Assembly: GCF_013141825.1 (NCBI RefSeq)
Contig: NZ_RZNH01000022.1
Coordinates: 1-64,000, forward strand
DNA from: Marinifilum caeruleilacunae
Lineage (GTDB): Bacteria > Bacteroidota > Bacteroidia > Bacteroidales > Marinifilaceae
Length of the DNA stretch: 64,000 nucleotides
Direction: 5' to 3'
Shown piece after piece: positions 1-64,000 of the stretch. Each line of letters opens with the position of its first letter. Position 1 is the stretch's first letter. A program made the translations under genes and the position numbers. The notes below the pieces were generated by a model. It was not told the DNA's origin and made no database searches. It was given only the letters and a program-made list of their open reading frames with translations.

Positions 1-104
1 AATTCTCGTGCAACAGATAGGCAAGATCTTCCTTCGTTCTGTATTTTTAGAACTGCTTGTTCTCTATCCTCAATACTAAATTTGTTTCTCTTTTTTTTAG
101 TCAT
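1..104 (-). CDS. IS3-like transposase OrfA, N-terminal fragment cut by window edge
   Basis: An open frame starts at the ATG at 104 and runs off the left edge, giving 34 residues. It begins MTKKKRNKFS and continues with the charged helical start (IEDREQAVLKIQNEG) seen in the helix-turn-helix OrfA proteins of IS3-family elements. This protein would recognise the element ends during transposition. The assignment is supported by an IS3/IS150-like terminal sequence immediately upstream (110-143). Only the N-terminus is visible, so intactness of the element and the OrfB integrase cannot be judged. Confidence 0.72.
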   Translation of the reverse strand, partial: MTKKKRNKFSIEDREQAVLKIQNEGRSCLSVARE

Positions 105-109
105 AAAAA

Positions 110-143
110 CACCCCAAATGTTGTGTCCAACTTTTGGGGTGCA
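110..143 (-). mobile_element. Right terminal inverted repeat of an IS3-family element
   Basis: On the minus strand this begins TGCACCCCAAAAGTTGGACA, the form typical of IS3-family (IS150-like) ends, directly upstream of the transposase start. The segment also contains a 9-bp inverted repeat, CACCCCAAA (110-118) and TTTGGGGTG (133-141), which could form a hairpin that limits transcription entering from outside. The element boundary is therefore near 143. The target duplication cannot be tested without the other end. Confidence 0.7.
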
Positions 144-171
144 GTTCAATCGGGTAAATGGCTTTTTTTAT

Positions 172-606
172 TTATTGATCTTCGGCAAAATCTTTAAACA
201 TTTTCAGATAACTGGCAGTTTGTTTTTTAAAAGCTCCTGGCATTATTAAGCCCACAACTTTCATAAATCCTTTCAGTTGGAACTCCTGTTCGGTTACATA
301 TTTGGTTTTATTATCGCCCATAGGCAAAAAGCTTATTTTGGCCAGGTTGTATACTCCTTTAGCTTCATAACTTGCAATAAATTCATCAGGCAGATTCAAA
401 GAAATTACAGTTTCCAGCATTTCGATCTCTCTCTTTCCCTGCTTAAAAATCATTTTCGAAGTAGATCCATTTTTTCCGGGCTCTCCACTCAAATGTTCGA
501 TACTCTGCAAACCACGCATCCATTTGAACAGGTTGTCCTCATTGTCGAATAGTTTCACCACTTCATCAATCGGTTTATTAATTTCAATTTCAACTGTATA
601 TTTCAT
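172..606 (-). CDS. SRPBCC-fold (polyketide cyclase/START-like) protein
   Basis: A 144-residue protein starting MKYTVEIEINKPIDEVV, the usual first strand and helix of the SRPBCC fold, which forms a hydrophobic ligand-binding cavity. The length and the pattern (INKPIDEVVKLFDNEDNLFKW near the start and a long amphipathic C-terminal helix) fit the family. No signal peptide is present, so it should be cytoplasmic. An ATG two codons upstream (612) is an alternative start. The gene sits next to the IS3-like end and is not obviously in an operon. The ligand is unknown. Confidence 0.75.
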   Translation of the reverse strand: MKYTVEIEINKPIDEVVKLFDNEDNLFKWMRGLQSIEHLSGEPGKNGSTSKMIFKQGKREIEMLETVISLNLPDEFIASYEAKGVYNLAKISFLPMGDNKTKYVTEQEFQLKGFMKVVGLIMPGAFKKQTASYLKMFKDFAEDQ

Positions 607-702
607 GTACATTATTGGTTTTGGTTTAAAGTATCTTTAAGATACAAAAATCATTGCAGATTTCTAAGCAAACCCTTATGAGTAGTGAATATTTATTATC
701 TG

Positions 703-1431
703 TTAATACGCCTCAACAATTAATGGCATACTATTTTCAGTGAGAGGTTCTCTTTTAAAATTACCGTAGAATGAAATATGATTAAATCCTGCATTTTGAA
801 GCATTTGTGTTAAGGTCGATTTTTTAATTGCCATTAGCTCAATACAGTTCTTAATTTTGCTATTGCTCTCCTTAATGGTTAAAATGGTCTCGAAATCCAC
901 CTTGCCTTTTTCCGGGTGGTAGGTATAATTACGTTCGAATCGAATTGTATCATTTTCAATTGTTGGAAGGTGATTTATATTCTGATCGATAATCCGATCG
1001 TAATTGATGATCTGAAAAAGTAGTTTACCCTCCTCTTTTAGGACTGATTTTGCATTTTTGAAAAACAGTAAAATTTCTTCCTCTGAATTTAAATGTACCA
1101 AAGTATTGCCAAAACAAGCAATGGTATCAAATGCTTCTTTTCCAAAAGCTGTTTCAAGCTCCAACATGTTTTGCAGGCAGAAGCTTAAGTGTTTCATGTT
1201 TTTCCCTTTTTCAATTGCCTGATCAATCATGCCCTTGTCTAAATCGATACCAGTAACTTTTTGATACGAATTAGCCAACTCCAGGGATAAATCACCTATT
1301 GCACATCCAATATCAAGAACCGACAGTGCTGAACTGGGTTTAGAATGCGAATTCTCGATAAAACTGATTTGCATTTTATTCAAAGGGAAAATATGGTGGT
1401 AATATTTTGAGATGCTTTGGTAGAAATCCAT
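703..1431 (-). CDS. Class I SAM-dependent methyltransferase
   Basis: A 242-residue protein with a Rossmann-type methyltransferase core. Motif I is visible as VLDIGCAIGDLSLELA around residues 38-53, followed by the acidic strand end TGIDLD that binds the SAM ribose. A post-motif region (FDTIACFGNTLVHL) matches the motif II/III area of UbiE/COQ5-like enzymes. No membrane segments or signal peptide are seen. The substrate cannot be inferred. It lies about 50 bases downstream of the lhgO-like gene on the same strand, so the two could be co-transcribed. Confidence 0.82.
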   Translation of the reverse strand: MDFYQSISKYYHHIFPLNKMQISFIENSHSKPSSALSVLDIGCAIGDLSLELANSYQKVTGIDLDKGMIDQAIEKGKNMKHLSFCLQNMLELETAFGKEAFDTIACFGNTLVHLNSEEEILLFFKNAKSVLKEEGKLLFQIINYDRIIDQNINHLPTIENDTIRFERNYTYHPEKGKVDFETILTIKESNSKIKNCIELMAIKKSTLTQMLQNAGFNHISFYGNFKREPLTENSMPLIVEAY

Positions 1432-1479
1432 AGGTGATATTCAATTAAAATGTGAAATTATTAATATTTAGCAGTTGAT

Positions 1480-2697
1480 TTACTTCTTATGCTGTATTTT
1501 TTTAATTTTTTCGGATACAAGATAGCTGGCAAAAGCAAAGCTACAAGTAAAAGCTGGTGAAACGGCATTTAAAATATGCAAGGAGTGCTCATCTTTTTCA
1601 ACAATAAAATCCATTTCCAGTTTCAGGGTTTTCGTATTGAGTAATTGTGCCCTGATTCCTGGTTTTGTCCATGTATCAAAAAGGTCGGGATTGCAATTAT
1701 TCGATAAATGCTGGGCTAGCTTTACAAAATGCTTCCGATTGTATTTTTTAATTTCCGATATGGCTAAGCGTCTAAAATGGAAAGAGTTGAAAAGAAAAAG
1801 TTTGGTTTCGTAGTATATGATTTGTATAAATTCCTGGAAATTAAAGTTTGATAAACCTTTGTAATTCTCCCTCCACAATGCAGGAGTAGCCGTTGGCCCA
1901 AGTTTTAACTCATTCTTTACAGTAAGGGTATAATGCACACCCAAGAAAGGATTTAATAAATTTGGAACCGGATAAATATGAGTTTTAATTGTATGATTTG
2001 AATTGCTGTATTTTAAATAATTTCCCCTGAAAGGAATGATAATTCGATTCTTTGCAAAACCGAATTGCCTGGCAATTTTATCTGCATACAAACCTGCTGC
2101 ATTAATCAAATATTCACAAGTGTATTGCTTTTGATTCGTATAAATGATATTGTTTTTCTTTTTTTTAAATTCACTTGAAAACTCGAATTTTACACCGTGC
2201 TCTACTAGTATTTCCTTTAGTTTTGTACAAACCAATTTGGGGTCAACACTCGCGGTATTGGGAGAGTAAAGTGCTTTTTGATACGATTTTGCATTGGAAT
2301 CGATCTCTTTTAATCTCACTAAATCAATTAATTCCACATCAACACCATTCCTCCTTCCACGGTTTTCCAGTTCGTATAAGCCTTGTAGTTCTTCTTCATT
2401 GGAAGCAATCACTACCTTACCACAATGGTTTACAGGAATATTATTTTCCTTGCAGAAAGCTTTCATTAAACGATTACCATCGACACAAAATCGGGCTTTT
2501 AACGAATCCGAAGTATAATAAAAACCTGCATGCAGAACGCCACTATTCAAACCGCTGGCGTGTTTGGCAACGTCATCTTCCTTTTCAAGAATGGCAATCG
2601 AGCATTTTGGAAATTTCTCGCCTAACTCTTTGGCAATACTCAGACCAATAATTCCTGCACCTATTATGATGTAATCGTAATGATATGTGTGACTCAT
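1480..2697 (-). CDS. lhgO: L-2-hydroxyglutarate oxidase/dehydrogenase (FAD-dependent)
   Basis: A 405-residue FAD oxidoreductase of the DAO fold. The dinucleotide-binding motif IIIGAGIIGLSIAKEL is at residues 10-25. It is followed by the family-typical stretch KHASGLNSGVLHAGFYY, in which the His is near the flavin. The central INAAGLYAD and the later GPTATPALWREN also match L2HGDH/LhgO proteins. Members oxidise L-2-hydroxyglutarate to 2-oxoglutarate and pass electrons to the respiratory chain or to oxygen. Length is as expected for the family. Preceded on the same strand by a diacylglycerol-kinase gene with only about 50 bases between them. Confidence 0.88.
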   Translation of the reverse strand: MSHTYHYDYIIIGAGIIGLSIAKELGEKFPKCSIAILEKEDDVAKHASGLNSGVLHAGFYYTSDSLKARFCVDGNRLMKAFCKENNIPVNHCGKVVIASNEEELQGLYELENRGRRNGVDVELIDLVRLKEIDSNAKSYQKALYSPNTASVDPKLVCTKLKEILVEHGVKFEFSSEFKKKKNNIIYTNQKQYTCEYLINAAGLYADKIARQFGFAKNRIIIPFRGNYLKYSNSNHTIKTHIYPVPNLLNPFLGVHYTLTVKNELKLGPTATPALWRENYKGLSNFNFQEFIQIIYYETKLFLFNSFHFRRLAISEIKKYNRKHFVKLAQHLSNNCNPDLFDTWTKPGIRAQLLNTKTLKLEMDFIVEKDEHSLHILNAVSPAFTCSFAFASYLVSEKIKKIQHKK

Positions 2698-2745
2698 AAT
2701 GAACCTGGTATTTTGTAAGTACTATAAAAGTTACAAAAAGCATTA

Positions 2746-3132
2746 CTAATTCGTGCAAGAGTGTATCAAAGTGGGTAAAAAAATAATTAATCCAATAATA
2801 AATGCAGTTATCGCACTAATGAGAACTGCAGCAGCAGAAATATTCTTAATTTTTTTGATATGCGTGTGTTTACCTGGATGAATAAAGTCACAAAGATTTT
2901 CTATTACAGTATTGAATATTTCAGCTACTACAACAAATCCAATTGAGAAAAGAATGGCTGCAATTTCCAGTTTTTTGAGTTTCAGAATGGCTGTAAGAAC
3001 ATACAAGACAAGCCCAATTCCCAGGTGTATTTTTGCATTGTCTTCCTCCTTTACAACAGTTCTGATCCCCACTAAGGCATTCACAAAACTTTTTAGCCTG
3101 CCTCTTATGGAAAAAGTAGCCTTCTTTTTCAT
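2746..3132 (-). CDS. dgkA: Diacylglycerol kinase / undecaprenol kinase family membrane protein
   Basis: A 128-residue integral membrane protein with three hydrophobic segments, the size of DgkA/UdpK. Family features are the N-terminal amphipathic stretch (SFVNALVGIRTVVKEEDNAKIH), the acidic helix AEIFNTVIENLCDF carrying the catalytic/metal-binding Glu residues, and the C-terminal ISAAAVLISA. These enzymes phosphorylate diacylglycerol or undecaprenol at the membrane. One oddity is that the usual Lys-Asp before the Ala-rich motif reads Lys-Asn (IKNISAAAVL). The gene follows creD by about 20 bases on the same strand and may belong to its transcript. Confidence 0.86.
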   Translation of the reverse strand: MKKKATFSIRGRLKSFVNALVGIRTVVKEEDNAKIHLGIGLVLYVLTAILKLKKLEIAAILFSIGFVVVAEIFNTVIENLCDFIHPGKHTHIKKIKNISAAAVLISAITAFIIGLIIFLPTLIHSCTN

Positions 3133-3152
3133 TTCTCAATTCAATAAGTTAT

Positions 3153-4496
3153 TTATTCGGCACTCACCTGTAGCTTGTACCAATTGATATTTCTCGTAAA
3201 ATACATGGTTATGGCAAGAATAATGGTCAAGCCGATACTGCCCATTAAGAGTGCGTAGTCTGCCAGTTGCAGAGTAACAAACAAGAAGGTGTAAATGCCC
3301 AGAATCGTGGAGGTGAGTATTCCCGTAAATTTTAACGATTTAAATACGCTTGTTGAGTATAATGAGATGAGGAGAGAACTTACACCGGCCGAAATCAGGT
3401 AAGCCATATTAAAGTTTGAATGTTCCGAAATCGAAATCAAAAGAACATAGAAAAGACAAAGCGCTAAGCCCACAAGGGTATATTGAAAAGGATGAATTTT
3501 TTTTCCGTTTAAAATCTCTACAAGGAAAAACACCAGGAATATCAAAGAAATGGTCATAACGGCATATTTGGCCGATCGAGTTGCTTTCTGGTAATCATCA
3601 AGAGGCATTATTAAATCAACGCCAAAACTTGATTCTTGCATGCGTTGGCCCATATTTCTGTCTACCCATGTTTGAGGATAGTTTCGATTTAGTAGAAGTG
3701 CTTTCCATTTCGCAGTAAATCCTTCATCGCTTACTTCTCTTTGTTTAGGAATAAAGTTTCCATTAAAACTTGGAGAGGACCATGGAGATTTCAATTGAAC
3801 TTCGGTTGTTCCGCCTACCGGGATAAAAGATAGATTCTGACTTCCCTGCAAGTTTAGCGCAAATGAAAATGGAACTGATTTGGTATATTCTTCTTCCAGG
3901 TTTGGAAGGTCGATGCTCACTCCAGATCTCATCATTTCAGGCAAACGCGAACCGGCTTGCACCTGTAATTTTTCTTTTCCCCAGTTCAGCACAATCTGAT
4001 CTTCAATCCCCCTTAAATCCGAAATTCCAATGCTTACGAAAGCCTTATCAAATTGAATTTCTTTTAAACCGCTTTTATCAATTTTAGCATTTAAATCGAA
4101 AGTACCCGAAACATTTAATTGACTTCGATAAACCACTACCTCGTAAATACCGCGCTTTAAGGTTTTGGGTTCAATGTCTCCATTAATTTTTAAAGCATCT
4201 GGCAGAATATAAAGGTGTTTGGTTTGTTGAATCACCTCATTCTCCTTATCGCGATATTCGTATAAAAGGGGAATGCTAAGAACAGGACCATTAATTTGTT
4301 GTTCGTTGGCCCATTTCGAACTTACCTCGTTGAGAACGGATCGATTTAAATTTTTCCGCTCGGATATAATGGATTTGATCATGCTCGTAGGAATGAGTAA
4401 TAAAAGCATCAGTATGGTAATTGTGGTGAGTTTCAGTCCAACCGATTGTTTTAACCAATTGCCAAATTTTTCGAAAGGTGTTTGTTCTGTGTTCAT
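3153..4496 (-). CDS. creD: CreD family inner-membrane protein
   Basis: A 447-residue protein starting MNTEQTPFEKFGNWLKQS. An in-frame start 11 codons upstream would lie inside a palindromic operator, so the ATG at 4496 is preferred. One N-terminal membrane helix is followed by a large periplasmic domain with the CreD-type region WKALLLNRNYPQTW, then about five hydrophobic segments in the last 130 residues. CreD proteins are linked to envelope stress and beta-lactam or colicin tolerance in proteobacteria, but the biochemical role is unknown. The gene is preceded by a winged-helix regulator gene and has its own copy of the palindrome at 4515-4533. Confidence 0.87.
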   Translation of the reverse strand: MNTEQTPFEKFGNWLKQSVGLKLTTITILMLLLLIPTSMIKSIISERKNLNRSVLNEVSSKWANEQQINGPVLSIPLLYEYRDKENEVIQQTKHLYILPDALKINGDIEPKTLKRGIYEVVVYRSQLNVSGTFDLNAKIDKSGLKEIQFDKAFVSIGISDLRGIEDQIVLNWGKEKLQVQAGSRLPEMMRSGVSIDLPNLEEEYTKSVPFSFALNLQGSQNLSFIPVGGTTEVQLKSPWSSPSFNGNFIPKQREVSDEGFTAKWKALLLNRNYPQTWVDRNMGQRMQESSFGVDLIMPLDDYQKATRSAKYAVMTISLIFLVFFLVEILNGKKIHPFQYTLVGLALCLFYVLLISISEHSNFNMAYLISAGVSSLLISLYSTSVFKSLKFTGILTSTILGIYTFLFVTLQLADYALLMGSIGLTIILAITMYFTRNINWYKLQVSAE

Positions 4497-4514
4497 ATTG
4501 TTGATTTTTAAAAG

Positions 4515-4533
4515 TACTTTGAAAAACAAAGTA
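4515..4533 (-). promoter_or_regulatory. Palindromic operator upstream of creD
   Basis: The 19-bp inverted repeat TACTTTG-AAAAA-CAAAGTA has perfect 7-bp arms. The same arms and spacing recur at 5460-5478 ahead of the first gene of the operon. Both sites lie just upstream of start codons, and the operon encodes a small winged-helix regulator, so this is probably its binding site. The position suggests creD has its own regulated promoter in addition to read-through. Confidence 0.72.
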
Positions 4534-4548
4534 GAATGAGAAAAAAAA

Positions 4549-4839
4549 TTATTTCAGTAATTGCTCTATGGCTTTTATGTGTTTTAAGAAGGCCGCCTTT
4601 CCTTCATTTGTTGCGCTATACTTTGTATTGGGTTTTCGGTCTAAAAATTCTTTCTGAACCCTGATGTATTCGCTTTTTTCCAATGATTTAAGGTGACTGG
4701 CCAAATTACCATCAGTCACGCCCAATAGGTTTTTTAAGGCATTAAAATCCAGGTAGTCGTTTACCACCAAAGCCGACATAATTCCAAGTCGAATTCGGTT
4801 TTCAAAAGCTTTATTTAAATCTTTTAGAATATCTTTCAC
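4549..4839 (-). CDS. Winged-helix transcriptional regulator (PF13601-like)
   Basis: A 96-residue DNA-binding protein. I place the start at a GTG (4839) whose last two bases lie in the TGA stop of the upstream gene (a GTGA overlap). A longer frame exists to 4905, but its extra residues are just the other frame of the neighbouring gene. The body shows the compact winged helix: FENRIRLGIMSALVVND, a recognition helix region TDGNLASHLKSLEKSEYI, and a wing ending KYSATNEGK. This family commonly sits with CreD and small membrane proteins in Bacteroidota. It likely autoregulates through the two TACTTTG-N5-CAAAGTA sites. Confidence 0.85.
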   Translation of the reverse strand: MKDILKDLNKAFENRIRLGIMSALVVNDYLDFNALKNLLGVTDGNLASHLKSLEKSEYIRVQKEFLDRKPNTKYSATNEGKAAFLKHIKAIEQLLK

Positions 4840-5453
4840 GACTTGTATTTTACTTCCATTATAATGCCATATACAATGTGGAGAACTCCAAAACCAATGC
4901 ACCAAAAAATAAGGCCATAACCTATAAAATAAGTCGCGATTAATCCTAATATGATCTCCAATATTCCCAAACTACGAACTTCCGTTAGTGTGTATTTACT
5001 CGCATTTACCAATGCCAGGCCATAAAAAAGAAGTGTAAGGGGCGCAATTAATCCTACGTAACCTTTAATTAATATCAACAGGCAAAATGCTCCACCGCTT
5101 AACAAAGGGATAAGCAGGTTCATTAATAATCGTTTGGTTTGCGAATCCCAAATGTTTTGTTTGCTACGTTTGGTTTTTAACCTGGTAAAGAAAATTCCTA
5201 AACCTACAGCAAGTAGTAGCGTTATTGCACCAATTCCTATTAATTGAATCAACTGGTCCCAACTCAGTAAAGCGCGATCAAAGTTCTGATACCCGGTTTT
5301 AGAATAAATGGTAATCCAAGCCACGTAAGCTCCGGCCAATGCAACCACGCCTGCAGCAATTCCTGATAAACCACTTAATGAAATGAATTTTGATGATTTG
5401 TTCATCATCTCCTTGATTTCATTTAAATCTTCAATGTATTTCTGTTGATTCAT
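4836..5453 (-). CDS. Polytopic membrane protein of the creD operon
   Basis: A 205-residue protein starting MNQQKYIEDLNEIKEMMNKS, with a short cytoplasmic amphipathic start followed by about five hydrophobic helices and ending in a short basic tail. No enzymatic motif is recognised. Its coding end overlaps the GTG start of the winged-helix regulator, so translation of the two is coupled. An ATG seven codons upstream (5474) lies inside the palindrome at 5460-5478 and is less likely to be the start. It may be the membrane partner of the regulator, but that is only inferred from context. Confidence 0.8.
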   Translation of the reverse strand: MNQQKYIEDLNEIKEMMNKSSKFISLSGLSGIAAGVVALAGAYVAWITIYSKTGYQNFDRALLSWDQLIQLIGIGAITLLLAVGLGIFFTRLKTKRSKQNIWDSQTKRLLMNLLIPLLSGGAFCLLILIKGYVGLIAPLTLLFYGLALVNASKYTLTEVRSLGILEIILGLIATYFIGYGLIFWCIGFGVLHIVYGIIMEVKYKS

Positions 5454-5459
5454 AAAAAG

Positions 5460-5478
5460 TACTTTGAAATTCAAAGTA
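5460..5478 (-). promoter_or_regulatory. Palindromic operator upstream of the regulator/creD operon
   Basis: TACTTTGAAATTCAAAGTA is a perfect 19-bp palindrome (9-bp arms, one central base) ending six bases from the operon's start codon. It shares arms and length with the site at 4515-4533. Each half contains TACTTTG, close to the Bacteroidota -7 box TAnnTTTG, so binding would plausibly compete with RNA polymerase or with ribosome entry. Confidence 0.75.
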
Positions 5479-5548
5479 AAAATAGATAATTTATTTTATT
5501 CTCCAAAAATAAATAGTAAAATCCTTTTATTAATGTCGGTAAAGGCCT

Positions 5549-6313
5549 TTAAAATAGCGTGTTAAATTCGTCGTAATGAAATTCCTGACTTGCCTTAACT
5601 GTATTGCCAACAGAATTTTTACCTCGTAATGGACGAACAGTGTGTGCAATCAGATGGTCCTTGGAAGGTGTCATCAGTTGCTTAATTCTACTTGCATCTG
5701 TAACATCATGAGTAGATCGCAACCATTCGTCTGCTTTCTCATCAGTTAAAAGTAATGGCATTCTTGATTCCTTCAGTTTTGGATTGTTGTGAATTTCTGC
5801 CATGAAAGGATTTGCTTTTACCGTAACGATGGTGAATGTTTTTAAAATTTCACCCGTTTGTTTATTAATCCAGTTACTCCAAAGTCCGGCAAGAGTCATT
5901 GGTTCCTTATTTTCTTTCTGAATGAAATAGGGAAATGTTTTTCCATTTTTATGATGATGTTCATAGAATCCATCAACACTGATAACACAACGATGATGCT
6001 GAGCGGACTTTCGGAATGAGGGTTTTTCGAATATGCTTTCACCTCTTGCATTAATGGTTTTCCTGCGAAGTTCTGTGGCCTGTTTTTCATCTTTAACCCA
6101 ATCGGGAATTAAGCCCCAGGAAGCCATGGTAGGCAAATTGGGTTCATCTCCAGTATAAATCAGTAAATTCGGATGAGCAAAACCAGACACATGATGCCAG
6201 CTTGTAATGTATGGCTCCAGTTCTGTTTCCAGTTCACGAATAATTTCGGAATGATTTAACCTGCGGGCTCTTTTGAGTTGAGCTTCCAACTTTGCTTGAA
6301 TGTCGTAACACAT
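5549..6313 (-). CDS. yedK: SOS response-associated peptidase (SRAP/HMCES-YedK family)
   Basis: A 254-residue protein starting MCYDIQAK. Cys2, exposed after Met removal, is the catalytic residue of this family and forms a thiazolidine crosslink with abasic sites in single-stranded DNA. Other conserved features are the NARGE motif (INARGESIFEKPSF), GFYE (VDGFYEHH) supplying the active-site Glu, and the His...RMPLLL segment (EIHNNPKLKESRMPLLL). Length fits the family. The gene appears monocistronic. No LexA-type box was recognised upstream. Confidence 0.92.
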   Translation of the reverse strand: MCYDIQAKLEAQLKRARRLNHSEIIRELETELEPYITSWHHVSGFAHPNLLIYTGDEPNLPTMASWGLIPDWVKDEKQATELRRKTINARGESIFEKPSFRKSAQHHRCVISVDGFYEHHHKNGKTFPYFIQKENKEPMTLAGLWSNWINKQTGEILKTFTIVTVKANPFMAEIHNNPKLKESRMPLLLTDEKADEWLRSTHDVTDASRIKQLMTPSKDHLIAHTVRPLRGKNSVGNTVKASQEFHYDEFNTLF

Positions 6314-6452
6314 GAGAATAAACAGTTTCTTTAAAAATACTTATGATTGGAGAGAATTTCAACTAAAATACAAGGGCTTTGTATGAATTGATGTTTGACA
6401 TTATTTAGTACATTTGAGATTCTCATTATTTACCGAATTAAACAACAAACCC

Positions 6453-7268
6453 ATGAAATCAATTTATTCAATTTTTATTCTTGCGCTTTTATTTCTTAGC
6501 GCCTGTAATCAACCTAAATCTGGAAATAAGCATGTTGCTTTGGGCGATACCATCCAAACTGAAAGTGGTTTGAAGTATTTCTATATTAAAAAAGGAGAAG
6601 GAAGAAAAATTGAGACAGGTAGTAGAGTAGGGACATACTTAAGTCTGCAGGTGGATAATAAAGTGGTTTGGAATACCGATGAGCTGCCCGATTCATTATT
6701 TACTTATGTAGCCAATTACTCTCGTTTAATTAAGGGATTTACAGAAATGACCATGCTTTTGCGCGAAGGTGATGAAGTTGTTGCCATTTTACCTGATTCA
6801 TTGGCATATGGAGCAAGAGGTGCTGGTGATGTGGTTCCGCCACATGCAACTCTAGTTTACGATCAGTTTAAAGTGATTCAGGTTGATGCGCCTAAAAAGT
6901 TTTTGTCTGATCTATTGTATGACGATATGAAAGAAAAATCGATTGAAGATGCAATTGCTACTTACAACAAAATAACAGAAGGAGAAGAGGCTTTGAATTA
7001 CCATGCGGATAGTGAACAGTTGAACCGGGTTTGGGAACAACTGAATAAAGATAGTTTGCATGTAAAAGCAGCAGATTATGCCTTGAAATTTGGAGAAATA
7101 GCCAAGGATGACAGGTTGAAGTATAGAAATGTATTATCGCTGGAAAATATGGAAGATTACCACAAGGCAAAAGAGCAATTGGAAATTCTTCTTGTTGGTG
7201 ATCCCGATAATCAAATGATGCAGGACAAAATGATTGAATTGTGCAAGAAGCATCAGGATAAGAAGTAA
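6453..7268 (+). CDS. FKBP-type peptidyl-prolyl isomerase lipoprotein
   Basis: A 271-residue predicted lipoprotein starting MKSIYSIFILALLFLSACN, with the lipobox LSAC at residues 15-18. An in-frame ATG 13 codons upstream is rejected because it would bury the signal peptide. Residues about 30-145 form an FKBP domain (TESGLKYFYIKKGEG, GFTEMTMLLREGD, LAYGARGAGDVVPPHATL). The remainder is helical and rich in Glu/Lys, resembling TPR-like repeats. It would catalyse or assist folding of exported proteins on the periplasmic side of the envelope. It is followed by a strong terminator and appears monocistronic. Confidence 0.88.
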   Translation: MKSIYSIFILALLFLSACNQPKSGNKHVALGDTIQTESGLKYFYIKKGEGRKIETGSRVGTYLSLQVDNKVVWNTDELPDSLFTYVANYSRLIKGFTEMTMLLREGDEVVAILPDSLAYGARGAGDVVPPHATLVYDQFKVIQVDAPKKFLSDLLYDDMKEKSIEDAIATYNKITEGEEALNYHADSEQLNRVWEQLNKDSLHVKAADYALKFGEIAKDDRLKYRNVLSLENMEDYHKAKEQLEILLVGDPDNQMMQDKMIELCKKHQDKK

Positions 7269-7285
7269 AGAAAATATAAATAGAT

Positions 7286-7313
7286 AAGCCCAGCCTTTTG
7301 GTTGGGCTTTTTT
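7286..7313 (+). terminator. Rho-independent terminator of the FKBP gene
   Basis: The stem AAGCCCAGCC/GGTTGGGCTT with a TTTT loop is followed by a T-run. It lies between convergent genes ending at 7268 and 7319. Confidence 0.88.
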
Positions 7314-7318
7314 GTATG

Positions 7319-7633
7319 TTATAACCTCTCCAGCTCCATCTCACCAAATACCTTCGATGAGACGAATAAATGGCTATTTTCCGATTCTAAACTAAATTCG
7401 CTGGTAAATAAATTACTCTGAAACTGCAGGCAATGGCAATCTTTCTGTTGTTCTTTGCTTAAGTATAACTTTACAAATTTGTGAGAGTCCGATTTTCCGG
7501 CTTTATCTCCCGATTTAAAAGAGATGTTGATCGACTGATCAGGTTCGGTCCAGAAGAATGAGCAAACTGCCTTGGAATCAACGTCGCGCCATTCTCCACT
7601 TGTTATCAGTTTTATCATTTCAAGGTAATTCAT
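7319..7633 (-). CDS. Hypothetical protein, 104 residues
   Basis: A small, soluble-looking protein starting MNYLEMIKLITSGEWRDVDS, with no signal peptide, membrane segment or motif that I recognise. It has three Cys residues, two of them in a CHC pair. It converges on the FKBP gene and is followed by an intergenic promoter region for the LruC gene on the other strand. Coding is supported by an uninterrupted frame with a plausible start and by its location between two terminator-bounded units. The function is unknown. Confidence 0.6.
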   Translation of the reverse strand: MNYLEMIKLITSGEWRDVDSKAVCSFFWTEPDQSINISFKSGDKAGKSDSHKFVKLYLSKEQQKDCHCLQFQSNLFTSEFSLESENSHLFVSSKVFGEMELERL

Positions 7634-7822
7634 CTGTTTTGTTTATCAGTTTTCAACTACTTATAAGTTACGAATTTTGAGGCATAAGTTCAATTCATTG
7701 AGAAACTTAACTGGTTGGACTCATAATTAAACAATTTTCACTAACATTTGTTAAATAATTACGTAAGTGTGATTTTATATGCTAAAATCGACTATAAACT
7801 TTAGTAATTAAAAACGACTACT

Positions 7823-9892
7823 ATGAGGAATTTACTTTACCACTTTTCAGTGATATTATTGATCAGTATATTATTTGCTTGTTCACGCTCTGCATCAATT
7901 GATGAGCAACCTGATCCAATACCAGTTGAAACTGGTTTTTTGAACCTTGAAGTTCCCAATGATTTTGAATTTAAGACAACAGGTGATGTGATGTTGGAAA
8001 TAACAGATTCTGACGAAGGAGCCTATTACTATATTTATACTTTTGAAGATGAAAGCCATTCCGAAGAAATTACCTATGTGGATGATGAAGGGAATGAGGT
8101 CACAGATGCCATCGAAATTGCCGATCACCTGAATTCGGTAAAGATTGGTATGGTCAGAGTTGTGGGAGGGAAAGCAAGTCTGAATATTTCGGTTCCTACA
8201 AATGTGAAATGCTTATTGCTTCAGAAACGTTTCAATAAGGCCTTTGTAAATGCTTTTACCGATGATATTCCCAGCCAGCGTCCTTTAAGTTTATCATTTA
8301 ATGGGAACGATTTACAAGTCAAAACACGAATGACTTCCAATACAAAAAATACAAGTTTAGCAAGTGATATTCTATGGTGTGTTAATGGAAGTGGACAACT
8401 GTTTACGGTAAATCCGGATGACATGACAGCTGTTAGAAAACCTGACCTTGCCGAAGGAACCTGGACTGTTGCCATGGATTATCAAAACCATCAGTTCTAC
8501 ACCATTGGTCGTAATAAACCATATAAATTGTATCGATATGATGTTGATCCGGAAAATGACTATGCGGTATCCGAACCAACGATTATTAACAGTGATTTGG
8601 GTTTTGGTGGACCTCGATTGGAGTATGCCAATGATGAAGGATTCCTGTATTTCTCGAATAAAGATTATATCTACAAATTAAACCCAGCCGATGGAAGTGT
8701 ATTGGAAACATTTAATATTGATAATGGATTGAATAATACAAGTGGTGGTGATATTGCCAAAGGTGAGGATGGAAGTTGGTACATGTCTACTTTTGGAGGT
8801 TTGTATGCCTTAACTTTTAACGAAGGCTCAAATGAAGTAAATGCAGTGAGAAAAAGTGCAGATAATTTACCATTTACACCAACCTCTTTATGTATCGATA
8901 CCAAAACTACGCCCGACATTTGGGTGGCCGATAACTTTACACCTTCAAGTTTGTATGTAATGGATACACAGACCGGAGGCTATGAAACCCGAGATCCTGA
9001 TAACGAATTGGGCATAAATGATTTAACCAAGACCCCATTAGAATATGAAAATGTTGGTGATTCAGATAATGATGGATGTCCGGATGATATTGATCAGTAC
9101 CCTAACGATCCGGAAATCTGTTTGAATACAGTTACTCCAACAAAGTATGGCTGGGGAAGTTTGGCCTTCGAAGACATGTGGCCATCGAAAGGCGATTATG
9201 ATTTTAATGATTTGGTGGTGAATTATCGTTATACCATGATGCTGAATATCGACAATAAGGCGGTGAAAATGGAGGCGAAATTTTGGGTAAGACATGTTAA
9301 AGGAGCTTCCTTTAATAATGGCTTCGGCATACAGTTCGATAATCTTTTACCATCTCAAATCGAAAGTGTAAGTGGCTACGACATTCGTTCCGATTATATT
9401 CAAATAGACCAGGCAACTGGCTTGGAGGCCAACCAGGGTAAACCTGTAGTGATTGTTTTCGATCAGTCGCAAAATTACAGGGATGAAACAAGTGAGGCTG
9501 ACCCAGAGTACAACGAAATTACCATCAGCATCCGTTTTACAAATCCTATTGCGCCTGAAGAGATCGGAAGCAGTCCTTTCAATCCATTCCTGATTGTGAA
9601 TGGCGATCGTAAACACGAAATACACTTGCCAAATCAGGCGGTTACTTCATTGGGGAACAATAAACTTGAAGAATCAACCAACAATTTAGATCCCGATGGA
9701 GATTATAGAAGCGAAAATGGTTTGCCTTGGGCAATTGCCATCGTTCATGAGTTCAAGTTTATGAAAGAGAAAGTTGATATTCTGGAAGGTTATAATCATT
9801 TTTCAACCTGGGCCGAAAGTGGAGGAGAGTTATATCCTGACTGGTACAAAGACAATGCAGGTTATCGAAATAACGACAAGATAAATCGTTAA
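7823..9892 (+). CDS. LruC domain-containing lipoprotein
   Basis: A 689-residue protein with a lipoprotein signal (LLISILFACS, Cys near residue 20). The middle (residues about 180-410) looks like a beta-propeller/NHL-like repeat region (FTVNPDDMTAVRK, GEDGSWYMSTFGG). A calcium-loop-like GDSDNDGCPDDIDQYPND sits near residue 415. The C-terminal third is an LruC domain marked by WPSKGDYDFNDLVVNYRY and a partner region ending near NPFLIVNGDRKHEIHLP. LruC proteins were first noted as Leptospira lipoproteins and are common at the Bacteroidota cell surface; no function is established. Monocistronic with a strong terminator. Confidence 0.85.
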   Translation: MRNLLYHFSVILLISILFACSRSASIDEQPDPIPVETGFLNLEVPNDFEFKTTGDVMLEITDSDEGAYYYIYTFEDESHSEEITYVDDEGNEVTDAIEIADHLNSVKIGMVRVVGGKASLNISVPTNVKCLLLQKRFNKAFVNAFTDDIPSQRPLSLSFNGNDLQVKTRMTSNTKNTSLASDILWCVNGSGQLFTVNPDDMTAVRKPDLAEGTWTVAMDYQNHQFYTIGRNKPYKLYRYDVDPENDYAVSEPTIINSDLGFGGPRLEYANDEGFLYFSNKDYIYKLNPADGSVLETFNIDNGLNNTSGGDIAKGEDGSWYMSTFGGLYALTFNEGSNEVNAVRKSADNLPFTPTSLCIDTKTTPDIWVADNFTPSSLYVMDTQTGGYETRDPDNELGINDLTKTPLEYENVGDSDNDGCPDDIDQYPNDPEICLNTVTPTKYGWGSLAFEDMWPSKGDYDFNDLVVNYRYTMMLNIDNKAVKMEAKFWVRHVKGASFNNGFGIQFDNLLPSQIESVSGYDIRSDYIQIDQATGLEANQGKPVVIVFDQSQNYRDETSEADPEYNEITISIRFTNPIAPEEIGSSPFNPFLIVNGDRKHEIHLPNQAVTSLGNNKLEESTNNLDPDGDYRSENGLPWAIAIVHEFKFMKEKVDILEGYNHFSTWAESGGELYPDWYKDNAGYRNNDKINR

Positions 9893-9909
9893 ACCAAATA
9901 CATAAAACA

Positions 9910-9944
9910 AACACCCCAAATATTAGTGATTTGGGGTGTTTTAT
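9910..9944. terminator. Bidirectional terminator between convergent genes
   Basis: The 12-bp perfect stem AACACCCCAAAT/ATTTGGGGTGTT with a 7-base loop is flanked by T-rich sequence on the plus side and A-rich sequence on the other. It separates the LruC gene (plus) from the flavoprotein gene (minus). Confidence 0.85.
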
Positions 9945-9946
9945 AT

Positions 9947-11449
9947 TTACTGAGTTTCTTTCACCTTTTCAGGCTTCCAGCTTTTTAATTTAATTAAATC
10001 GGGGAAGGCTTTGGGTTTGTAAATCGATTTTTCTTCGAATACGCGCAAACATTCCTGTACTCCTTCACTAATACTTGGATGAGGGTGAACATTTTGCCTG
10101 ATATCCTTTAAGGTTCCCTTTTGTGTTATTTGGTAGGCAATGGAAGTAATCAGGGTAGATGCCTGCGGTCCTGCAGCTCTCATTCCCAAAATTCGATCCT
10201 TGCCATCATCGCTTACAATAATTTTGATAAAACCATCTACAGCTCTCATGGCAACGGCTCGGTTCACCAATGAGTTAGAGTAGGTGGCCACTTTGTATGG
10301 AATGCCTCTCTTCTGGCAAGCTTTTTCGTTTAATCCAACAGCTGCAACCTCTGGTTTGAAAAACATGAGGGTCGACATGTTTGAATAATCCAACGGATAC
10401 TCAAGGTTCCCATATAGAGCTTCTACAATATATCTTCCCTGTAGCTCTCCAACCGAGTAGAGTTGTGCATGACCAGAAACATCACCGGCAGCAAATATAT
10501 TACAGGCTTTAAAATCATCTGTAGCACAAACTTCGTTAATGTTTAGAAAACCTCTCTCGGTTCTGTCAATGCCTACATTTTCCAGACCAATATTATCAAG
10601 ATTTGGAATTCTACCAATGGCAACCAATGCCACATCAACTTCAATTACTTTGGAGTGTCCATCCTGGTAGTCTAATACCACTTCCAGAAAATCGGGTCGT
10701 TTCCTAATGCATCGTAGGTTGGCAGTGTGATGAATGATTACACCATTATTTTCAAGGTTTTTGGAAACAAAACCGCTTAAATCGTCGTCTTCGTAAGGAA
10801 TTACCTTGTGTTGTCGGTCTAGCAGGTGAACTTCGGTTTGATTGTAATTGGAGAAGATGGTTGCGAACTCACAACCAATGATACCTGATCCAATAATAAT
10901 CATTCTTTCAGGAAATTCTTTCAGATTCATCACACCTTCCGAATCGATGATACGTTCCTGGTCAATTTCTACATCTGGCATGGGACGAGGTCTCGATCCG
11001 GTAGCGATAATAAAATTCTCACCATAAATTTGTTCTGTGTGATTTTCAGATTTGATCTCAACCGTGTGAGAATCAATAAATCGTCCCCATCCATGTTTCA
11101 ATGTAATATTTCCAAATTCTTCGTGAGGTTCTGCATAGGTTTCTATCTGCGAAAGCATTTGCAATTGCTTTTGCTTGGCGGCTTGCATTATGGTTTTTTG
11201 TACCTGCTTGTAATCTACATTTAAGCCCGATGCTCTGTAGCCTCTCATCACCGACGAAGCAATCGAATAATCTCTTGAAAGTTCCCACATTGCTTTGGAG
11301 GTAAGTGCTCCGTTCATAATTCCGGCTCCACCAAGGTGCTGCGCTTCGATTAGGCAAACCGATTTGCCAAAATCAATGGCACGCATTGCTGCCGAGAAGC
11401 CTGCAGGACCACTTCCCAATACAACAAGGTCGTATTTTTCTATACTCAT
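9947..11449 (-). CDS. Dihydrolipoamide dehydrogenase-like flavoprotein lacking the redox disulfide
   Basis: A 500-residue pyridine nucleotide-disulfide oxidoreductase-fold protein starting MSIEKYDLVVLGSGPAGFSA (FAD motif residues 9-14). A second Rossmann motif MIIIGSGIIGCEFATI binds NAD(P)H, and AAGDVSG is the conserved FAD-ribityl site. The C-terminal dimer interface HPHPSISEGVQE keeps the His-Glu pair. The CxxxxC redox motif is absent: where the family has GGTCLNVGC this protein reads GGAGIMNGA, so both Cys are lost. It therefore cannot work as a standard disulfide reductase. It resembles the soluble transhydrogenase branch more than lipoamide dehydrogenase, but the substrate is unknown. 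Confidence 0.85.
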   Translation of the reverse strand: MSIEKYDLVVLGSGPAGFSAAMRAIDFGKSVCLIEAQHLGGAGIMNGALTSKAMWELSRDYSIASSVMRGYRASGLNVDYKQVQKTIMQAAKQKQLQMLSQIETYAEPHEEFGNITLKHGWGRFIDSHTVEIKSENHTEQIYGENFIIATGSRPRPMPDVEIDQERIIDSEGVMNLKEFPERMIIIGSGIIGCEFATIFSNYNQTEVHLLDRQHKVIPYEDDDLSGFVSKNLENNGVIIHHTANLRCIRKRPDFLEVVLDYQDGHSKVIEVDVALVAIGRIPNLDNIGLENVGIDRTERGFLNINEVCATDDFKACNIFAAGDVSGHAQLYSVGELQGRYIVEALYGNLEYPLDYSNMSTLMFFKPEVAAVGLNEKACQKRGIPYKVATYSNSLVNRAVAMRAVDGFIKIIVSDDGKDRILGMRAAGPQASTLITSIAYQITQKGTLKDIRQNVHPHPSISEGVQECLRVFEEKSIYKPKAFPDLIKLKSWKPEKVKETQ

Positions 11450-11645
11450 AAAATGCTGTTGTTTATTGTTTTTGTGCTGAAGCAATTTCGTTTTAAATCA
11501 AACGAAACATAGGAAAAACTCAGCTATTTTGTATGCTCCTATGCTTTTCAAGCATTAAGATAGAAAGAATAATTCAACTAAAGTAACTAATGATATGTTT
11601 TGCAGATAAAAAAGTCTTTTTTTACGAAATTCATTTGTGAGATAT

Positions 11646-11674
11646 AAAAAAAGAGGTGCAAAATTTTACACCTC
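11646..11674 (-). terminator. Terminator of the 219-residue hypothetical gene
   Basis: On the minus strand, GAGGTG...CACCTC (11653-11658 and 11669-11674) flanks TAAAATTTTG and is followed by seven T residues. It lies directly downstream of the gene ending at 11701. Confidence 0.8.
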
Positions 11675-11700
11675 CATCTATATTTTAACCATGTTGTGAA

Positions 11701-12360
11701 TTAGTAGGTCAGTTCTCCTTTTTTCAACTGTTCATAGGTGTGTTTGTACAATATTTTATGCAGTAAAAAGGCTTCTTTCAAATTTTCGTTGGTAAACTCT
11801 TGATCGTGTTCTATAAAATTTGCCAGGTCCAGTAGAAATTCATCATCGCGCAGATTAGGGTAATCTTGCTCAATCAGGAAGATGTCGGAAAATTGCATGA
11901 ACGGCATACGACTCAGAACAGCTTTTCTTTGCTCGTTATGGGTATCTAAATCAGAAGCCTTGTTATCGGCAAAATAGAAGTTTTGCAGACTCTCCACAAA
12001 GAAATCATCGAAACTTTTTAAAATAATTATACGATCTTTTCTCAGGCGAAAAAGTTCACAATTATCGCTTTCGGGCTGTAAGCTTTCCTCCTTTTCAATT
12101 GCCTTACTGATATAAAGATATGCCAGGTGAGCCAGACCAATATTTTCATCTTCATCATCAATCATATCCCAGTGAATCATCATGATAATTGCTTTGCCAA
12201 GTTGAGACACGTAAGCGTCGTCCCAAAGGAGAAAAGGGGCTTCTTTTATTGCACCATAAATATCGCGTAAAGCAGATTTGCATGCTTTTATTTTTCCACT
12301 TTGTCCATTTTCAACAGCAGATGAAACTAACTCTCGCAACTCTTCTATTCTTTCTGTCAT
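11701..12360 (-). CDS. Hypothetical acidic protein, 219 residues
   Basis: A soluble, mostly helical and acidic protein starting MTERIEELRELVSSAVENG. I use the ATG at 12360; the in-frame TTG two codons earlier is less likely. There is no signal peptide, membrane helix or catalytic motif that I can name. The N-terminal 60 residues include ALRDIYGAIKEAPFLLWDD, and the rest is a series of amphipathic helices, so a protein-protein interaction role is plausible but unproven. It is bounded by terminators on both sides, so it forms its own transcription unit. Confidence 0.7.
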   Translation of the reverse strand: MTERIEELRELVSSAVENGQSGKIKACKSALRDIYGAIKEAPFLLWDDAYVSQLGKAIIMMIHWDMIDDEDENIGLAHLAYLYISKAIEKEESLQPESDNCELFRLRKDRIIILKSFDDFFVESLQNFYFADNKASDLDTHNEQRKAVLSRMPFMQFSDIFLIEQDYPNLRDDEFLLDLANFIEHDQEFTNENLKEAFLLHKILYKHTYEQLKKGELTY

Positions 12361-12397
12361 GTTCAAATTTTAGATTTGTTGCAAAGGTAGAAAAATA

Positions 12398-12422
12398 AAA
12401 AAAGCCCGCTAGGGGCTTTTTT
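12398..12422 (-). terminator. Terminator of the pyrBI operon
   Basis: AAAAAAGCCC and GGGCTTTTTT flank a five-base loop. It sits about 25 bases after the pyrI stop on the minus strand. Confidence 0.82.
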
Positions 12423-12447
12423 ATCTAACAAGAAAATCTCAAAGCAA

Positions 12448-12906
12448 TTAAATGATTTCAATATGCTTGTGATCTGTAATTTTTTCACAATAGTGGCATT
12501 TTAAAGTAATTGGTGTTTTTTCAATTACCTTAAATCGTGTGGTTACTGCCTCTACATTTGTGATACATTTTGGGTTCATGCATTTTGCAATTCCAACTAC
12601 TTTATCAGGCGACTCCACAATTTTTTTCTCAACAACCTGGTAGTTTTTAATGATGTTTAGTTTTGCATGCGGAGCAATCAAGGAAATTTTATTGATTTCA
12701 TCGTCTTCAAAAAAGATATCCGCAACTTTGATAATTGCTTTTTTACCTAATTTGTCGCTGCCTAAGTTGTTACCAAAAGTAACTGAGTTTTCACAAGTGT
12801 CTAGTCCTAAGATGTTGATTACCTGGAATAAATATTCAGCTGGAATGTGGTCGATTACAGTTCCGTTTTCGATCGCGCTTACTTGTAATTCTTTTTTTGC
12901 GTTCAT
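12448..12906 (-). CDS. pyrI: Aspartate carbamoyltransferase regulatory chain
   Basis: A 152-residue protein matching PyrI in length and layout. The N-terminal allosteric domain contains NGTVIDHIPAEYLFQVINIL, and the C-terminal zinc domain has the four Cys ligands in CMNPKC and CHYC. PyrI binds the effectors ATP/CTP/UTP and links catalytic trimers into the dodecameric enzyme of pyrimidine synthesis. It follows pyrB by 33 bases on the same strand and is followed by a terminator, so pyrBI form an operon. Confidence 0.95.
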   Translation of the reverse strand: MNAKKELQVSAIENGTVIDHIPAEYLFQVINILGLDTCENSVTFGNNLGSDKLGKKAIIKVADIFFEDDEINKISLIAPHAKLNIIKNYQVVEKKIVESPDKVVGIAKCMNPKCITNVEAVTTRFKVIEKTPITLKCHYCEKITDHKHIEII

Positions 12907-12939
12907 ATTTTGATGTACTTTTTTGCGTGAAAAATGAGA

Positions 12940-13845
12940 TTAAAGATCAAGAGCTTTGGCAATAATTGCCTGGCGGGCATAAACACCATTAAGTGCCTGT
13001 TCGAAATAGTAGGCCTTAGGATTGGTATCCACATCTACAGCAATTTCGTTTACTCTTGGCAGCGGATGAAGAATTCTCAGATTTTCTCTGGTATTCTCAA
13101 GCATGTCATTCTTTAGAATGTATACATTCTTCACTTTTTCGTACTCCAATGGATCGGCAAATCTTTCACGCTGAACGCGAGTCATGTACAAAATATCGGC
13201 TTCATTAATGATATCGTTGAACTCGGTATGTTCATGATAATTAATGTTGTTCTTGTCCATGAAAATTTTGTAAGCCAAAGGAATTTCCAGCTCTTTAGGA
13301 GCAATAAAGTGGAAGGTAGGGTTGAAGTGCGACATTGCCATAAGCAGAGAGTGAACCGTACGTCCGTACTTCAAATCTCCCACCATGAAAATGTTCAGAT
13401 TTTCAAGTGTACCCTGGGTTTTGTAAATTGAGTATAGGTCGAGCATGGTTTGGGTTGGGTGCTGATTTGCTCCATCACCTGCGTTAATTACAGGTACATC
13501 TGATACTTCTGAAGCATAGCGTGCTGAACCTTCAATTGGGTGGCGCATCACAACCAGGTCGCAATAGTTGCTTACCATTTTGGTTGTGTCTTTCAAAGTT
13601 TCACCTTTGGTAACACTTGACGAAGAGGAATCGGTAAACCCTACAATTTTACCACCCATTCTGCTAATTGCAGTTTCGAAACTCAGGCGAGTACGAGTAG
13701 ATGGTTCGAAAAATAACGAAGCCACAACTTTACCTTCCAATAGGTTGCAGTTTGGATTTTTTTCGAATTCGGCAGCTCTTGCCAATACTTCCAGGATTTC
13801 TTCTTTTGTGTAGTCGTCGATCGATACTAAACTTTTGTTATCCAT
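12940..13845 (-). CDS. pyrB: Aspartate carbamoyltransferase catalytic chain
   Basis: A 301-residue enzyme that condenses carbamoyl phosphate and aspartate, the first committed step of pyrimidine synthesis. Active-site motifs are present: [17 protein letters not shown] (carbamoyl-phosphate loop), [12 protein letters not shown] (the 80s loop contributed by the neighbouring subunit), [42 protein letters not shown] and HPLPRVNEI. The start at 13845 lies three bases after a leader frame that spans an attenuator-like hairpin, suggesting regulated read-through from the promoter near 14116. Confidence 0.96.
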
Positions 13846-13848
13846 TGA

Positions 13849-14106
13849 TTAAAAATTAAAAGTGTATATAAAATGCTTGTTTATTATTCTGCACAAAAAA
13901 AAACCAACAATTACCGAAATAAATGGCAATGTTGGTTTTTTTGAAAAATATTGTTGAGGCGAATTACCCAAATAGCAATCAAGGAAATAGGCCTTAATGT
14001 CGTGTTTACATCGAAATAAATAATGGAAAACGTGAGCAAAGAAGTAAAGGAACTTACTTCTTTCTGATAAAATTGCGGCTCTAGATTGAATAATTATGTA
14101 CTCCAT
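13849..14106 (-). CDS. Putative pyrBI leader frame overlapping the attenuator
   Basis: An 85-codon open frame starts at the ATG at 14106 (MEYIIIQSRAAILSER), is rich in Phe/Tyr/Leu, passes through the hairpin at 13895-13942 and its U-run, and ends at 13849, three bases before the pyrB ATG. It resembles no known domain. The arrangement is like the E. coli pyrBI leader, where translation of a leader peptide across a terminator couples read-through to UTP supply. The start is only a few bases from the predicted transcription start, so translation is uncertain. It may instead be untranslated leader. Confidence 0.35.
   Translation of the reverse strand: MEYIIIQSRAAILSERSKFLYFFAHVFHYLFRCKHDIKAYFLDCYLGNSPQQYFSKKPTLPFISVIVGFFLCRIINKHFIYTFNF
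13895..13942 (-). promoter_or_regulatory. Attenuator-like terminator hairpin in the pyrBI leader
   Basis: On the minus strand, AACCAACATTGCC pairs with GGTAATTGTTGGTT (13-bp stem, one bulged T) and is followed by nine consecutive T residues, a textbook intrinsic terminator about 50 bases before pyrB. With no gene between promoter and hairpin, it should act as an attenuator of pyrBI. Confidence 0.7.
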
Positions 14107-14115
14107 TCTAGATTA

Positions 14116-14137
14116 CAAATATAGGGATAATTTATCC
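14116..14137 (-). promoter_or_regulatory. Predicted pyrBI promoter with palindrome in the spacer
   Basis: On the minus strand, TATATTTG (14116-14123) matches the Bacteroidota -7 consensus TAnnTTTG. A TTTG lies about 21 bases upstream as a -33 candidate. The spacer holds the 13-bp palindrome GGATAATTTATCC (14125-14137), a possible operator. The rest of the 390-base gap between the YigZ and PyrB genes shows nothing else. Confidence 0.5.
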
Positions 14138-14235
14138 TAGAAATCAAATCAAAAATGCTTTAATTATTAACAAATTTTTAATCTCAACTTTATATTGATT
14201 ATTTGATTTGATGTATTAGCTTGATCAGTAAAGAG

Positions 14236-14847
14236 CTATGTGGTTCGTATGTATTCTGCTTTAACGCTTGTAATTTTTTTAAATTTTTCGATTAGCCTTT
14301 CTACCTCGCTCTGTCGTATGCTTAAAGTTATTTTGCAGGTTAAGTTAAAATCTTGTCCAAGCTGTTCAGGTTGCTCATCTTTAATAATTTTCATGATATC
14401 GTTCATTACCAGGTAGTCGAAGTGGATATCATAAATGTCGTTCACTGTTTTGTCTAAAATTTCGGCATTGGAGATGGCATCGGCGGCCGCAGTTTTGTAG
14501 GCATGAATTAAACCGCTGGCACCTAGTTTAGTGCCACCAAAATAACGAACTACTACAATGAGTATGTTGGTAAGGTCGTTCGATAATATTTGCCCTAAAA
14601 TCGGTTTTCCTGCAGTCGAAGAAGGTTCACCGTCGTCGTTGGCACGAAAGTTCTTTTTATCTGCGCCAAGCATGTATGCATAGCAATGATGGCGAGCATC
14701 GTAGTATTCTTTTTTTAGTTGAGCAATGTGTTCTTTTATTTCTTCTTCGGTGCCAACCGGGTAGGCGTAAGTAATAAATTTACTGCCTTTTTCTTTGTAT
14801 AAGCCTTCCGATTTTTGGCTTATGGTTTTATAGGTGTCGTTACTCAT
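14236..14847 (-). CDS. yigZ: YigZ/IMPACT family protein
   Basis: A 203-residue protein with the UPF0029/IMPACT N-terminal domain: EKGSKFITYAYPV, the conserved YDARHHCYAYMLG, and RANDDGEPSSTAGKPIL, followed by VVRYFGGTKLGASGLI. The last 60 residues form the small ferredoxin-like C-terminal domain found in YigZ. Family members are thought to bind ribosomes or affect translation under stress, but no enzymatic activity is settled. I use the ATG at 14847; the preceding in-frame TTG is less likely. The EamA gene follows it on the minus strand after 20 bases. Confidence 0.9.
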   Translation of the reverse strand: MSNDTYKTISQKSEGLYKEKGSKFITYAYPVGTEEEIKEHIAQLKKEYYDARHHCYAYMLGADKKNFRANDDGEPSSTAGKPILGQILSNDLTNILIVVVRYFGGTKLGASGLIHAYKTAAADAISNAEILDKTVNDIYDIHFDYLVMNDIMKIIKDEQPEQLGQDFNLTCKITLSIRQSEVERLIEKFKKITSVKAEYIRTT

Positions 14848-14867
14848 CAAAATAGCAATGCTTTGTT

Positions 14868-15728
14868 CTAGTTTGTAAGGATAAAAATAGCAATAATTGC
14901 GAGTACTATTCCCAAAAGGTTGATTTTGTTTAGTCTTTCGCGGAATACACCAATTCCAATTAAAACGGATATGGATACAATTCCAATGTTAATAATGCTA
15001 AATACGATAGAGCTATCGAATCCTGAGTGATTTAAAGAAGCAATTAAAAAGTGCAATGAACCAAAATTCACCAAGCCTAGTAATGTGCCGCCAATAAGCA
15101 CTTTAGCTTGAAATAGCGATCGTAATTTTTGCTTTTTTATAAGCAGAACTATCAATCCTGAAATGGCTGCGATGGCAAATAGCAGGGTAGAGAACATTTC
15201 CTGTCCTCCGGAGCTAAGGTATTCTTCCTGTGCATATTTTACCAGTGAGTCTACTGTACCTGCACCAAAAAATAAAAGGATTGGCAACCACAAATATTTG
15301 CGTTGCATTGTATCTTTTTGATCTTTATAGATGCTCAATAAAACTGCGCTGATTGCCAGTATAAAGCCTATTATTTTTTGCAATGATATGGGTTCCTGAT
15401 AAAATACGATTGAAAAAATCATCGGAAGTACAAAGGACATTTTACTGGCTAAAGTGGTTATAGATATCCCTGCCTTTTGTGTTGACCGACCAATGATAAA
15501 AAAGACCACTATAAAGGCAATTCCAATGATAATTGAAATGGAAAACCAGCTTTGTTCAAGCAGGCTTGAAATCTGGATCTTTGAATCGCTTAAAAGATAT
15601 CCGCAAACTGATGCGGTAATATAATTAATAATAATGGCCAGGAGAATATCAACCTTGTACCTTTCAAGGTATTTAAAACATACAAAAATGCCGGCTGACG
15701 ATAATATAGCAAATAATAGGTGTAGCAT
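14868..15728 (-). CDS. EamA/DMT superfamily transporter
   Basis: A 286-residue membrane protein with about ten hydrophobic segments in two five-helix halves, as in the drug/metabolite transporter superfamily. The start MLHLLFAILSSAGIFV at 15728 is chosen over an upstream in-frame ATG because it begins directly with the first membrane helix. Family traits are the short positive loops and the repeat-like ends FREPLN-type (FRERLNKINLLGIVLAIIAI). The substrate is unknown. It lies between dnaA (upstream, with its own terminator) and yigZ (downstream). Confidence 0.82.
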   Translation of the reverse strand: MLHLLFAILSSAGIFVCFKYLERYKVDILLAIIINYITASVCGYLLSDSKIQISSLLEQSWFSISIIIGIAFIVVFFIIGRSTQKAGISITTLASKMSFVLPMIFSIVFYQEPISLQKIIGFILAISAVLLSIYKDQKDTMQRKYLWLPILLFFGAGTVDSLVKYAQEEYLSSGGQEMFSTLLFAIAAISGLIVLLIKKQKLRSLFQAKVLIGGTLLGLVNFGSLHFLIASLNHSGFDSSIVFSIINIGIVSISVLIGIGVFRERLNKINLLGIVLAIIAIFILTN

Positions 15729-15764
15729 ACTTTTAAATTTTGCCGCAAAGTACTTAATGAATAT

Positions 15765-15798
15765 CAAAAAGAAAAGCAGATTCAGGGCGAATCTGCTT
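15765..15798 (-). terminator. dnaA terminator
   Basis: A 10-bp perfect stem AAGCAGATTC/GAATCTGCTT with a five-base loop is followed on the minus strand by TTTCTTTTT. It lies 36 bases after the dnaA stop. Confidence 0.85.
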
Positions 15799-15833
15799 CT
15801 CAGGGTAGCAATATAGTATAGTTAGTAATTGAA

Positions 15834-17264
15834 CTACATTTTTAATTTTTTATCGATTTCGTCGATTTGAGTTTTAAAACCTCTGTCGGTATCCATAAGG
15901 TTATTAACTGTCTTACAGGCGTGTAGCACAGTTGCATGGTCTTTATTACCAATTTGAGAACCAATGGAAGCTAATGATGCTTTTGTTAAAGTTTTGGAGA
16001 AATACATTGCAATTTGTCTTGCTTGTACAATTTCTCTTTTTCTTGTTTTTGCCTGAAGCACATCAATTGGAAGTGAAAAATGATCGCAAACCACTTTTTG
16101 AATGTAGTCAATAGAAAGTTCACGTTTTGTATTTTTCACCAATTTATCGATAATGCTCATTGCCAATTCAAGATTCAGCTCTTTCTTATTCAAAGTTGAT
16201 TGAGCCAAAAGAGAGATTAATGCACCTTCCAATTCTCGAACATTGTTGGTAACGTTACTTGCAATGTATTCAATTACATCCATGTCAAGAACAATACCAT
16301 CTTTATAGGCTTTCTGTTGCAGAATTCTCACTCTTGTGTCGTAGTCAGGATTCTGAAGATCAGCAGATAAACCCCACTTAAATCTCGATAGTAATCGGTT
16401 TTCCATACCTTTCAATTCAATCGGTGCTTTATCAGAAGTTAGAATTAACTGCTTACCTGACTGATGCAAATGATTAAAGATATGGAAGAATGTATTCTGT
16501 GTTTTTTCTTTACCTGCTAATTCCTGAATGTCATCAATAATTAGGACATCGATCATTTGGTAGAAGTGAAGAAAATCATTCTTGTTATTGTTTCGAATTG
16601 CCTCGGTAAATTGAGTTTGGAATTTATTCGCACTTACATAAAGTACGGTTTTATCCTGGTACAATTCTTTGGTTTTTAACCCAATTGCCTGAGCCAGGTG
16701 AGTTTTTCCCAAACCTGAATCTCCATATAATACCAATGGGTTAAAGGCAGTTCCACCCGGATTTTCAGCAACGGCCGTTCCAGCCGATCTTGCTAACCTG
16801 TTACAGTCACCCTCAATAAAATTATTGAATGAATAATCGGGATTTAACTGAGAATCGATGTGCAATTTTTTAATTCCAGGAATTACAAACGGATTTCGAA
16901 TGGTTTGTTCTTCTTTATCCGTTGGCATATTTACCGGGCGATTTTTAGTATTCGCAGGGCTATTACCAGGAACAACAACCGAAACAGGCTTTGAATTTGC
17001 AATGTGATTATTCTCCATCACAACATTGTACTCCAACTTTGCGCTATTCCCAATCTCTTTGCGCAAGGTTTTTCGCAGAATATCAATGTATTGCTCTTCC
17101 AGATATTCGTAGAAGAAATGGCTTGGTACCTGCAAGGTCAAGACTTGATTCTCCAAGTTCAAAGGTACGATTGGTTCGAACCATGTTTTGAAGCTAATTG
17201 GAGGAACATTGTCTTTTATTACAGCCAAGCAATTATTCCAAACCTGGAAGTGATTATTATTCAT
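15834..17264 (-). CDS. dnaA: Chromosomal replication initiator protein DnaA
   Basis: A 476-residue initiator with all four domains. Domain I is at residues 1-85 (WNNCLAVIKDNV, FKTWFEPI), followed by a variable linker to about 125. The AAA+ domain has Walker A GDSGLGKTH at 181-189 and Walker B LIIDDIQEL at 241-249. The C-terminal DNA-binding domain carries GNKDHATVLHACKTV. It unwinds the origin and loads the helicase. The gene appears monocistronic with its own terminator. No clear cluster of TTATCCACA boxes was found in the flanking gap, so the origin may lie elsewhere. Confidence 0.97.
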   Translation of the reverse strand: MNNNHFQVWNNCLAVIKDNVPPISFKTWFEPIVPLNLENQVLTLQVPSHFFYEYLEEQYIDILRKTLRKEIGNSAKLEYNVVMENNHIANSKPVSVVVPGNSPANTKNRPVNMPTDKEEQTIRNPFVIPGIKKLHIDSQLNPDYSFNNFIEGDCNRLARSAGTAVAENPGGTAFNPLVLYGDSGLGKTHLAQAIGLKTKELYQDKTVLYVSANKFQTQFTEAIRNNNKNDFLHFYQMIDVLIIDDIQELAGKEKTQNTFFHIFNHLHQSGKQLILTSDKAPIELKGMENRLLSRFKWGLSADLQNPDYDTRVRILQQKAYKDGIVLDMDVIEYIASNVTNNVRELEGALISLLAQSTLNKKELNLELAMSIIDKLVKNTKRELSIDYIQKVVCDHFSLPIDVLQAKTRKREIVQARQIAMYFSKTLTKASLASIGSQIGNKDHATVLHACKTVNNLMDTDRGFKTQIDEIDKKLKM

Positions 17265-17654
17265 TTCTATTTCAGTGTTTTAAAAAATTAGGGTGTGTCA
17301 ATTTTTGCATATGCAAGATTGTGAAAAAAAAAAAGAAAAAAAAATTATTTTTCTATTGCTTTTTTAAAAAGAATGTGTAGCCTACGATAAATCTATGATA
17401 CAGAAATGAAAAAAAAATGAAATTTTTTAATCGACTGAAAATCAGTAAGTAAGACTATGTGTATTTTTAAAAGCCTGACTTTTAGCAGGTTTCTATATCA
17501 TACTTTTTTGTCTTAAAACGTTGTTTAGAATTAAACACAAATAAAACATAAGTAGACGTCTGTTAAGTAAGGCTTTGGAATCTGTATTATGGCAATAAAC
17601 TCAATAAGTTAAGTTGATTTTATTAACCATAATTGGATCGGTTAAATGTTTTTG
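17265..17654. other. Gene-free stretch between the MCE gene and dnaA
   Basis: These 390 bases should hold the dnaA promoter and the end of the MCE transcript. They contain the perfect 12-bp palindrome TTGCATATGCAA (17305-17316), about 40 bases upstream of the dnaA start, and two long A-runs (11 at 17324-17334 and 9 at 17336-17344). The very A/T-rich character could suit DNA unwinding, but no recognisable DnaA boxes accompany it. Confidence 0.5.
17459..17492 (-). terminator. Probable terminator of the MCE gene
   Basis: On the minus strand, AAACCTG/CAGGCTT pair (17486-17492 with 17471-17477, one G-U) around an eight-base loop, followed by a T/A-rich run. It lies about 165 bases beyond the MCE stop, so the transcript would have a long 3' tail. 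Confidence 0.5.
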
Positions 17655-18881
17655 CTATTCCTCAGGTGTTATTTTAATAATAAATGCATCCGGAAAATCT
17701 TCCTTAACCCTTTTCAACTTTCTTATAATTTCTTTATAGTTCTGAGTATCCTCTAAAGTATATTTATAAAGTCCGTTATAATATACCTCTTTTACTTTTT
17801 TGTATCCTTTAAATGTTGGATCATTTAGATCTACTTGTGATTTTGACGACAGGATCTGGATTCTGTAATGTGTCTGCTTTTCCTTATCTAATTTCTTTTT
17901 GGTTTTATCGGAATTCATATAAACCGTTTTTCCAGTATCGAATAAAGAAAAATGCATGTACTTTTTAGGATTGTTCTTTAGATCGATCAATAAATTGGTT
18001 AAACTGTTCGAAGCAGCTTCCAAATTCATATATAAGGTATCATTATTCACAAGCATTCCCATGGAGCCTTCGCCAGAATTGATTTTTTCAAGAATTTCGT
18101 TCGATTGCCTCAATGTTAGTTTGGCATTGTTTATGGTTTCTGCAATTTCGGCAGCTTGCAGCGAATCGCTTAAAGATGAAAAGTTGGTAAGGATGTTTGT
18201 GATATTTCTATTATTCTGTTTTAGGTTGCTTGTAATTGAATCCACATTAGAGATGATATTCTCCATATGTGTTTTCTGTCCGGTAACGATGGTATCTAAT
18301 GTTCCCGAAGTGTTTTCGAGCTTCTGAAAAGTTTGCTCTATACTACTAAAGCTTCGCGTTAAATTTTCACGAGTATCTTTATTAAAAATGTATTGAATTA
18401 CGGTTAATACAGAGTCGACACTTGACATCAGGTTTTCCGCTTTTCTTTTTAAAGGAAGCATTTGCATGCTCACCTGCTCTTTTAAATCGCCTTCGATACT
18501 TCCAATTAAAGTATCACCCGTAGCAAGAATTTTTGCAGAATTACCTGGAATTAGTTTGATTTCCTTTGTACCCATGATATCGGAACTAACAATACGGGCT
18601 ACAGTATTGTCAGGCAATTGGAATTCGTCTGAAATGGAAAATTCAACAATTAGATTATCAGCTTTTGGACTAAATCGAATCGATTTGATCTGACCAATTT
18701 TATATCCTCGTAGTGTAACAGGGCTTGAATTTTTCAATCCATCAACACGTTCGTATTTGGCACAAAAAGTTTGTTCGGAGGAAAGCATGTTGAATCCTTT
18801 AAGGAAATTCACTCCCCAAATTAAGATTACAATCGCACCAATAACGACAACCCCTATTATTGCATCTTTAGATATTTTCAT
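17655..18881 (-). CDS. MCE/MlaD family lipid-transport protein with C-terminal SPOR-like domain
   Basis: A 408-residue protein starting MKISKDAIIGVVVIGAIVIL, with one N-terminal membrane helix and then an MCE domain (residues about 35-115: YERVDGLKNSSPVTLRGYKIG, IRFSPKADNLIVEFSI). A long coiled-coil region (about 130-300) follows, as in periplasm-spanning MCE proteins that carry phospholipids between membranes. The last 75 residues (from YRIQILSS) match the C-terminus of the neighbouring amidase and look like a SPOR-type peptidoglycan-binding fold. This pairing is unusual for MlaD proteins. No MlaE/MlaF permease genes are nearby. Confidence 0.85.
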   Translation of the reverse strand: MKISKDAIIGVVVIGAIVILIWGVNFLKGFNMLSSEQTFCAKYERVDGLKNSSPVTLRGYKIGQIKSIRFSPKADNLIVEFSISDEFQLPDNTVARIVSSDIMGTKEIKLIPGNSAKILATGDTLIGSIEGDLKEQVSMQMLPLKRKAENLMSSVDSVLTVIQYIFNKDTRENLTRSFSSIEQTFQKLENTSGTLDTIVTGQKTHMENIISNVDSITSNLKQNNRNITNILTNFSSLSDSLQAAEIAETINNAKLTLRQSNEILEKINSGEGSMGMLVNNDTLYMNLEAASNSLTNLLIDLKNNPKKYMHFSLFDTGKTVYMNSDKTKKKLDKEKQTHYRIQILSSKSQVDLNDPTFKGYKKVKEVYYNGLYKYTLEDTQNYKEIIRKLKRVKEDFPDAFIIKITPEE

Positions 18882-18945
18882 ACCAACTGTATTATATAAT
18901 ATATATTGTACGCAGGAATAATTAGTTTGTTCATTGTAAAACTAA

Positions 18946-20100
18946 TCATGTTTTTTGAAGTTCCTTCGCTTTTGTCAGAGAAATTCGTTTTCCCTTGTAA
19001 AAAGCTACCACAAAACAATCTTTAATTTTTTTACGGATGGATTTTTGTAATTTCAGAATTTCAGCGTAATCAGATGTTGAACCAACTGTATATTTATATG
19101 TTCCATCTACCTGTCTTTCTTTGATATCCATTATGTTTTTAAAGCTTCGGGCGGTAAGAGGAATCTGTTTTGTGGAAGATTTAATTTGGATACAATACTC
19201 AACTTCTTCGGCTGTATTTGCCTCTTCACTTATTTCTTGTGCAATGTTTTTTTCATTTTCCTCTTGCTTGCTTAGTACACCACTGGTCTGCTCAATTTTA
19301 TCCTTATAAGCTCTAAATGCTCTGAATATTGCACTTGCCAGGTAATCCTGACCTTGTTTTGTTTTCAGGAATTTCTCTTCTGTCGGATTTGAGATAAATC
19401 CTACTTCAACCAAAATAGACGGCATACTAACTTGTTTCAACACCCAAAAGCCGGCCTCACGAACTCCCCTGGAGTGACGGCCAACCCTGTGCTTAAATTG
19501 GTGCTCGGTTAGTTCAGCCATGCTGATACTTTTATCGCGATTCACACCCTGCATCAAGTTAAAAATAATGTAGGATGCCGGATTGTTAGGATCAAAGCCT
19601 TCGTATTTTGTCGACCAGTCGTCTTCGTATTGCATTACTGCATTTTCCTTCATCGCAACAGCAAGGTTTTCCTCGGTTTTGTGCAAACCCAAAGTATATG
19701 TTTCGGTTCCCCTGATTCTGGAATTGTTGTTAGCGTTGGCATGAATGGAAATAAAGAGGTCTGCTTTATTTTTATTGGCAATTTCCGATCGTTTATTTAG
19801 CGGGATAAAAACATCAGTTTTTCTAGTGTAGACTACCTTTACGCCAGGAAAATACTTTTGGATGTATCCGCCAAGCTTCAAAGATATATTAAGAACGATA
19901 TCTTTCTCACGTGAAGTTTTTCCAAGTGCCCCTGGATCTTTTCCACCATGTCCTGCATCAATAACTACTGTTTTAATATGGTAAGACTGATCTTGAGCAT
20001 AAATTCTATTCGTGCTGGCAAGGCATGCAAACAACAGCAAGAAGGCAAGTGATGTTCTTGTAAATAATCGGTTTATAATTTTATTGGTGATAATGTTCAT
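18946..20100 (-). CDS. N-acetylmuramoyl-L-alanine amidase (Amidase_3) with SPOR-like tail
   Basis: A 384-residue exported enzyme. I use the ATG at 20100, which gives a signal peptide ending near NRIYA-Q; an in-frame ATG 15 codons earlier is possible. The Amidase_3 domain shows VVIDAGHGGKDPGA (zinc His), EKDIVLNISLKL (zinc Glu), FISIHANANN (zinc His) and the catalytic-Glu segment ILVEVGFISNPTEE. It cleaves the stem peptide from glycan strands. The last 80 residues (from YCIQIKSS) are homologous by eye to the tail of the adjacent MCE protein. Divergent from lptD, so an envelope role is consistent. Confidence 0.9.
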   Translation of the reverse strand: MNIITNKIINRLFTRTSLAFLLLFACLASTNRIYAQDQSYHIKTVVIDAGHGGKDPGALGKTSREKDIVLNISLKLGGYIQKYFPGVKVVYTRKTDVFIPLNKRSEIANKNKADLFISIHANANNNSRIRGTETYTLGLHKTEENLAVAMKENAVMQYEDDWSTKYEGFDPNNPASYIIFNLMQGVNRDKSISMAELTEHQFKHRVGRHSRGVREAGFWVLKQVSMPSILVEVGFISNPTEEKFLKTKQGQDYLASAIFRAFRAYKDKIEQTSGVLSKQEENEKNIAQEISEEANTAEEVEYCIQIKSSTKQIPLTARSFKNIMDIKERQVDGTYKYTVGSTSDYAEILKLQKSIRKKIKDCFVVAFYKGKRISLTKAKELQKT

Positions 20101-20175
20101 TAGACAAAATTCATAAAAGAACTTAAAAAATGTTTTCAAGTTCATTTCGATTAGGGATTATAGTACTTTTATTTG

Positions 20176-20183
20176 TATTTTTG
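20176..20183 (+). promoter_or_regulatory. Predicted -7 box for the lptD transcript
   Basis: TATTTTTG fits the Bacteroidota -7 consensus TAnnTTTG exactly and lies 78 bases ahead of the lptD start, in the divergent gap with the amidase gene. No convincing -33 element was seen. Confidence 0.4.
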
Positions 20184-20260
20184 GCGACCTAAGCTTGAAC
20201 TGAAACTTAACTTTCAGATCAAGAGTTAATCAGATCTTTTACAAAAATAACAGATATAAA

Positions 20261-22894
20261 TTGCAATTGAAATTACTACAAAAGGTTTTTATTCTTTTCA
20301 TTGGCGCAATATTACCATTGAACATATTTGCTATTGAGAATTTTAACTACTCACACTCTAAAGGCAAATTACATGCCGATTTTAGCTCCTATGCGCTTGA
20401 AAAGATTTTAAAAGAGGAAATTACGATTCAGAAAGATACCATCAATACGGTACAGGATAGTACGGTTGTAGATTCTACTAAAGAAGAAAAACCCCTTTTC
20501 GAAACTGCTGTAGAATACAATTGTGACGATACAATTATTTTTTCTTTAACTGGTCAGCAGGTATTTCTTACCAAGAATGCATTTGTGAAATATGGCGAAA
20601 CCGAGTTAAAGGCCTATTATATTGAATTGGACCTTGCGAAAAAACAAGCTTACGCCTACGGAATACAGGATTCTACCGGAAATTATGTGTTTACACCTGA
20701 GTTTAAAGATGGATCGGAAGAATTTACCTGTAAGGAGTTAAGATATAATTTTGATACGGGTAAAGGTCTGGTTAACGAAGTAATTACAGAGCAGGAGGGT
20801 GGTTTTGTTCACAGTGAAATTACCAAAAAGATAGACGATAAAATATTTTACCTGAGAAATGGTAAATATACCACTTGCGACCACGAGCATCCGCATTTTT
20901 ATGTGAAAATGACAAAGGCCAAAATGATTAAGGACGATAAAATTGTATCGGGTCCTTTGCACCTGGTTCTTGAAGATGTGCCTTTGCCAATTGGTTTGCC
21001 TTTTGCTCTTTTCCCATTTAGCTCAACCTATTCTTCGGGTATTATTATACCAAGTTATGGTGAAGAGCAGAGAAGAGGTTTTAACCTGAGAGGTGGTGGA
21101 TATTACTGGGCCATAAATGATTATCTTGATTTATCGGTGACCGGAGATATTTTTTCGAATGGATCCTGGGGTACATACGTGCAATCGAAATACAAAAACA
21201 GGTATCGTTACAGTGGTACTTTGCAAACCGAATATCACTTTAACAAGTATGGCGATAAAGGCTTGCCTGATTATTACGAAACAACCGATTTTGCCATTCG
21301 CTGGAATCACTCCCAGGATGCAAAGGCAAATCCTTACCGCACTTTTTCGGCTTCGGTAAATGTTTCTACATCGAATAATGACCGAAACAACTCGACCTCT
21401 ATTAATGAAATTACCAATAACCAGAAGCAGTCGAGTATTTCATATAGTAAAAAGTGGGCTGATAGTCCGTTTAGCTTGAATGCCAGTTTGCGTCATTCGC
21501 AAAATAGTCGCGATACTACCATTGCACTTACCTTGCCAAGTATGTCGCTAAATATGACCCAGATTTATCCGTTCAGAAAGAAAGGGAAAAGTACAAATCT
21601 ACGTTGGTACGATAAGGTGGGTGTGAGTTATTCTTCGAAATTGGAGAATAGAATCAATACCAAGGAGAGTGAGTTGATGAACTCTTCTCTGCAAAAGGAT
21701 TGGCAAAATGGATATCAGCATAGCATTCCAATTACAACCAATTTTAAGCTAACGAAGGATTTAACGCTTTCTCCAACTTTGAATTATCAGGGTGTTTTGT
21801 ACTCAAGATCGATACGCAAATCGTGGGATCCTGAAGCTGATGGAGGAGATGGTGACGTTAAAGTTGATACCATTCAAGGATTTAGATATGCGCACAATTA
21901 CTCGACTAGTGCATCTTTATCATTAAGTCCTAAGATTTATGGTATGTATACTTTTAAAGAAACATCAAAGGTAGCTGCCATTCGTCACGTAATGACCCCA
22001 ACTATTAGCGTAAGCTATACTCCTGAAATTGGTGTGCCAAGAGAAAAATATTACAAAACTTACATTGACGAGAATACCGGCTTAGAAAAGGAGTATTCGA
22101 TTTTTGAAGGTAGTTTGTATGGGACTCCATCTGGAGCACAAGAAGCGGGTAGTGTGAGCTTAAGTTTGGATAATAATATTGAGGCTAAAGTTCGTACGGC
22201 AAATGATACAACTGGCCTGGAAGATTTGAAAAAGGTAAAAATTCTGGAGAGTTTGAAATTTTCGACTTCCTATAACATGTTTGCAGATTCGTTGAAATGG
22301 TCTCCGGTTAGAATGACTGGTAGAACCAAAATCTTTAATAAAAAATTAGATTTGAATTTTAATGGAACTCTTGATCCTTACAAGCTAAATGCCAACGGAA
22401 CAAATAAAATTGATGAGTTTGGACCACGTTTAACACAAGCTTCTATCGATGTTGGTTTTAGTTTATCCTCTAAAGATTTAAATCCAAATACCAAAAGTGG
22501 AAGTGGGGAAAACGATGAAGATCAACCAGAAAAATGGCGCGATCCTCGCTACGTGGACTTTGATATACCCTGGTCGTTCTCAATTGACTACGGCTGGACT
22601 TATTCAAAGCCTAGAAACAGAAAAACAATTAATCAGAATATGGGTGTTAGCGGACAGTTTAGCCTTACACCAAAATGGAAGGTGAGCTTTTCTTCGGGCT
22701 ATGATTTTACCGATGGGGAAGTAACGGCAACTCAATTTACCATTACAAGAGACTTGCATTGTTGGAAGATGTCTTTCAATACCATTCCTTTTGGAACCTA
22801 TCAGTCCTACAATTTCATGATTAATGTGGATTCTTCAATTCTACAAGATTTAAAATACGAGAAGAAACAAGCTTGGCAGGATATTCAATTCTAA
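20261..22894 (+). CDS. lptD: LptD-like outer-membrane LPS assembly protein
   Basis: An 877-residue outer-membrane protein of the Bacteroidota LptD type. After a signal peptide (IGAILPLNIFA) comes a beta-taco/OstA-like region (residues about 85-225: GQQVFLTKNAFVKYGETEL, TTCDHEHPHFYVKMTKAKMI), then PLPIGLPFALFPF and a long beta-barrel with alternating strands to the C-terminus. LptD inserts lipopolysaccharide into the outer leaflet. There is no in-frame ATG at the start. TTG codons at 20261 and 20267 are the only candidates, and the second gives MKLLQKVFILF, an equally good signal peptide. Terminator follows. Confidence 0.86.
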   Translation: MQLKLLQKVFILFIGAILPLNIFAIENFNYSHSKGKLHADFSSYALEKILKEEITIQKDTINTVQDSTVVDSTKEEKPLFETAVEYNCDDTIIFSLTGQQVFLTKNAFVKYGETELKAYYIELDLAKKQAYAYGIQDSTGNYVFTPEFKDGSEEFTCKELRYNFDTGKGLVNEVITEQEGGFVHSEITKKIDDKIFYLRNGKYTTCDHEHPHFYVKMTKAKMIKDDKIVSGPLHLVLEDVPLPIGLPFALFPFSSTYSSGIIIPSYGEEQRRGFNLRGGGYYWAINDYLDLSVTGDIFSNGSWGTYVQSKYKNRYRYSGTLQTEYHFNKYGDKGLPDYYETTDFAIRWNHSQDAKANPYRTFSASVNVSTSNNDRNNSTSINEITNNQKQSSISYSKKWADSPFSLNASLRHSQNSRDTTIALTLPSMSLNMTQIYPFRKKGKSTNLRWYDKVGVSYSSKLENRINTKESELMNSSLQKDWQNGYQHSIPITTNFKLTKDLTLSPTLNYQGVLYSRSIRKSWDPEADGGDGDVKVDTIQGFRYAHNYSTSASLSLSPKIYGMYTFKETSKVAAIRHVMTPTISVSYTPEIGVPREKYYKTYIDENTGLEKEYSIFEGSLYGTPSGAQEAGSVSLSLDNNIEAKVRTANDTTGLEDLKKVKILESLKFSTSYNMFADSLKWSPVRMTGRTKIFNKKLDLNFNGTLDPYKLNANGTNKIDEFGPRLTQASIDVGFSLSSKDLNPNTKSGSGENDEDQPEKWRDPRYVDFDIPWSFSIDYGWTYSKPRNRKTINQNMGVSGQFSLTPKWKVSFSSGYDFTDGEVTATQFTITRDLHCWKMSFNTIPFGTYQSYNFMINVDSSILQDLKYEKKQAWQDIQF

Positions 22895-22918
22895 GAAGCT
22901 TAAAGATAAAATATCAAG

Positions 22919-22948
22919 AGAGTTGCATAAAGTGCAGCTCTTTTTTTT
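22919..22948 (+). terminator. lptD terminator
   Basis: AGAGTTGCA/TGCAGCTCT (one G-U pair) with a five-base loop, followed by eight T residues. Confidence 0.85.
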
Positions 22949-22958
22949 GCGAAAATAT

Positions 22959-23525
22959 TTAGCCCGAAATCCAGTTTTTAAGCATTAGGTTTCCATTTTC
23001 AGTCATAATCGATTCGGGATGAAACTGTACGCCACAAAGGTCCAGCTCTTTGTGACGAATGGACATGATTACATCCTCTTCATCGGTGGAGGTAATGAGC
23101 AGCGAATTGGGAAAGTTTTTTCTTGAAACTGCCCAGGAATGATATCTGCCCGACAGAAAACGCTCAGAAATGTTCTTGAACAAAACTTCTGAAGACTCCA
23201 CAATTAGTGTTGTTTTCGGCACACCATGTACGATATCAGGAAGGTTAAAGATTTTGGCACCATAATACTCGGCAATGTATTGCATGCCCAAACAAACGCC
23301 TAGAATAGCTTTTTTGCCTGCATATCGATTTAGAATTTCGCCCATTACCTTGACCTCTGATGGTAGACCAGGTCCTGGAGAAAAAATAATTTTGTCGCAA
23401 GTTTTCAATTCTTCCCAATCAAGTTTATCGTTTCGCATTACAATGCACTCATCGCAATACTGCTCAACAATGTGCGAAAGGTTATAGGTGAAAGAATCGT
23501 AATTATCTATAATAGCTATTCTCAT
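22959..23525 (-). CDS. pabA: Glutamine amidotransferase subunit of anthranilate/aminodeoxychorismate synthase
   Basis: A 188-residue class I glutamine amidotransferase starting MRIAIIDNYDSFTYNL, which is the TrpG/PabA start. The oxyanion segment SPGPGLPSE, the nucleophile in GVCLGMQ and the His-Glu pair in GVQFHPES are all present. It supplies ammonia to a chorismate-using partner. The partner (TrpE or PabB) is not in the window, so TrpG versus PabA cannot be decided; a stand-alone position favours PabA or a dual-use subunit. It is divergent from ridA with about 70 bases between them. Confidence 0.85.
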   Translation of the reverse strand: MRIAIIDNYDSFTYNLSHIVEQYCDECIVMRNDKLDWEELKTCDKIIFSPGPGLPSEVKVMGEILNRYAGKKAILGVCLGMQYIAEYYGAKIFNLPDIVHGVPKTTLIVESSEVLFKNISERFLSGRYHSWAVSRKNFPNSLLITSTDEEDVIMSIRHKELDLCGVQFHPESIMTENGNLMLKNWISG

Positions 23526-23597
23526 TAATGCATTTTTCTTTTAACTTTGCAGCCGCAAAATAAACGAATTTTTAACAAATACTAATTATTAACTCAA

Positions 23598-23975
23598 ATG
23601 AAAAAGTGCATTAATTCAGAAAAAGCGCCAAAGGCTATCGGACCATACAGCCAGGCAGTAGAAGCAAACGGAACATTATACATTTCAGGTCAGCTTCCTG
23701 TTGACGTAACTACCGGTAAATTTGTTGAAGGTGGTGTAAAGGAGCAAACTGAACAGGTAATGAAAAACATTGGCTACATTTTGGAAGAAGCTGGTTATAG
23801 CTTTAAAGATGTGGTAAAATCGACTTGTTTGTTGAGCGATATCTCAAATTTTGCTGTAATGAACGAAGTATATGGTGAATATTACAAAGAAGATTGTCCT
23901 GCTCGTGCTGCATTTGCTGTTAAGGACCTTCCACTTGGAGCTTTGGTAGAAATTGAAACAATTGCTGTAAAGTAA
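23598..23975 (+). CDS. ridA: RidA family reactive-imine deaminase
   Basis: A 125-residue protein of the YjgF/YER057c/UK114 family. It shows KAPKAIGPYSQAVEANGTLY at the start, YISGQLPVD, and the C-terminal CPARAAFAVKDLPLGALVEIE, in which the Arg of PARAAF binds the substrate carboxylate. RidA hydrolyses the enamine/imine intermediates made by PLP enzymes such as threonine dehydratase. It works as a trimer in the cytoplasm. The gene is monocistronic with a clear terminator. Confidence 0.95.
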   Translation: MKKCINSEKAPKAIGPYSQAVEANGTLYISGQLPVDVTTGKFVEGGVKEQTEQVMKNIGYILEEAGYSFKDVVKSTCLLSDISNFAVMNEVYGEYYKEDCPARAAFAVKDLPLGALVEIETIAVK

Positions 23976-23998
23976 TTCAAGAAACCAGGATATAAGAT

Positions 23999-24031
23999 AA
24001 GGCTGTTAATCTGTGATTGACAGCCTTTTTA
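23999..24031. terminator. ridA terminator, probably bidirectional
   Basis: The 8-bp stem AAGGCTGT/ACAGCCTT with a 13-base loop is followed by TTTATTTT on the plus strand. It lies between convergent genes. Confidence 0.8.
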
Positions 24032-24033
24032 TT

Positions 24034-24981
24034 TTAATCCAATGCCACATATACAGGTAAATGATCGGATGCTCCTCCATGATAGGTATGGTAGGTATAG
24101 GTTCGATTTGGTTTGTAAATGCCTGCCTGCTGATCGAAATACAGCAAGCTTCTGTCGCCGTGAATGGTGAGGCGTGGAGCTGAAATGCGGATGCCTTTCC
24201 CTGTAAGCAATCCTTTGCTGATGATAATTTGATCGAACATGAGCCAGTGTTTTTTCGCGAACAAACTACCCATTTTCTTTTGATAGGGAATGGCAGCAAG
24301 GTTATAAAACTGCTGCTCGGTAATGTTTTTATGGGCTTTTGCCTGCAAATGCTTACTGATGGATTTGCTCACCGGTAAATCGTTAAAATCGCCCATAATC
24401 AGAATTTTGGCTTCTTTATCCTGATTTAATATCTGCTTGGCTTTATTGTGAAGGCACTCTGCAGCCGCCACTCTTTTTGGATTTGATGCCATAATTCCTT
24501 CTCCTCTCGAAGGCCAGTGATTCACAAAAAAATGCACGTTGTCCTGTTTTATTTTGGCTTTCACATAAAGAATATCTCGGGTTGCGAAATGAGAATTTCC
24601 GTTGATTCTAACAGGAATTTTTTCGGATTCCAAAATCTGCACCAGGTTTTGATTGTAAAGTAGGGCAACATCAATTCCTCTTCTGTCAGGACTATCGAAA
24701 TGCACATATTTGTATTCCCCTTTAAATGCCGGCTGATAGATTAAATCTTTCAGTACGGTTGAGTTCTCAATTTCGGCAACTCCAATAACGATGGGCAGTT
24801 TTTCGGGCTGTATAGATTCAATAGCGGCAGTAATTCCTTCCACTTTTCCCAGGTATCGGTTTTCGGTCCAATGGTTACTTCCATGGGGAAGGTAATCATT
24901 GTCATTCTTATGAGGATCATCCTTAGTGTCGAAAAAGTTTTCGAGATTGTAAAAGGCAATTATTTCTTTTGGCTCTTGCAT
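24034..24981 (-). CDS. Endonuclease/exonuclease/phosphatase family protein
   Basis: A 315-residue protein with the EEP metallohydrolase fold. IIAFYNLENFFD gives the first metal-binding Asn and IGVAEIEN the conserved Glu. FVNHWPSR supplies the His, ILIMGDFNDLP the Asp-x-Asn pair and GGASDHLPVYVAL the terminal Asp-His. All core catalytic residues are present. No signal peptide is seen, although many Bacteroidota relatives are exported. Substrate could be nucleic acid or a phosphoester. It precedes a small membrane-protein gene on the other side by 15 bases, which probably lies upstream in the same unit. Confidence 0.88.
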   Translation of the reverse strand: MQEPKEIIAFYNLENFFDTKDDPHKNDNDYLPHGSNHWTENRYLGKVEGITAAIESIQPEKLPIVIGVAEIENSTVLKDLIYQPAFKGEYKYVHFDSPDRRGIDVALLYNQNLVQILESEKIPVRINGNSHFATRDILYVKAKIKQDNVHFFVNHWPSRGEGIMASNPKRVAAAECLHNKAKQILNQDKEAKILIMGDFNDLPVSKSISKHLQAKAHKNITEQQFYNLAAIPYQKKMGSLFAKKHWLMFDQIIISKGLLTGKGIRISAPRLTIHGDRSLLYFDQQAGIYKPNRTYTYHTYHGGASDHLPVYVALD

Positions 24982-24995
24982 ATTTTTTAAATCAT

Positions 24996-25199
24996 TTACG
25001 AAGCGTACCTTTTTTCATTTTTTAGAAATTCTCTTGTGCGATTTCGTTTGCTTAAGTAATAGATTACAGGACCAATAATTGGTGGAAACAAAGCTAAAAA
25101 TAGTCTAAAAATACCATTTTTGCCATTTCGATTTTTAATTGCATCCATAAAAGTAAGTAAGTGCAGTAGTATCAAGGGAATTGTATATAATATTTCCAT
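24996..25199 (-). CDS. PLDc_N-like small membrane protein
   Basis: A 67-residue protein starting MEILYTIPLILLHLLTFMDA (ATG at 25199; an in-frame start 12 codons earlier is less likely). It has two hydrophobic helices with the Gly/Pro-rich turn FPPIIGPVIYYLSKR, the pattern of the phospholipase D-nuclease N-terminal (PLDc_N) module found alone in many bacteria. It should sit in the inner membrane with a basic tail in the cytoplasm. No activity is known. Its stop lies 15 bases upstream of the EEP gene, so the two are probably co-transcribed. Confidence 0.65.
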   Translation of the reverse strand: MEILYTIPLILLHLLTFMDAIKNRNGKNGIFRLFLALFPPIIGPVIYYLSKRNRTREFLKNEKRYAS

Positions 25200-25637
25200 A
25201 TTAGATCTGTTTTTTAGGCCCTCGAATATAAGCATAATTTGATTTAAAGATTGGCTGGTAAAGTAACTCTTATGTTGGAATAGATGGGTGGCTGAATGAG
25301 ATGTAAATTTTTGTTTTTAAAAAATTAAACAGGAGAGATTATTTTGGAAGGTTGTAACGGGCACAAGATCAGTCGAAAAGAGTTTATACAGGAAGGACTG
25401 TAATGATAAGCTTATTAGAATAGTAAAGCTTTAATTTAAAGTGGGTGTTAATAATTTTTTAATTCATGTGAACATTATTTTAAATTATTATTTGCACATA
25501 ATATTAAAAAGGGGTAGTTTTAATGTGTTGTTAAAATTAGCTAACAATACTTATTAAACGAGACATAAATCATCACTATAATTTATAAAAGAAGCTCTGA
25601 TTAGTATTTAATTCATGGTTGATTGAGTACTAAATTA

Positions 25638-25666
25638 AACCCCGAACTGGTAATTCGGGGTTTTTC
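25638..25666 (+). terminator. Orphan rho-independent terminator
   Basis: The perfect 9-bp stem AACCCCGAA/TTCGGGGTT with a seven-base loop is followed by TTTCTTTC on the plus strand. The minus-strand side lacks a T-run, so it serves a plus-strand transcript. The nearest plus-strand gene upstream (ridA) already has its own terminator 1.6 kb away. Confidence 0.72.
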
Positions 25667-25671
25667 TTTCT

Positions 25672-25705
25672 AAAAAATCCTCAAGCAGGAATGATTGAGG
25701 ATTTT
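25672..25705 (-). terminator. Terminator of the LolA-like gene
   Basis: The 11-bp stem AAAATCCTCAA/TTGAGGATTTT with a ten-base loop is followed by T residues on the minus strand, 18 bases after the stop at 25723. Confidence 0.78.
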
Positions 25706-25722
25706 CAAAGGTTCATCCGTAG

Positions 25723-26928
25723 CTATTTTTTCGATAGATTTTCGTTGGTTTTTCTGGTGTAGGTTAATCTTGCCTGTGGAATCCAGTTTTTGCCTTCATC
25801 GTTCGAAATTTTATTTTCTACAGTAAACTGATTCTCATCAATTTTTGTGTATATGAACTGACGACAGGTTCTGTTTGCATTTTTGTTTTCAGAATAGCTT
25901 ATATGGGTGTCTTCCATGATTAGGGTATTTTCATTTAAATCTCCCTGGAACATGTCAAAAGTTGAGGTAAAATCGTTGAAAGCTGCAATTCTGTATTTCT
26001 TACTTGTTGCATCGTATGTGAAATTAATGCTAAGGGTATTTGGAAAATAGTTTTCGTAGCTAATTTTCTCTTGCAATAAATTGGTTGATGCAAATTGAAT
26101 ACATGACTCTGTAGTTCCCCTTTCCTGATAGGTTCCTTGTCTTCCTACAAATTCCAGTTTTACATTCCAATCGCCTTGCATAAAGCTTAATTTTGATATT
26201 TCTTTACGCTTGGGCATTGCAAATAATGACTTATCAACTTTAGGATTAATTTCTACATTTTCAATTTGTGTAATTCGATCGCGTTGCCAGAATATGCGCT
26301 CAACAAAGAATGGCAGGATAATACCGTCTACATTTCTAAAATCATCGAAATACATTTCGGCTGGCGCTGGTCGTGCAAAATCAACCCAGGAAGCTTCACA
26401 TTTATATTCCAAATAGGTTTTGGCATCCAAAAACCATTTTTCTGATTTTCCATCATTTCGAGTGAGTTTCAGAACATACATTTCACTTCCATCTACATTT
26501 TCTTTTCCAACGAATTCAACTTGATGTCCTTTTTCCTTATAGTTTAAAAAAGGAGTAAAAAATTCGGCCTTTTGCTTAAATACATTGGTTTCGATGGTAT
26601 TTATGTTTCTGGCAAAATCTATCTCCTGCCAGGGATCAATTGTCCAGCCACACTTTCCGTTAAAACCTTCGAAAACATGCTGTTCTCCAAGATATAAATC
26701 GGAATAGTAGGCACCACATTTGGTTTTGTAGGTAGTAAAATCTTTTTCGAGGCTAAACGCGGTAAACCTTCCGGTAATTTTTAGCGCATTCACCTGTTCC
26801 CATTTTTCTGCTCCTCCATGTGCTTTAATGTGTTTTGCAATAATCTCATCAGCGGTTTGAGCTGAGAGAAATGAAGGCGTTAAAAACAGTGCAAACATCA
26901 CGAAGGCATGTAGTTTTTTCAGTTTCAT
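25723..26928 (-). CDS. Secreted two-domain protein: LolA-like plus lipocalin-like (DUF1579-type)
   Basis: A 401-residue exported protein with a signal peptide ending LSAQ near residue 23. The first half (TADEIIAKHIKAHGGAEKWEQVNALKITG..., ETNVFKQKAEFFTPFLNY) has the pattern of the LolA/LolB-like outer membrane lipoprotein-sorting fold. The second half (from about residue 250: SKLSFMQGDWNVKLEF, YDATSKKYRIAAFNDF) resembles DUF1579 proteins, which have a lipocalin-like barrel. Both folds bind hydrophobic ligands, but the ligand here is unknown. About 50 bases separate it from the beta-propeller gene on the same strand, so the two may form an operon. Confidence 0.72.
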   Translation of the reverse strand: MKLKKLHAFVMFALFLTPSFLSAQTADEIIAKHIKAHGGAEKWEQVNALKITGRFTAFSLEKDFTTYKTKCGAYYSDLYLGEQHVFEGFNGKCGWTIDPWQEIDFARNINTIETNVFKQKAEFFTPFLNYKEKGHQVEFVGKENVDGSEMYVLKLTRNDGKSEKWFLDAKTYLEYKCEASWVDFARPAPAEMYFDDFRNVDGIILPFFVERIFWQRDRITQIENVEINPKVDKSLFAMPKRKEISKLSFMQGDWNVKLEFVGRQGTYQERGTTESCIQFASTNLLQEKISYENYFPNTLSINFTYDATSKKYRIAAFNDFTSTFDMFQGDLNENTLIMEDTHISYSENKNANRTCRQFIYTKIDENQFTVENKISNDEGKNWIPQARLTYTRKTNENLSKK

Positions 26929-26979
26929 TTTGGGTATGTTTTATTGATTATTTTTTTTGATCTAGACTCAATTTCTGAA

Positions 26980-28206
26980 TTATTTTAATTCATAGCAAGC
27001 CATTTCTGTTAGATTTCTTAAATAGATTTTACCATTTGCAAATGATGGAGCTGTCCACGATTTGCCTTCTATGGCTTGTATGCTTCCCAACTCTGTGTAG
27101 GCTTCAGGCGTTGCTTTTACCTGTATCAGTTTTCCTTTGTCAGATAAAACCATAAGCTGGTCGCCAAGGCGAATTAAACTTCCTTTGCCAAAACCTCGTT
27201 TGGTCCATTTTTTCTCACCCGTTTCAACAGAAATACATTGCAATGCTGCTACATGGAAACCGTATACGTAGCCATTGTGATGAAGTGAAGAGCTGTAGTC
27301 ATTTTTCATACTTGTTCCACGGCTAATTTCTTTTGCCTTGTTATCATTAACTTCCAGAACAATAAATGCAGGGTTTCTAACTGCGGAAATAAAAATTTTA
27401 TTCCCATCAAAAACTATTGGCATTCCTGTAGGATTGCTCACTGGTGAGTTGTAGGTCCAAAGAGTATCGCCTGCAGTTGTTAAGGAATAAACTTTTCGTC
27501 CGTTGGCAAAAATAATGCACTCTTCTTCGTTAATTTTAGTTACCACAGGAGAGTTGTAAGTTGCCATACCTTCTCCTTTTTTCCATACCTCTTTACCCGT
27601 TTCTTTATCGAAAGCCATAAAAGCTCGAGAATCGGTTCCACCAACCTCAACAATCACATTCTTGCCAACCAGAACAGGAGATGAGCTAAATCCCCAACGA
27701 GGAATTTTACTTCCATACTCCTTCATAAAATCGATTTGCCACAATGTTTTGCCATCTTTTTTTGAGTTGGCGGTAAGTTTGCCGTAACTACTAAGACTGT
27801 AAATGTTATTTTCTCCAATTGCGGGTGTTGACCTTGGTCCATCGCCAAAGGTATCGAAGAACATTTTATCCACTTTTGTTCTCCAGATTTCATCACCTGT
27901 TTTGGCATCAAACGCTGCAATAAATTCATTTCCAGTTATGCTATCTTGCCTTTCGCTGATCATGGTGTAGATGTTGCCTCCTGCAATGGTTAATTCAGAA
28001 AAGCCATCGCCAAGCTTTTTTTTCCAAATGAGTTTTGGGGTTTTTTCATTGAAGCTGGTCAGTTGAACATTGTCTGCTGATCCGCTTCTGTTTACTCCTC
28101 TAAACTGATTCCACTCCTGATTAGGTGTTTCTTGAGCATGTGCAAAATTTATAATGGATGATACCATCAGTGCACAAATTGTTACAAATAGGTTTGTCTT
28201 TTTCAT
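26980..28206 (-). CDS. PQQ-like beta-propeller repeat protein, exported
   Basis: A 408-residue protein with a signal peptide (SIINFAHAQ, cleavage near residue 24). It contains repeated blades of the PQQ-enzyme type: WNQFRGVNRSGSADN, GDEIWRTKVD, GKTLWQIDFM, GKEVWKKGEGM, GDTLWTYNSPVSN and GEKKWTKRGFGKGS. The typical tryptophan docking residues are visible. This kind of propeller lacks the catalytic residues of PQQ dehydrogenases and normally serves binding or scaffold roles (as in BamB). It lies upstream of the LolA-like gene; both proteins act outside the cytoplasm. Confidence 0.85.
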   Translation of the reverse strand: MKKTNLFVTICALMVSSIINFAHAQETPNQEWNQFRGVNRSGSADNVQLTSFNEKTPKLIWKKKLGDGFSELTIAGGNIYTMISERQDSITGNEFIAAFDAKTGDEIWRTKVDKMFFDTFGDGPRSTPAIGENNIYSLSSYGKLTANSKKDGKTLWQIDFMKEYGSKIPRWGFSSSPVLVGKNVIVEVGGTDSRAFMAFDKETGKEVWKKGEGMATYNSPVVTKINEEECIIFANGRKVYSLTTAGDTLWTYNSPVSNPTGMPIVFDGNKIFISAVRNPAFIVLEVNDNKAKEISRGTSMKNDYSSSLHHNGYVYGFHVAALQCISVETGEKKWTKRGFGKGSLIRLGDQLMVLSDKGKLIQVKATPEAYTELGSIQAIEGKSWTAPSFANGKIYLRNLTEMACYELK

Positions 28207-28608
28207 TATTTTTTGATTTGATATTGGTCTAATTTAGCGATTAGAGATGTGATAAAAGATTGAAAATCAAAATCATCACTTTGTGATTGTATCAAATACT
28301 AAGCCGAAGGATAGAACTAACAAGTTATTAGAGAATTAATGAAAAATGAGGATGTAGATTTGTGTGTTTATCTGTACGATAATGAACGTTTTATGTACGC
28401 AAATGAATCGTTTTTTACTCTTATTTAGAATGGTTTTCTCACCTGGTTTAATAAGTATTACTCTGATCTGCCTCCATAAGACTGGCTTATTTAAACCGGT
28501 TATGAATAGATTGGATGTGTTCCCAAACACTTTGCAACAGCATTTATCTGTAACATAAATAGTAAACTTTGCAGAAGTTATTAGGATGCTTGATTTCAAT
28601 TAGACCTT
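28207..28608. other. Divergent intergenic region
   Basis: About 400 bases between the propeller gene (minus) and the hydrogenase-sensor gene (plus). It must hold promoters for both directions. I found no exact TAnnTTTG box, repeat, RNA gene or convincing coding frame in it. Confidence 0.5.
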
Positions 28609-30318
28609 ATGGATGTATTAAAACCAGTTTATACGGAACAGAACGATTGCCAGGATTGCTACAAGTGTATTCGGGAATGTACTTTAAAGGCAATTAAGGT
28701 GGTTAACAATTCAGCACAGATACTTCATAACGATTGTATTTATTGCGGTACATGTACACAGATTTGCCCTGTGAATGCCAAAAAGGTTCGAGACGATGTG
28801 AAACGCGTAAAGAAGATGATTCTTCGCGGAGAAAGAATTGTTGTTTCAGTTGCCCCTTCCTTTGTAACGGAGTTCCCTAACCTAAAGGATGAGCAATTTA
28901 TCGCTGCGCTGAAGGAGTTGGGTTTTGCCGAAGTATCAGAAACAGCGCTTGGAGCGCAGGAGGTATCCAAACAGGTTTCAAGTTATGTTGATCAGGGTGA
29001 GAACGGGGTGTACATATCGTCGGCCTGTCCTTCAATTGTAGAGATGATTTGTAAACACTATCCTGCTTTCAAGGACAATATCACACCATTTTTATCGCCA
29101 TTACTGACACATGCCAAGTATCTAAAGCAAAAGTTCCCCGATTCGAAGGTGGTCTTTATTGGTCCTTGTATTGCCAAAAAGGCCGAAAGCGACGAGTTCC
29201 CCAACCTGCTTGATGCATCTTTAACTTTTACGGATCTAAAGAACTGGCTAGAGGAAGAAAATCTTGATCCATACCTGTTTCCCGAAATTCAAGAAAATAA
29301 CAGCTTTATTCCTGGTAAAGCCGGACGTGGAATTCTTTACCCGATTGATGGTGGAATGATAATGGGGATGAAAGAAAACGTAACAGCAACAGATGCTGTA
29401 TACATGACTTTCTCGGGAATTGGCAATATTAAAAACGTTCTGAGCGATCTAAATAAATACCGGAAAACCAATAAATTGTTTTTGGAACTTCTGGCTTGCG
29501 AAGGTGGTTGTGTAAACGGACCTGGAGCAGAAAAGGAATATTCAACTGCTATTAAACGATTAGAGGTAATCAACAAACTGGATTCGGAAGAAGCCGTTGT
29601 ATTAAATACAGATTTTTCCATTCAAAGAGATTTTGATTCTATTTCGCCTATTCCAAAGTACGAACATTCCGAAAATAGTATAAAAGAAGCCTTAACCATG
29701 ATTGGAAAATACTCCGAAAAGGATGAAATCAACTGTGGTGGATGTGGGTACAACTCGTGTAGAGAGTTCGCAGAGGCATATTTGGAAGATCGATCTGAAC
29801 CCAATATGTGTGTATCATACATGAGAAAAATTGCACAGGATAAATCGTCGGCCTTGCTTCGTAAAATTCCTTCGGGAGTAGTCATTGTCAACGATGAACT
29901 TAAAATTATAGAGGCCAATCAGAGTTTTGCAGGAATATTAGGAGAAGAAATAGAGGAGGTTTACCAAACCATCCCAGGCTTGGTTGATGCCGATCTGAAA
30001 AAAATTATTCCATTCCATAAGTTATTTGCCTCTGCCTTGTCTACTGGTGTAGATAATTTGGAAAGAGATATCAAACACGGAAATAAAATGCTGCACGTGA
30101 GTGTGTTCAGCATTCATAAAAATAAGATTGTAGGTGCCATTGTTCGCGACATGTCTCAACCTTATATTCAAAGGGAAGAGGTAGTAAACAGGGCGAAAAC
30201 GGTAAACAGGAAAAACCTGGAAACGGTGCAGAAAATTGCTTACCTGCTTGGTGAAAATGCATCGGAGACTGAAGAAATGCTGAATTCGATAGTTGAATTT
30301 TATAAACCGGTGGAATAG
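28609..30318 (+). CDS. Sensory [FeFe]-hydrogenase-like protein with PAS domain (HydS type), copy 1
   Basis: A 569-residue protein. Two [4Fe-4S] ferredoxin motifs lie at C14-C24 and C43-C53. The H-domain follows (about 75-345): motif L1 reads SSACPS (C140 kept, A139 in place of the proton-transfer Cys), L2 reads PCIAKK (C187) and L3 reads CEGGC (C297, C301), so all four H-cluster Cys are present. A RnfB-type FeS domain (C376, C379, C384, C401) and a PAS domain (about 415-530) end the protein. From family knowledge, such Cys-to-Ala hydrogenases occur in group C sensors linked to kinases or phosphatases. It is followed by a PP2C gene. Confidence 0.85.
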   Translation: MDVLKPVYTEQNDCQDCYKCIRECTLKAIKVVNNSAQILHNDCIYCGTCTQICPVNAKKVRDDVKRVKKMILRGERIVVSVAPSFVTEFPNLKDEQFIAALKELGFAEVSETALGAQEVSKQVSSYVDQGENGVYISSACPSIVEMICKHYPAFKDNITPFLSPLLTHAKYLKQKFPDSKVVFIGPCIAKKAESDEFPNLLDASLTFTDLKNWLEEENLDPYLFPEIQENNSFIPGKAGRGILYPIDGGMIMGMKENVTATDAVYMTFSGIGNIKNVLSDLNKYRKTNKLFLELLACEGGCVNGPGAEKEYSTAIKRLEVINKLDSEEAVVLNTDFSIQRDFDSISPIPKYEHSENSIKEALTMIGKYSEKDEINCGGCGYNSCREFAEAYLEDRSEPNMCVSYMRKIAQDKSSALLRKIPSGVVIVNDELKIIEANQSFAGILGEEIEEVYQTIPGLVDADLKKIIPFHKLFASALSTGVDNLERDIKHGNKMLHVSVFSIHKNKIVGAIVRDMSQPYIQREEVVNRAKTVNRKNLETVQKIAYLLGENASETEEMLNSIVEFYKPVE

Positions 30319-30339
30319 AGCCAAATAATCTTGATTAGG

Positions 30340-31524
30340 ATGCACGATGATTTTTACATAGAGGTTGAGTGTCAGCAACGAAACCAATTGGGGCAATCGA
30401 TTTGTGGAGATGTTTTTATGTCGAGAAAGCTGAAGGACGAAGGCCGAACCATTCTTGTGCTTTCCGATGGCCTGGGTAGTGGAGTAAAAGCGAATGTTTT
30501 GGCTACCTTAACTTCGTCTATGATCCTGAATTACATGAAGGTGAATAAGGATATCAGGAAGGCTGCAGAGGTAATTATGAAGACTTTACCGGTTTGTAGC
30601 AAACGAAAAGCAGGTTATTCAACTTTTACCATTGTTGAAATAGAGTGTGACGGAGAAACCAGGATTATCTGTTATGACAATCCAGATTGCCTAATTCTAA
30701 GAGGTTTGGAATCTTTTCAACCAGAATGTGAAGAGTTGCATCCTGAAGGGGAGGCAAACAAAGGCAAGATTCTTTATTCTTATCGCTTCAAAGCCCAAAA
30801 AGAAGATCGTATTATTTTTTGCTCGGATGGCGTTACCAACTCAGGAATGGGATCGAAAAGATTACCATTTGGTTGGGGAATGGATAATGTTGACCAATTT
30901 GCCAGGGGATTGATCAGAAAACAACCTTATATCTCGGCGCGCCGATTGGGAAATGACATTGTAGAAAGAGCATGTGCAAACAATAGCAATCAGCCTAAAG
31001 ATGATACTTCATGTGCTGTTTTGTATTACCGCGAACCTCGAAACCTGATGATTTGCACAGGACCACCTTACGAAAAAACCAAGGATGCCAAGTTGGTGAG
31101 ACAAATGCAGGAGTTTGAAGGAACAAAAATTGTGTGTGGTGGTACAACTGCTGGAATTGTATCCCGCGAATTGCAAAAGCCAATCGAAGTAGATTTAAAT
31201 GTGTGCGATAGCGAATTGCCACCAGTATCGTTTATCGAGGGAGTTGATTTGGTTACCGAAGGAATTTTGACCTTGGGGAAAGTGCACAGGATCTTAAACA
31301 ATTACAATCAAAATACAGTTCTAAGAAACGGGCCGGCCGATCGAATTGTAAAGCTACTTTTAGAAAGTGATAAGATCTTTATCATTAATGGAACGAAAAT
31401 AAATGTGGCACATCAGGATCCAAAACTGCCTGTCGAATTAGAAATTAGGAGAACGGTTGTAAAGAATATCGTTGCACTGCTTGAGGAAAAGTTTTTAAAA
31501 GAAGTAGATCTTAGCTATATTTAG
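30340..31524 (+). CDS. SpoIIE-type PP2C phosphatase, copy 1
   Basis: A 394-residue protein starting MHDDFYIEVECQQRN at the ATG at 30340; the start matches the paralogue at 33695 residue for residue in layout, and an in-frame TTG nine bases upstream is rejected. The PP2C/SpoIIE core (about 1-235) shows ICGDVFMSRK, LVLSDGLGSGVKAN, IFCSDGVTNSG and PKDDTSCAV, giving the metal-binding Asp residues. The 160-residue C-terminal part (LMICTGPPYEK, CGGTTAGIVSRE) is not a domain I recognise and is shared with copy 2. It probably dephosphorylates a partner under control of the upstream hydrogenase-like sensor. Confidence 0.84.
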   Translation: MHDDFYIEVECQQRNQLGQSICGDVFMSRKLKDEGRTILVLSDGLGSGVKANVLATLTSSMILNYMKVNKDIRKAAEVIMKTLPVCSKRKAGYSTFTIVEIECDGETRIICYDNPDCLILRGLESFQPECEELHPEGEANKGKILYSYRFKAQKEDRIIFCSDGVTNSGMGSKRLPFGWGMDNVDQFARGLIRKQPYISARRLGNDIVERACANNSNQPKDDTSCAVLYYREPRNLMICTGPPYEKTKDAKLVRQMQEFEGTKIVCGGTTAGIVSRELQKPIEVDLNVCDSELPPVSFIEGVDLVTEGILTLGKVHRILNNYNQNTVLRNGPADRIVKLLLESDKIFIINGTKINVAHQDPKLPVELEIRRTVVKNIVALLEEKFLKEVDLSYI

Positions 31525-31554
31525 ACTGCACTAGATATAAAAACAATAAACTAA

Positions 31555-31806
31555 ATGGCTGAGAAAATCGAAATCACCATCTGTTTGGGAAGTTCATGCT
31601 TTTCAAGAGGGAATGGTAAAGCTCTTAAAGCAATTAATACTTATTTAGAAGAAAATAAATTAAAAGATAAGGTTTTCTTTCATGGAGAACTTTGTACGGG
31701 CAATTGCGCCAAAGGACCAATTCTAAAAATTGATGATGAATTGTATGAAGAAATTGATCCTGAAGGTGTAATTGAAATATTAAACGGGGTATTTGGCCTT
31801 GTTTAA
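31555..31806 (+). CDS. Thioredoxin-like [2Fe-2S] ferredoxin (NuoE/HydC C-terminal type)
   Basis: An 83-residue protein with the four cluster Cys in two pairs, CLGSSC near residue 10 and CTGNC near residue 47, separated by a helix-strand unit (ALKAINTYLEENKLKDKVFF). The pattern and size match the thioredoxin-like [2Fe-2S] module of NuoE and of bifurcating hydrogenases. It likely passes electrons to or from the flanking hydrogenase-like proteins. It lies 30 bases after the first phosphatase and 35 bases before the second sensor gene, so it belongs to the same transcript. Confidence 0.83.
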   Translation: MAEKIEITICLGSSCFSRGNGKALKAINTYLEENKLKDKVFFHGELCTGNCAKGPILKIDDELYEEIDPEGVIEILNGVFGLV

Positions 31807-31841
31807 GAAATCTTTAGTTTCCAACCCTAAAACCCCGTATT

Positions 31842-33695
31842 ATGGCTTTAATCCTTACAAATAAGGACAAGTGTAATTTAAGTTATACTTGTATTCGCGT
31901 TTGTCCTGCCAAAGCAATTAAAATTGAGAATGATTATGCTCATATCATTGGTAACAGGTGTATTGGCTGTGGAAATTGTGTAACGGTATGTGCACAATCT
32001 GCCATCGAATACAGAAGTTCCGAAGAGCAGGTTAAAATGTTGCTTAGTGGCAACGATCCTGTTGTTGCCATTTGTGATCCGAGTATTTCAGGAGAATTTG
32101 ATGATATCTTAGATTATCGAAATTTTGTAGGAATGATCCGTGCTTTGGGCTTCGACTACGTTGTAGAAGCTGCATTTGGCGCCGACCTTGTTGCCTATAA
32201 ATACAAGAATCTATTCGATAATTTTCATGGTAAATATTACATCTCAACCAAATGTCCGGCTTTGGTAAATCAGGTCGAAAACTTTCACCCCGATTTGGTT
32301 GAAAACCTTGCGCCTATTGTACCACCAGGCGTTGCGATGGCAAAAGTTGTGCGCAAAAAATATGGGAAGAATGTAAAAATTGTTTCCTTATCGCCATGTG
32401 TAGCCAGTAAAAATGATGTGAAAGCTTTTAACGGTTCAGATGGTGATATTCATGCCGTACTGAGTTTTGTTGAATTGCGTAAATTATTTAAAGAGTACAA
32501 GATTACTGAAAATTCTGTGGAGTTTTCAGAATTCGATCCTCCTTTTGCACGATTGGGAGGTTTGTTCCCAATTAGTCATGGTTTGTTCCAGGCTGCCGAT
32601 ATTGATATCAGCATGTTGAATGGTGGCATTATTAGTACAGAAGGAAGAAATAACTTTTTGCGATCCATCAATGAGTTTAAAACTCAGCACAACTTGAATC
32701 AGCACCTGGATTTATTCTATTGTGAAGGCTGTATTATGGGACCTGGTACCTCTGCCGGGGGGCGTAAATTTTCAAGAAGATCGCAGGTAATAAGATATGT
32801 AAGAAAGAGACTGAAGACTTTTGACGAAGAGCAGTGGCAAAAAGAAATTGACGAATACAAAAACCTGGATTTAAACCGTGGATTTAAGTCGAGAGGACAG
32901 AGCCTGCCAACCCCTTCGGAAGATGAAGTGCATGCAGTGCTTATCGAAATGGGGAAGGAGAAAATTGAGGATCAGTTGGGATGTGGTTCATGCGGTTATG
33001 AATCGTGTAGAGAATTTGCCATTGCCAAATGCCAGGGATTGGCTAATTACGAAATGTGCTCTTCTTATACCATTAAAAATATGAACTCTGTTATTAAAGA
33101 GTTGAATTCGGCAAACGAGAAGTTATCGAAAACAAAAACCGCTTTAAAAGAATCGGAACGTATTGCCAATGAAGAACGAGTTGTAGCCCAGGAAGCATCG
33201 GAAACGGTATCAGCCATGCTACAAAAACTGCCTTCGGGAGTTGTTATCGTTGATGAGAATTTAAAAGTAATAGAATCGAATAAGAGTTTTGTTGATCTTC
33301 TTGGAGAGGAAACCAGGCTGTTGAGTGAAATTATACCAGGTTTAGTAGATGCGGATTTAACCAAATTAATCCCTTTTCACAAGCTGTTTTCTACGGTAAT
33401 TTTAAACGGTGAAGATATCTTGAATAAAGATGTTCATTACGGAAATTCGCTATTTAATGTATCGGTGTTTACCATTAAAAAGAACAAGATTGTAGGTGGT
33501 ATTATTCGAGATTTATATGCGCCGGAAGTTCGAAAAGAAGAGGTAATTGGAAGAGCTAGAGCTGTAATTAAGGAAAACCTCCAAACCGTGCAGCAAATTG
33601 CATTTCTGTTGGGAGAGAGTGCTTCCAAAACAGAAAAACTATTGAATTCAATTATTAAATCTCACACACCGAGTGATGACGAAAAATCTGAATAA
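31842..33695 (+). CDS. [FeFe]-hydrogenase-like PAS protein with degenerate H-domain, copy 2
   Basis: A 617-residue paralogue of the protein at 28609. The first ferredoxin motif is incomplete (C11, C17, C21 with Ser14 where the second Cys is expected); the second is intact (C40-C50). The H-domain is altered at three sites: L1 STKCPA has Lys137 at the proton-transfer position, L2 PCVASK has Ser189 where a Lys normally contacts the cyanide ligand, and L3 is CEGC (C294, C297), one residue shorter than CxxxC. A RnfB-like FeS motif (C381-C406), a coiled coil (about 410-465) and a PAS domain follow. Its stop overlaps the next start (TAATG). Confidence 0.84.
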   Translation: MALILTNKDKCNLSYTCIRVCPAKAIKIENDYAHIIGNRCIGCGNCVTVCAQSAIEYRSSEEQVKMLLSGNDPVVAICDPSISGEFDDILDYRNFVGMIRALGFDYVVEAAFGADLVAYKYKNLFDNFHGKYYISTKCPALVNQVENFHPDLVENLAPIVPPGVAMAKVVRKKYGKNVKIVSLSPCVASKNDVKAFNGSDGDIHAVLSFVELRKLFKEYKITENSVEFSEFDPPFARLGGLFPISHGLFQAADIDISMLNGGIISTEGRNNFLRSINEFKTQHNLNQHLDLFYCEGCIMGPGTSAGGRKFSRRSQVIRYVRKRLKTFDEEQWQKEIDEYKNLDLNRGFKSRGQSLPTPSEDEVHAVLIEMGKEKIEDQLGCGSCGYESCREFAIAKCQGLANYEMCSSYTIKNMNSVIKELNSANEKLSKTKTALKESERIANEERVVAQEASETVSAMLQKLPSGVVIVDENLKVIESNKSFVDLLGEETRLLSEIIPGLVDADLTKLIPFHKLFSTVILNGEDILNKDVHYGNSLFNVSVFTIKKNKIVGGIIRDLYAPEVRKEEVIGRARAVIKENLQTVQQIAFLLGESASKTEKLLNSIIKSHTPSDDEKSE

Positions 33696-34879
33696 TGGAA
33701 GATAAATTTCACATTGATATAGATTGCCAGCAGCTGTTTCATCACGGAGATATGATATGTGGTGATGTTTTTCTATCGACAAGAATTAAAGAGGAAAACA
33801 GAACCATTGCGGTTTTGAGCGATGGAATGGGAAGTGGTGTAAAGGCAAATGTTTTGGCCACCTTAACTGCATCTATGGCAATGAATTTTACGGTAGAGCA
33901 CAAGGATGTTATCTCCATTGCCGAAATCATTATGAATACGCTGCCCGTTTGTAGTGTTAGAAAGGTGAGCTATTCCACCTTTACAATTATTGATATTGAA
34001 TACGATGGCACCACCAGAATTATCGAGTTCGATAATCCTTGTTGTGTGGTGATGAGAGGTTCGGAAGTGTACGATCCGGGTTGGAGAACCATTACCCTGG
34101 ATAGTGAAGAAAATCAAGGTAAGGAGTTGAGAACCTGTTCTTTCACCGCCAGAAAAGAGGATAGGATCCTGTTTTGGTCCGATGGCATTATGCAATCGGG
34201 AATGGGTAGTCGTGAATTGCCTTTTGGCTGGGGGCACGAAAATGCGCTGGATTACGTAAAGAATATTGTAAGGTCAACTCCTTTTATATCTGCAAGAAAT
34301 TTGGGTTTACAGCTGGTGAAAAAGGCCGCTCGGAATGATAATGATCAACCCAAAGATGATACGAATGCCGGTGTAATTTACTACCGCGAACCTAGAAAAC
34401 TATTGATCTGTACAGGTCCTCCTTTTGAAGAAGATAAGGATTCGGAATATGCAATGCGCGTATATCATTTTAAAGGAAAGAAAATCATTTGTGGAGGAAC
34501 TACAGCAGAAATTCTTGCTCGTGAATTGAATTTAAAGTTTGCAGCCGGAATGAAAATTACTGATCCTGAATTGCCTCCTGCTTCGTATATGGAAGGGATT
34601 AACCTGGTAACAGAAGGGATTTTAACCATTGGTAAGGTGGCCAGAATCCTTGAGGATTATAATATTGATTACGATTTGGGTGATGGACCTGCAGACCAAA
34701 TTGTTCACTATTTGTTGCAAAGCGATAAGATCTCCATTATTTCGGGTACGCGAATTAATTTTGCACACCAGGATCCGAGTCTGCCTGTTGAGCTTGAAAT
34801 CAGACGAACTGTAGTGAAAAAGATTGTGAGTTTGTTAGAAGAAAAGTTTTTAAAGGATGTAAGCTTGACTTTTATTTAA
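33695..34879 (+). CDS. SpoIIE-type PP2C phosphatase, copy 2
   Basis: A 394-residue protein, the same length as copy 1 (30340-31524). Core motifs are ICGDVFLSTR, AVLSDGMGSGVKAN, LFWSDGIMQSG and PKDDTNAGV, retaining the PP2C metal ligands. The C-terminal extension (LLICTGPPFEED, CGGTTAEILARE, ending LEEKFLKDVSLTFI) is conserved with copy 1. Its ATG overlaps the stop of the hydrogenase-like gene by one base, implying translational coupling and a working pair. The gene ends convergently with the response regulator, overlapping it by four bases. Confidence 0.84.
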   Translation: MEDKFHIDIDCQQLFHHGDMICGDVFLSTRIKEENRTIAVLSDGMGSGVKANVLATLTASMAMNFTVEHKDVISIAEIIMNTLPVCSVRKVSYSTFTIIDIEYDGTTRIIEFDNPCCVVMRGSEVYDPGWRTITLDSEENQGKELRTCSFTARKEDRILFWSDGIMQSGMGSRELPFGWGHENALDYVKNIVRSTPFISARNLGLQLVKKAARNDNDQPKDDTNAGVIYYREPRKLLICTGPPFEEDKDSEYAMRVYHFKGKKIICGGTTAEILARELNLKFAAGMKITDPELPPASYMEGINLVTEGILTIGKVARILEDYNIDYDLGDGPADQIVHYLLQSDKISIISGTRINFAHQDPSLPVELEIRRTVVKKIVSLLEEKFLKDVSLTFI

Positions 34880-35256
34880 AGATACTTATCAATTAAACTA
34901 AGCAGCTTTTGACTGGAAATGGGCTTTGAAATGTAATCGTCGCAACCTGCGGCGATACTTTTTCCACGGTCTTCGGCCATGGCATAAGCTGTTTGTGAAA
35001 TCACTGGAACTTTCGGGTCAATTTTCTTAATCGCCCTTGTGGCATCAAATCCATTTAACAAAGGCATCTGAATATCCATCAGAATCAAATCAATATCATT
35101 TTGGGTAAAAATATCAATTGCATTTTGACCATTGGTTGCCCAAATAATATTCGCGCCAGTTCTTCCAAGTACCTCTTCCAGAAATAGATAGTTGGATTCA
35201 ACATCTTCGGCAATTAAAATTGTTTTTTCAGACCAGTTAAAAGTCTTCGTATTCAT
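34876..35256 (-). CDS. Single-domain response regulator receiver protein
   Basis: A 126-residue CheY-like receiver. The phosphoacceptor is the Asp in LILMDIQMPLLNG, with the acidic pocket ILIAEDVESNY near the start, the switch residue region ISQTAYAMAEDR and the conserved Lys in YISKPISS. There is no output domain, so it would act by binding a partner or as a phosphate shuttle. The stop codons of this gene and of the second phosphatase overlap by four bases in opposite orientation. A cognate histidine kinase is not in the window. Being next to the phosphatases may be meaningful but is unproven. Confidence 0.9.
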   Translation of the reverse strand: MNTKTFNWSEKTILIAEDVESNYLFLEEVLGRTGANIIWATNGQNAIDIFTQNDIDLILMDIQMPLLNGFDATRAIKKIDPKVPVISQTAYAMAEDRGKSIAAGCDDYISKPISSQKLLSLIDKYL

Positions 35257-35478
35257 TTGGTGGAATTAGGTTTTCATAAATAGATAATCAAATTTAGTTA
35301 AATTTTTTGGATTAAAAACAGGATTATCGTTCTATGGCAAACAAACACTTCCCGTTCTGGATTGTTAAATATTTAGATTGACAATTCTGATGCTTTCTAA
35401 TTTAGGGTATTACAATGGCTTTGCGGATTGACATTATCAGCTTTATTGTTATTTTTGGGAATCTATAGAAAAAATCTC

Positions 35479-37563
35479 ATGACGTTTAAAATTTTCAGAT
35501 CAGGACTTTTGTTAAGTCTTATTATTCTCTCGGGTGCATTAAAAGCACAAATTTCTCATGGTGGAGAGCCTATCTTCAAATATGGTGGATCAAAAAATCA
35601 ATTGGTTTCTTTGCAATTGCCAAATTTTGAACTTTTATATAAAAACACCATTGCAACAAGTACTAGTCAGGGAATTAGGCTTAAGAATGCCCAATATGCC
35701 CATGCTTACAAGGTGAATTACAATAGCTCTGAGCATGGTATTTGGGAAATATTGAAAGATGGGAGAAAGGTTTGGAGGTTATCTGTAAAATCGGAAAATG
35801 CCTTTTCATTGGGCTTGATATTCTCAAAGTTTAAACTTCCTGAAGGAGGGCAATTGTTTGTTTACAATAGTCAGTCGAATCGGGTTTTAGGAGCATATAC
35901 TCACGAGAATAACAAGAAATCAGGAAGATTTTCTATTGAACCGTTACAAGGGGATGAATTGGTAATTGAATACATTGAACCTAAAAACGTGGGTTTTAGT
36001 GCCGAATTGAGAATTGAAAGCATTTTGCACGATTACAAGAACATCTTTAATTTACTAAAAGGAGAATCATCGGTTAAAGCTTCGGGTTCGTGTAATGTAG
36101 ATATCAATTGTCCGGAAGGGAATGATTGGCAGACAGAGAAGAAATCGGTTTGTCACATTTTATACAATGGCTGGATTGCATCGGGAGCATTAATCAACAA
36201 TACCAGGCAAGATGGTACGCCTTACCTTTTAACGGCTTATCACGTAATTCATGAGCAGGAGAATGCTGATATAGCCATTTTCTATTTTAACTACGAAAAT
36301 TCGGGATGTATGTTTGAAGATGCTGAACGTTCTCAGTCAATCTCAGGCTCAACCCTGCGTGCAACAACTTCTAATTTGGATTTTAGTCTGCTTGAACTTT
36401 CTGTAGTACCTCCAGCTTCGTATACGCCTTATTACGCTGGCTGGGACAGATCAGGTCGAATTCCGGCAAATACAACCAGTATACATCACCCTAGCGGAGA
36501 TGCAAAGAAAATATCCATCGATAACGACTCTCCTGTTACAGCAACTTATTCTGATGCTCGTTATACTTTTGATGATAATACAAGCTGGCAAATTCTGGAT
36601 TGGGAAGTGGGTACAACCGAGGGAGGTTCATCTGGATCACCACTTTTTGATGAGAACCATAGAATTATAGGTGACTTAACAGGTGGAGACGCAAGTTGTA
36701 GCAATTCAGTGAACGATTACTACGCAAAGTTTTCATCGAGCTGGGAAAATTACCCAAACAGTAATGAGCAATTGAAATTTTGGCTCGATCCTTTGGGCCT
36801 GGGAGTAGAAACTCTTGATGGATTTGATCCATATGGAGGTTTTCTGGCCAGCTTTAATTTGTCGGCCGATACCATTTGTCATTCTTCTTCGATTAGTGTT
36901 ACCGATTTTTCGAGTGGCGATCCAGACTCTTTTGAATGGCATTTTGGTGATGGAGCAAGTCCGCAAAACGCTAATACTAAAGGACCACATACCGTAAATT
37001 ATAGTACTACCGGAATGAAAGAGATCAAGCTAATTGTTGAAAAAGATGGAGTGAAGGACAGTATTGTAAAAAATGTTTTGGTGATGGATTTACCAATAGT
37101 TGATTTTGATTACCAACTTAATAAACTGTCAGTTAATTTGGTGAATGCCAGCATCGATGCTACTTCGTATAGTTGGAACTTTGGTGATGGCGGAACCTCT
37201 GAAGAGGCTAACCCAGTGCACTCTTATTCAAATTCGGGCACCTACACAATCAGTTTAAATGCAAGTAATATTTGTGGTTCGGTTAGCTTGAACAAAGAGA
37301 TAAAAACCTCCTATAACGATCAATTAAAGATCTATCCGAATCCATCAAATGGTAAGTTTAGTATCGATTTAAGTAAAATCGTGTTTAGTGAATTGAGTTG
37401 GAGTGTATTTTCCACTCAGGGCGCGGAAGTTAAAAATGGACTGGTTTCGGAATTTACCAACATTTTAGAGTTCAACCTTAACGGACTTTCCGGCGGAGTT
37501 TATATCCTTCGAATGAATGTTGATGGGGAGGTATTAACAAGAAAGCTACTTCTGGTAGAATAA
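35479..37563 (+). CDS. Secreted trypsin-like serine protease with PKD repeats and T9SS sorting domain
   Basis: A 694-residue exported protein starting MTFKIFRSGLLLSLIILSGA (ATG at 35479; an upstream in-frame TTG is rejected because it would displace the signal peptide). The S1-type protease domain has the triad His255 (LTAYHVI), Asp301 (LDFSLLEL) and Ser385 (GGSSGSPLF), resembling lysyl endopeptidases. Two PKD-like domains follow (FEWHFGDG and YSWNFGDGG). The C-terminus (IYPNPSNGKF ... GVYILRMNVDGE) is a type A T9SS sorting signal, so the enzyme should reach the cell surface or medium. It is flanked by a terminator. Confidence 0.9.
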   Translation: MTFKIFRSGLLLSLIILSGALKAQISHGGEPIFKYGGSKNQLVSLQLPNFELLYKNTIATSTSQGIRLKNAQYAHAYKVNYNSSEHGIWEILKDGRKVWRLSVKSENAFSLGLIFSKFKLPEGGQLFVYNSQSNRVLGAYTHENNKKSGRFSIEPLQGDELVIEYIEPKNVGFSAELRIESILHDYKNIFNLLKGESSVKASGSCNVDINCPEGNDWQTEKKSVCHILYNGWIASGALINNTRQDGTPYLLTAYHVIHEQENADIAIFYFNYENSGCMFEDAERSQSISGSTLRATTSNLDFSLLELSVVPPASYTPYYAGWDRSGRIPANTTSIHHPSGDAKKISIDNDSPVTATYSDARYTFDDNTSWQILDWEVGTTEGGSSGSPLFDENHRIIGDLTGGDASCSNSVNDYYAKFSSSWENYPNSNEQLKFWLDPLGLGVETLDGFDPYGGFLASFNLSADTICHSSSISVTDFSSGDPDSFEWHFGDGASPQNANTKGPHTVNYSTTGMKEIKLIVEKDGVKDSIVKNVLVMDLPIVDFDYQLNKLSVNLVNASIDATSYSWNFGDGGTSEEANPVHSYSNSGTYTISLNASNICGSVSLNKEIKTSYNDQLKIYPNPSNGKFSIDLSKIVFSELSWSVFSTQGAEVKNGLVSEFTNILEFNLNGLSGGVYILRMNVDGEVLTRKLLLVE

Positions 37564-37569
37564 AACTAA

Positions 37570-37598
37570 AGCCATTCATGTAAAGAATGGCTTATTTT
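37570..37598 (+). terminator. Protease gene terminator
   Basis: The perfect 8-bp stem AGCCATTC/GAATGGCT with a seven-base loop is followed by TATTTT. It lies between convergent genes. Confidence 0.75.
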
Positions 37599-37619
37599 AC
37601 ATCAAGCTCATGTTATTTA

Positions 37620-38417
37620 TTATTTCTCAATTTTTTCAAATGAGGTAACAATTCCTCTTATTAGCGAAGAGGAAAAGCCCTGGTGTTCCATTTCATTCAA
37701 TCCAACAATGGTACAACCCTTGGGCGTGGTTACTTTATCGATTTCCGATTCTGGATGATTGCTGTTTTTCTGAAGCATTTCTGCTGCACCTTTTACAGTT
37801 TGCGATACAATTTGATTCGCAGTATTGGCGTCAAAGCCAATCTGTATACCACCTTGTATCATGGCACGTATAAATCTGAAAACAAAAGCAATTCCGCAAG
37901 CTCCTAAAATGGTTGCAGCTTCCATCAATTCTTCATTGATAATAAGGCTTTCACCAACTGCATCAAATATGAATTTTACTTTTTCGGTCTGATTTTCATT
38001 GGAGTTTCTGCCACAAATACATGTTACCGATTCTCGAATATCTGCAGCAATATTTGGCATGGCACGAAAAACAGGGATTTTATGATCCAACATTTCTGAT
38101 ATTTCTGTTGTGCCTAAGCCTGTGGCCAAAGAAACCAAAGTATGTTTGCCCTCCTTTATTTCAGGTTTAATTTCCCTGATAATTTTGCCGACATTATAGG
38201 GCTTTACTGCAAGGAGTATAATGTTGGATTGTTGCACTGCATAAAGGTTGTCTGAAGTAATTTCGGCACCCAATTTCTTTAAATCTTCAATTACATGCAG
38301 TTTTCTTCGGGTTGCAATAAGGTTTTCGGAGTTAAAACTTTCATGTTCCAACAAACCTTTGGCAATTGATTTTCCCAAATTACCACATCCAATAACACAA
38401 ATTTTTTCGTTTTTCAT
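37620..38417 (-). CDS. proC: Pyrroline-5-carboxylate reductase
   Basis: A 265-residue NAD(P)H-dependent reductase, the last step of proline synthesis. The N-terminal Rossmann motif VIGCGNLGKSIAKGLL (residues 7-22) binds the cofactor. IILLAVKPYN and VFRAMPNIAADIRESVTCI are family signatures. The C-terminal dimerisation domain shows GACGIAFVFRFIRAM and the conserved TTPKGCTIVGLNEME. All are typical of ProC. The gene stands alone and is divergent from the LacI-type regulator. Confidence 0.94.
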   Translation of the reverse strand: MKNEKICVIGCGNLGKSIAKGLLEHESFNSENLIATRRKLHVIEDLKKLGAEITSDNLYAVQQSNIILLAVKPYNVGKIIREIKPEIKEGKHTLVSLATGLGTTEISEMLDHKIPVFRAMPNIAADIRESVTCICGRNSNENQTEKVKFIFDAVGESLIINEELMEAATILGACGIAFVFRFIRAMIQGGIQIGFDANTANQIVSQTVKGAAEMLQKNSNHPESEIDKVTTPKGCTIVGLNEMEHQGFSSSLIRGIVTSFEKIEK

Positions 38418-38580
38418 CTTTATCGTACTAGGGTAAAAGGTGTGAGTATGCTTTTAGCTTACATACAAATGTACAATTTTACCTGAGTTAGAGAAGCTTA
38501 TACCCAAGGAAAATATGTCTGCGAATGAACTCAAACCTGATGCTTTCTTAAAATTATTTTTATTCTTAAAAAAAATGTCA

Positions 38581-38614
38581 TACTTTTGATAAATCGATTT
38601 AGTAAACCGATTTA
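38581..38614 (+). promoter_or_regulatory. Promoter with tandem LacI-type operators
   Basis: TACTTTTG (38581-38588) matches the -7 consensus TAnnTTTG. One base later begins the perfect palindrome TAAATCGATTTA (38590-38601) with the central CG typical of LacI-family operators. A second copy with one mismatch, TAAACCGATTTA (38603-38614), follows 13 bases later. Repressor bound here would cover the transcription start of the LacI-MFS-ROK operon, giving autoregulation. Confidence 0.75.
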
Positions 38615-38630
38615 GTAAAAGCGAAAACCT

Positions 38631-39629
38631 TTGAAAAAGAAATCAATTAAAGATATAGCACAAGAGCTTGGCCTATCCAAAACAACAGTTTCATTTGTTT
38701 TGAATAATAAGGGTGATGAAAAAAATATCAGTAAGAAAACCCAGGAAAAAATTCTTGCCTACGTGCGTGAAGTAAATTATCAGCCCAACCAAATTGCAAA
38801 AAGTTTGAAGAAAGGCACAACGCATACCATTGGGTATTTGGTTCCTGATATTTCGAATCCATTTTATGCAAAAATTGGACGATTAATAGAAGATGTATTG
38901 GCTGATAAAGGATATCACCTTCTTATTGGCAGCACCGACGAGAAGCAAGAGAAGGAGGATGCACTGCTAAATATGTTTGTAAACCGACAGGTTGATGGTT
39001 TGATTTTAGCCTCCACTTTTGAAAATTTGGGGATGCTTAAAACTTTATCGGCTCAACGATTTCCAATGGTGTTTTTCGATCGGGAACATCCTGATTTTAT
39101 TGGCAATTACATTTTGGTTGAGAATAAAAATGCCATGAAGGAGGCAGTAAATACTGCTATAAATAAAGGAGCAAAGAAAATTGGGCTTTTATCTATAACA
39201 CCAAATATTTATTCCTTAAAGTTAAGGATAGACGGATATCGTGAATCTCTGGTTGAGAACCAGCTAAATGTCGACGAAGATCTTATGCGAATTGTTGATA
39301 ACAGCAGGATTAAAGAGAGTACGCAAGAGGAGTTGAATTATTTAATGGATAAGGATGTTGATGCCGTTGTGTTTACCAATAACCAGATTACTGCACTGGC
39401 ACTTTGGGCAATGAATATCAATCACAAAGATAAAATCGATTCAGTAAGGTTTGTCAGTTTTGATAACCTGGATTTATTCGATTACTCAAATCCGAAGGTC
39501 AATTCAATTGCTCAGCCAATAGATAGCATTGCAAATCATCTTGTTGATATCTTGCATGAAGTGATGCAATCAACTGAAAGAGTGAGCAAAAGAATTGTAT
39601 TAGAACCTAAATTAATAGAACGATTATAA
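38631..39629 (+). CDS. LacI family transcriptional regulator
   Basis: A 332-residue regulator that uses a TTG start at 38631 (MKKKSIKDIAQELGLSKTTV). The helix-turn-helix (SIKDIAQELGLSKTTVSFVL) and hinge (YQPNQIAKSLKKG) are canonical. The periplasmic-binding-like sugar domain starts at HTIGYLVPDISNPFY, and MVFFDREHPD and VRFVSFDNLDLFD line the effector cleft. It probably represses its own operon (with the MFS transporter and ROK kinase, 10 and 20 bases apart) through the tandem operators just upstream, and responds to a mono- or disaccharide released by the nearby glycosidases. The effector is not determined. Confidence 0.93.
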   Translation: MKKKSIKDIAQELGLSKTTVSFVLNNKGDEKNISKKTQEKILAYVREVNYQPNQIAKSLKKGTTHTIGYLVPDISNPFYAKIGRLIEDVLADKGYHLLIGSTDEKQEKEDALLNMFVNRQVDGLILASTFENLGMLKTLSAQRFPMVFFDREHPDFIGNYILVENKNAMKEAVNTAINKGAKKIGLLSITPNIYSLKLRIDGYRESLVENQLNVDEDLMRIVDNSRIKESTQEELNYLMDKDVDAVVFTNNQITALALWAMNINHKDKIDSVRFVSFDNLDLFDYSNPKVNSIAQPIDSIANHLVDILHEVMQSTERVSKRIVLEPKLIERL

Positions 39630-39639
39630 TTAATTATTT

Positions 39640-40797
39640 ATGAAAGAAAAATCTTCAATTGCGAAAATCCTACCCGTAATGTTCGGGTTTTTTATCATGG
39701 GATTTGTTGATGTTGTTGGTATTGCAACCAATTATGTGAAATCTGATTTTCAGTTAAGCGATACATTGGCGAATATTTTGCCTGTTATGGTATTTGCGTG
39801 GTTCCTTGTTTTTTCGGTACCTACTGGCTTATTGATGAATAAAATTGGTAGAAAAAATACGGTTTTACTGAGTATGGCTGTTACTTTTCTTGCAATGCTT
39901 GTACCATTAATTTCGTATAATTTTGCCGTAATTCTTGTGGCTTTTGCACTTTTGGGTATTGGGAATACCATTATTCAGGTGGCTTTAAATCCTCTGCTAA
40001 CCAATGTAGTTTCGGGAGAAAAATTAGCCAGCAGCTTAACTTTGGGACAATTTGTAAAAGCAATTGCTGCTTTCTTAGGACCTATTATTGCTGGTTTTGC
40101 AGCTGGTAGTCTGGGCAATTGGAAATTGATCTTTCCTCTTTATGCTGGAATCACTTTAATTTCAACTTTATGGTTGTGGATGACCTCAATCGATAAAGAG
40201 GAGCAGGAAGAGAAGAATGTATCGGTTATTGGTTGTTTTAGCTTGTTAAAAGATAAATATATACTTGCCTTTTTTATTGGTATTCTTTTAGTTGTAGGTA
40301 TCGACGTTGGTTTAAATGTAACCATTCCTAAATATTTAATGGAAAGATGCAGCATTCCTTTGGACCAGGCGGCTTTAGGAATCAGTCTTTACTTTGTTGC
40401 CCGTACAGTAGGAACATTCTTAGGTGCAATTATCCTGGCAAAATATGCTCCTGGTAAAATTTTTATTTACAGTGTAATTCTTGGAATCCTTGGGTTTATT
40501 GGTATGTTGGTGGTAAGTAATCTTATATTGCTATCGGTATTTATTTTTATCGTAGGTTTTGCTTGTGCTAACTTATTCTCAATTATTTTCTCATATGCAC
40601 TTAAAAGACAACCAGAAAGAGCAAACGAAGTATCAGGTTTAATGATTATGGGTGTATCGGGTGGTGCAATTGCACTATTCCTTGGAGTTGTTTCAGATGC
40701 AGTAGGAAGTCAAATTGGTGGTGTAATTGTACTGTTGGTATGCTTGCTATACTTCTTGTACCTGGGTAATCTTTTTGCAAAGACAGATAAAAAATAA
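39640..40797 (+). CDS. MFS sugar transporter
   Basis: A 385-residue membrane protein with about twelve hydrophobic helices of the major facilitator superfamily. The N-terminal half shows FGFFIMGFVDVVGIATNYV and the A-motif-like loop GLLMNKIGRKNTVLL. The layout resembles the FucP/GlcP group of sugar symporters found in Bacteroidota glycan loci. Coming between a LacI regulator and a ROK kinase, it probably imports the free sugar that the kinase phosphorylates. Mannose is a reasonable guess from the adjacent GH92/GH125 genes, but this is inference. Confidence 0.88.
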   Translation: MKEKSSIAKILPVMFGFFIMGFVDVVGIATNYVKSDFQLSDTLANILPVMVFAWFLVFSVPTGLLMNKIGRKNTVLLSMAVTFLAMLVPLISYNFAVILVAFALLGIGNTIIQVALNPLLTNVVSGEKLASSLTLGQFVKAIAAFLGPIIAGFAAGSLGNWKLIFPLYAGITLISTLWLWMTSIDKEEQEEKNVSVIGCFSLLKDKYILAFFIGILLVVGIDVGLNVTIPKYLMERCSIPLDQAALGISLYFVARTVGTFLGAIILAKYAPGKIFIYSVILGILGFIGMLVVSNLILLSVFIFIVGFACANLFSIIFSYALKRQPERANEVSGLMIMGVSGGAIALFLGVVSDAVGSQIGGVIVLLVCLLYFLYLGNLFAKTDKK

Positions 40798-40817
40798 TCG
40801 ATAAAGAGTAGAGTAAA

Positions 40818-41915
40818 ATGAATATTTGGAGAGATGAAAGAGTTGTAATGACTCTTGATGCAGGAGGTACAAACTTTGTGTTTTCGGCAATGAAAAGTGG
40901 GGAAGAGATTGTTGAACCAATTCGTAAGCCTTCCAATGCAGATCAACTTGATTTGTGCTTGAAGACCATTGTTGATGGCTTTCAGGAAGTGTTGGGACAA
41001 TTGAATGAAGCTCCGGTTGCCATTAGTTTTGCATTTCCTGGACCGGCAGATTACAAAAATGGAATCATTGGCGATTTGCCTAATTTATCTGCTTTTAGAG
41101 GTGGTGTAGCCTTAGGTCCTATGTTGCAGGAAAAGTTCAATATTCCTGTGTTTATTAATAACGATGGTGATCTTTTTGCCTATGGTGAAGCACTTGGAGG
41201 TGTTTTACCTGAAATCAATAGCAATTTGGTGAAGGCAGGAAGCCCTAAAAGATATAAAAATTTAATTGGTGTAACCTTAGGAACCGGATTCGGTGGTGGA
41301 TTGGTACACAATGATGAATTGTTGATTGGTGACAACTCCATTGCCACAGAAGTTTGGTTAACAACCAGTCGTACATTTCCAGAACGTTTTGCAGAAGAGG
41401 GTATTAGTACGCGAGCAATTCAGCGCGAATTTCTATCAAGAGCAAAAGGAGAATATAGCAAGGAATTAATGCCAAAAGATGTGTACGATGTAGCTATGGA
41501 TGAGACGCATGCAGATAAAGATGCTGCACTGGAATCGTTCAGAATATTTGGTAAATGCCTGGGAGATAGTTTGGCCAATTTGCTTACAATTACCGATGGT
41601 ATTGCTGTAATTGGTGGTGGCTTAACAGGAGCGCACGATTTGTATATGCCTGCCGCATTGGAAGAAATGAATGGCAAGTGTTTTACCTCAAATGGGGAAT
41701 CTTTACCAAGGTTGGTTCAGAAAGTCTACAATATCGATAATGAGGATGAATTTGCAGAGTTTGCGGCAGATCACTCAACAGATATTAAAATTCCTGGTAC
41801 AGAAAAGACAATAAAATATGATCCAAACCCTCGTTTGGCTGTGTGCTCTAGTAAACTTGGGGCAAGTAAAGCCATTGGAATTGGAGCTTATGCATTCGCA
41901 TTAAAGAATTTGTAG
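40818..41915 (+). CDS. ROK family sugar kinase lacking the zinc motif
   Basis: A 365-residue ROK protein with the N-terminal ATP-binding DAGGTNFVFS, the substrate segment NNDGDLFAYGEALGG, and the phosphate motif GVTLGTGFGGGLV. The family's usual GxxGExGH and CxCGxxGCxE zinc-binding segment is missing: the region instead reads NSIATEVWLTTSRTF. Non-zinc ROK kinases with fructokinase or mannokinase activity are known. The C-terminus is longer than in a typical glucokinase (around 300 residues). In this operon it would trap the sugar imported by the MFS protein as a phosphate. The exact sugar is unknown. Confidence 0.82.
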   Translation: MNIWRDERVVMTLDAGGTNFVFSAMKSGEEIVEPIRKPSNADQLDLCLKTIVDGFQEVLGQLNEAPVAISFAFPGPADYKNGIIGDLPNLSAFRGGVALGPMLQEKFNIPVFINNDGDLFAYGEALGGVLPEINSNLVKAGSPKRYKNLIGVTLGTGFGGGLVHNDELLIGDNSIATEVWLTTSRTFPERFAEEGISTRAIQREFLSRAKGEYSKELMPKDVYDVAMDETHADKDAALESFRIFGKCLGDSLANLLTITDGIAVIGGGLTGAHDLYMPAALEEMNGKCFTSNGESLPRLVQKVYNIDNEDEFAEFAADHSTDIKIPGTEKTIKYDPNPRLAVCSSKLGASKAIGIGAYAFALKNL

Positions 41916-42000
41916 TAGTAGTGTGATATCCGGATCGAGGAGCTTCGGCAACTCTTTCCGGATTTATCAAAAGATGCAAGTTTAAAAGTTAGTTAAAAAA

Positions 42001-42040
42001 AAATCCCTGATGTAGTTCAACTGCATCAGGGATTTTTATT
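42001..42040. terminator. Bidirectional terminator between the ROK gene and the SARP-like regulator
   Basis: A 15-bp stem, AAATCCCTGATGTAG/CTGCATCAGGGATTT (one G-U), with a five-base loop is flanked by A-runs on one side and T-runs on the other. It separates convergent genes. Confidence 0.88.
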
Positions 42041-42042
42041 TG

Positions 42043-44580
42043 CTACGATATTTCCTTACTCACAATATCCTTAAAGGAATATTGATACTCTTCGTTGTAG
42101 AATTTTAAATACAGTTTCCTGTAATGCTCAAATGTTTCGATTGCCAGACTGTGTTTGCCTTGAGTAGCGAGCAGGCAACATTTAGTTTTTAAGGCAGTTT
42201 CGTTCATTTGGTCAAATTCAAATATTACATTTGAAATTGCCAGGGCGATGACTTTATCGGTTTTAGAATCTTTAATGATTTCTTCCAGAGTACCAACAAT
42301 CATGCCTGTGTTAAAATCTTTAAATGAATCCAGCCATTCTGGAAAAATATCTCTTAGCATGGCACCACGCTGAAGGATAATAATTATTTCTGCAAGGTTT
42401 TCAATTTTTCCTTGTTCACGAATGGATTTGATTCCTTTCTGCACATAGTCAAGATCACAGAAAATATTTTCAGGAAGTGTAATTTTCCAGTAATTGTTGT
42501 CGAAAATAATCTCGGTTCCAGGTAAATCTTCAAGAATACCGCGTAGTTTTTTAATATTAACACCACGGTTGTTTTTGGCTTTACTTTCCGATTTATCGGG
42601 CCACAAATATTCCTGAATTCTCTTGGAAGAGATTCCTTTTCCTTCGTTAATAGTATTCAAAAGAATAAGCAGGAACAATTCCTTAAGTGTGGGGCTAAAT
42701 CGATAAGTGATATCTTTTGCTTTCTCATCAAACACCTGGAAACCACCAAACATGATAATGGCATTGTTTTTTGGTATTTCGTAATCTGATATTGGAGCTT
42801 CAAAAATATCTGGTGATGTATATACTTTATACTCACTTTTGTTTTTCTTCTCTTTTTCCTTACGGATTTTTCTCACAATTAAAGCGACAAAAAGGACAAG
42901 AACAACAGCCAGTATGGTATAGAAAATTTTGACCGGCATTGGTAGGCCAACACCGTTAATGTTAAAGTCATCTTTATTTCCTGGTTCGTAACTTATGGTG
43001 TAGATATTTACCTCATGGGTCTCATCTTCAGTTTGATGAGAAGTGATGGCAATCAACTTATTTTCACTGTTCCAGTAATATAGATCGGCAAAGGACTCAA
43101 TATCAAGAAAATTGTATGGTATGCTGTCGCCAATAAAAACAATTCTTGGTTCGTGAACAAATCCTTTAATTGCTCTTAGATAGGTATTTTGTTTAGTCGA
43201 TGGAAACATTAATGTGTAGAAGCTACTGTCGCTTGCATTGAGCTTCATGCTATTTATTGGCAGGAACTGGAATTGTTCGTCACACTCGTAATCCCACAGG
43301 TGCTTAATTTTTTTCTTCTCGAAATCAATTTTGTACAAATCGTAATAGAATTCCTTGCCTAAAATTTGCTTCCCCATAGAGTTACCCAATCCCCCAAATA
43401 GGAAAACTGTATTTGGGTTTTTTTCCGATTTTCCAAGAGATGCAAGATACCTGGGCTGAATGGTGTCGCCAGAAAATTCAATTTTATTCCAGCTGTTTTG
43501 CTCAGTGTCAAACGACAGGATATCATTGAAATAAGAATAATATCCATATCCACCAATGGTAGTAATTTTGCCGGTTTCGGGATGTAATAATTTGTTGTGA
43601 TGCCAAAATCTTGGAGCATCATGAACCGAAGATTCAACATTTCGACTCCAGGTATTAGTGTTTGTATCCAGAGTAGATATCAAATTTTTGTTGAAACTGT
43701 AGGTGCTGATATTTCCATTCTTGTCATAAATAATTTGCTGCGCCTTTTCGAAACATGGAAAACCCTTTACTTCTTCCTTCAGTTTCGATAGGGTTTTGTT
43801 TAATGGATTGAACGATTGAATACTTCCATCCATGAAAATGAAATTGATTAGCTCTTTTTCTTTGTCGTAGAGCAAAGAGGGAAGTGTTGGGAAATTTAAA
43901 GATTTGATTTTTACCCATTCGTTATGGTAATCCACAACCCAGTCAGGATTAAATACCTTGGCCGACTTGCTCGAGAGTACATCCTTCACCAATGAGTTGT
44001 TTGTCTTTTTTAGAGGCCAAAGATGTCTTGGTGCTCCATCAATTCTTACACTAATATCCTTTACGGATATGGATGGAACTTCATCGATAAAAAATCCATA
44101 TTTATTGACAACACCAAGCGATAGTGCAAAGTCCGAATTTTGAGGAAAACTGATGTCCGATTCTAATTTTTTATCTTCAAATAAGAGATTAATTTTATCA
44201 TTAACCGCATCTATATGTATCTCAAAATCAATCCATCTGTTGTTTTTGATTTTTTCATCCTCCAGGTTAAGATGAAATTTCGTTGTGCGCTTGTTATGAA
44301 TGACAAAAATATCTGGTTTGCGATAGGTAACCTGTATTAAATTTTTGCTTTGATTTTCTTTTAAGGATAAGATTTCACCATAGTGGGTTTCCGATTCACG
44401 AAATGATAGCTTAAAGTGAATCGTAAAATCGGTGATATAGGATATGTTGCCATTGTGGGTAATATCTATACCAGTCCTATTCTCCTTGGTTACTTCGTTG
44501 GACTTAAAGTATATGCCATGATCTGCCATCAGATCAGGTACAAAAAATAGTAAGAGAATTAAGCAATTTATTAATCGCAT
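42043..44580 (-). CDS. Transmembrane LamG/Kelch sensor with SARP-like winged-helix and BTAD output
   Basis: An 845-residue one-component regulator. A signal peptide (1-19) is followed by a LamG/concanavalin-like domain (about 25-185), then a Kelch-type beta-propeller (about 225-540; TIGGYGYYSYFNDILSFD, VFLFGGLGNSMGKQ). One membrane helix (550-569) with a basic stop-transfer follows. The cytoplasmic part holds a winged helix (about 607-702, MFGGFQVFDEK, SSKRIQEYLWPDKSESKAKNN) and a BTAD-like helical region (about 708-845), the layout of SARP activators. Divergent from susC, it probably senses glycan outside and activates the locus in place of the usual HTCS or ECF/anti-sigma system. Confidence 0.8.
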   Translation of the reverse strand: MRLINCLILLLFFVPDLMADHGIYFKSNEVTKENRTGIDITHNGNISYITDFTIHFKLSFRESETHYGEILSLKENQSKNLIQVTYRKPDIFVIHNKRTTKFHLNLEDEKIKNNRWIDFEIHIDAVNDKINLLFEDKKLESDISFPQNSDFALSLGVVNKYGFFIDEVPSISVKDISVRIDGAPRHLWPLKKTNNSLVKDVLSSKSAKVFNPDWVVDYHNEWVKIKSLNFPTLPSLLYDKEKELINFIFMDGSIQSFNPLNKTLSKLKEEVKGFPCFEKAQQIIYDKNGNISTYSFNKNLISTLDTNTNTWSRNVESSVHDAPRFWHHNKLLHPETGKITTIGGYGYYSYFNDILSFDTEQNSWNKIEFSGDTIQPRYLASLGKSEKNPNTVFLFGGLGNSMGKQILGKEFYYDLYKIDFEKKKIKHLWDYECDEQFQFLPINSMKLNASDSSFYTLMFPSTKQNTYLRAIKGFVHEPRIVFIGDSIPYNFLDIESFADLYYWNSENKLIAITSHQTEDETHEVNIYTISYEPGNKDDFNINGVGLPMPVKIFYTILAVVLVLFVALIVRKIRKEKEKKNKSEYKVYTSPDIFEAPISDYEIPKNNAIIMFGGFQVFDEKAKDITYRFSPTLKELFLLILLNTINEGKGISSKRIQEYLWPDKSESKAKNNRGVNIKKLRGILEDLPGTEIIFDNNYWKITLPENIFCDLDYVQKGIKSIREQGKIENLAEIIIILQRGAMLRDIFPEWLDSFKDFNTGMIVGTLEEIIKDSKTDKVIALAISNVIFEFDQMNETALKTKCCLLATQGKHSLAIETFEHYRKLYLKFYNEEYQYSFKDIVSKEIS

Positions 44581-45011
44581 AATTTAATGAGAGGCTTGGT
44601 TAATAATTAAAACGTCGTGTGTGAGTACCAAAGATATTTAAATCTATTAAGACTAAGAAGAAAGATGCTATAAAATAGTATTAAAAGTGCCAATTTATAA
44701 GGCTTTTTGGATAATTACACTTGAAAAAATGTCACTAACTTTTACGAAATTTTAAAAGATTTGTATGATATTACCAAACTAAAGCTTCGCATCGGGTAAT
44801 AGCACGAAATCCTCTTCTAAAATGCGATGATTATAAAAAACAGATTAATTCTCCCAAACTCCCTAAAAACAAGCAAATACAGCAAGGTTAATGCATTTCG
44901 CGAGGCGATTAATTCAATATTAATCGTGAATTAATACGATTGCGCTAATATTGGTTTCAGAAAAAATTCACATGATTTTTTTGTTCATTGTATAATTAAT
45001 ATTTACTAACT
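44581..45011. other. Divergent regulatory region between the SARP-like regulator and susC
   Basis: These 431 bases contain no coding frame. They hold the repeat element at 44907-44935 and, 15 bases after it, a possible weak promoter (TTGG at 44951 and TTTG at 44980 with a poor TA part). That layout would suit an activator-dependent promoter. A long leader without clear structure precedes susC. Confidence 0.55.
44907..44935 (+). promoter_or_regulatory. Triple TTAAT direct-repeat element upstream of susC
   Basis: TTAAT occurs at 44909, 44920 and 44931, exactly 11 bp apart; the outer parts also form the inverted repeat ATTAATTCA/TGAATTAAT. The core CAATATTAATC recurs identically in the element at 62226-62255 ahead of the last GH92 gene, with about 26 of 33 aligned positions shared. 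An 11-bp direct-repeat period is what SARP-type activators recognise, and one such gene is adjacent. Confidence 0.65.
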
Positions 45012-48000
45012 ATGAAGAAATGCTATTTAAGTAATCTTCATTCCATCTTAACTAACCCATTAAGTTTTGGAAGGAAGATTAGTAGTTTAGCCTTGCTTGT
45101 TGCAGTATTAAGTTCGCCTTTTGCTGCAAATGCAAACGTTAACAGTCTATCTGAAGACAATTCAGCAGTAGCTGTACAGAAATCTGTAACAGGTACGGTA
45201 ACTGAAGAGTCTGGAATGTCACTGCCAGGTGTATCTGTTGTTGTAAAAGGTACAACTGTTGGTACGGTAACCGATGTTGATGGTAAATACGAAATTGCTG
45301 CTGATGAATCGGGAGTATTGGTATTTAGTTTTGTCGGAATGACAACTCAGGAAATTACTGTAGGTTCTCAAACAGTAATTGATGTAGTGATGGCAGCTGA
45401 TGCTTTACAAGTAGACGAAGTTGTTGTTACTGCCTTAGGTATTAAAAGAGAAAAGAAAGCTCTTGGTTATGCCGTTCAGGATGTAAAAGCAGATGAGTTA
45501 ACCCAAACAGGTAATTCTGATCTTGTAAGTTCATTACAAGGCAAGGTTGCCGGTGTGCAGATTAGTCAATCTGGTGGTGGTGTAGGTGGTACATCAAGAA
45601 TCGATATCCGTGGTTCCAGTTCATTACTTGGTAACGATGAGCCATTATGGGTTGTTGATGGTGTGCCATTTAGTAATGGAAGCGGCCGCGATGGTAGTGT
45701 TTGGGGCGGTACGTCTCGTGCAGGTGGTGCTTTCGATTTGAACCCGGAAGATATTGAATCAGTTTCAATCCTGAAAGGTCCTAATGCTGCTGCTCTTTAC
45801 GGTGAGCGTGGTGGTAATGGTGTTGTTTTGGTTACTACTAAAAAAGGAACAAGAGGTAAAGGTCTTGGTATTACTTATTCTGGTGGTTATACCATTTCTG
45901 AAGCAGCTTACATGTTAGATCTTCAGGACAAATATGGTCAAGGTAACAATGGAGTATATGATAAGAATGCAACAGCTTCATGGGGACCAGAAATGACAGG
46001 TCAGATGTTAGAGTCATGGACTGGCGAAACCATTCCATATGAATTACAAAAAGATCGCTTAAAAGATTTCACAAGAACAGGAACCAACCAAAAACACAGT
46101 TTGGCGTTCACTGGTGGAAATGATAAAGGTACTTATAGAGTTTCTTTAGGAAAAGATATCCTTAATGGAATTTACGAAGACCATAAAGTTGAAAAAGTAA
46201 CTTTTGATTTAAGAGCTGACTATGATATCAACAATTGGTTAAATGTTGATGCTAAGGTATCTTTCTTCAACACAAAAGGTAAGGAACGTCCTGAAATTGG
46301 AAACTATTCATATGTTTCATACTTCAATACCATGCCAATGAATATTCGCAACCAGGATTTGGCTCCAGGTTATGAAATTCTTGGTGGACAGCATGTTGAA
46401 AAATTGTATACAACTGCAAATGCAAATTATAGAAACCCTTATTTTCTTCAGGCGCAAACAACCAACAAGGATGAAAGAAACAGAACCTTCGGTTATATCG
46501 CAGCGAATGTAAAAATAACATCCGATTTAAAGGCAAAATTTAAATACGGTATGGATAGCTACAGTTTCGAAGCACTTGAAGGTTATTTATTTGCTGATAA
46601 TGTAGATTCTAGTCGTCCAAATTATAATCCTTTACAATCGAACTTTAAGGAAGAGAATTACGAATTCTTGTTAAGCTATAACAAAGATCTTAATGAAGAT
46701 TTCACAATTGGTTTGAACTTTGGTGCCAATAGCATGAAGAGCAGAATGAAGCAATTGTCTTCTACATCGGGTCGCTTGACTTCTGAGAATGATTTCTTCC
46801 TGGGAGCTGGTTCAAATATTCAGTCTGCTGAAAGCATTACAGAAAAAGAAGTTCGCTCGGTATATGGTTTTGGACAAGTAGGATATAAGAACATGTTGTT
46901 CCTTGATTTTACGGCTCGTAACGACTGGTCTTCTACTTTGACTTCACAGACAGTTGATATGGATAACTCCTATTTTTATCCTTCTGTAAGTTTGAGTGCT
47001 TTGGTTTCTGAAATGGTTGATCTGCCTGATTGGGTATCCTTCGCAAAAGTAAGAACTTCATGGGCAAGATTAGGTAAAGCAACAGATCCGCACTTGGCAG
47101 CTGGCCAGGCATTTAATATTGGTAGTTGGAACTATAACCTGTCTACAGGTAATGTACCTTATCAAGGGGTTCAGGATGGTTTGGATCCAGAGTTGTCTGA
47201 TTCATACGAGATTGGATTCGATTTGAGAATGTTCCAAAATAGATTAGGTGTTGATTTTACCTACTATAACGAAAAAACAAAGAATCAAATTGGGTACCTG
47301 GAAGCTGTTCAAAGTACAGGATATTCTGAAGTGCTATCGAATATTGGTGAAGTTTTGAATAAAGGTTTTGAGGTAATGGTTTCAACTGTACCTGTTAAAA
47401 CAAATGATTTAACTGTTGGACTTGATTTTAACTTTGCTAAGAACAAAGGTACCTTAGAAAAACTTGCCGGTAGTGTGCCACGTGTTCCACATGGTATGGG
47501 CGTTTACTCGTACTTGAATCAAGACCTTGGTCAAATTGTTGGTAGTATCTATGCTCGTAACGAAAATGGTGATATCATTATCGACGAAAATGGTTTAATG
47601 ACTACAGAACAAGGTGATGATCACGTAATTGGTAATCTGCAACCAGACTGGACCGGATCGATTAACCTAAGCGTTGATTATAAAGGATTGTACATGTCTG
47701 CCTTAGTTTCTATTCAAGAGGGTGGAGATATTCTTTCTTCATCGGAAAGAAGCGCAGTGAGTGCAGGTACAGCCGAAAGAACATTAGAAAATGACCGTAT
47801 GGCTTTCTTTGTTGATGGTGTTGCTATGGATGGTGGACCAAACAACGTAATCATTTCGGCTGAGGAATATTGGAGACAATTGTCAAAAGTTGATGAAGAA
47901 TTCATCTACGATGCATCTCACATGAAATTGAAAGAATTAGCTATTGGTTATAACATTCCAAAGTCAATTTTGAGTAAAATTCCTCATAATCCAATCAAAT

Positions 48001-48170
48001 CTGCTCGTGTTTCAGTAGTAGGTAGAAACTTATTCTATTTCTATAAAGATACTCCAGGTACAGCACCGGATGCAAGTGCTTATAGCACTGATTATGCTGC
48101 ACAAGCGTATGATTTCTCTCCGGTACCAGCTACCAGAACATATGGATTCTCGCTTAATGTTGGATTTTAA
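45012..48170 (+). CDS. SusC/RagA family TonB-dependent outer-membrane transporter
   Basis: A 1052-residue protein with a long N-terminal signal (about 1-40, ending near FAANA), a CarboxypepD-regulatory-like domain (VTGTVTEESGMSLPGVSVVVKG, residues about 55-130), then the TonB box/plug region (DEVVVTALGIKREKKALGYAV, VAGVQISQSGGGVGGTSRIDIRG, WVVDGVPF) and a 22-strand-type barrel to the C-terminal aromatic SLNVGF. It imports glycan fragments using TonB energy and pairs with the SusD-like lipoprotein 18 bases downstream. It is the first gene of the glycan operon and has the repeat element upstream. Confidence 0.95.
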   Translation: MKKCYLSNLHSILTNPLSFGRKISSLALLVAVLSSPFAANANVNSLSEDNSAVAVQKSVTGTVTEESGMSLPGVSVVVKGTTVGTVTDVDGKYEIAADESGVLVFSFVGMTTQEITVGSQTVIDVVMAADALQVDEVVVTALGIKREKKALGYAVQDVKADELTQTGNSDLVSSLQGKVAGVQISQSGGGVGGTSRIDIRGSSSLLGNDEPLWVVDGVPFSNGSGRDGSVWGGTSRAGGAFDLNPEDIESVSILKGPNAAALYGERGGNGVVLVTTKKGTRGKGLGITYSGGYTISEAAYMLDLQDKYGQGNNGVYDKNATASWGPEMTGQMLESWTGETIPYELQKDRLKDFTRTGTNQKHSLAFTGGNDKGTYRVSLGKDILNGIYEDHKVEKVTFDLRADYDINNWLNVDAKVSFFNTKGKERPEIGNYSYVSYFNTMPMNIRNQDLAPGYEILGGQHVEKLYTTANANYRNPYFLQAQTTNKDERNRTFGYIAANVKITSDLKAKFKYGMDSYSFEALEGYLFADNVDSSRPNYNPLQSNFKEENYEFLLSYNKDLNEDFTIGLNFGANSMKSRMKQLSSTSGRLTSENDFFLGAGSNIQSAESITEKEVRSVYGFGQVGYKNMLFLDFTARNDWSSTLTSQTVDMDNSYFYPSVSLSALVSEMVDLPDWVSFAKVRTSWARLGKATDPHLAAGQAFNIGSWNYNLSTGNVPYQGVQDGLDPELSDSYEIGFDLRMFQNRLGVDFTYYNEKTKNQIGYLEAVQSTGYSEVLSNIGEVLNKGFEVMVSTVPVKTNDLTVGLDFNFAKNKGTLEKLAGSVPRVPHGMGVYSYLNQDLGQIVGSIYARNENGDIIIDENGLMTTEQGDDHVIGNLQPDWTGSINLSVDYKGLYMSALVSIQEGGDILSSSERSAVSAGTAERTLENDRMAFFVDGVAMDGGPNNVIISAEEYWRQLSKVDEEFIYDASHMKLKELAIGYNIPKSILSKIPHNPIKSARVSVVGRNLFYFYKDTPGTAPDASAYSTDYAAQAYDFSPVPATRTYGFSLNVGF

Positions 48171-48188
48171 TAGATAAAGAAATTTGTT

Positions 48189-49751
48189 ATGAAAAAAATT
48201 AATATAATATTATTCGCATTAGGATTAATTATCCTGGGCAGTAGTTGCTCCGATGATTTTGGAGATATCAACACTCCTTCTGATGCGACCACCTCAGTAG
48301 AACCTAAGTTTTTATTTAATCCATTGGTTCAGGCGGTGTTTGACAACTATCAACGTAATGTAAACCTTTATCCTGATTTATATTCTCAGTATTGGGCGAA
48401 TACCGTTTCTGGTTTTGCTTCACCACGTTATGAATATGTAGATGGATGGATTGGAAATCAGTGGAACGAGCACTATACAAAAGATTTACGTAGAGCGAAT
48501 TCTATTCAAGATTTATATGGAGAAGATCCTTCATATGTTGACGCTATTGCAATCAAAGAAATTTGGATGTGTTACTGGTGGTCAAGAATTACAGATACAT
48601 ATGGTGATGTTCCTTATTTTGGAGCAGGTAGAACCGAAGCTGTTCCTTACCACTCACAAGCAGATATTTATACAGATTTATTTGCAAGATTAGACAAAGC
48701 AGTTAATGCCATTACAGGAAATGCAGATCAGTATGAGTATAACGATGGTTACGATCTGATTTATGATGGTGATGCAATGCAATGGCAAAAGTTTGGTAAC
48801 TCTTTGCGTTTGCGTTTAGCAATGAGAATTGCAAATATTGATCCAACTAAAGCAGCTGCTGAAGCACAAGCAGCAGTAAGTGGTCCTGGAGGATTATTGG
48901 CAAGCAATGCTGATGTAGTTAAAGTTCCAATGTGGAGCCAGGGGTGGTACGATTATTTGCACCAAATGGCGTGGAACTGGAATAACATTCGTATGTCTAA
49001 AACTATGTCTGATTATTTATACAATCAATCAAGTGTGGGCGAAGATCCAAGAGCTCCAAAATGGTTTGCTTACCAGGTAGAAGGAGCACCAACTACTAAG
49101 GAAGATGCAGGTTTCGATCGTTATTATGGAATTGAGAATGGATACAATCTTGTTCCTTCGGATGCAGACGAAAACTATGCAACAATTAACCTTGAAGGTG
49201 GTTACATCGACTTTGTTGGAGATGGTGCTAATGATAAGATGTATTGCCCTGTAATGTTCTACTCAGAAGTTAAATTCCTTGAAGCAGAGGCTGCTATGAG
49301 AGGTTGGGTTTCAGGTGATGCAAATGCATTGTACCTGGAAGGTGTACAGGCATCTATGGATTATGTAGGTGTTGATTCAGGTGACGCAAGCGATTATATC
49401 GCAGGTTTGCCAACACTTTCTGGTGCTACCGAAGGCGATCTTAAGCAATTGATTACACAGAAGTGGATTGCTAACTTCCCGAATGGTGTTGAAGCATGGG
49501 CTGATTTCAGAAGAACAGATTATCCTGACATTACATTGCCACACGATGGTGTAAGTGGTAGTTCATCAGTTGCATCTGGAACATGGGTGAAACGTGTACG
49601 TTACCCAGACAATGAGCACCTGCAAAATGAAGCAAATATGCCTTCTTCTCTAAACACTTTAGATACAGACAGAATGGATACTAAAGTGTGGTGGGATACC
49701 GCTAATACCAAAGATAAAGATGGTAGTGGTTTAATGAATAGCAATTTGTAA
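48189..49751 (+). CDS. SusD/RagB-like surface glycan-binding lipoprotein
   Basis: A 520-residue lipoprotein with lipobox LGSSC near residue 20, followed by the acidic DDFGDINTPSDA export signal. The helical body (VEPKFLFNPLVQAVFDNYQRN, AIAIKEIWMCYWWSRITDTYGDVPYFGAG, WQKFGNSLRLRLAMRIANID) fits the second SusD family (PF12771-like). Near the C-terminus, EAWADFRRTDYPDI is conserved in this group. It caps the SusC barrel and delivers oligosaccharide. It belongs to the same operon as the SusC gene. Confidence 0.93.
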   Translation: MKKINIILFALGLIILGSSCSDDFGDINTPSDATTSVEPKFLFNPLVQAVFDNYQRNVNLYPDLYSQYWANTVSGFASPRYEYVDGWIGNQWNEHYTKDLRRANSIQDLYGEDPSYVDAIAIKEIWMCYWWSRITDTYGDVPYFGAGRTEAVPYHSQADIYTDLFARLDKAVNAITGNADQYEYNDGYDLIYDGDAMQWQKFGNSLRLRLAMRIANIDPTKAAAEAQAAVSGPGGLLASNADVVKVPMWSQGWYDYLHQMAWNWNNIRMSKTMSDYLYNQSSVGEDPRAPKWFAYQVEGAPTTKEDAGFDRYYGIENGYNLVPSDADENYATINLEGGYIDFVGDGANDKMYCPVMFYSEVKFLEAEAAMRGWVSGDANALYLEGVQASMDYVGVDSGDASDYIAGLPTLSGATEGDLKQLITQKWIANFPNGVEAWADFRRTDYPDITLPHDGVSGSSSVASGTWVKRVRYPDNEHLQNEANMPSSLNTLDTDRMDTKVWWDTANTKDKDGSGLMNSNL

Positions 49752-49772
49752 TAACCTAAATCTTTTAGAAGA

Positions 49773-51638
49773 ATGAAATCATTTAAATTAAATATAAAAT
49801 TGTGGTCTTACCTAGCTGCCTTTTTGATGGTATTTACCTTCGCAGCTTGTGATGATGACGACAATAAAGGAGGCACTTTCGATACTGCTTCTCTGGAAAC
49901 ATTAATTACCGAGGCTGAAACTCTTATTGAGACAACAGAAGAAGGAATTAATGCAGGTGATCAAAAACCAGGCTCAAAAGCCGAATTGCAATCTGTAATT
50001 GATTGGGTTCGTTGGAAAATAGATAATGCCGAAGCTCAGGCTGATATTTCTGATGCAGCAGTGAAATTACAGCGTTATATCGATATCTATAAAGCAAATG
50101 TTGTAGCAGTTGCTATGCCTTGGATTCAGCAGGAAAATGATACCTACATACAGATTTCTGATAATATCAAAACTGTATTGGGTGGAGCATGGACAATTGA
50201 ATTGAAGTGTTACATTGTTGATCTAAACACAAAAGGCTATTCAAACAACTTATTTGCTGCTGAGCAAATGGGTCCTGATAGTGGTTTCGCTGCAAGATAC
50301 TTTAGCGATGGTAAAATCCAGATCGTAACAGGAAATAGTAATTGGGTAGATTCAGGTGATCAGGCTGGACCTGGTACAATGAAGTCTGGAGAATGGATGG
50401 ATGTTACTATGACCAGCGATGGAACTCACCACGAACTGTTTATAAACGGTGCAAAAGTGGCAGAAGTTGATAACACACACCTTTTGGCTGCTGATGCTCC
50501 TTTCGTTATCGGTAACAGCCCAACCTGGACCGATCGTGTATGTAATACCTTAGTGAAAGACTTCAGAGTTTGGAATTCGGTATTGGATGAATCAACCATT
50601 AATGCAAACAGAACTGCTTCATTCGAAGGAACAGAATCAGGACTTGTTTGTTACTTCCCATTGGGATCTGATCTTGGATCTGAATTTAGCGATGTAAGCG
50701 GGAACTATACTGCTAGCATTAAAGGGAAAGTAGAGTGGGTTGCTGAACCTCCGGTAATTGTTTTAGATAAAGCAAAACTTCAGGAAGCGATTCAGGAATT
50801 AACAGATTTCAAAGCGACAATTGTAGAAGGTGATCAGGATGGTGATTATCCTGCTGGTACTATTGCTTACATTGATGAGTTACTTGCTGATGCGAATGAT
50901 GCTCTTGCGAACGAAGGTCGTCAATCTGCATTGGATGATAAAGCTGATGCTTTAGTGGCTGCAATCGAGGTAATCAACTCTATGTTGGTAGCTGATTCTG
51001 ATGGTATTCTTGTTGACAGAGATGTAGCTTCAGCTATTGGTTTAAGAATTACTCCTAACTATACTCCTCAGGGCGATTATACTGTAGAGTTTAACGTAAA
51101 AGTGAAGAGCTTCTTCGGATACGGTACAGGTGAATTCTTTAACAATGGTGAATATGGTATCTGGGTATACGGATATACTGAATTGACCGAGGAAAATGTA
51201 TTGAATACTGGTCGTCTTTGGAACTTTACCAATGCAGGTAACGGCTGGCAAGGTCCTAGAGCCGAGGCTCAGTCTATTAAGTCGGGTATCTGGCAACATG
51301 TTGCTATCGTTCACGACGATGCTGCAAGAACAACAACAATTTATGTTGATGGTGTAGCAAAAGGTGTTCAGGAAGATATAGGTGCTCCAAATGTATCTGG
51401 CTGGGGTGAAATGTGGCTAGGTAATGGCTGGGGTAAAATGGATGGTTACATCAAAGACTTCCGCTTATGGGATGTTGCTCGTGATGAAGCTGATCTTGAT
51501 GCCGATATTGCTGGTAGCGAAGCAGGTTTGAATGTGTACTTACCACTTGATAGAGTAAAAGGGGTGAAGTTTGCAGACGAAACTGGAACTTACCAGGCAC
51601 ACATGAGAGGAATCTCTTGGAATGTTGTTGAAGACTAA
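49773..51638 (+). CDS. Surface lipoprotein with duplicated helical-LamG units (candidate glycan-binding protein)
   Basis: A 621-residue lipoprotein with lipobox FAAC and then DDDDNKGG, an acidic surface-export signal. It consists of two similar halves: a helical FIVAR-like stretch (about 35-110 and 330-410) followed by a LamG/concanavalin-like beta-sandwich (about 115-325 and 415-621), each with the end signature VKDFRVWN or IKDFRLWD. The LamG folds could bind carbohydrate. In the third position of a SusCD operon, it matches the place of SusE/SusF-type surface glycan-binding proteins, though it is not homologous to them. Ligand unproven. Confidence 0.78.
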   Translation: MKSFKLNIKLWSYLAAFLMVFTFAACDDDDNKGGTFDTASLETLITEAETLIETTEEGINAGDQKPGSKAELQSVIDWVRWKIDNAEAQADISDAAVKLQRYIDIYKANVVAVAMPWIQQENDTYIQISDNIKTVLGGAWTIELKCYIVDLNTKGYSNNLFAAEQMGPDSGFAARYFSDGKIQIVTGNSNWVDSGDQAGPGTMKSGEWMDVTMTSDGTHHELFINGAKVAEVDNTHLLAADAPFVIGNSPTWTDRVCNTLVKDFRVWNSVLDESTINANRTASFEGTESGLVCYFPLGSDLGSEFSDVSGNYTASIKGKVEWVAEPPVIVLDKAKLQEAIQELTDFKATIVEGDQDGDYPAGTIAYIDELLADANDALANEGRQSALDDKADALVAAIEVINSMLVADSDGILVDRDVASAIGLRITPNYTPQGDYTVEFNVKVKSFFGYGTGEFFNNGEYGIWVYGYTELTEENVLNTGRLWNFTNAGNGWQGPRAEAQSIKSGIWQHVAIVHDDAARTTTIYVDGVAKGVQEDIGAPNVSGWGEMWLGNGWGKMDGYIKDFRLWDVARDEADLDADIAGSEAGLNVYLPLDRVKGVKFADETGTYQAHMRGISWNVVED

Positions 51639-51655
51639 GAACTAAATACAAATCA

Positions 51656-51685
51656 AATAGGAGCTGCCTTTTGGTAGCTCCTATT
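51656..51685 (+). promoter_or_regulatory. Strong hairpin without T-run between the surface protein and GH92 genes
   Basis: AATAGGAGCTGCC pairs with GGTAGCTCCTATT (one G-U) around a TTTT loop, but is followed by CCCAA instead of T residues. It may be a processing or stabilising hairpin that raises the amount of the upstream susCD-surface protein mRNA relative to the downstream enzymes, or a weak terminator. Confidence 0.55.
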
Positions 51686-51851
51686 CCCAATTTAACAAGT
51701 GTAAATTAATCATAAAGTTACAGGTTAGCTTCTACCTAAAAAAGGAAGGATTGTTTTATAGCCTTTTCTCAAAAGGTGTACAAAAAAGAAATACCGAAGC
51801 ATTAAGCTTATTATATATCAACCTTATTACTAAACCATACAGTAGAACCAA

Positions 51852-54128
51852 ATGCAAAAATTAAAATCAATCAAAACACTAGGATTATCGTTGCTGTTAG
51901 GAGTATTTGCTTCCTGCCAATTATCAGGTGGAAACAATAACGATAATAGCTTAACTCAATATGTCGATCCATACATAGGGTCGGGCGGACATGGCCATGT
52001 GTTTGTTGGAGCCAGTGTACCTTTTGGTGCAGTTCAGGCAGGACCAAGTAACTTTCACAAAGGCTGGGATTGGTGTTCATCTTACCATTATTCCGACAGC
52101 ATTATCAAAGGATTTTCGCATTTGCATTTAAGTGGAACAGGTTGTACCGATTTGGGCGAATTCTTAATTATGCCAGCAGTTGGCGAACTAAAAGTAAATC
52201 CTGGTTCACAGGAAAATCCCGAAGAAGGCTATGCTTCTTACTATAGCCATGATACCGAAAAGGCCGAAGCCGGATATTATAAAGTACATTTGGATACCTA
52301 TAATGTAGATGTTGAAATGACAACAACAGAGCGTGTTGCCATGCATCAGATTAGCTATCCGAAATCAGATGAATCCAGGTTGATTATCGATTTAAAAGAA
52401 GGAAATGGCGACCAGGCTACTGAGACGTTCTTCCATAAAGTGAACGATACCATTGTAGCTGGATATCGTTTTTCGAAAGGATGGGCCGCCGATCAACGTG
52501 AATATTTTGCCATGGTATTATCAAAACCAATAAACGAGGTATTGGTTTACGATGGAGACAAAAAATTAAAAGGCGATGCTGGTAAAGGAAAAGCCATAAA
52601 AGCATTTCTTCAGTTCTCAACTAAATCTTTCGAGAAGGTTCAGGTTAAATTTGGAATGTCGCCTGTAAGTATGGAGAATGCATTGCTAAATATTAAAACC
52701 GAAATGCCAGCCTGGAATTTCAGTGAAATACTGGCATCAAATAAAGCAAAGTGGAACAAAGAACTCGAAAAAATTCAAATCGAGACCAAAGATGAGGAAG
52801 CCAAGCGAGTTTTCTACACAGCCATGTATCACACTTTAATTGCTCCAAACATTTTCGACGATGTAAATGGAGATTATCGAGGCACTGATAAAGAGGTTTA
52901 CAACAATAAAAACAGAACAAATTATACACTGTTCTCTCTTTGGGATACCTATCGAACAGCACATCCGCTTTATACCATTACGCAGCCAGAAAGAGTACCT
53001 GATATGATCAATTCAATGTTGGAAATTTATCAGCAACAAGGAAAACTTCCTGTATGGCATTTGCGTGGTAACGAAACCAATACAATGGTTGGTTATAGCG
53101 CGGTTCCGGTAGTTGTAGATGCCTACTTGAAAGGTTTTAAAGGATTTGATGTAGAGCTTGCATACGAAGCTGTAAAGACAACAGCAATGGGCGATTTTGA
53201 GCCAGGCGTGAAAGAGTTGCAAAAGTATGGTTACATTCCTTGCGATATGATGCATGAATCGGTAGCAAGTGCGATGGAATATGCAATTAGCGATTGGGGA
53301 ATTGCTCAAATGGCCCAAGCATTAGGCAAATCGGAAGATGCAAAGTATTTTACAGAAAGAGCAAAAGCATACGAAAAGTACTTCGACCCAAAAGACCGAT
53401 TTATGAAAGGTCGCATGAAAGATGGTAGCTGGCGTACTCCTTTCGATCCAGTTTCGGCTCAGCACCGTGTGAACGATTATTGCGAAGGAAATGCATGGCA
53501 ATACCTTTGGTTGGTGCCTCAGGATCCCGAAGGATTGATTCAATTGTTAGGTGGAGATAAGCCATTTGTTGCCAAATTGGATAGTCTGTTTTCTATCTCT
53601 TCCGAGCTGGAAGAAGGCGCTTCCGCGGATATTACTGGCCTGATTGGACAATATGCTCATGGTAACGAACCTAGTCACCATGTTACCTACATGTACGCTT
53701 ATGCAGGCGAGCAATATAAAACTGCCGACAAAGTTGATTACATCTTAAACGAACTGTATACAGACCAGCCTGATGGCCTTTGTGGTAACGAAGACTGTGG
53801 ACAGATGTCTGCCTGGTATGTCATGTCATCAATGGGCTTCTACCCGGTAAACCCATCTAACGGAGCTTATGTATTTGGTCGTCCTTTATTCGACCAGGTT
53901 AGTATCGATTTGGGAGAAGGTAAAAAGTTTACAATCAAAACAATTAATAATAACAAAGAGAATATTTATATTCAATCAGTAAAATTAAATGGTCAGGATT
54001 ATAGCAAATCTTTTATTACCCACAAAGACATCATGATGGGTGGTGAGTTGCTATTTGAAATGGGCGCTGAACCAAACAAACAATTTGGTGCAAAACCTGA
54101 GGACAGACCAAAATCGATGGTATACTAA
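51852..54128 (+). CDS. GH92 alpha-mannosidase, lipoprotein, copy 1
   Basis: A 758-residue lipoprotein (lipobox FASC near residue 22). N-terminal beta-sandwich starts YVDPYIGSGGHGHVFVGA. The catalytic (alpha/alpha)6 domain contains YTLFSLWDTYRTAHPLYTI, LPVWHLRGNETNTMVGYSAV, the catalytic-acid motif HGNEP (Glu606) and CGNEDCGQMSAWYVMSSMGFYPV with the base Asp residues. GH92 enzymes are calcium-dependent inverting alpha-mannosidases, mostly exo-acting on alpha-1,2 or alpha-1,3 links. With the intact Glu it should be a standard mannosidase. Surface or periplasmic. The linkage cannot be set from sequence alone. Confidence 0.95.
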   Translation: MQKLKSIKTLGLSLLLGVFASCQLSGGNNNDNSLTQYVDPYIGSGGHGHVFVGASVPFGAVQAGPSNFHKGWDWCSSYHYSDSIIKGFSHLHLSGTGCTDLGEFLIMPAVGELKVNPGSQENPEEGYASYYSHDTEKAEAGYYKVHLDTYNVDVEMTTTERVAMHQISYPKSDESRLIIDLKEGNGDQATETFFHKVNDTIVAGYRFSKGWAADQREYFAMVLSKPINEVLVYDGDKKLKGDAGKGKAIKAFLQFSTKSFEKVQVKFGMSPVSMENALLNIKTEMPAWNFSEILASNKAKWNKELEKIQIETKDEEAKRVFYTAMYHTLIAPNIFDDVNGDYRGTDKEVYNNKNRTNYTLFSLWDTYRTAHPLYTITQPERVPDMINSMLEIYQQQGKLPVWHLRGNETNTMVGYSAVPVVVDAYLKGFKGFDVELAYEAVKTTAMGDFEPGVKELQKYGYIPCDMMHESVASAMEYAISDWGIAQMAQALGKSEDAKYFTERAKAYEKYFDPKDRFMKGRMKDGSWRTPFDPVSAQHRVNDYCEGNAWQYLWLVPQDPEGLIQLLGGDKPFVAKLDSLFSISSELEEGASADITGLIGQYAHGNEPSHHVTYMYAYAGEQYKTADKVDYILNELYTDQPDGLCGNEDCGQMSAWYVMSSMGFYPVNPSNGAYVFGRPLFDQVSIDLGEGKKFTIKTINNNKENIYIQSVKLNGQDYSKSFITHKDIMMGGELLFEMGAEPNKQFGAKPEDRPKSMVY

Positions 54129-54206
54129 AATGTATGCCCTACTAATTTGACCGATTACAATTATAAAATTTATCAGGCCAAAAGCTTTGATTACTAAATT
54201 ACAAAA

Positions 54207-56501
54207 ATGAAGAAAGCGAATATTCTATTAATTCTAATGGCATTCCTGGTTTCCTGTGCAGGAGAGAAAGAGGTAGTGAAAACCAGAATGACTTCCAGTG
54301 TTGATATGGTCAATCCATTAATGGGAACCGATTCGGAACACGCACTTTCCAACGGTAACACTTACCCTGCAATTGCAGTGCCTTGGGGAATGAACTTTTG
54401 GACACCCCAAACCGGCAATATGGGAAATGGTTGGACCTATGCTTATGATGCAAAAAAAATACGAGGCATTAAGCAAACTCATCAACCAAGTCCGTGGATT
54501 AACGATTATGCAGCATTTTCTTTCATGGCTGTAACAGGAGATCTAAAGTTTAACGAAGATGAGCGTGCCTCCTGGTTCTCGCACAAAGCTGAAGATGCAA
54601 AACCATATGCTTATGAAGTGTACCTGGCCGATTATGATGTGAAAACAGAGGTAACACCAACAGAGCGTGCTGCCATGTTTCGTTTTACATTTCCTGAAAA
54701 CGACAATTCATACATCCTCTTGGATGCTTACAACGAAGGTTCGGAGGTGAAAATTATTCCTGAAGAACGCAAAATTATTGGTTACTGCAGAAATAATAGT
54801 GGTGGTGTGCCAGAGAATTTCCACAATTATTTTGTAGCCGAATTCGATAAGGATTTTGAAATTGTTCACACCTGGAACGGTGATCAGTTAAACCAAAAAT
54901 CGAAAAGTGCAACAGGCGAGCATGTTGGCGCTGTTATCGGATTTAAAACCAAAAAGGGAGAACAGGTGCATGTAAAAGTGGCATCATCTTTCATCAGTAA
55001 AGAGCAAGCTCAACTGAACCTTTCAAGAGAAATTGGAAATAAAGATTACAATCAGATTAAAAAAGAAGCAAAACTGGCCTGGGAAAAGGAGTTTGCAAGA
55101 ATTAAAGTAGAAGGTGGAACCGATGATCAATTGGAAACATTTTACTCTTGCTTGTACAGAGTTTTACTATTCCCTCGCAAGTTTTATGAACTAAACGATA
55201 AAAATGAAGTAATTCATTACAGTCCTTACAATGGAGAGATACTGCCCGGCTACATGTTTACAGATAATGGCTTTTGGGATACGTTCCGGGCGGTATTTCC
55301 ATTTTTTACAGTCATGTATCCTGAATTGAATTCTCAAATCATGGAAGGCCTTGTAAATACCTACAAAGAAAGTGGATGGTTGCCAGAATGGGCAAGTCCG
55401 GGACACCGTGGCTGTATGATTGGTTCAAATTCGGCATCATTAATTGCTGATGCTTACCTAAAAGGGATCAAAGGATACGATATCGAAACCCTTTATGAAG
55501 CCATCATTAAAAATACCAATGGCTATAACAAAGCGGTAACATCGGTAGGTAGATATGGTGCAGAATATTACAACAAGTTAGGCTATGTGCCTTACAATGT
55601 TGGTATTCATGAAAATACAGCAAGAACATTAGAGTACGCTTACGCTGATTTTTGTGTATGGAAACTGGCCCAGGAATTAGGCCGTCCGCAAGAAGAAATC
55701 GACTTGTTTGCAAAAAGAGCTCAGAACTTTAAGAATGTTTTCGATAAGGAAAGCGGATTGATGCGAGGTAAAAATGAAGATGGAAGCTTCCAATCGCCTT
55801 TCAACCCTTTAAAATGGGGCGATGCATTTACAGAAGGAAACAGCCTGCATTACACATGGTCTGTATTCCAGGATATCAATGGCTTAATCGATTTAATGGG
55901 TGGGGAAGATCAGTTCATCTCAACTTTGGACGGTGTATTTGAAATGCCACCTGAATTTGATGATTCTTACTATGGATTTACCATACATGAAATACGTGAA
56001 ATGCAAATTGTGAATATGGGTAATTATGCGCATGGTAATCAGCCAATTCAGCATATGATTTACCTGTACAATTATGCAGGTCAGCCATGGAAAACCCAAA
56101 GCCGTGTTCGCGAAGTAATGGATCAGCTCTATACTCCACAAGCCGATGGCTACTGCGGCGACGAAGACAATGGACAAACTTCAGCCTGGTATGTGTTCAG
56201 TTCTATGGGATTCTATCCAGTATGTCCGGGAACCGATGAATATGTCTTGGGTTCTCCAATTTTCGATAAAGTAACATTACAGCTCGAAAATGGAAAAGAG
56301 TTTGTCATTTCGAGCACAGGAAACTCTAAGGAAAATGTATTTGTAAAAGATGTAAGCTTAAATGGTAAAACATACAATTTCAACTACATTAAACATGGCG
56401 ACATTCAAAAAGGAGGGGAATTGAATTTTGAAATGTCGGCTCATCCTAATATAGAGCGAGGCAGCAAAGCCGAAGCATATCCATACTCAATGAGTAAATA
56501 A
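54207..56501 (+). CDS. GH92 family enzyme with Gln at the catalytic-acid position, copy 2
   Basis: A 764-residue lipoprotein (lipobox LVSC at about residues 13-16). It has the GH92 body: VNPLMGTDSEHALSNGNTYP, FTDNGFWDTFRAVFPFF, LPEWASPGHRGCMIGSNSA and YCGDEDNGQTSAWYVFSSMGFYPV, so the base Asp side is intact. The catalytic-acid motif reads HGNQP (Gln612; codon CAG at 56040) where copy 1 has HGNEP. From memory, the same Glu-to-Gln change occurs in a GH92 enzyme that cleaves mannose-1-phospho-6-mannose, where the phosphate leaving group needs no acid. It therefore may uncap phosphomannan or act on another good leaving group. Same operon as copy 1. Confidence 0.92.
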   Translation: MKKANILLILMAFLVSCAGEKEVVKTRMTSSVDMVNPLMGTDSEHALSNGNTYPAIAVPWGMNFWTPQTGNMGNGWTYAYDAKKIRGIKQTHQPSPWINDYAAFSFMAVTGDLKFNEDERASWFSHKAEDAKPYAYEVYLADYDVKTEVTPTERAAMFRFTFPENDNSYILLDAYNEGSEVKIIPEERKIIGYCRNNSGGVPENFHNYFVAEFDKDFEIVHTWNGDQLNQKSKSATGEHVGAVIGFKTKKGEQVHVKVASSFISKEQAQLNLSREIGNKDYNQIKKEAKLAWEKEFARIKVEGGTDDQLETFYSCLYRVLLFPRKFYELNDKNEVIHYSPYNGEILPGYMFTDNGFWDTFRAVFPFFTVMYPELNSQIMEGLVNTYKESGWLPEWASPGHRGCMIGSNSASLIADAYLKGIKGYDIETLYEAIIKNTNGYNKAVTSVGRYGAEYYNKLGYVPYNVGIHENTARTLEYAYADFCVWKLAQELGRPQEEIDLFAKRAQNFKNVFDKESGLMRGKNEDGSFQSPFNPLKWGDAFTEGNSLHYTWSVFQDINGLIDLMGGEDQFISTLDGVFEMPPEFDDSYYGFTIHEIREMQIVNMGNYAHGNQPIQHMIYLYNYAGQPWKTQSRVREVMDQLYTPQADGYCGDEDNGQTSAWYVFSSMGFYPVCPGTDEYVLGSPIFDKVTLQLENGKEFVISSTGNSKENVFVKDVSLNGKTYNFNYIKHGDIQKGGELNFEMSAHPNIERGSKAEAYPYSMSK

Positions 56502-56554
56502 AGAATTAGAAATAATATTTCTGATATGATTAGTGAAATAAAAGGGTAGTAGCG

Positions 56555-56586
56555 AAAGGCTTGCAATTTATGAATTGTGAGCCTTT
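56555..56586 (+). terminator. Terminator-like hairpin after GH92 copy 2
   Basis: AAAGGCTTGCAATT/AATTGTGAGCCTTT (14 bp, two wobble pairs) with a TATG loop is followed by GCTTTATAAA. It may partly separate the GH92 pair from the GH125 gene, where a 212-base gap also occurs. Confidence 0.6.
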
Positions 56587-56713
56587 GCTTTATAAAATAT
56601 TCGAAATTGAGAATGGAGAGAATACAAAATTAATTATTACGCAACCTTATCATTTAGAAAGTAAAAACTATTGAGAATTGCTTTCTAAACTCAACAAATA
56701 AAACTCAACCAAA

Positions 56714-58141
56714 ATGAAAAGAAGAACTTTTTTAAGAAATTCATTGCTTTTTACAGGTGGCTTAAGCCTAATTGGAACAAAGGGATTTGCCATTAGTAAG
56801 GATTTAAAATATATATCGAACAGGCCAGAAGCCAATCAAAGAAATTTTGTTAGCAAGGCGGTTGACCGAAAAATTAAGGAGGTGAAAAAAGCCATTGCCA
56901 ATGAAGAGTTGGCATGGATGTTTGAAAATTGCTTCCCAAATACATTAGATACAACAGTTAGCTATTCTGAAGAAAATGGCAAACCCGATTCTTTCGTAAT
57001 TACCGGCGATATACATGCCATGTGGTTAAGGGATTCTACGGCGCAGGTATGGCCTTATTTGCCTTTGGTTAATGATGATGAGCAGCTTCAAAAACTGTTT
57101 CGTGGCCTAATTAACCGACAAAGCAAATGCATCAATATCGATCCTTATGCCAATGCCTTTAACAAAGGAGCAGAAGGCTCGCACTGGGAAAGCGATTTAA
57201 CCGATATGAAACCCGAATTGCACGAACGCAAATGGGAAATCGATTCGCTTTGCTATGCCATTCGATTGGCCTATCATTATTGGAAGAAAACAGGAGATAC
57301 CTCATGTTTCGATTCCGACTGGAGAAATGCCATGAATTTGGTGGTGAGAACCTTTAAAGAGCAGCAAAGAAAAGAGGATCAGGGTCCATATAGGTTTGCC
57401 AGGAACACCAGTAAACCAACAGATACATTACCTGGAAATGGTTATGGAAACCCTATCAAACCAGTTGGACTGATTGTTTCTTCTTTTCGTCCATCAGACG
57501 ATGCAACCATTCTGCCGTTCTTAATACCTTCCAATTTTTTCGCAGTGGTATCCTTACAACAATTGAATGAGATTTTGAACCACCTGAATATTGAAAAAGG
57601 CCTGGCAAATTCGGCTATGGAAATGGCTAAGGAAGTGGAAGCGGCACTTGTAAAATATGCAAGTTCAAATCATTTAAATCAAGGCGAAACTTTGGCCTTT
57701 GAAGTCGATGGTTTCGGCAACCAAATGTATATGGATGATGCAAATATTCCGAGCTTACTTTCCCTTCCATATTTAGGGGCTTTGGATGCAAAATCATCCC
57801 TATATCAGAATACAAGAAAGTTTATTTTGAGCGAAAATAACCCTTGGTACTTCAAAGGAGAATATGCCGAAGGAATTGGCGGTCCGCATGTAGGAGTTAA
57901 TATGATTTGGCCAATGAGTATCATCATGCAGGCCATGACTTCCGATCAGGACAAAGAGATTGAGAACTGTCTGGAAACTTTAATACGAACCCATGCCGGT
58001 ACCGGTTTTATGCACGAAACATTCCATAAAGATGATCCTAAAAACTTTACCCGATCGTGGTTTGCATGGGCCAATACTTTGTTTGGCGAGCTGATATTGA
58101 AAATTTACAAGGAACGACCACATTTATTAAAGCAGGTGTAG
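56714..58141 (+). CDS. GH125 exo-alpha-1,6-mannosidase with Tat-type signal
   Basis: A 475-residue enzyme. The start MKRRTFLRNSLLFTGGLSLI carries the RRxFL twin-arginine pattern and a hydrophobic stretch ending near GFA. The (alpha/alpha)6 fold shows GDIHAMWLRDSTAQVWPYL, SHWESDLTDMKPELHERKWEID and WYFKGEYAEGIGGPHVG, typical of GH125. Members are metal-independent inverting enzymes that remove alpha-1,6-mannose, the backbone link of yeast mannan. It would act in the periplasm, and unlike its neighbours it is not a lipoprotein. Only one base separates its stop from the GH65-like start. Confidence 0.93.
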   Translation: MKRRTFLRNSLLFTGGLSLIGTKGFAISKDLKYISNRPEANQRNFVSKAVDRKIKEVKKAIANEELAWMFENCFPNTLDTTVSYSEENGKPDSFVITGDIHAMWLRDSTAQVWPYLPLVNDDEQLQKLFRGLINRQSKCINIDPYANAFNKGAEGSHWESDLTDMKPELHERKWEIDSLCYAIRLAYHYWKKTGDTSCFDSDWRNAMNLVVRTFKEQQRKEDQGPYRFARNTSKPTDTLPGNGYGNPIKPVGLIVSSFRPSDDATILPFLIPSNFFAVVSLQQLNEILNHLNIEKGLANSAMEMAKEVEAALVKYASSNHLNQGETLAFEVDGFGNQMYMDDANIPSLLSLPYLGALDAKSSLYQNTRKFILSENNPWYFKGEYAEGIGGPHVGVNMIWPMSIIMQAMTSDQDKEIENCLETLIRTHAGTGFMHETFHKDDPKNFTRSWFAWANTLFGELILKIYKERPHLLKQV

Positions 58142-58142
58142 T

Positions 58143-60179
58143 ATGAAATCGTATTTCCTAAAAGTTTGCCTGATAATTGGTTGTGTCCTATCTGTTTTTG
58201 CAGCTATGGCTCAAGCACAAAAGGGTGATGAGTGGAATATTATCGCTAATGACTATTCTAACTACACAGGAATTTCAATTGCTAATGGTCGCATTGGGAT
58301 TGTTCCTTCCGAACAGCCTGGTAAAGCCAAATCCATTATTCTAAATCATGTTTTCGATAAGGAATCAAAAAATGGAGTGAGTAAGGTTTTACTGGGAATT
58401 AACTTTGCCAATTTAGAAATTCTAATTAATGGCGATACGCTTAACACCGACAACTGCAGCAATTGGAAGCAAATTTTGAATATGAAAGAGGCTGCTTTTG
58501 TTACTTCATGCAGGTTTAAGGATGATGTGGATTTTAGCTTTAGCTATTATGCCTTGAGAGGAATGCCTTATTGCGGAATGATAGATGTAAAGGCGCATCC
58601 ATTAAAAAACAATATCAAGATACAGGTAGGCGGACAAATCATTTGTCCGGCAGCGTATAAAAATATTGATTCAGGTTTTCGAGTATTGAAAGATTTAGAT
58701 GCCAGGATGCCTATTTTGCAAACTGTGGCACGCAGTCCTTTCGGCAAGCACCAATTGGCAACCAGCGCTTCCTTTATTTTTGATGATGAAACACCCGATT
58801 TAAGACACCAGGTTCTAGATTCTCTTCATCATCAGTTGATGTTTAGTAAGAATTTGCAGAAAGGCGAAGACTTCCAATTTGCCTGGACAGGTGCAGTATG
58901 TACTTCGCAGGATTTTTCTGACCCTAAAAGTGAATCGGAGCGAATGGTAATCTATCAGTTGCTGGGCAATAAACAAGTTGTAATTAATCGCCATAAGCAG
59001 TTGTGGAATAAATTATGGCAAGGCGATATTGTGATTGAAGGTGATCTGGAATCGCAACAAGATGTTCGTTTGGCGCTCTACCATTTGTATGCTTTTGCCA
59101 GGGATGATTCCAATTTAAGCATCGCACCAATGGGCTTGTCGGCTCAAGGCTACAATGGTCATGTATTCTGGGATACAGAACTCTGGATGTTTCCACCTCT
59201 TCTTGTTTTCAATCAAAGCATAGCAGAATCTTTACTGAATTATCGATTTGACCGCTTGGAAGCAGCCAAAAGAAAAGCTCAAAATTATGGTTTCGATGGT
59301 GCAATGTTTCCCTGGGAATCGGATGAAACAGGCGAGGAAGCTACACCAACCTGGGCTTTAACAGGAACTTTCGAACATCATATAACTGCAGATATTGGAA
59401 TTGCTTTTTGGAACTACTATCGTGTAACCGGCGACAAACAATGGCTTGCAAATAAAGGATATCCTTTATTGAAGGAAGTAGCCGATTTTTGGGTGAGCAG
59501 GGCGATGAAAAATAAGGATGGATCTTACTCCATCAACAATGTGGTTGGAGCTAACGAATTCTATCATCACGCCAATGATAATGCTTTTACAAATGCTTCG
59601 GCAAAAACTGTTCTGAACTATGCTGTGAATGCGGCAAATAGTTTGGGAAAGACTTCAAATCCTTCATGGAAAGAAGTTGCCAATGGTTTATTGTTTCATT
59701 ATAACAATGATGGAGTGAGAATGGAAAACCGCGAATACAAAGGCGAAATCATTAAACAGGCTGATGTCAATTTATTGGCTTATCCTTTGGAAATTGTAAC
59801 AGATTTTGAAGACATTCGCAAAGACCTCGAGTATTATGAACCCAGAATGGCTCCAGAAGGACCAGCAATGTCTCACTCCATATTATCGGTGCTCTATTCA
59901 CGAATGGGAGAATCGGATAAAGCTTACCAATTATTTAAGAGAGCTTATGTGCCCAATAAACGAGCTCCATTTGGTGCTTTATCGGAGTCGGCATTTAGCA
60001 ACAACCCTTACTTTGCAACGGGAGCAGGTGGGATGCTACAGGCAGTAATTTTTGGATTTGGAGGTTTGCATATCTCCGAGAAGGGAATAGAACAAAAAAA
60101 ACCGTGCCTGCCAAAGCAATGGAAAAAATTAACAATTAAAGGCGTAGGTCCTGAATTAAAAACATTTGAAGTAAAATAA
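58143..60179 (+). CDS. GH65-like glycoside hydrolase/phosphorylase
   Basis: A 678-residue exported protein (signal ending near MAQAQ). An N-terminal beta-sandwich is followed by an (alpha/alpha)6 domain. GH65 marks are GHVFWDTELWMFPPLL, EATPTWALTGTFEHHITADI, the general-acid region GANEFYHHANDNAFTN (Glu472) and KQADVNLLAYPLE. GH65 enzymes act on alpha-glucosidic links as phosphorylases (maltose, trehalose, kojibiose) or hydrolases; an exported one is more likely a hydrolase because phosphate-splitting outside the cell wastes the sugar phosphate. Coupled tightly to GH125 upstream and GH97 downstream. The actual substrate is unknown. Confidence 0.85.
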   Translation: MKSYFLKVCLIIGCVLSVFAAMAQAQKGDEWNIIANDYSNYTGISIANGRIGIVPSEQPGKAKSIILNHVFDKESKNGVSKVLLGINFANLEILINGDTLNTDNCSNWKQILNMKEAAFVTSCRFKDDVDFSFSYYALRGMPYCGMIDVKAHPLKNNIKIQVGGQIICPAAYKNIDSGFRVLKDLDARMPILQTVARSPFGKHQLATSASFIFDDETPDLRHQVLDSLHHQLMFSKNLQKGEDFQFAWTGAVCTSQDFSDPKSESERMVIYQLLGNKQVVINRHKQLWNKLWQGDIVIEGDLESQQDVRLALYHLYAFARDDSNLSIAPMGLSAQGYNGHVFWDTELWMFPPLLVFNQSIAESLLNYRFDRLEAAKRKAQNYGFDGAMFPWESDETGEEATPTWALTGTFEHHITADIGIAFWNYYRVTGDKQWLANKGYPLLKEVADFWVSRAMKNKDGSYSINNVVGANEFYHHANDNAFTNASAKTVLNYAVNAANSLGKTSNPSWKEVANGLLFHYNNDGVRMENREYKGEIIKQADVNLLAYPLEIVTDFEDIRKDLEYYEPRMAPEGPAMSHSILSVLYSRMGESDKAYQLFKRAYVPNKRAPFGALSESAFSNNPYFATGAGGMLQAVIFGFGGLHISEKGIEQKKPCLPKQWKKLTIKGVGPELKTFEVK

Positions 60180-60183
60180 ACTT

Positions 60184-62190
60184 ATGAAAAGAGTATTATT
60201 TGCACTTGCAATTTCAATATTTATTTGTGCATGTACCACAAGCAATCAAGTTGGATTAAAATCACCTTCCGGTGATATTGCTTTCGAACTGAAAATCGAT
60301 AAAAAAGGTCAAATGCATTATTCCCTTTTGTTGGAAAACAAAGAAGTAATCGCATCGTCAAAATTGGGAATGCGCTTGCAAAACGATTCCTCATTTACCA
60401 ATGGATTGCGCATTGTGGATATCAAGAAAGGAAGTAAAAATGAAGTGTGGAAACCCGTTTGGGGACCAAACGAAAGTATCAGAGAACACTACAATGAATT
60501 GATTCTTTCCATGAGAAATCATGAAAATAAAAAGTTGAACCTGTATGTGCGTTTGTTTGATGATGGATTAGGTTTTAGATATGAAATTCCGAAGCAAGAT
60601 GGGATAGACAGTATTCATATCATGAAAGAATTGACAGAGTTTAATTTCGTGAATAATGGAACGGCCTGGACCATACCTGCCAATTACGAGAGTTACGAAA
60701 TGCTGTACAGAACAACCACAATTGATCAGGTAAAAGATGCCAATACTCCAGCCACTTTTAAAACAAATAATGGCAATTATTTCAGCATTCATGAAGCGAA
60801 TCTTACGAATTTTGCGGGTATGACATTGATAAATTCTGGAGGAACAAATTTCCAGGCAAATCTTGTGCCCTGGCCCGATGGTGTAAAGGTAAGAGCAAAG
60901 GGTAGTGTCAAATCACCATGGAGAACAATTACCATAAGCAAATCGGCAGCCGGTTTGGTAGAATCGAATATCATTCAAAATTTAAACGAGCCATGTGTGC
61001 TCGAAAATACATCATGGATTGAACCCCTAAAATATATTGGAATTTGGTGGGGAATGCACCTGGGTGTTGAAACCTGGACCATGGGGCCAAAGCATGGAGC
61101 CACAACCGAAAATATGAAGAAGTATATCGATTTTGCTACAGAGAATGGTGTGCATGCTGTTTTGGCTGAAGGTTGGAATACAGGTTGGGAAAATTGGGGT
61201 AAAGCACGTGCTTTCGATCAGCAAACCCCTTATGCCGATTTCGATTTTGATGAAATTGTACGTTATGCAAAAGCTAAAAAGGTTGAACTCGTAGGACATC
61301 ATGAAACCGGTGGCGATTACATTTTTTATGAAGAGTGTATGGAGGATGCTTTTGCCAAATTGCATGATAATGGCATTAGAATCCTAAAAACGGGTTATGC
61401 AGGTCCTATTCCGAATGGTCATTTCCATCATGGGCAAAAAATGGTACAGCATTATAGAAAAGTGGTCGAAACTGCAGCTAAATATCAATTAATGATTGAT
61501 GCGCATGAACCCATCAAGGCAACAGGAATTAGCCGTACTTATCCAAATATGATGACCCGTGAAGGAGCGCGGGGAATGGAGTGGAACGGATGGAGTGAAG
61601 GAAACCCTCCGGAACATCATGTAATATTACCATTTACAAGATGTTTGGGCGGACCGATTGATTATACGCCTGGAACATTTGATATTTTGTACAAAAACAG
61701 GAAAGATTACACAAAATGGAACAGCAACGACAAAGGAAACAGCCGGGTAAACACTACAATTGCCAAGCAGTTGGCTTTGTGGGTTTGTTTGTATAGCCCT
61801 TTGCAAATGGCATCCGACCTGGTGAGCAATTATGAAGGTCAGCCAGCATTCAAATTTTTCGAAATGCTACCTGCCGATTTTGATGAATCAAAAGTACTGG
61901 CTGCAGAAATTGGAGATGTATATTCGGTCGCACGTCGCAAAAATAAGAGTTGGTATATCGGTAGCATTACCGATGAAAACAGACGAAATCTTGAGATAAA
62001 ATTGTCCTTTTTGGAAGATGGTAAAAAGTATATGGCAAGTATTTTTGAGGATGGTGAGCATGCAAATCTTGAAAATAATCCTACCGATATTAAAATTCGT
62101 AATGTGCAGGTCGATTCAAAAAGTGTACTGCATGTAAAAATGATAGAGAGTGGAGGTCAGGCAGTTGCAATTGTCCCAATAGTCGATTAA
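60184..62190 (+). CDS. GH97 alpha-glucosidase/alpha-galactosidase-type enzyme
   Basis: A 668-residue lipoprotein (lipobox ICAC). It has the three-domain GH97 layout: N-terminal beta-super-sandwich (LKSPSGDIAFELKIDKKGQ, YEIPKQDGIDSIHIMKE), a TIM barrel (LAEGWNTGWENWGK, MIDAHEPIKATGISRTYPNM, TREGARGMEWNGWSEGNPPEHH) and a C-terminal beta-sheet domain. At the position of the nucleophile in retaining members it reads LKTGYAGPI, with Gly rather than Asp, and the Glu residues at HEPI and GMEW are kept, so it resembles the inverting alpha-glucosidase subgroup. It removes alpha-linked glucose or galactose, probably a cap on the target glycan. Confidence 0.9.
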   Translation: MKRVLFALAISIFICACTTSNQVGLKSPSGDIAFELKIDKKGQMHYSLLLENKEVIASSKLGMRLQNDSSFTNGLRIVDIKKGSKNEVWKPVWGPNESIREHYNELILSMRNHENKKLNLYVRLFDDGLGFRYEIPKQDGIDSIHIMKELTEFNFVNNGTAWTIPANYESYEMLYRTTTIDQVKDANTPATFKTNNGNYFSIHEANLTNFAGMTLINSGGTNFQANLVPWPDGVKVRAKGSVKSPWRTITISKSAAGLVESNIIQNLNEPCVLENTSWIEPLKYIGIWWGMHLGVETWTMGPKHGATTENMKKYIDFATENGVHAVLAEGWNTGWENWGKARAFDQQTPYADFDFDEIVRYAKAKKVELVGHHETGGDYIFYEECMEDAFAKLHDNGIRILKTGYAGPIPNGHFHHGQKMVQHYRKVVETAAKYQLMIDAHEPIKATGISRTYPNMMTREGARGMEWNGWSEGNPPEHHVILPFTRCLGGPIDYTPGTFDILYKNRKDYTKWNSNDKGNSRVNTTIAKQLALWVCLYSPLQMASDLVSNYEGQPAFKFFEMLPADFDESKVLAAEIGDVYSVARRKNKSWYIGSITDENRRNLEIKLSFLEDGKKYMASIFEDGEHANLENNPTDIKIRNVQVDSKSVLHVKMIESGGQAVAIVPIVD

Positions 62191-62225
62191 TTTACCTTTT
62201 CGATTGATTAATGATTCATCTGGCA

Positions 62226-62255
62226 GATTAATCTCAATATTAATCTTCATTTAAT
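62226..62255 (+). promoter_or_regulatory. Second copy of the triple-TTAAT element, upstream of GH92 copy 3
   Basis: TTAAT occurs at 62228, 62240 and 62251 (12- and 11-bp spacing). The core CAATATTAATC is identical to the susC-upstream element at 44907-44935. It suggests a second transcription unit of the same regulon beginning here. Confidence 0.6.
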
Positions 62256-62295
62256 CAGGAAAAGTTTAATTTGAACAAAGATTAGAAATTAGTGA

Positions 62296-62347
62296 ACCGA
62301 TCGGGAAATGCTTGGCTGGCTACCATCCCGTTCGGTATTATTTTTAA
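62296..62347 (+). terminator. Terminator- or attenuator-like hairpin before GH92 copy 3
   Basis: ACCGATCGGGA pairs with TCCCGTTCGGT (11 bp, one T-T mismatch) around an 18-base loop, followed by ATTATTTTTAAA. It lies 106 bases after the GH97 stop, but downstream of the repeat element, so it could end the GH97 transcript or attenuate the next. Confidence 0.55.
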
Positions 62348-62373
62348 ACCCACGATTACAATAAAACCTAAAT

Positions 62374-64000
62374 AATGAAGCGCTTTATAGGAATTTCCAC
62401 GCTACTGTTTTTATGCTTAAGTGGCTTTGCCCAATTTACCGAATACGTAAATCCATTTATAGGAACTACAAATTTTGGAACCACAAATCCAGGTGCAGTT
62501 GTACCACGAGGAATGGTTTCTGTTACTCCATTTAATGTTTCCGGATCGGATATCAATAAATACGATAAAGATGCACGTTGGTGGTCTACACCATACTCGT
62601 GGGATAACTCTTACCTTACCGGATTTTCGCATGTGAACCTAAGTGGAGTGGGTTGTCCTGAATTGGGCGTTATTTTACTAATGCCTACTACAGGAAAAGT
62701 GAATGCAGATCACAAGCAGTATGGTTCGCTTATGAAGAATCAGGAGGCAAATCCTGGTTATTATGCTACCAGGCTTGAAAAGTACAATATTAAGACCGAG
62801 TTGAGTTCTACAAAACGAACAGGCATTAGTCGATATACATTTCCTAAAGGGCAGTCGAATATACTGTTGAATTTGGGTTTGGGTTTAAGCAACGAGCTTG
62901 GCGCCAAAGTAAGAATTGTAAACAACAAGGAGATTGAAGGCTCAAGAATGACCGGAACTTTCTGTTACAACGAAGGTTCGGAACGCCCAGTGTATTTTGT
63001 GGCCCGCTTCAGTAAAGCAGCTAAGAATTTCGGAGTTTGGAAAAATATGCCTGAATTGGAAGCGGAAGCCGCCTGGAGTAAAACATCGGGTAAATACAAA
63101 TACTATGAAGGCTTTACCCGTGAAATGTTTGGCAACGAAATTGGGACATACTTTACTTTCGATACACAGGAGAATGAAGAAATTATTGTAGAAGTTGGCG
63201 TATCCTATGTGAGTATCGAAAATGCCCGATTGAACTTGGATACAGAGAGCAATGATTTCGATTTCGAGAAAACAAGGCTTGCTGCTCAAAAGGACTGGAA
63301 CGATATCCTCGGAAGAGTGAATGTTGAAGGAGGAACAAAGGATCAGAAAACCATTTTTTACACTGCTTTGTATCACACCCAAATTCATCCCAATATCATT
63401 AACGATGTAAATGGGCAATATCCGCAAATGGAATCTTTCGAAATTGGTGAAACGGCCGATTGCAATCGCTACACCGTATTTTCACTTTGGGATACGTATC
63501 GCAATTTTCACCCTTTAATGGCACTGCTTTATCCACAGGAACAATTGGATATGGTACGCTCTATGGTAGACATGTACAAGGAAAGCGGGTGGTTACCAAA
63601 ATGGGAGTTGAACTCAAAAGAAACACATGTTATGGAAGGCGATCCTTCTATTCCTGTAATTGTGGATTCTTACTTGCGTGGTTTAACCGATTTTGATGTG
63701 GAGGCTGCCTACGAGGCAATGTATAAATCGGCTACCATCGAAGGAGCAAAAAATAAGTTGCGCCCAGATATCGATCACTACCTGGCCGAAGGTTATGTGC
63801 CTATCGAGGAAGAGTTTGATAATTCGGTTTCGCATGCTCTGGAATATTATATTGCCGATTGGAACCTTGCTCAGTTTGCAAAAGCTTTGGGTAAAAAGGC
63901 CGATTATCAGAAGTTTTTGAATCAATCCTTGGGCTATAAAAATTACTATTCAAAAGAGTTTGGAGTCTTAAGACCTAAACTTGCCGATGGTACCTTCTTA
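62374..64000 (+). CDS. GH92 alpha-mannosidase, copy 3, cut by right window edge
   Basis: An open frame starts at the ATG at 62374 and continues to the window end (542 codons visible) without a stop. It begins MKRFIGISTLLFLCLSGFAQ, a signal peptidase I-type signal rather than the lipobox of the other two. GH92 features are YVNPFIGTTNFGTTNPGAVV, HVNLSGVGCPELGVILLMP, YTVFSLWDTYRNFHPL, LPKWELNSKETHVMEGDPS and AEGYVPIEEEFDNSVSHAL. The catalytic-acid and base motifs lie beyond the edge, so activity cannot be judged. It starts a second unit with its own repeat element. Confidence 0.93.

Follow-up and report, generated by a model that had tools for sequence, protein, structure and literature searches.

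Passages of PMC3878776 name SusR-like proteins, HTCS and ECF/anti-sigma systems as the Bacteroidetes-specific types of glycan-locus control. SARP operators, as set out in portions of PMC10936776, contain repeats 11 or 22 bp apart, and 8 bp separate the 3' repeat from the -10 element; the AfsR repeats are at -40 to -30 and, from given box limits, at -29 to -19. The -7 box of Bacteroidota promoters is TAnnTTTG (excerpts of PMC9723704). Among the literature matches listed, there was no description of membrane SARPs, of LamG/Kelch regulators or of SARPs in Bacteroidota; these matches were open-licence only, which makes them weak evidence of absence. Passages of PMC10766802 and PMC11237719 gave no SARP match.

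The window, a 64,000-nucleotide stretch of Marinifilum caeruleilacunae DNA, encodes a protein (REG) with a predicted periplasmic head, one membrane helix and a SARP-type module (Table 1). Our main reading, to which we assign a probability of roughly 0.8, is that REG is an inner-membrane one-component SARP activator of an alpha-mannoside locus, with DNA binding, ligand and activation as its proposed elements. The domain order, the topology, the SARP fold, the linkage to the locus and the position, spacing and conservation of the operators are supported by sequence or structure prediction.

Table 1. REG, its predicted domains, the two candidate operators and neighboring genes, with positions in the window.
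Feature	Position	Strand	Basis
REG, membrane-spanning SARP-type regulator, 845 aa, start ATG	42043..44580	-	ORF, Pfam, models, hydropathy
REG signal peptide, residues 1-19	44524..44580	-	Hydropathy; cleavage site placed by eye
REG LamG-like domain, residues 22-205	43966..44517	-	hhalign, against two controls
REG Kelch beta-propeller, about residues 206-540	42961..43965	-	Pfam and fold; approximate ends
REG single membrane helix, residues 551-569	42874..42930	-	Hydropathy
REG winged helix (OmpR/SARP type), about residues 603-701	42478..42774	-	Family alignment, model, fold match
REG BTAD-like helical domain, about residues 708-842	42055..42459	-	Family Pfam matches, model, fold match
LacI-family regulator (rival regulator)	38631..39629	+	Pfam
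Operator 1, TTAAT boxes at 44888, 44909, 44920 and 44931 (spacing 21, 11, 11)	44888..44936	+	Ortholog conservation
-7 box of susC promoter, TAATATTG, 5/6 positions of TAnnTTTG, 9 nt after last box	44946..44953	+	
SusC-like TonB-dependent transporter	45012..48170	+	Pfam Plug, CarbopepD_reg_2
SusD-like lipoprotein (PF12741/PF12771)	48189..49751	+	Pfam
LamG-domain protein (PF13385)	49773..51638	+	Pfam
GH92 alpha-mannosidase	51852..54128	+	Pfam
Second GH92-like gene	54207..56501	+	BLAST cluster with GH92, not Pfam
GH125 alpha-mannosidase	56714..58141	+	
GH65-like hydrolase/phosphorylase	58143..60179	+	
GH97	60184..62190	+	
Operator 2, TTAATG at 62208 and TTAATC at 62228, 62240 and 62251 (spacing 20, 12, 11), upstream of GH92-like gene at 62375	62208..62256	+	Motif scan
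-7-like box, TTAATTTG, 5/6 positions of TAnnTTTG, 9 nt after last box	62266..62273	+	
Third GH92-like gene, downstream of operator 2, runs off window	62375..64000	+	BLAST, not Pfam

In the hydropathy profile of REG, a hydrophobic peak stood at residue 1 and the only membrane segment had its maximum at residues 551-569, in agreement with the signal peptide and single helix (550-569) that the original prediction had placed in the 845-residue chain. One K or R residue preceded the segment and eight followed it. Among the full-length family members, a membrane segment at the REG-like place with a K+R excess after it was found in 21/21, and an N-terminal hydrophobic peak above threshold in 20/21 (the exception was L053); these topology calls, like those for REG, come from hydropathy alone and not from a dedicated topology program. 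One member (L051) had a further borderline peak at residue 634. The SARP module was C-terminal to the membrane segment in 21/21 members, so the family departs from the N-terminal, soluble placement of the SARP domain.

Both periplasmic parts proposed for the head, LamG-like and Kelch-like, were recovered, Kelch by Pfam and fold and LamG by profile comparison only. Kelch families PF24681 (E 6.8e-13, narrowly missing its cut-off) and PF13418 (1.2e-7, passing its own) matched REG, and they matched 21/21 full-length members. The model of the Kelch part had a pLDDT of 86; its best Foldseek matches were the Kelch domains of LZTR1, with KLHDC2 within the first ten. Pfam gave a weak LamG match in 1/21 members only, and the window protein was below Pfam's reach. 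When residues 22-205 were compared with 13 LamG sequences by profile-profile alignment (hhalign), the probability was 87.5%, with an E value of 3.6e-6 (one target), and two control regions reached 0.3% and 0.1%. This profile comparison supports a LamG-like domain at residues 22-205.

The cytoplasmic winged helix and BTAD-like part were borne out by modelling. Built from a 34-sequence alignment, the model of the SARP part had a pLDDT of 93.8, and 6/6 PDB matches at E<=0.001 were AfsR or EmbR chains (TM-score about 0.6). Structure prediction of residues 600-845 had been offered in advance as a check on the SARP-like winged helix, and the predicted fold was SARP-like. An artefactual SARP module was ruled out by the restriction of PDB matches at this threshold to AfsR and EmbR. 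Model, fold match and family Pfam matches all described an OmpR-type winged helix with an all-helical BTA domain behind it. At E values up to 1, BTAD was matched in 9/34 family members (best 1e-5) and Trans_reg_C in 8/34 (best 0.013). In NCBIfam, the window protein and three relatives had no match above cut-off. On its own, the window protein matched neither Trans_reg_C nor BTAD in Pfam, as might be expected if the SARP-like part were a degenerate, non-DNA-binding remnant and REG acted via other proteins. That reading is hardly credible against the strong family-wide conservation of a third-helix segment of the winged helix, NNR.VNI.KLR (NNRGVNIKKLR in REG), and against the common DNA motif that accompanies the family.

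The divergent orientation of REG and susC was confirmed, the two genes being separated by 431 bp, and the window's genome contained one REG copy. LacI, MFS and ROK genes were on the other side of REG. GH92 and GH125 enzymes point, from family knowledge, to alpha-mannosides. The gene content therefore suggests that the substrate of the locus is alpha-mannosides (e.g., fungal alpha-mannan or high-mannose N-glycans) and not beta-mannan.

REG was matched in 30 of 97 relatives searched. Relatives with a name were Marinifilum, Labilibaculum and a Marinifilaceae bacterium. Of the matches, 17 were full-length members from Marinifilaceae, the family of the window, with the window's own included. Where the sequence reached far enough to show the susC side, it was present (16/16 orthologs); in the 17th member (L033) the contig ends before the susC side and the LacI-MFS-ROK side was present. 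The locus of Marinifilum sp. D714 contained the same regulator as G003, a genome of the window's genus. Outside Marinifilaceae, susC or susD was <=8 kb from the LamG-Kelch regulator in 18/26 Bacteroidia homologs (3.2 expected, P about 7e-12), the expectation being derived from SusD genes per genome and a rough background because one Pfam SusD family was counted. No susC/D label was found outside Bacteroidia, either among LamG-Kelch genes (0/7) or among later loci (0/11, some short). Homologs there often retained TTAAYC boxes but not susCD, and the susCD link is therefore a property of the clade. The conserved susCD linkage of a PUL regulator was thus found within Bacteroidia and not outside, and the association of homologs with susCD genes, on which the original prediction had staked its case, held for the 16/16 orthologs and 18/26 distant homologs of Bacteroidia and failed beyond them.

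The SARP-module profile matched 30/395 phylum genomes, 7/395 class genomes, 17/295 order genomes, 42/351 genomes of another class and 3/5 genomes of one family; these samples overlap, and weak matches in the 30/395 and 42/351 sets could represent different SARP-like proteins. Several copies were present in some genomes (six in G1032, four in G942). A LamG-Kelch head was found in 49/76 regulator genes tabulated. The SARP module also occurred behind a LamG head without a Kelch match (L062, L064-L067) and behind a short unknown head (L054-L061, L063, L189). SARP-only ORFs were seen in relatives as well (L106, 271 aa).

Conservation of the REG-susC gap across 16 orthologs peaked at the TTAAT boxes, the -7 box and the leader of susC, with a weaker conserved block near REG's own start. 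The box spacing of operator 1 was constant in 16/16 loci. Three TTAAT boxes 11 bp apart occurred once in the 5.27-Mb genome, as did the reversed control pattern, and the three-box pattern was absent from 100 shuffles of the window. Scored against TTAAYC x3, operator 1 reached 16/18 and was matched on both strands.

Control of susC might instead belong to the LacI-family regulator at 38631, with REG a neighbor that has another job. The LacI-MFS-ROK genes are kept beside REG in 16/16 loci, and the TTAAT block also holds the inverted repeat TTAATTCA-N10-TGAATTAA. However, LacI has a CG-centred tandem operator of its own, TAAAYCGATTTA, at 38590 and 38603, which orthologs retain and the susC promoter lacks; because of this separate operator before its own gene, LacI was rejected as the owner of the susC boxes. 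TTAAYC repeats also accompany REG homologs at loci with no labelled LacI homolog within 8 kb. At L136, the one other susC locus sampled from this genome, a LacI-like gene is present and REG is missing; the single 16/18 site there falls within coding sequence, on the opposite strand. We consider it very unlikely that LacI is the regulator of susC.

The preferred reading, with REG as the regulator acting at the susC boxes, extends to a second promoter. Scanning the window with the TTAAYC motif gave a best score of 18/18 at 62228, before the third GH92-like gene, and besides this site and the susC site (16) no window site scored at least 16. The triple of operator 2 was perfect in 9/9 orthologous loci fetched; its extra box was TTAATG in 8/9 and TTAATA in L230. 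The extra TTAATG box and the -7-like box were placed as in the susC promoter. If the -7 box is taken as -12 to -5, the final pair of boxes occupies -38 to -33 and -27 to -22 in each promoter, and the extra box occupies -70 to -65. The predicted transcription starts are 44958 and 62278.

Repeat statistics for the wider family were taken from 52 non-redundant regulator ORFs kept of 84, with 82 adjacent gaps; the ORFs dropped were Marinifilaceae orthologs except the window's, double-fetched records and relatives of kept loci, including the short-head L058, L060, L061 and L063. Triple repeats in the adjacent gaps peaked at periods 11 (8, where 0.5 were expected) and 12 (12, where 0.7 were expected, with the L106 gap included twice), and other periods from 6 to 20 had 0-3. 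Two of these rows, L055 (period 12) and L113 (period 11), were non-TTAA-type repeats. Such triples were also present in farther gaps: among 158 gaps within 6 kb there were 2 at period 11 and 2 at period 12, and among 101 more distant gaps there were 3 and 2, respectively. An excess of triple repeats at periods 7 and 14 was also seen in the farther gaps.

Read towards the neighbor gene, the shared core was TTAAYC x3, 11-12 bp apart. Where the gap faced the neighbor's start, TTAAYC x3 scored at least 15/18 in 22/49 gaps forward and in 10 in reverse, compared with 1.2 in shuffles and, at control spacings, 0-1 forward; 27/49 facing gaps were under this threshold, and the contrast between strands is blunted because TTAA is palindromic. 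The 34 non-facing gaps contained three forward and one reverse at this score, with 0.2 in shuffles. In 9/22 passing gaps, TAnnTTTG (at least 5/6) began at an offset of exactly 9 nt from the last box, and in three at 10 nt, with L106 counted once; about 0.3 per position would be expected by chance, and no offset besides 9 was above three. TTAAYC was derived from these data before being scored on them. In a later locus set, unused in the choice of motif, 4/11 facing gaps were positive (0.15 expected); this set is partly independent, in that 4/11 of its loci, including one of the four positives (L222), came from genera already sampled, and L221, L223 and L225 had no facing gap. An operator-like site (16/18) in a non-facing gap of L218 is not counted among the 4/11. 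Scores of at least 17 had a density of 0.66 per 10 kb near regulators and of 0.04 in the rest of these loci. In 140 kb from seven susC loci that lack the regulator, no score of at least 17 and one score of 16 were found. On sequence evidence, the candidate target promoters of the family carry SARP-type direct repeats, spaced 11-12 bp, with 9 nt to the -7 box.

That REG controls the locus had been a guess from position. It gained support from the susCD linkage (16/16 and 18/26) and from SARP-type direct repeats in two promoters. On direct DNA binding, the identity of the ligand, activation in place of repression and the route of signalling across the membrane, we infer the following scheme. The periplasmic LamG-Kelch head would sense a glycan or oligosaccharide entering through SusCD. 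Ligand binding would alter the packing of at least two chains via the single helix, probably by ligand-driven dimerisation. The SARP tails would then bind next to one another on TTAAYC-type direct repeats spaced 11-12 bp, covering about -22 to -50 plus the extra box at -70 to -65, and would recruit RNA polymerase and help to open the susC and downstream GH92 promoters. The susC promoter stands ahead of the same-strand susC, susD, LamG, GH92, GH92, GH125, GH65 and GH97 genes, which may form a single transcript.

REG could also control the locus in another manner than as an intact membrane-bound activator, either as a repressor or through regulated proteolysis releasing the SARP module; we regard this as unlikely. 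A linker of about 30 residues between the membrane helix and the SARP module, the SARP-only ORFs of relatives and a conserved trypsin-like protease gene (35428-37563) about 4.5 kb from REG would each suit proteolysis. The protease, however, has PKD domains and a T9SS-type sorting tail and therefore looks secreted. For repression, the last two boxes (-38 to -22) fit an activator overlapping -35 and not a start-site block, by comparison with the portions of PMC10936776 that describe such placements.

With REG read as an intact, membrane-bound activator, membrane-anchored SARPs probably form a separate class of Bacteroidia glycan-locus regulators beside SusR, HTCS and ECF/anti-sigma systems, with a LamG/Kelch head, one helix, a SARP tail and a shared operator grammar from which targets could be read; elsewhere in Bacteroidota the same class would keep the operator and serve other targets. 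The distinct regulatory class of the original prediction stands in its SARP DNA-binding module and sensor. It does not stand in its topology: membrane one-component glycan regulators are already known (SusR; passages of PMC3878776), so the distinctness of the class rests on the SARP module and the sensor. If true, this would be a further control architecture with a readable operator, and targets would be predictable from sequence. It would also mean that the sigma-adaptor mechanism of SARPs, portrayed in the literature covered for actinobacterial regulators of antibiotic genes, is used in Bacteroidota with a very different promoter, and from the membrane.

Among known systems, SusR and SusR-like proteins (Bacteroides thetaiotaomicron BT3705) are, according to passages of PMC3878776, membrane one-component regulators with a periplasmic sensor and a cytoplasmic DNA-binding domain that control and often adjoin susCD. 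REG is likewise a membrane protein by glycan genes with a periplasmic sensor and a cytoplasmic DNA-binding domain, its topology being assigned by hydropathy. A single SusR representative (L138, 5495-7090), picked by its position beside GH13, GH97 and susC at a starch locus and compared by sequence only, contained weak TPR matches, a membrane helix and DUF6377, and had no sequence match to the SARP module. Homology of REG to SusR was rejected on this comparison, which found no TPR/DUF6377 relation to the one representative. At the level of sequence, the comparison shows a regulator that would work like SusR but without relation in sensor or DNA-binding domain.

HTCS resemble REG in having a large periplasmic sensor and a cytoplasmic DNA-binding output in one chain, beside susCD. 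Identity of REG as an HTCS was rejected, since no histidine kinase, receiver or AraC Pfam match was found up to E 1. ToxR/CadC-type regulators have a membrane-anchored OmpR-type winged helix and a periplasmic sensor; their winged helix is N-terminal and they are not known to have a BTAD domain, whereas that of REG is C-terminal and accompanied by BTAD. ECF sigma/FecR anti-sigma pairs share membrane signalling to susCD operons with REG, and Pfam gave no sigma or FecR match in REG. In one locus (L102), boxes were upstream of a 196-aa ORF (sigma-like only by its position before FecR), a FecR gene and susCD.

AfsR, EmbR and other actinobacterial SARPs share with REG an OmpR-type winged helix and, after it, a BTA helical domain. 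In the portions of the SARP literature available, AfsR is an antibiotic regulator with NOD and TPR domains, whereas REG has a LamG-Kelch head instead, and AfsR and EmbR have an N-terminal SARP domain where that of REG is C-terminal and membrane-anchored. The same portions give the SARP operator sequence as CGTT(T/C)ATCG, in contrast to TTAAYC for the REG family, and describe SARP activators as using direct repeats 11 bp apart with the last one close to the -10/-7 box, as in the REG promoters. As a predicted arrangement of sites, the TTAAYC-type operator layout is that published for Streptomyces SARPs.

Across orthologs of the membrane-spanning SARP-type regulator locus (L numbers denote loci from other genomes), the MFS transporter slot was occupied by either of two families, with the same neighbours on both sides. 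The MFS proteins of L033, L037, L038, L040, L042-L045, L047, L048, and L070 were approximately 33-36% identical to the window MFS, and those of other orthologs were 86-98% identical. The GH125 gene lay between the regulator and ROK genes, not downstream of the GH92 genes, in L044, L046-L049, and L071. A trypsin-like protease gene near the locus was kept in orthologs. The tandem palindromes TAAATCGATTTA and TAAACCGATTTA, immediately upstream of the LacI gene, were also kept in orthologs and probably form a LacI auto-operator. Two genes were each present as two ORFs, namely the L105 regulator and a GH92 gene of L051.

Coordinates of features in the window and in loci from other genomes
Locus	Positions	Feature
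Window	35428-37563	Trypsin-like protease, PKD domains and T9SS sorting tail
Window	38590-38614	Tandem palindromes
Window	39640-40797	MFS transporter slot
L051	6360-8660	GH92 gene, two ORFs
L064	11558-13096	Cytochrome-sulfatase-modifying-factor fusion gene
L105	8901-11458	Regulator, two ORFs
L187	12822-14387	Cytochrome-sulfatase-modifying-factor fusion gene

Relatives of the regulator with a shorter chain (470-582 aa) and a head of another kind were found in L054-L061, L063, and L189; the L055 group had a conserved gene set including a porin-like protein, an M14 peptidase, and a flavoprotein. The TTAAYC threshold was reached in no facing gap of the short-head loci tested (L054, L055, and L189). 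Triple repeats of period 7 and 14 were in excess in gaps more than 3 bp from regulator genes at many loci.

TTAAYC triple boxes, the proposed operator of the regulator family, also preceded fusion genes in L064 and L187, whose products combine a NapC/NirT-type cytochrome part and a sulfatase-modifying-factor domain. In five non-Bacteroidia loci (L103, L104, L105, L106, and L110) the boxes lay at most approximately 50 bp 3' of the regulator's own stop codon and the next annotated start was often distant. These post-stop boxes may mark the beginning of a small gene or an RNA that the annotation lacks.

The LamG-SARP genes of L067, L068, and L069 adjoined sulfatases, and their boxes read TTACCC, not TTAAYC. 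The third-helix segment of the winged helix, NNRGVNIKKLR in the window regulator, was altered to NNRGTNVHRLR or NNRGTNIHRLR in these three loci. The TTACCC boxes and the changed segment together could represent a change in specificity.
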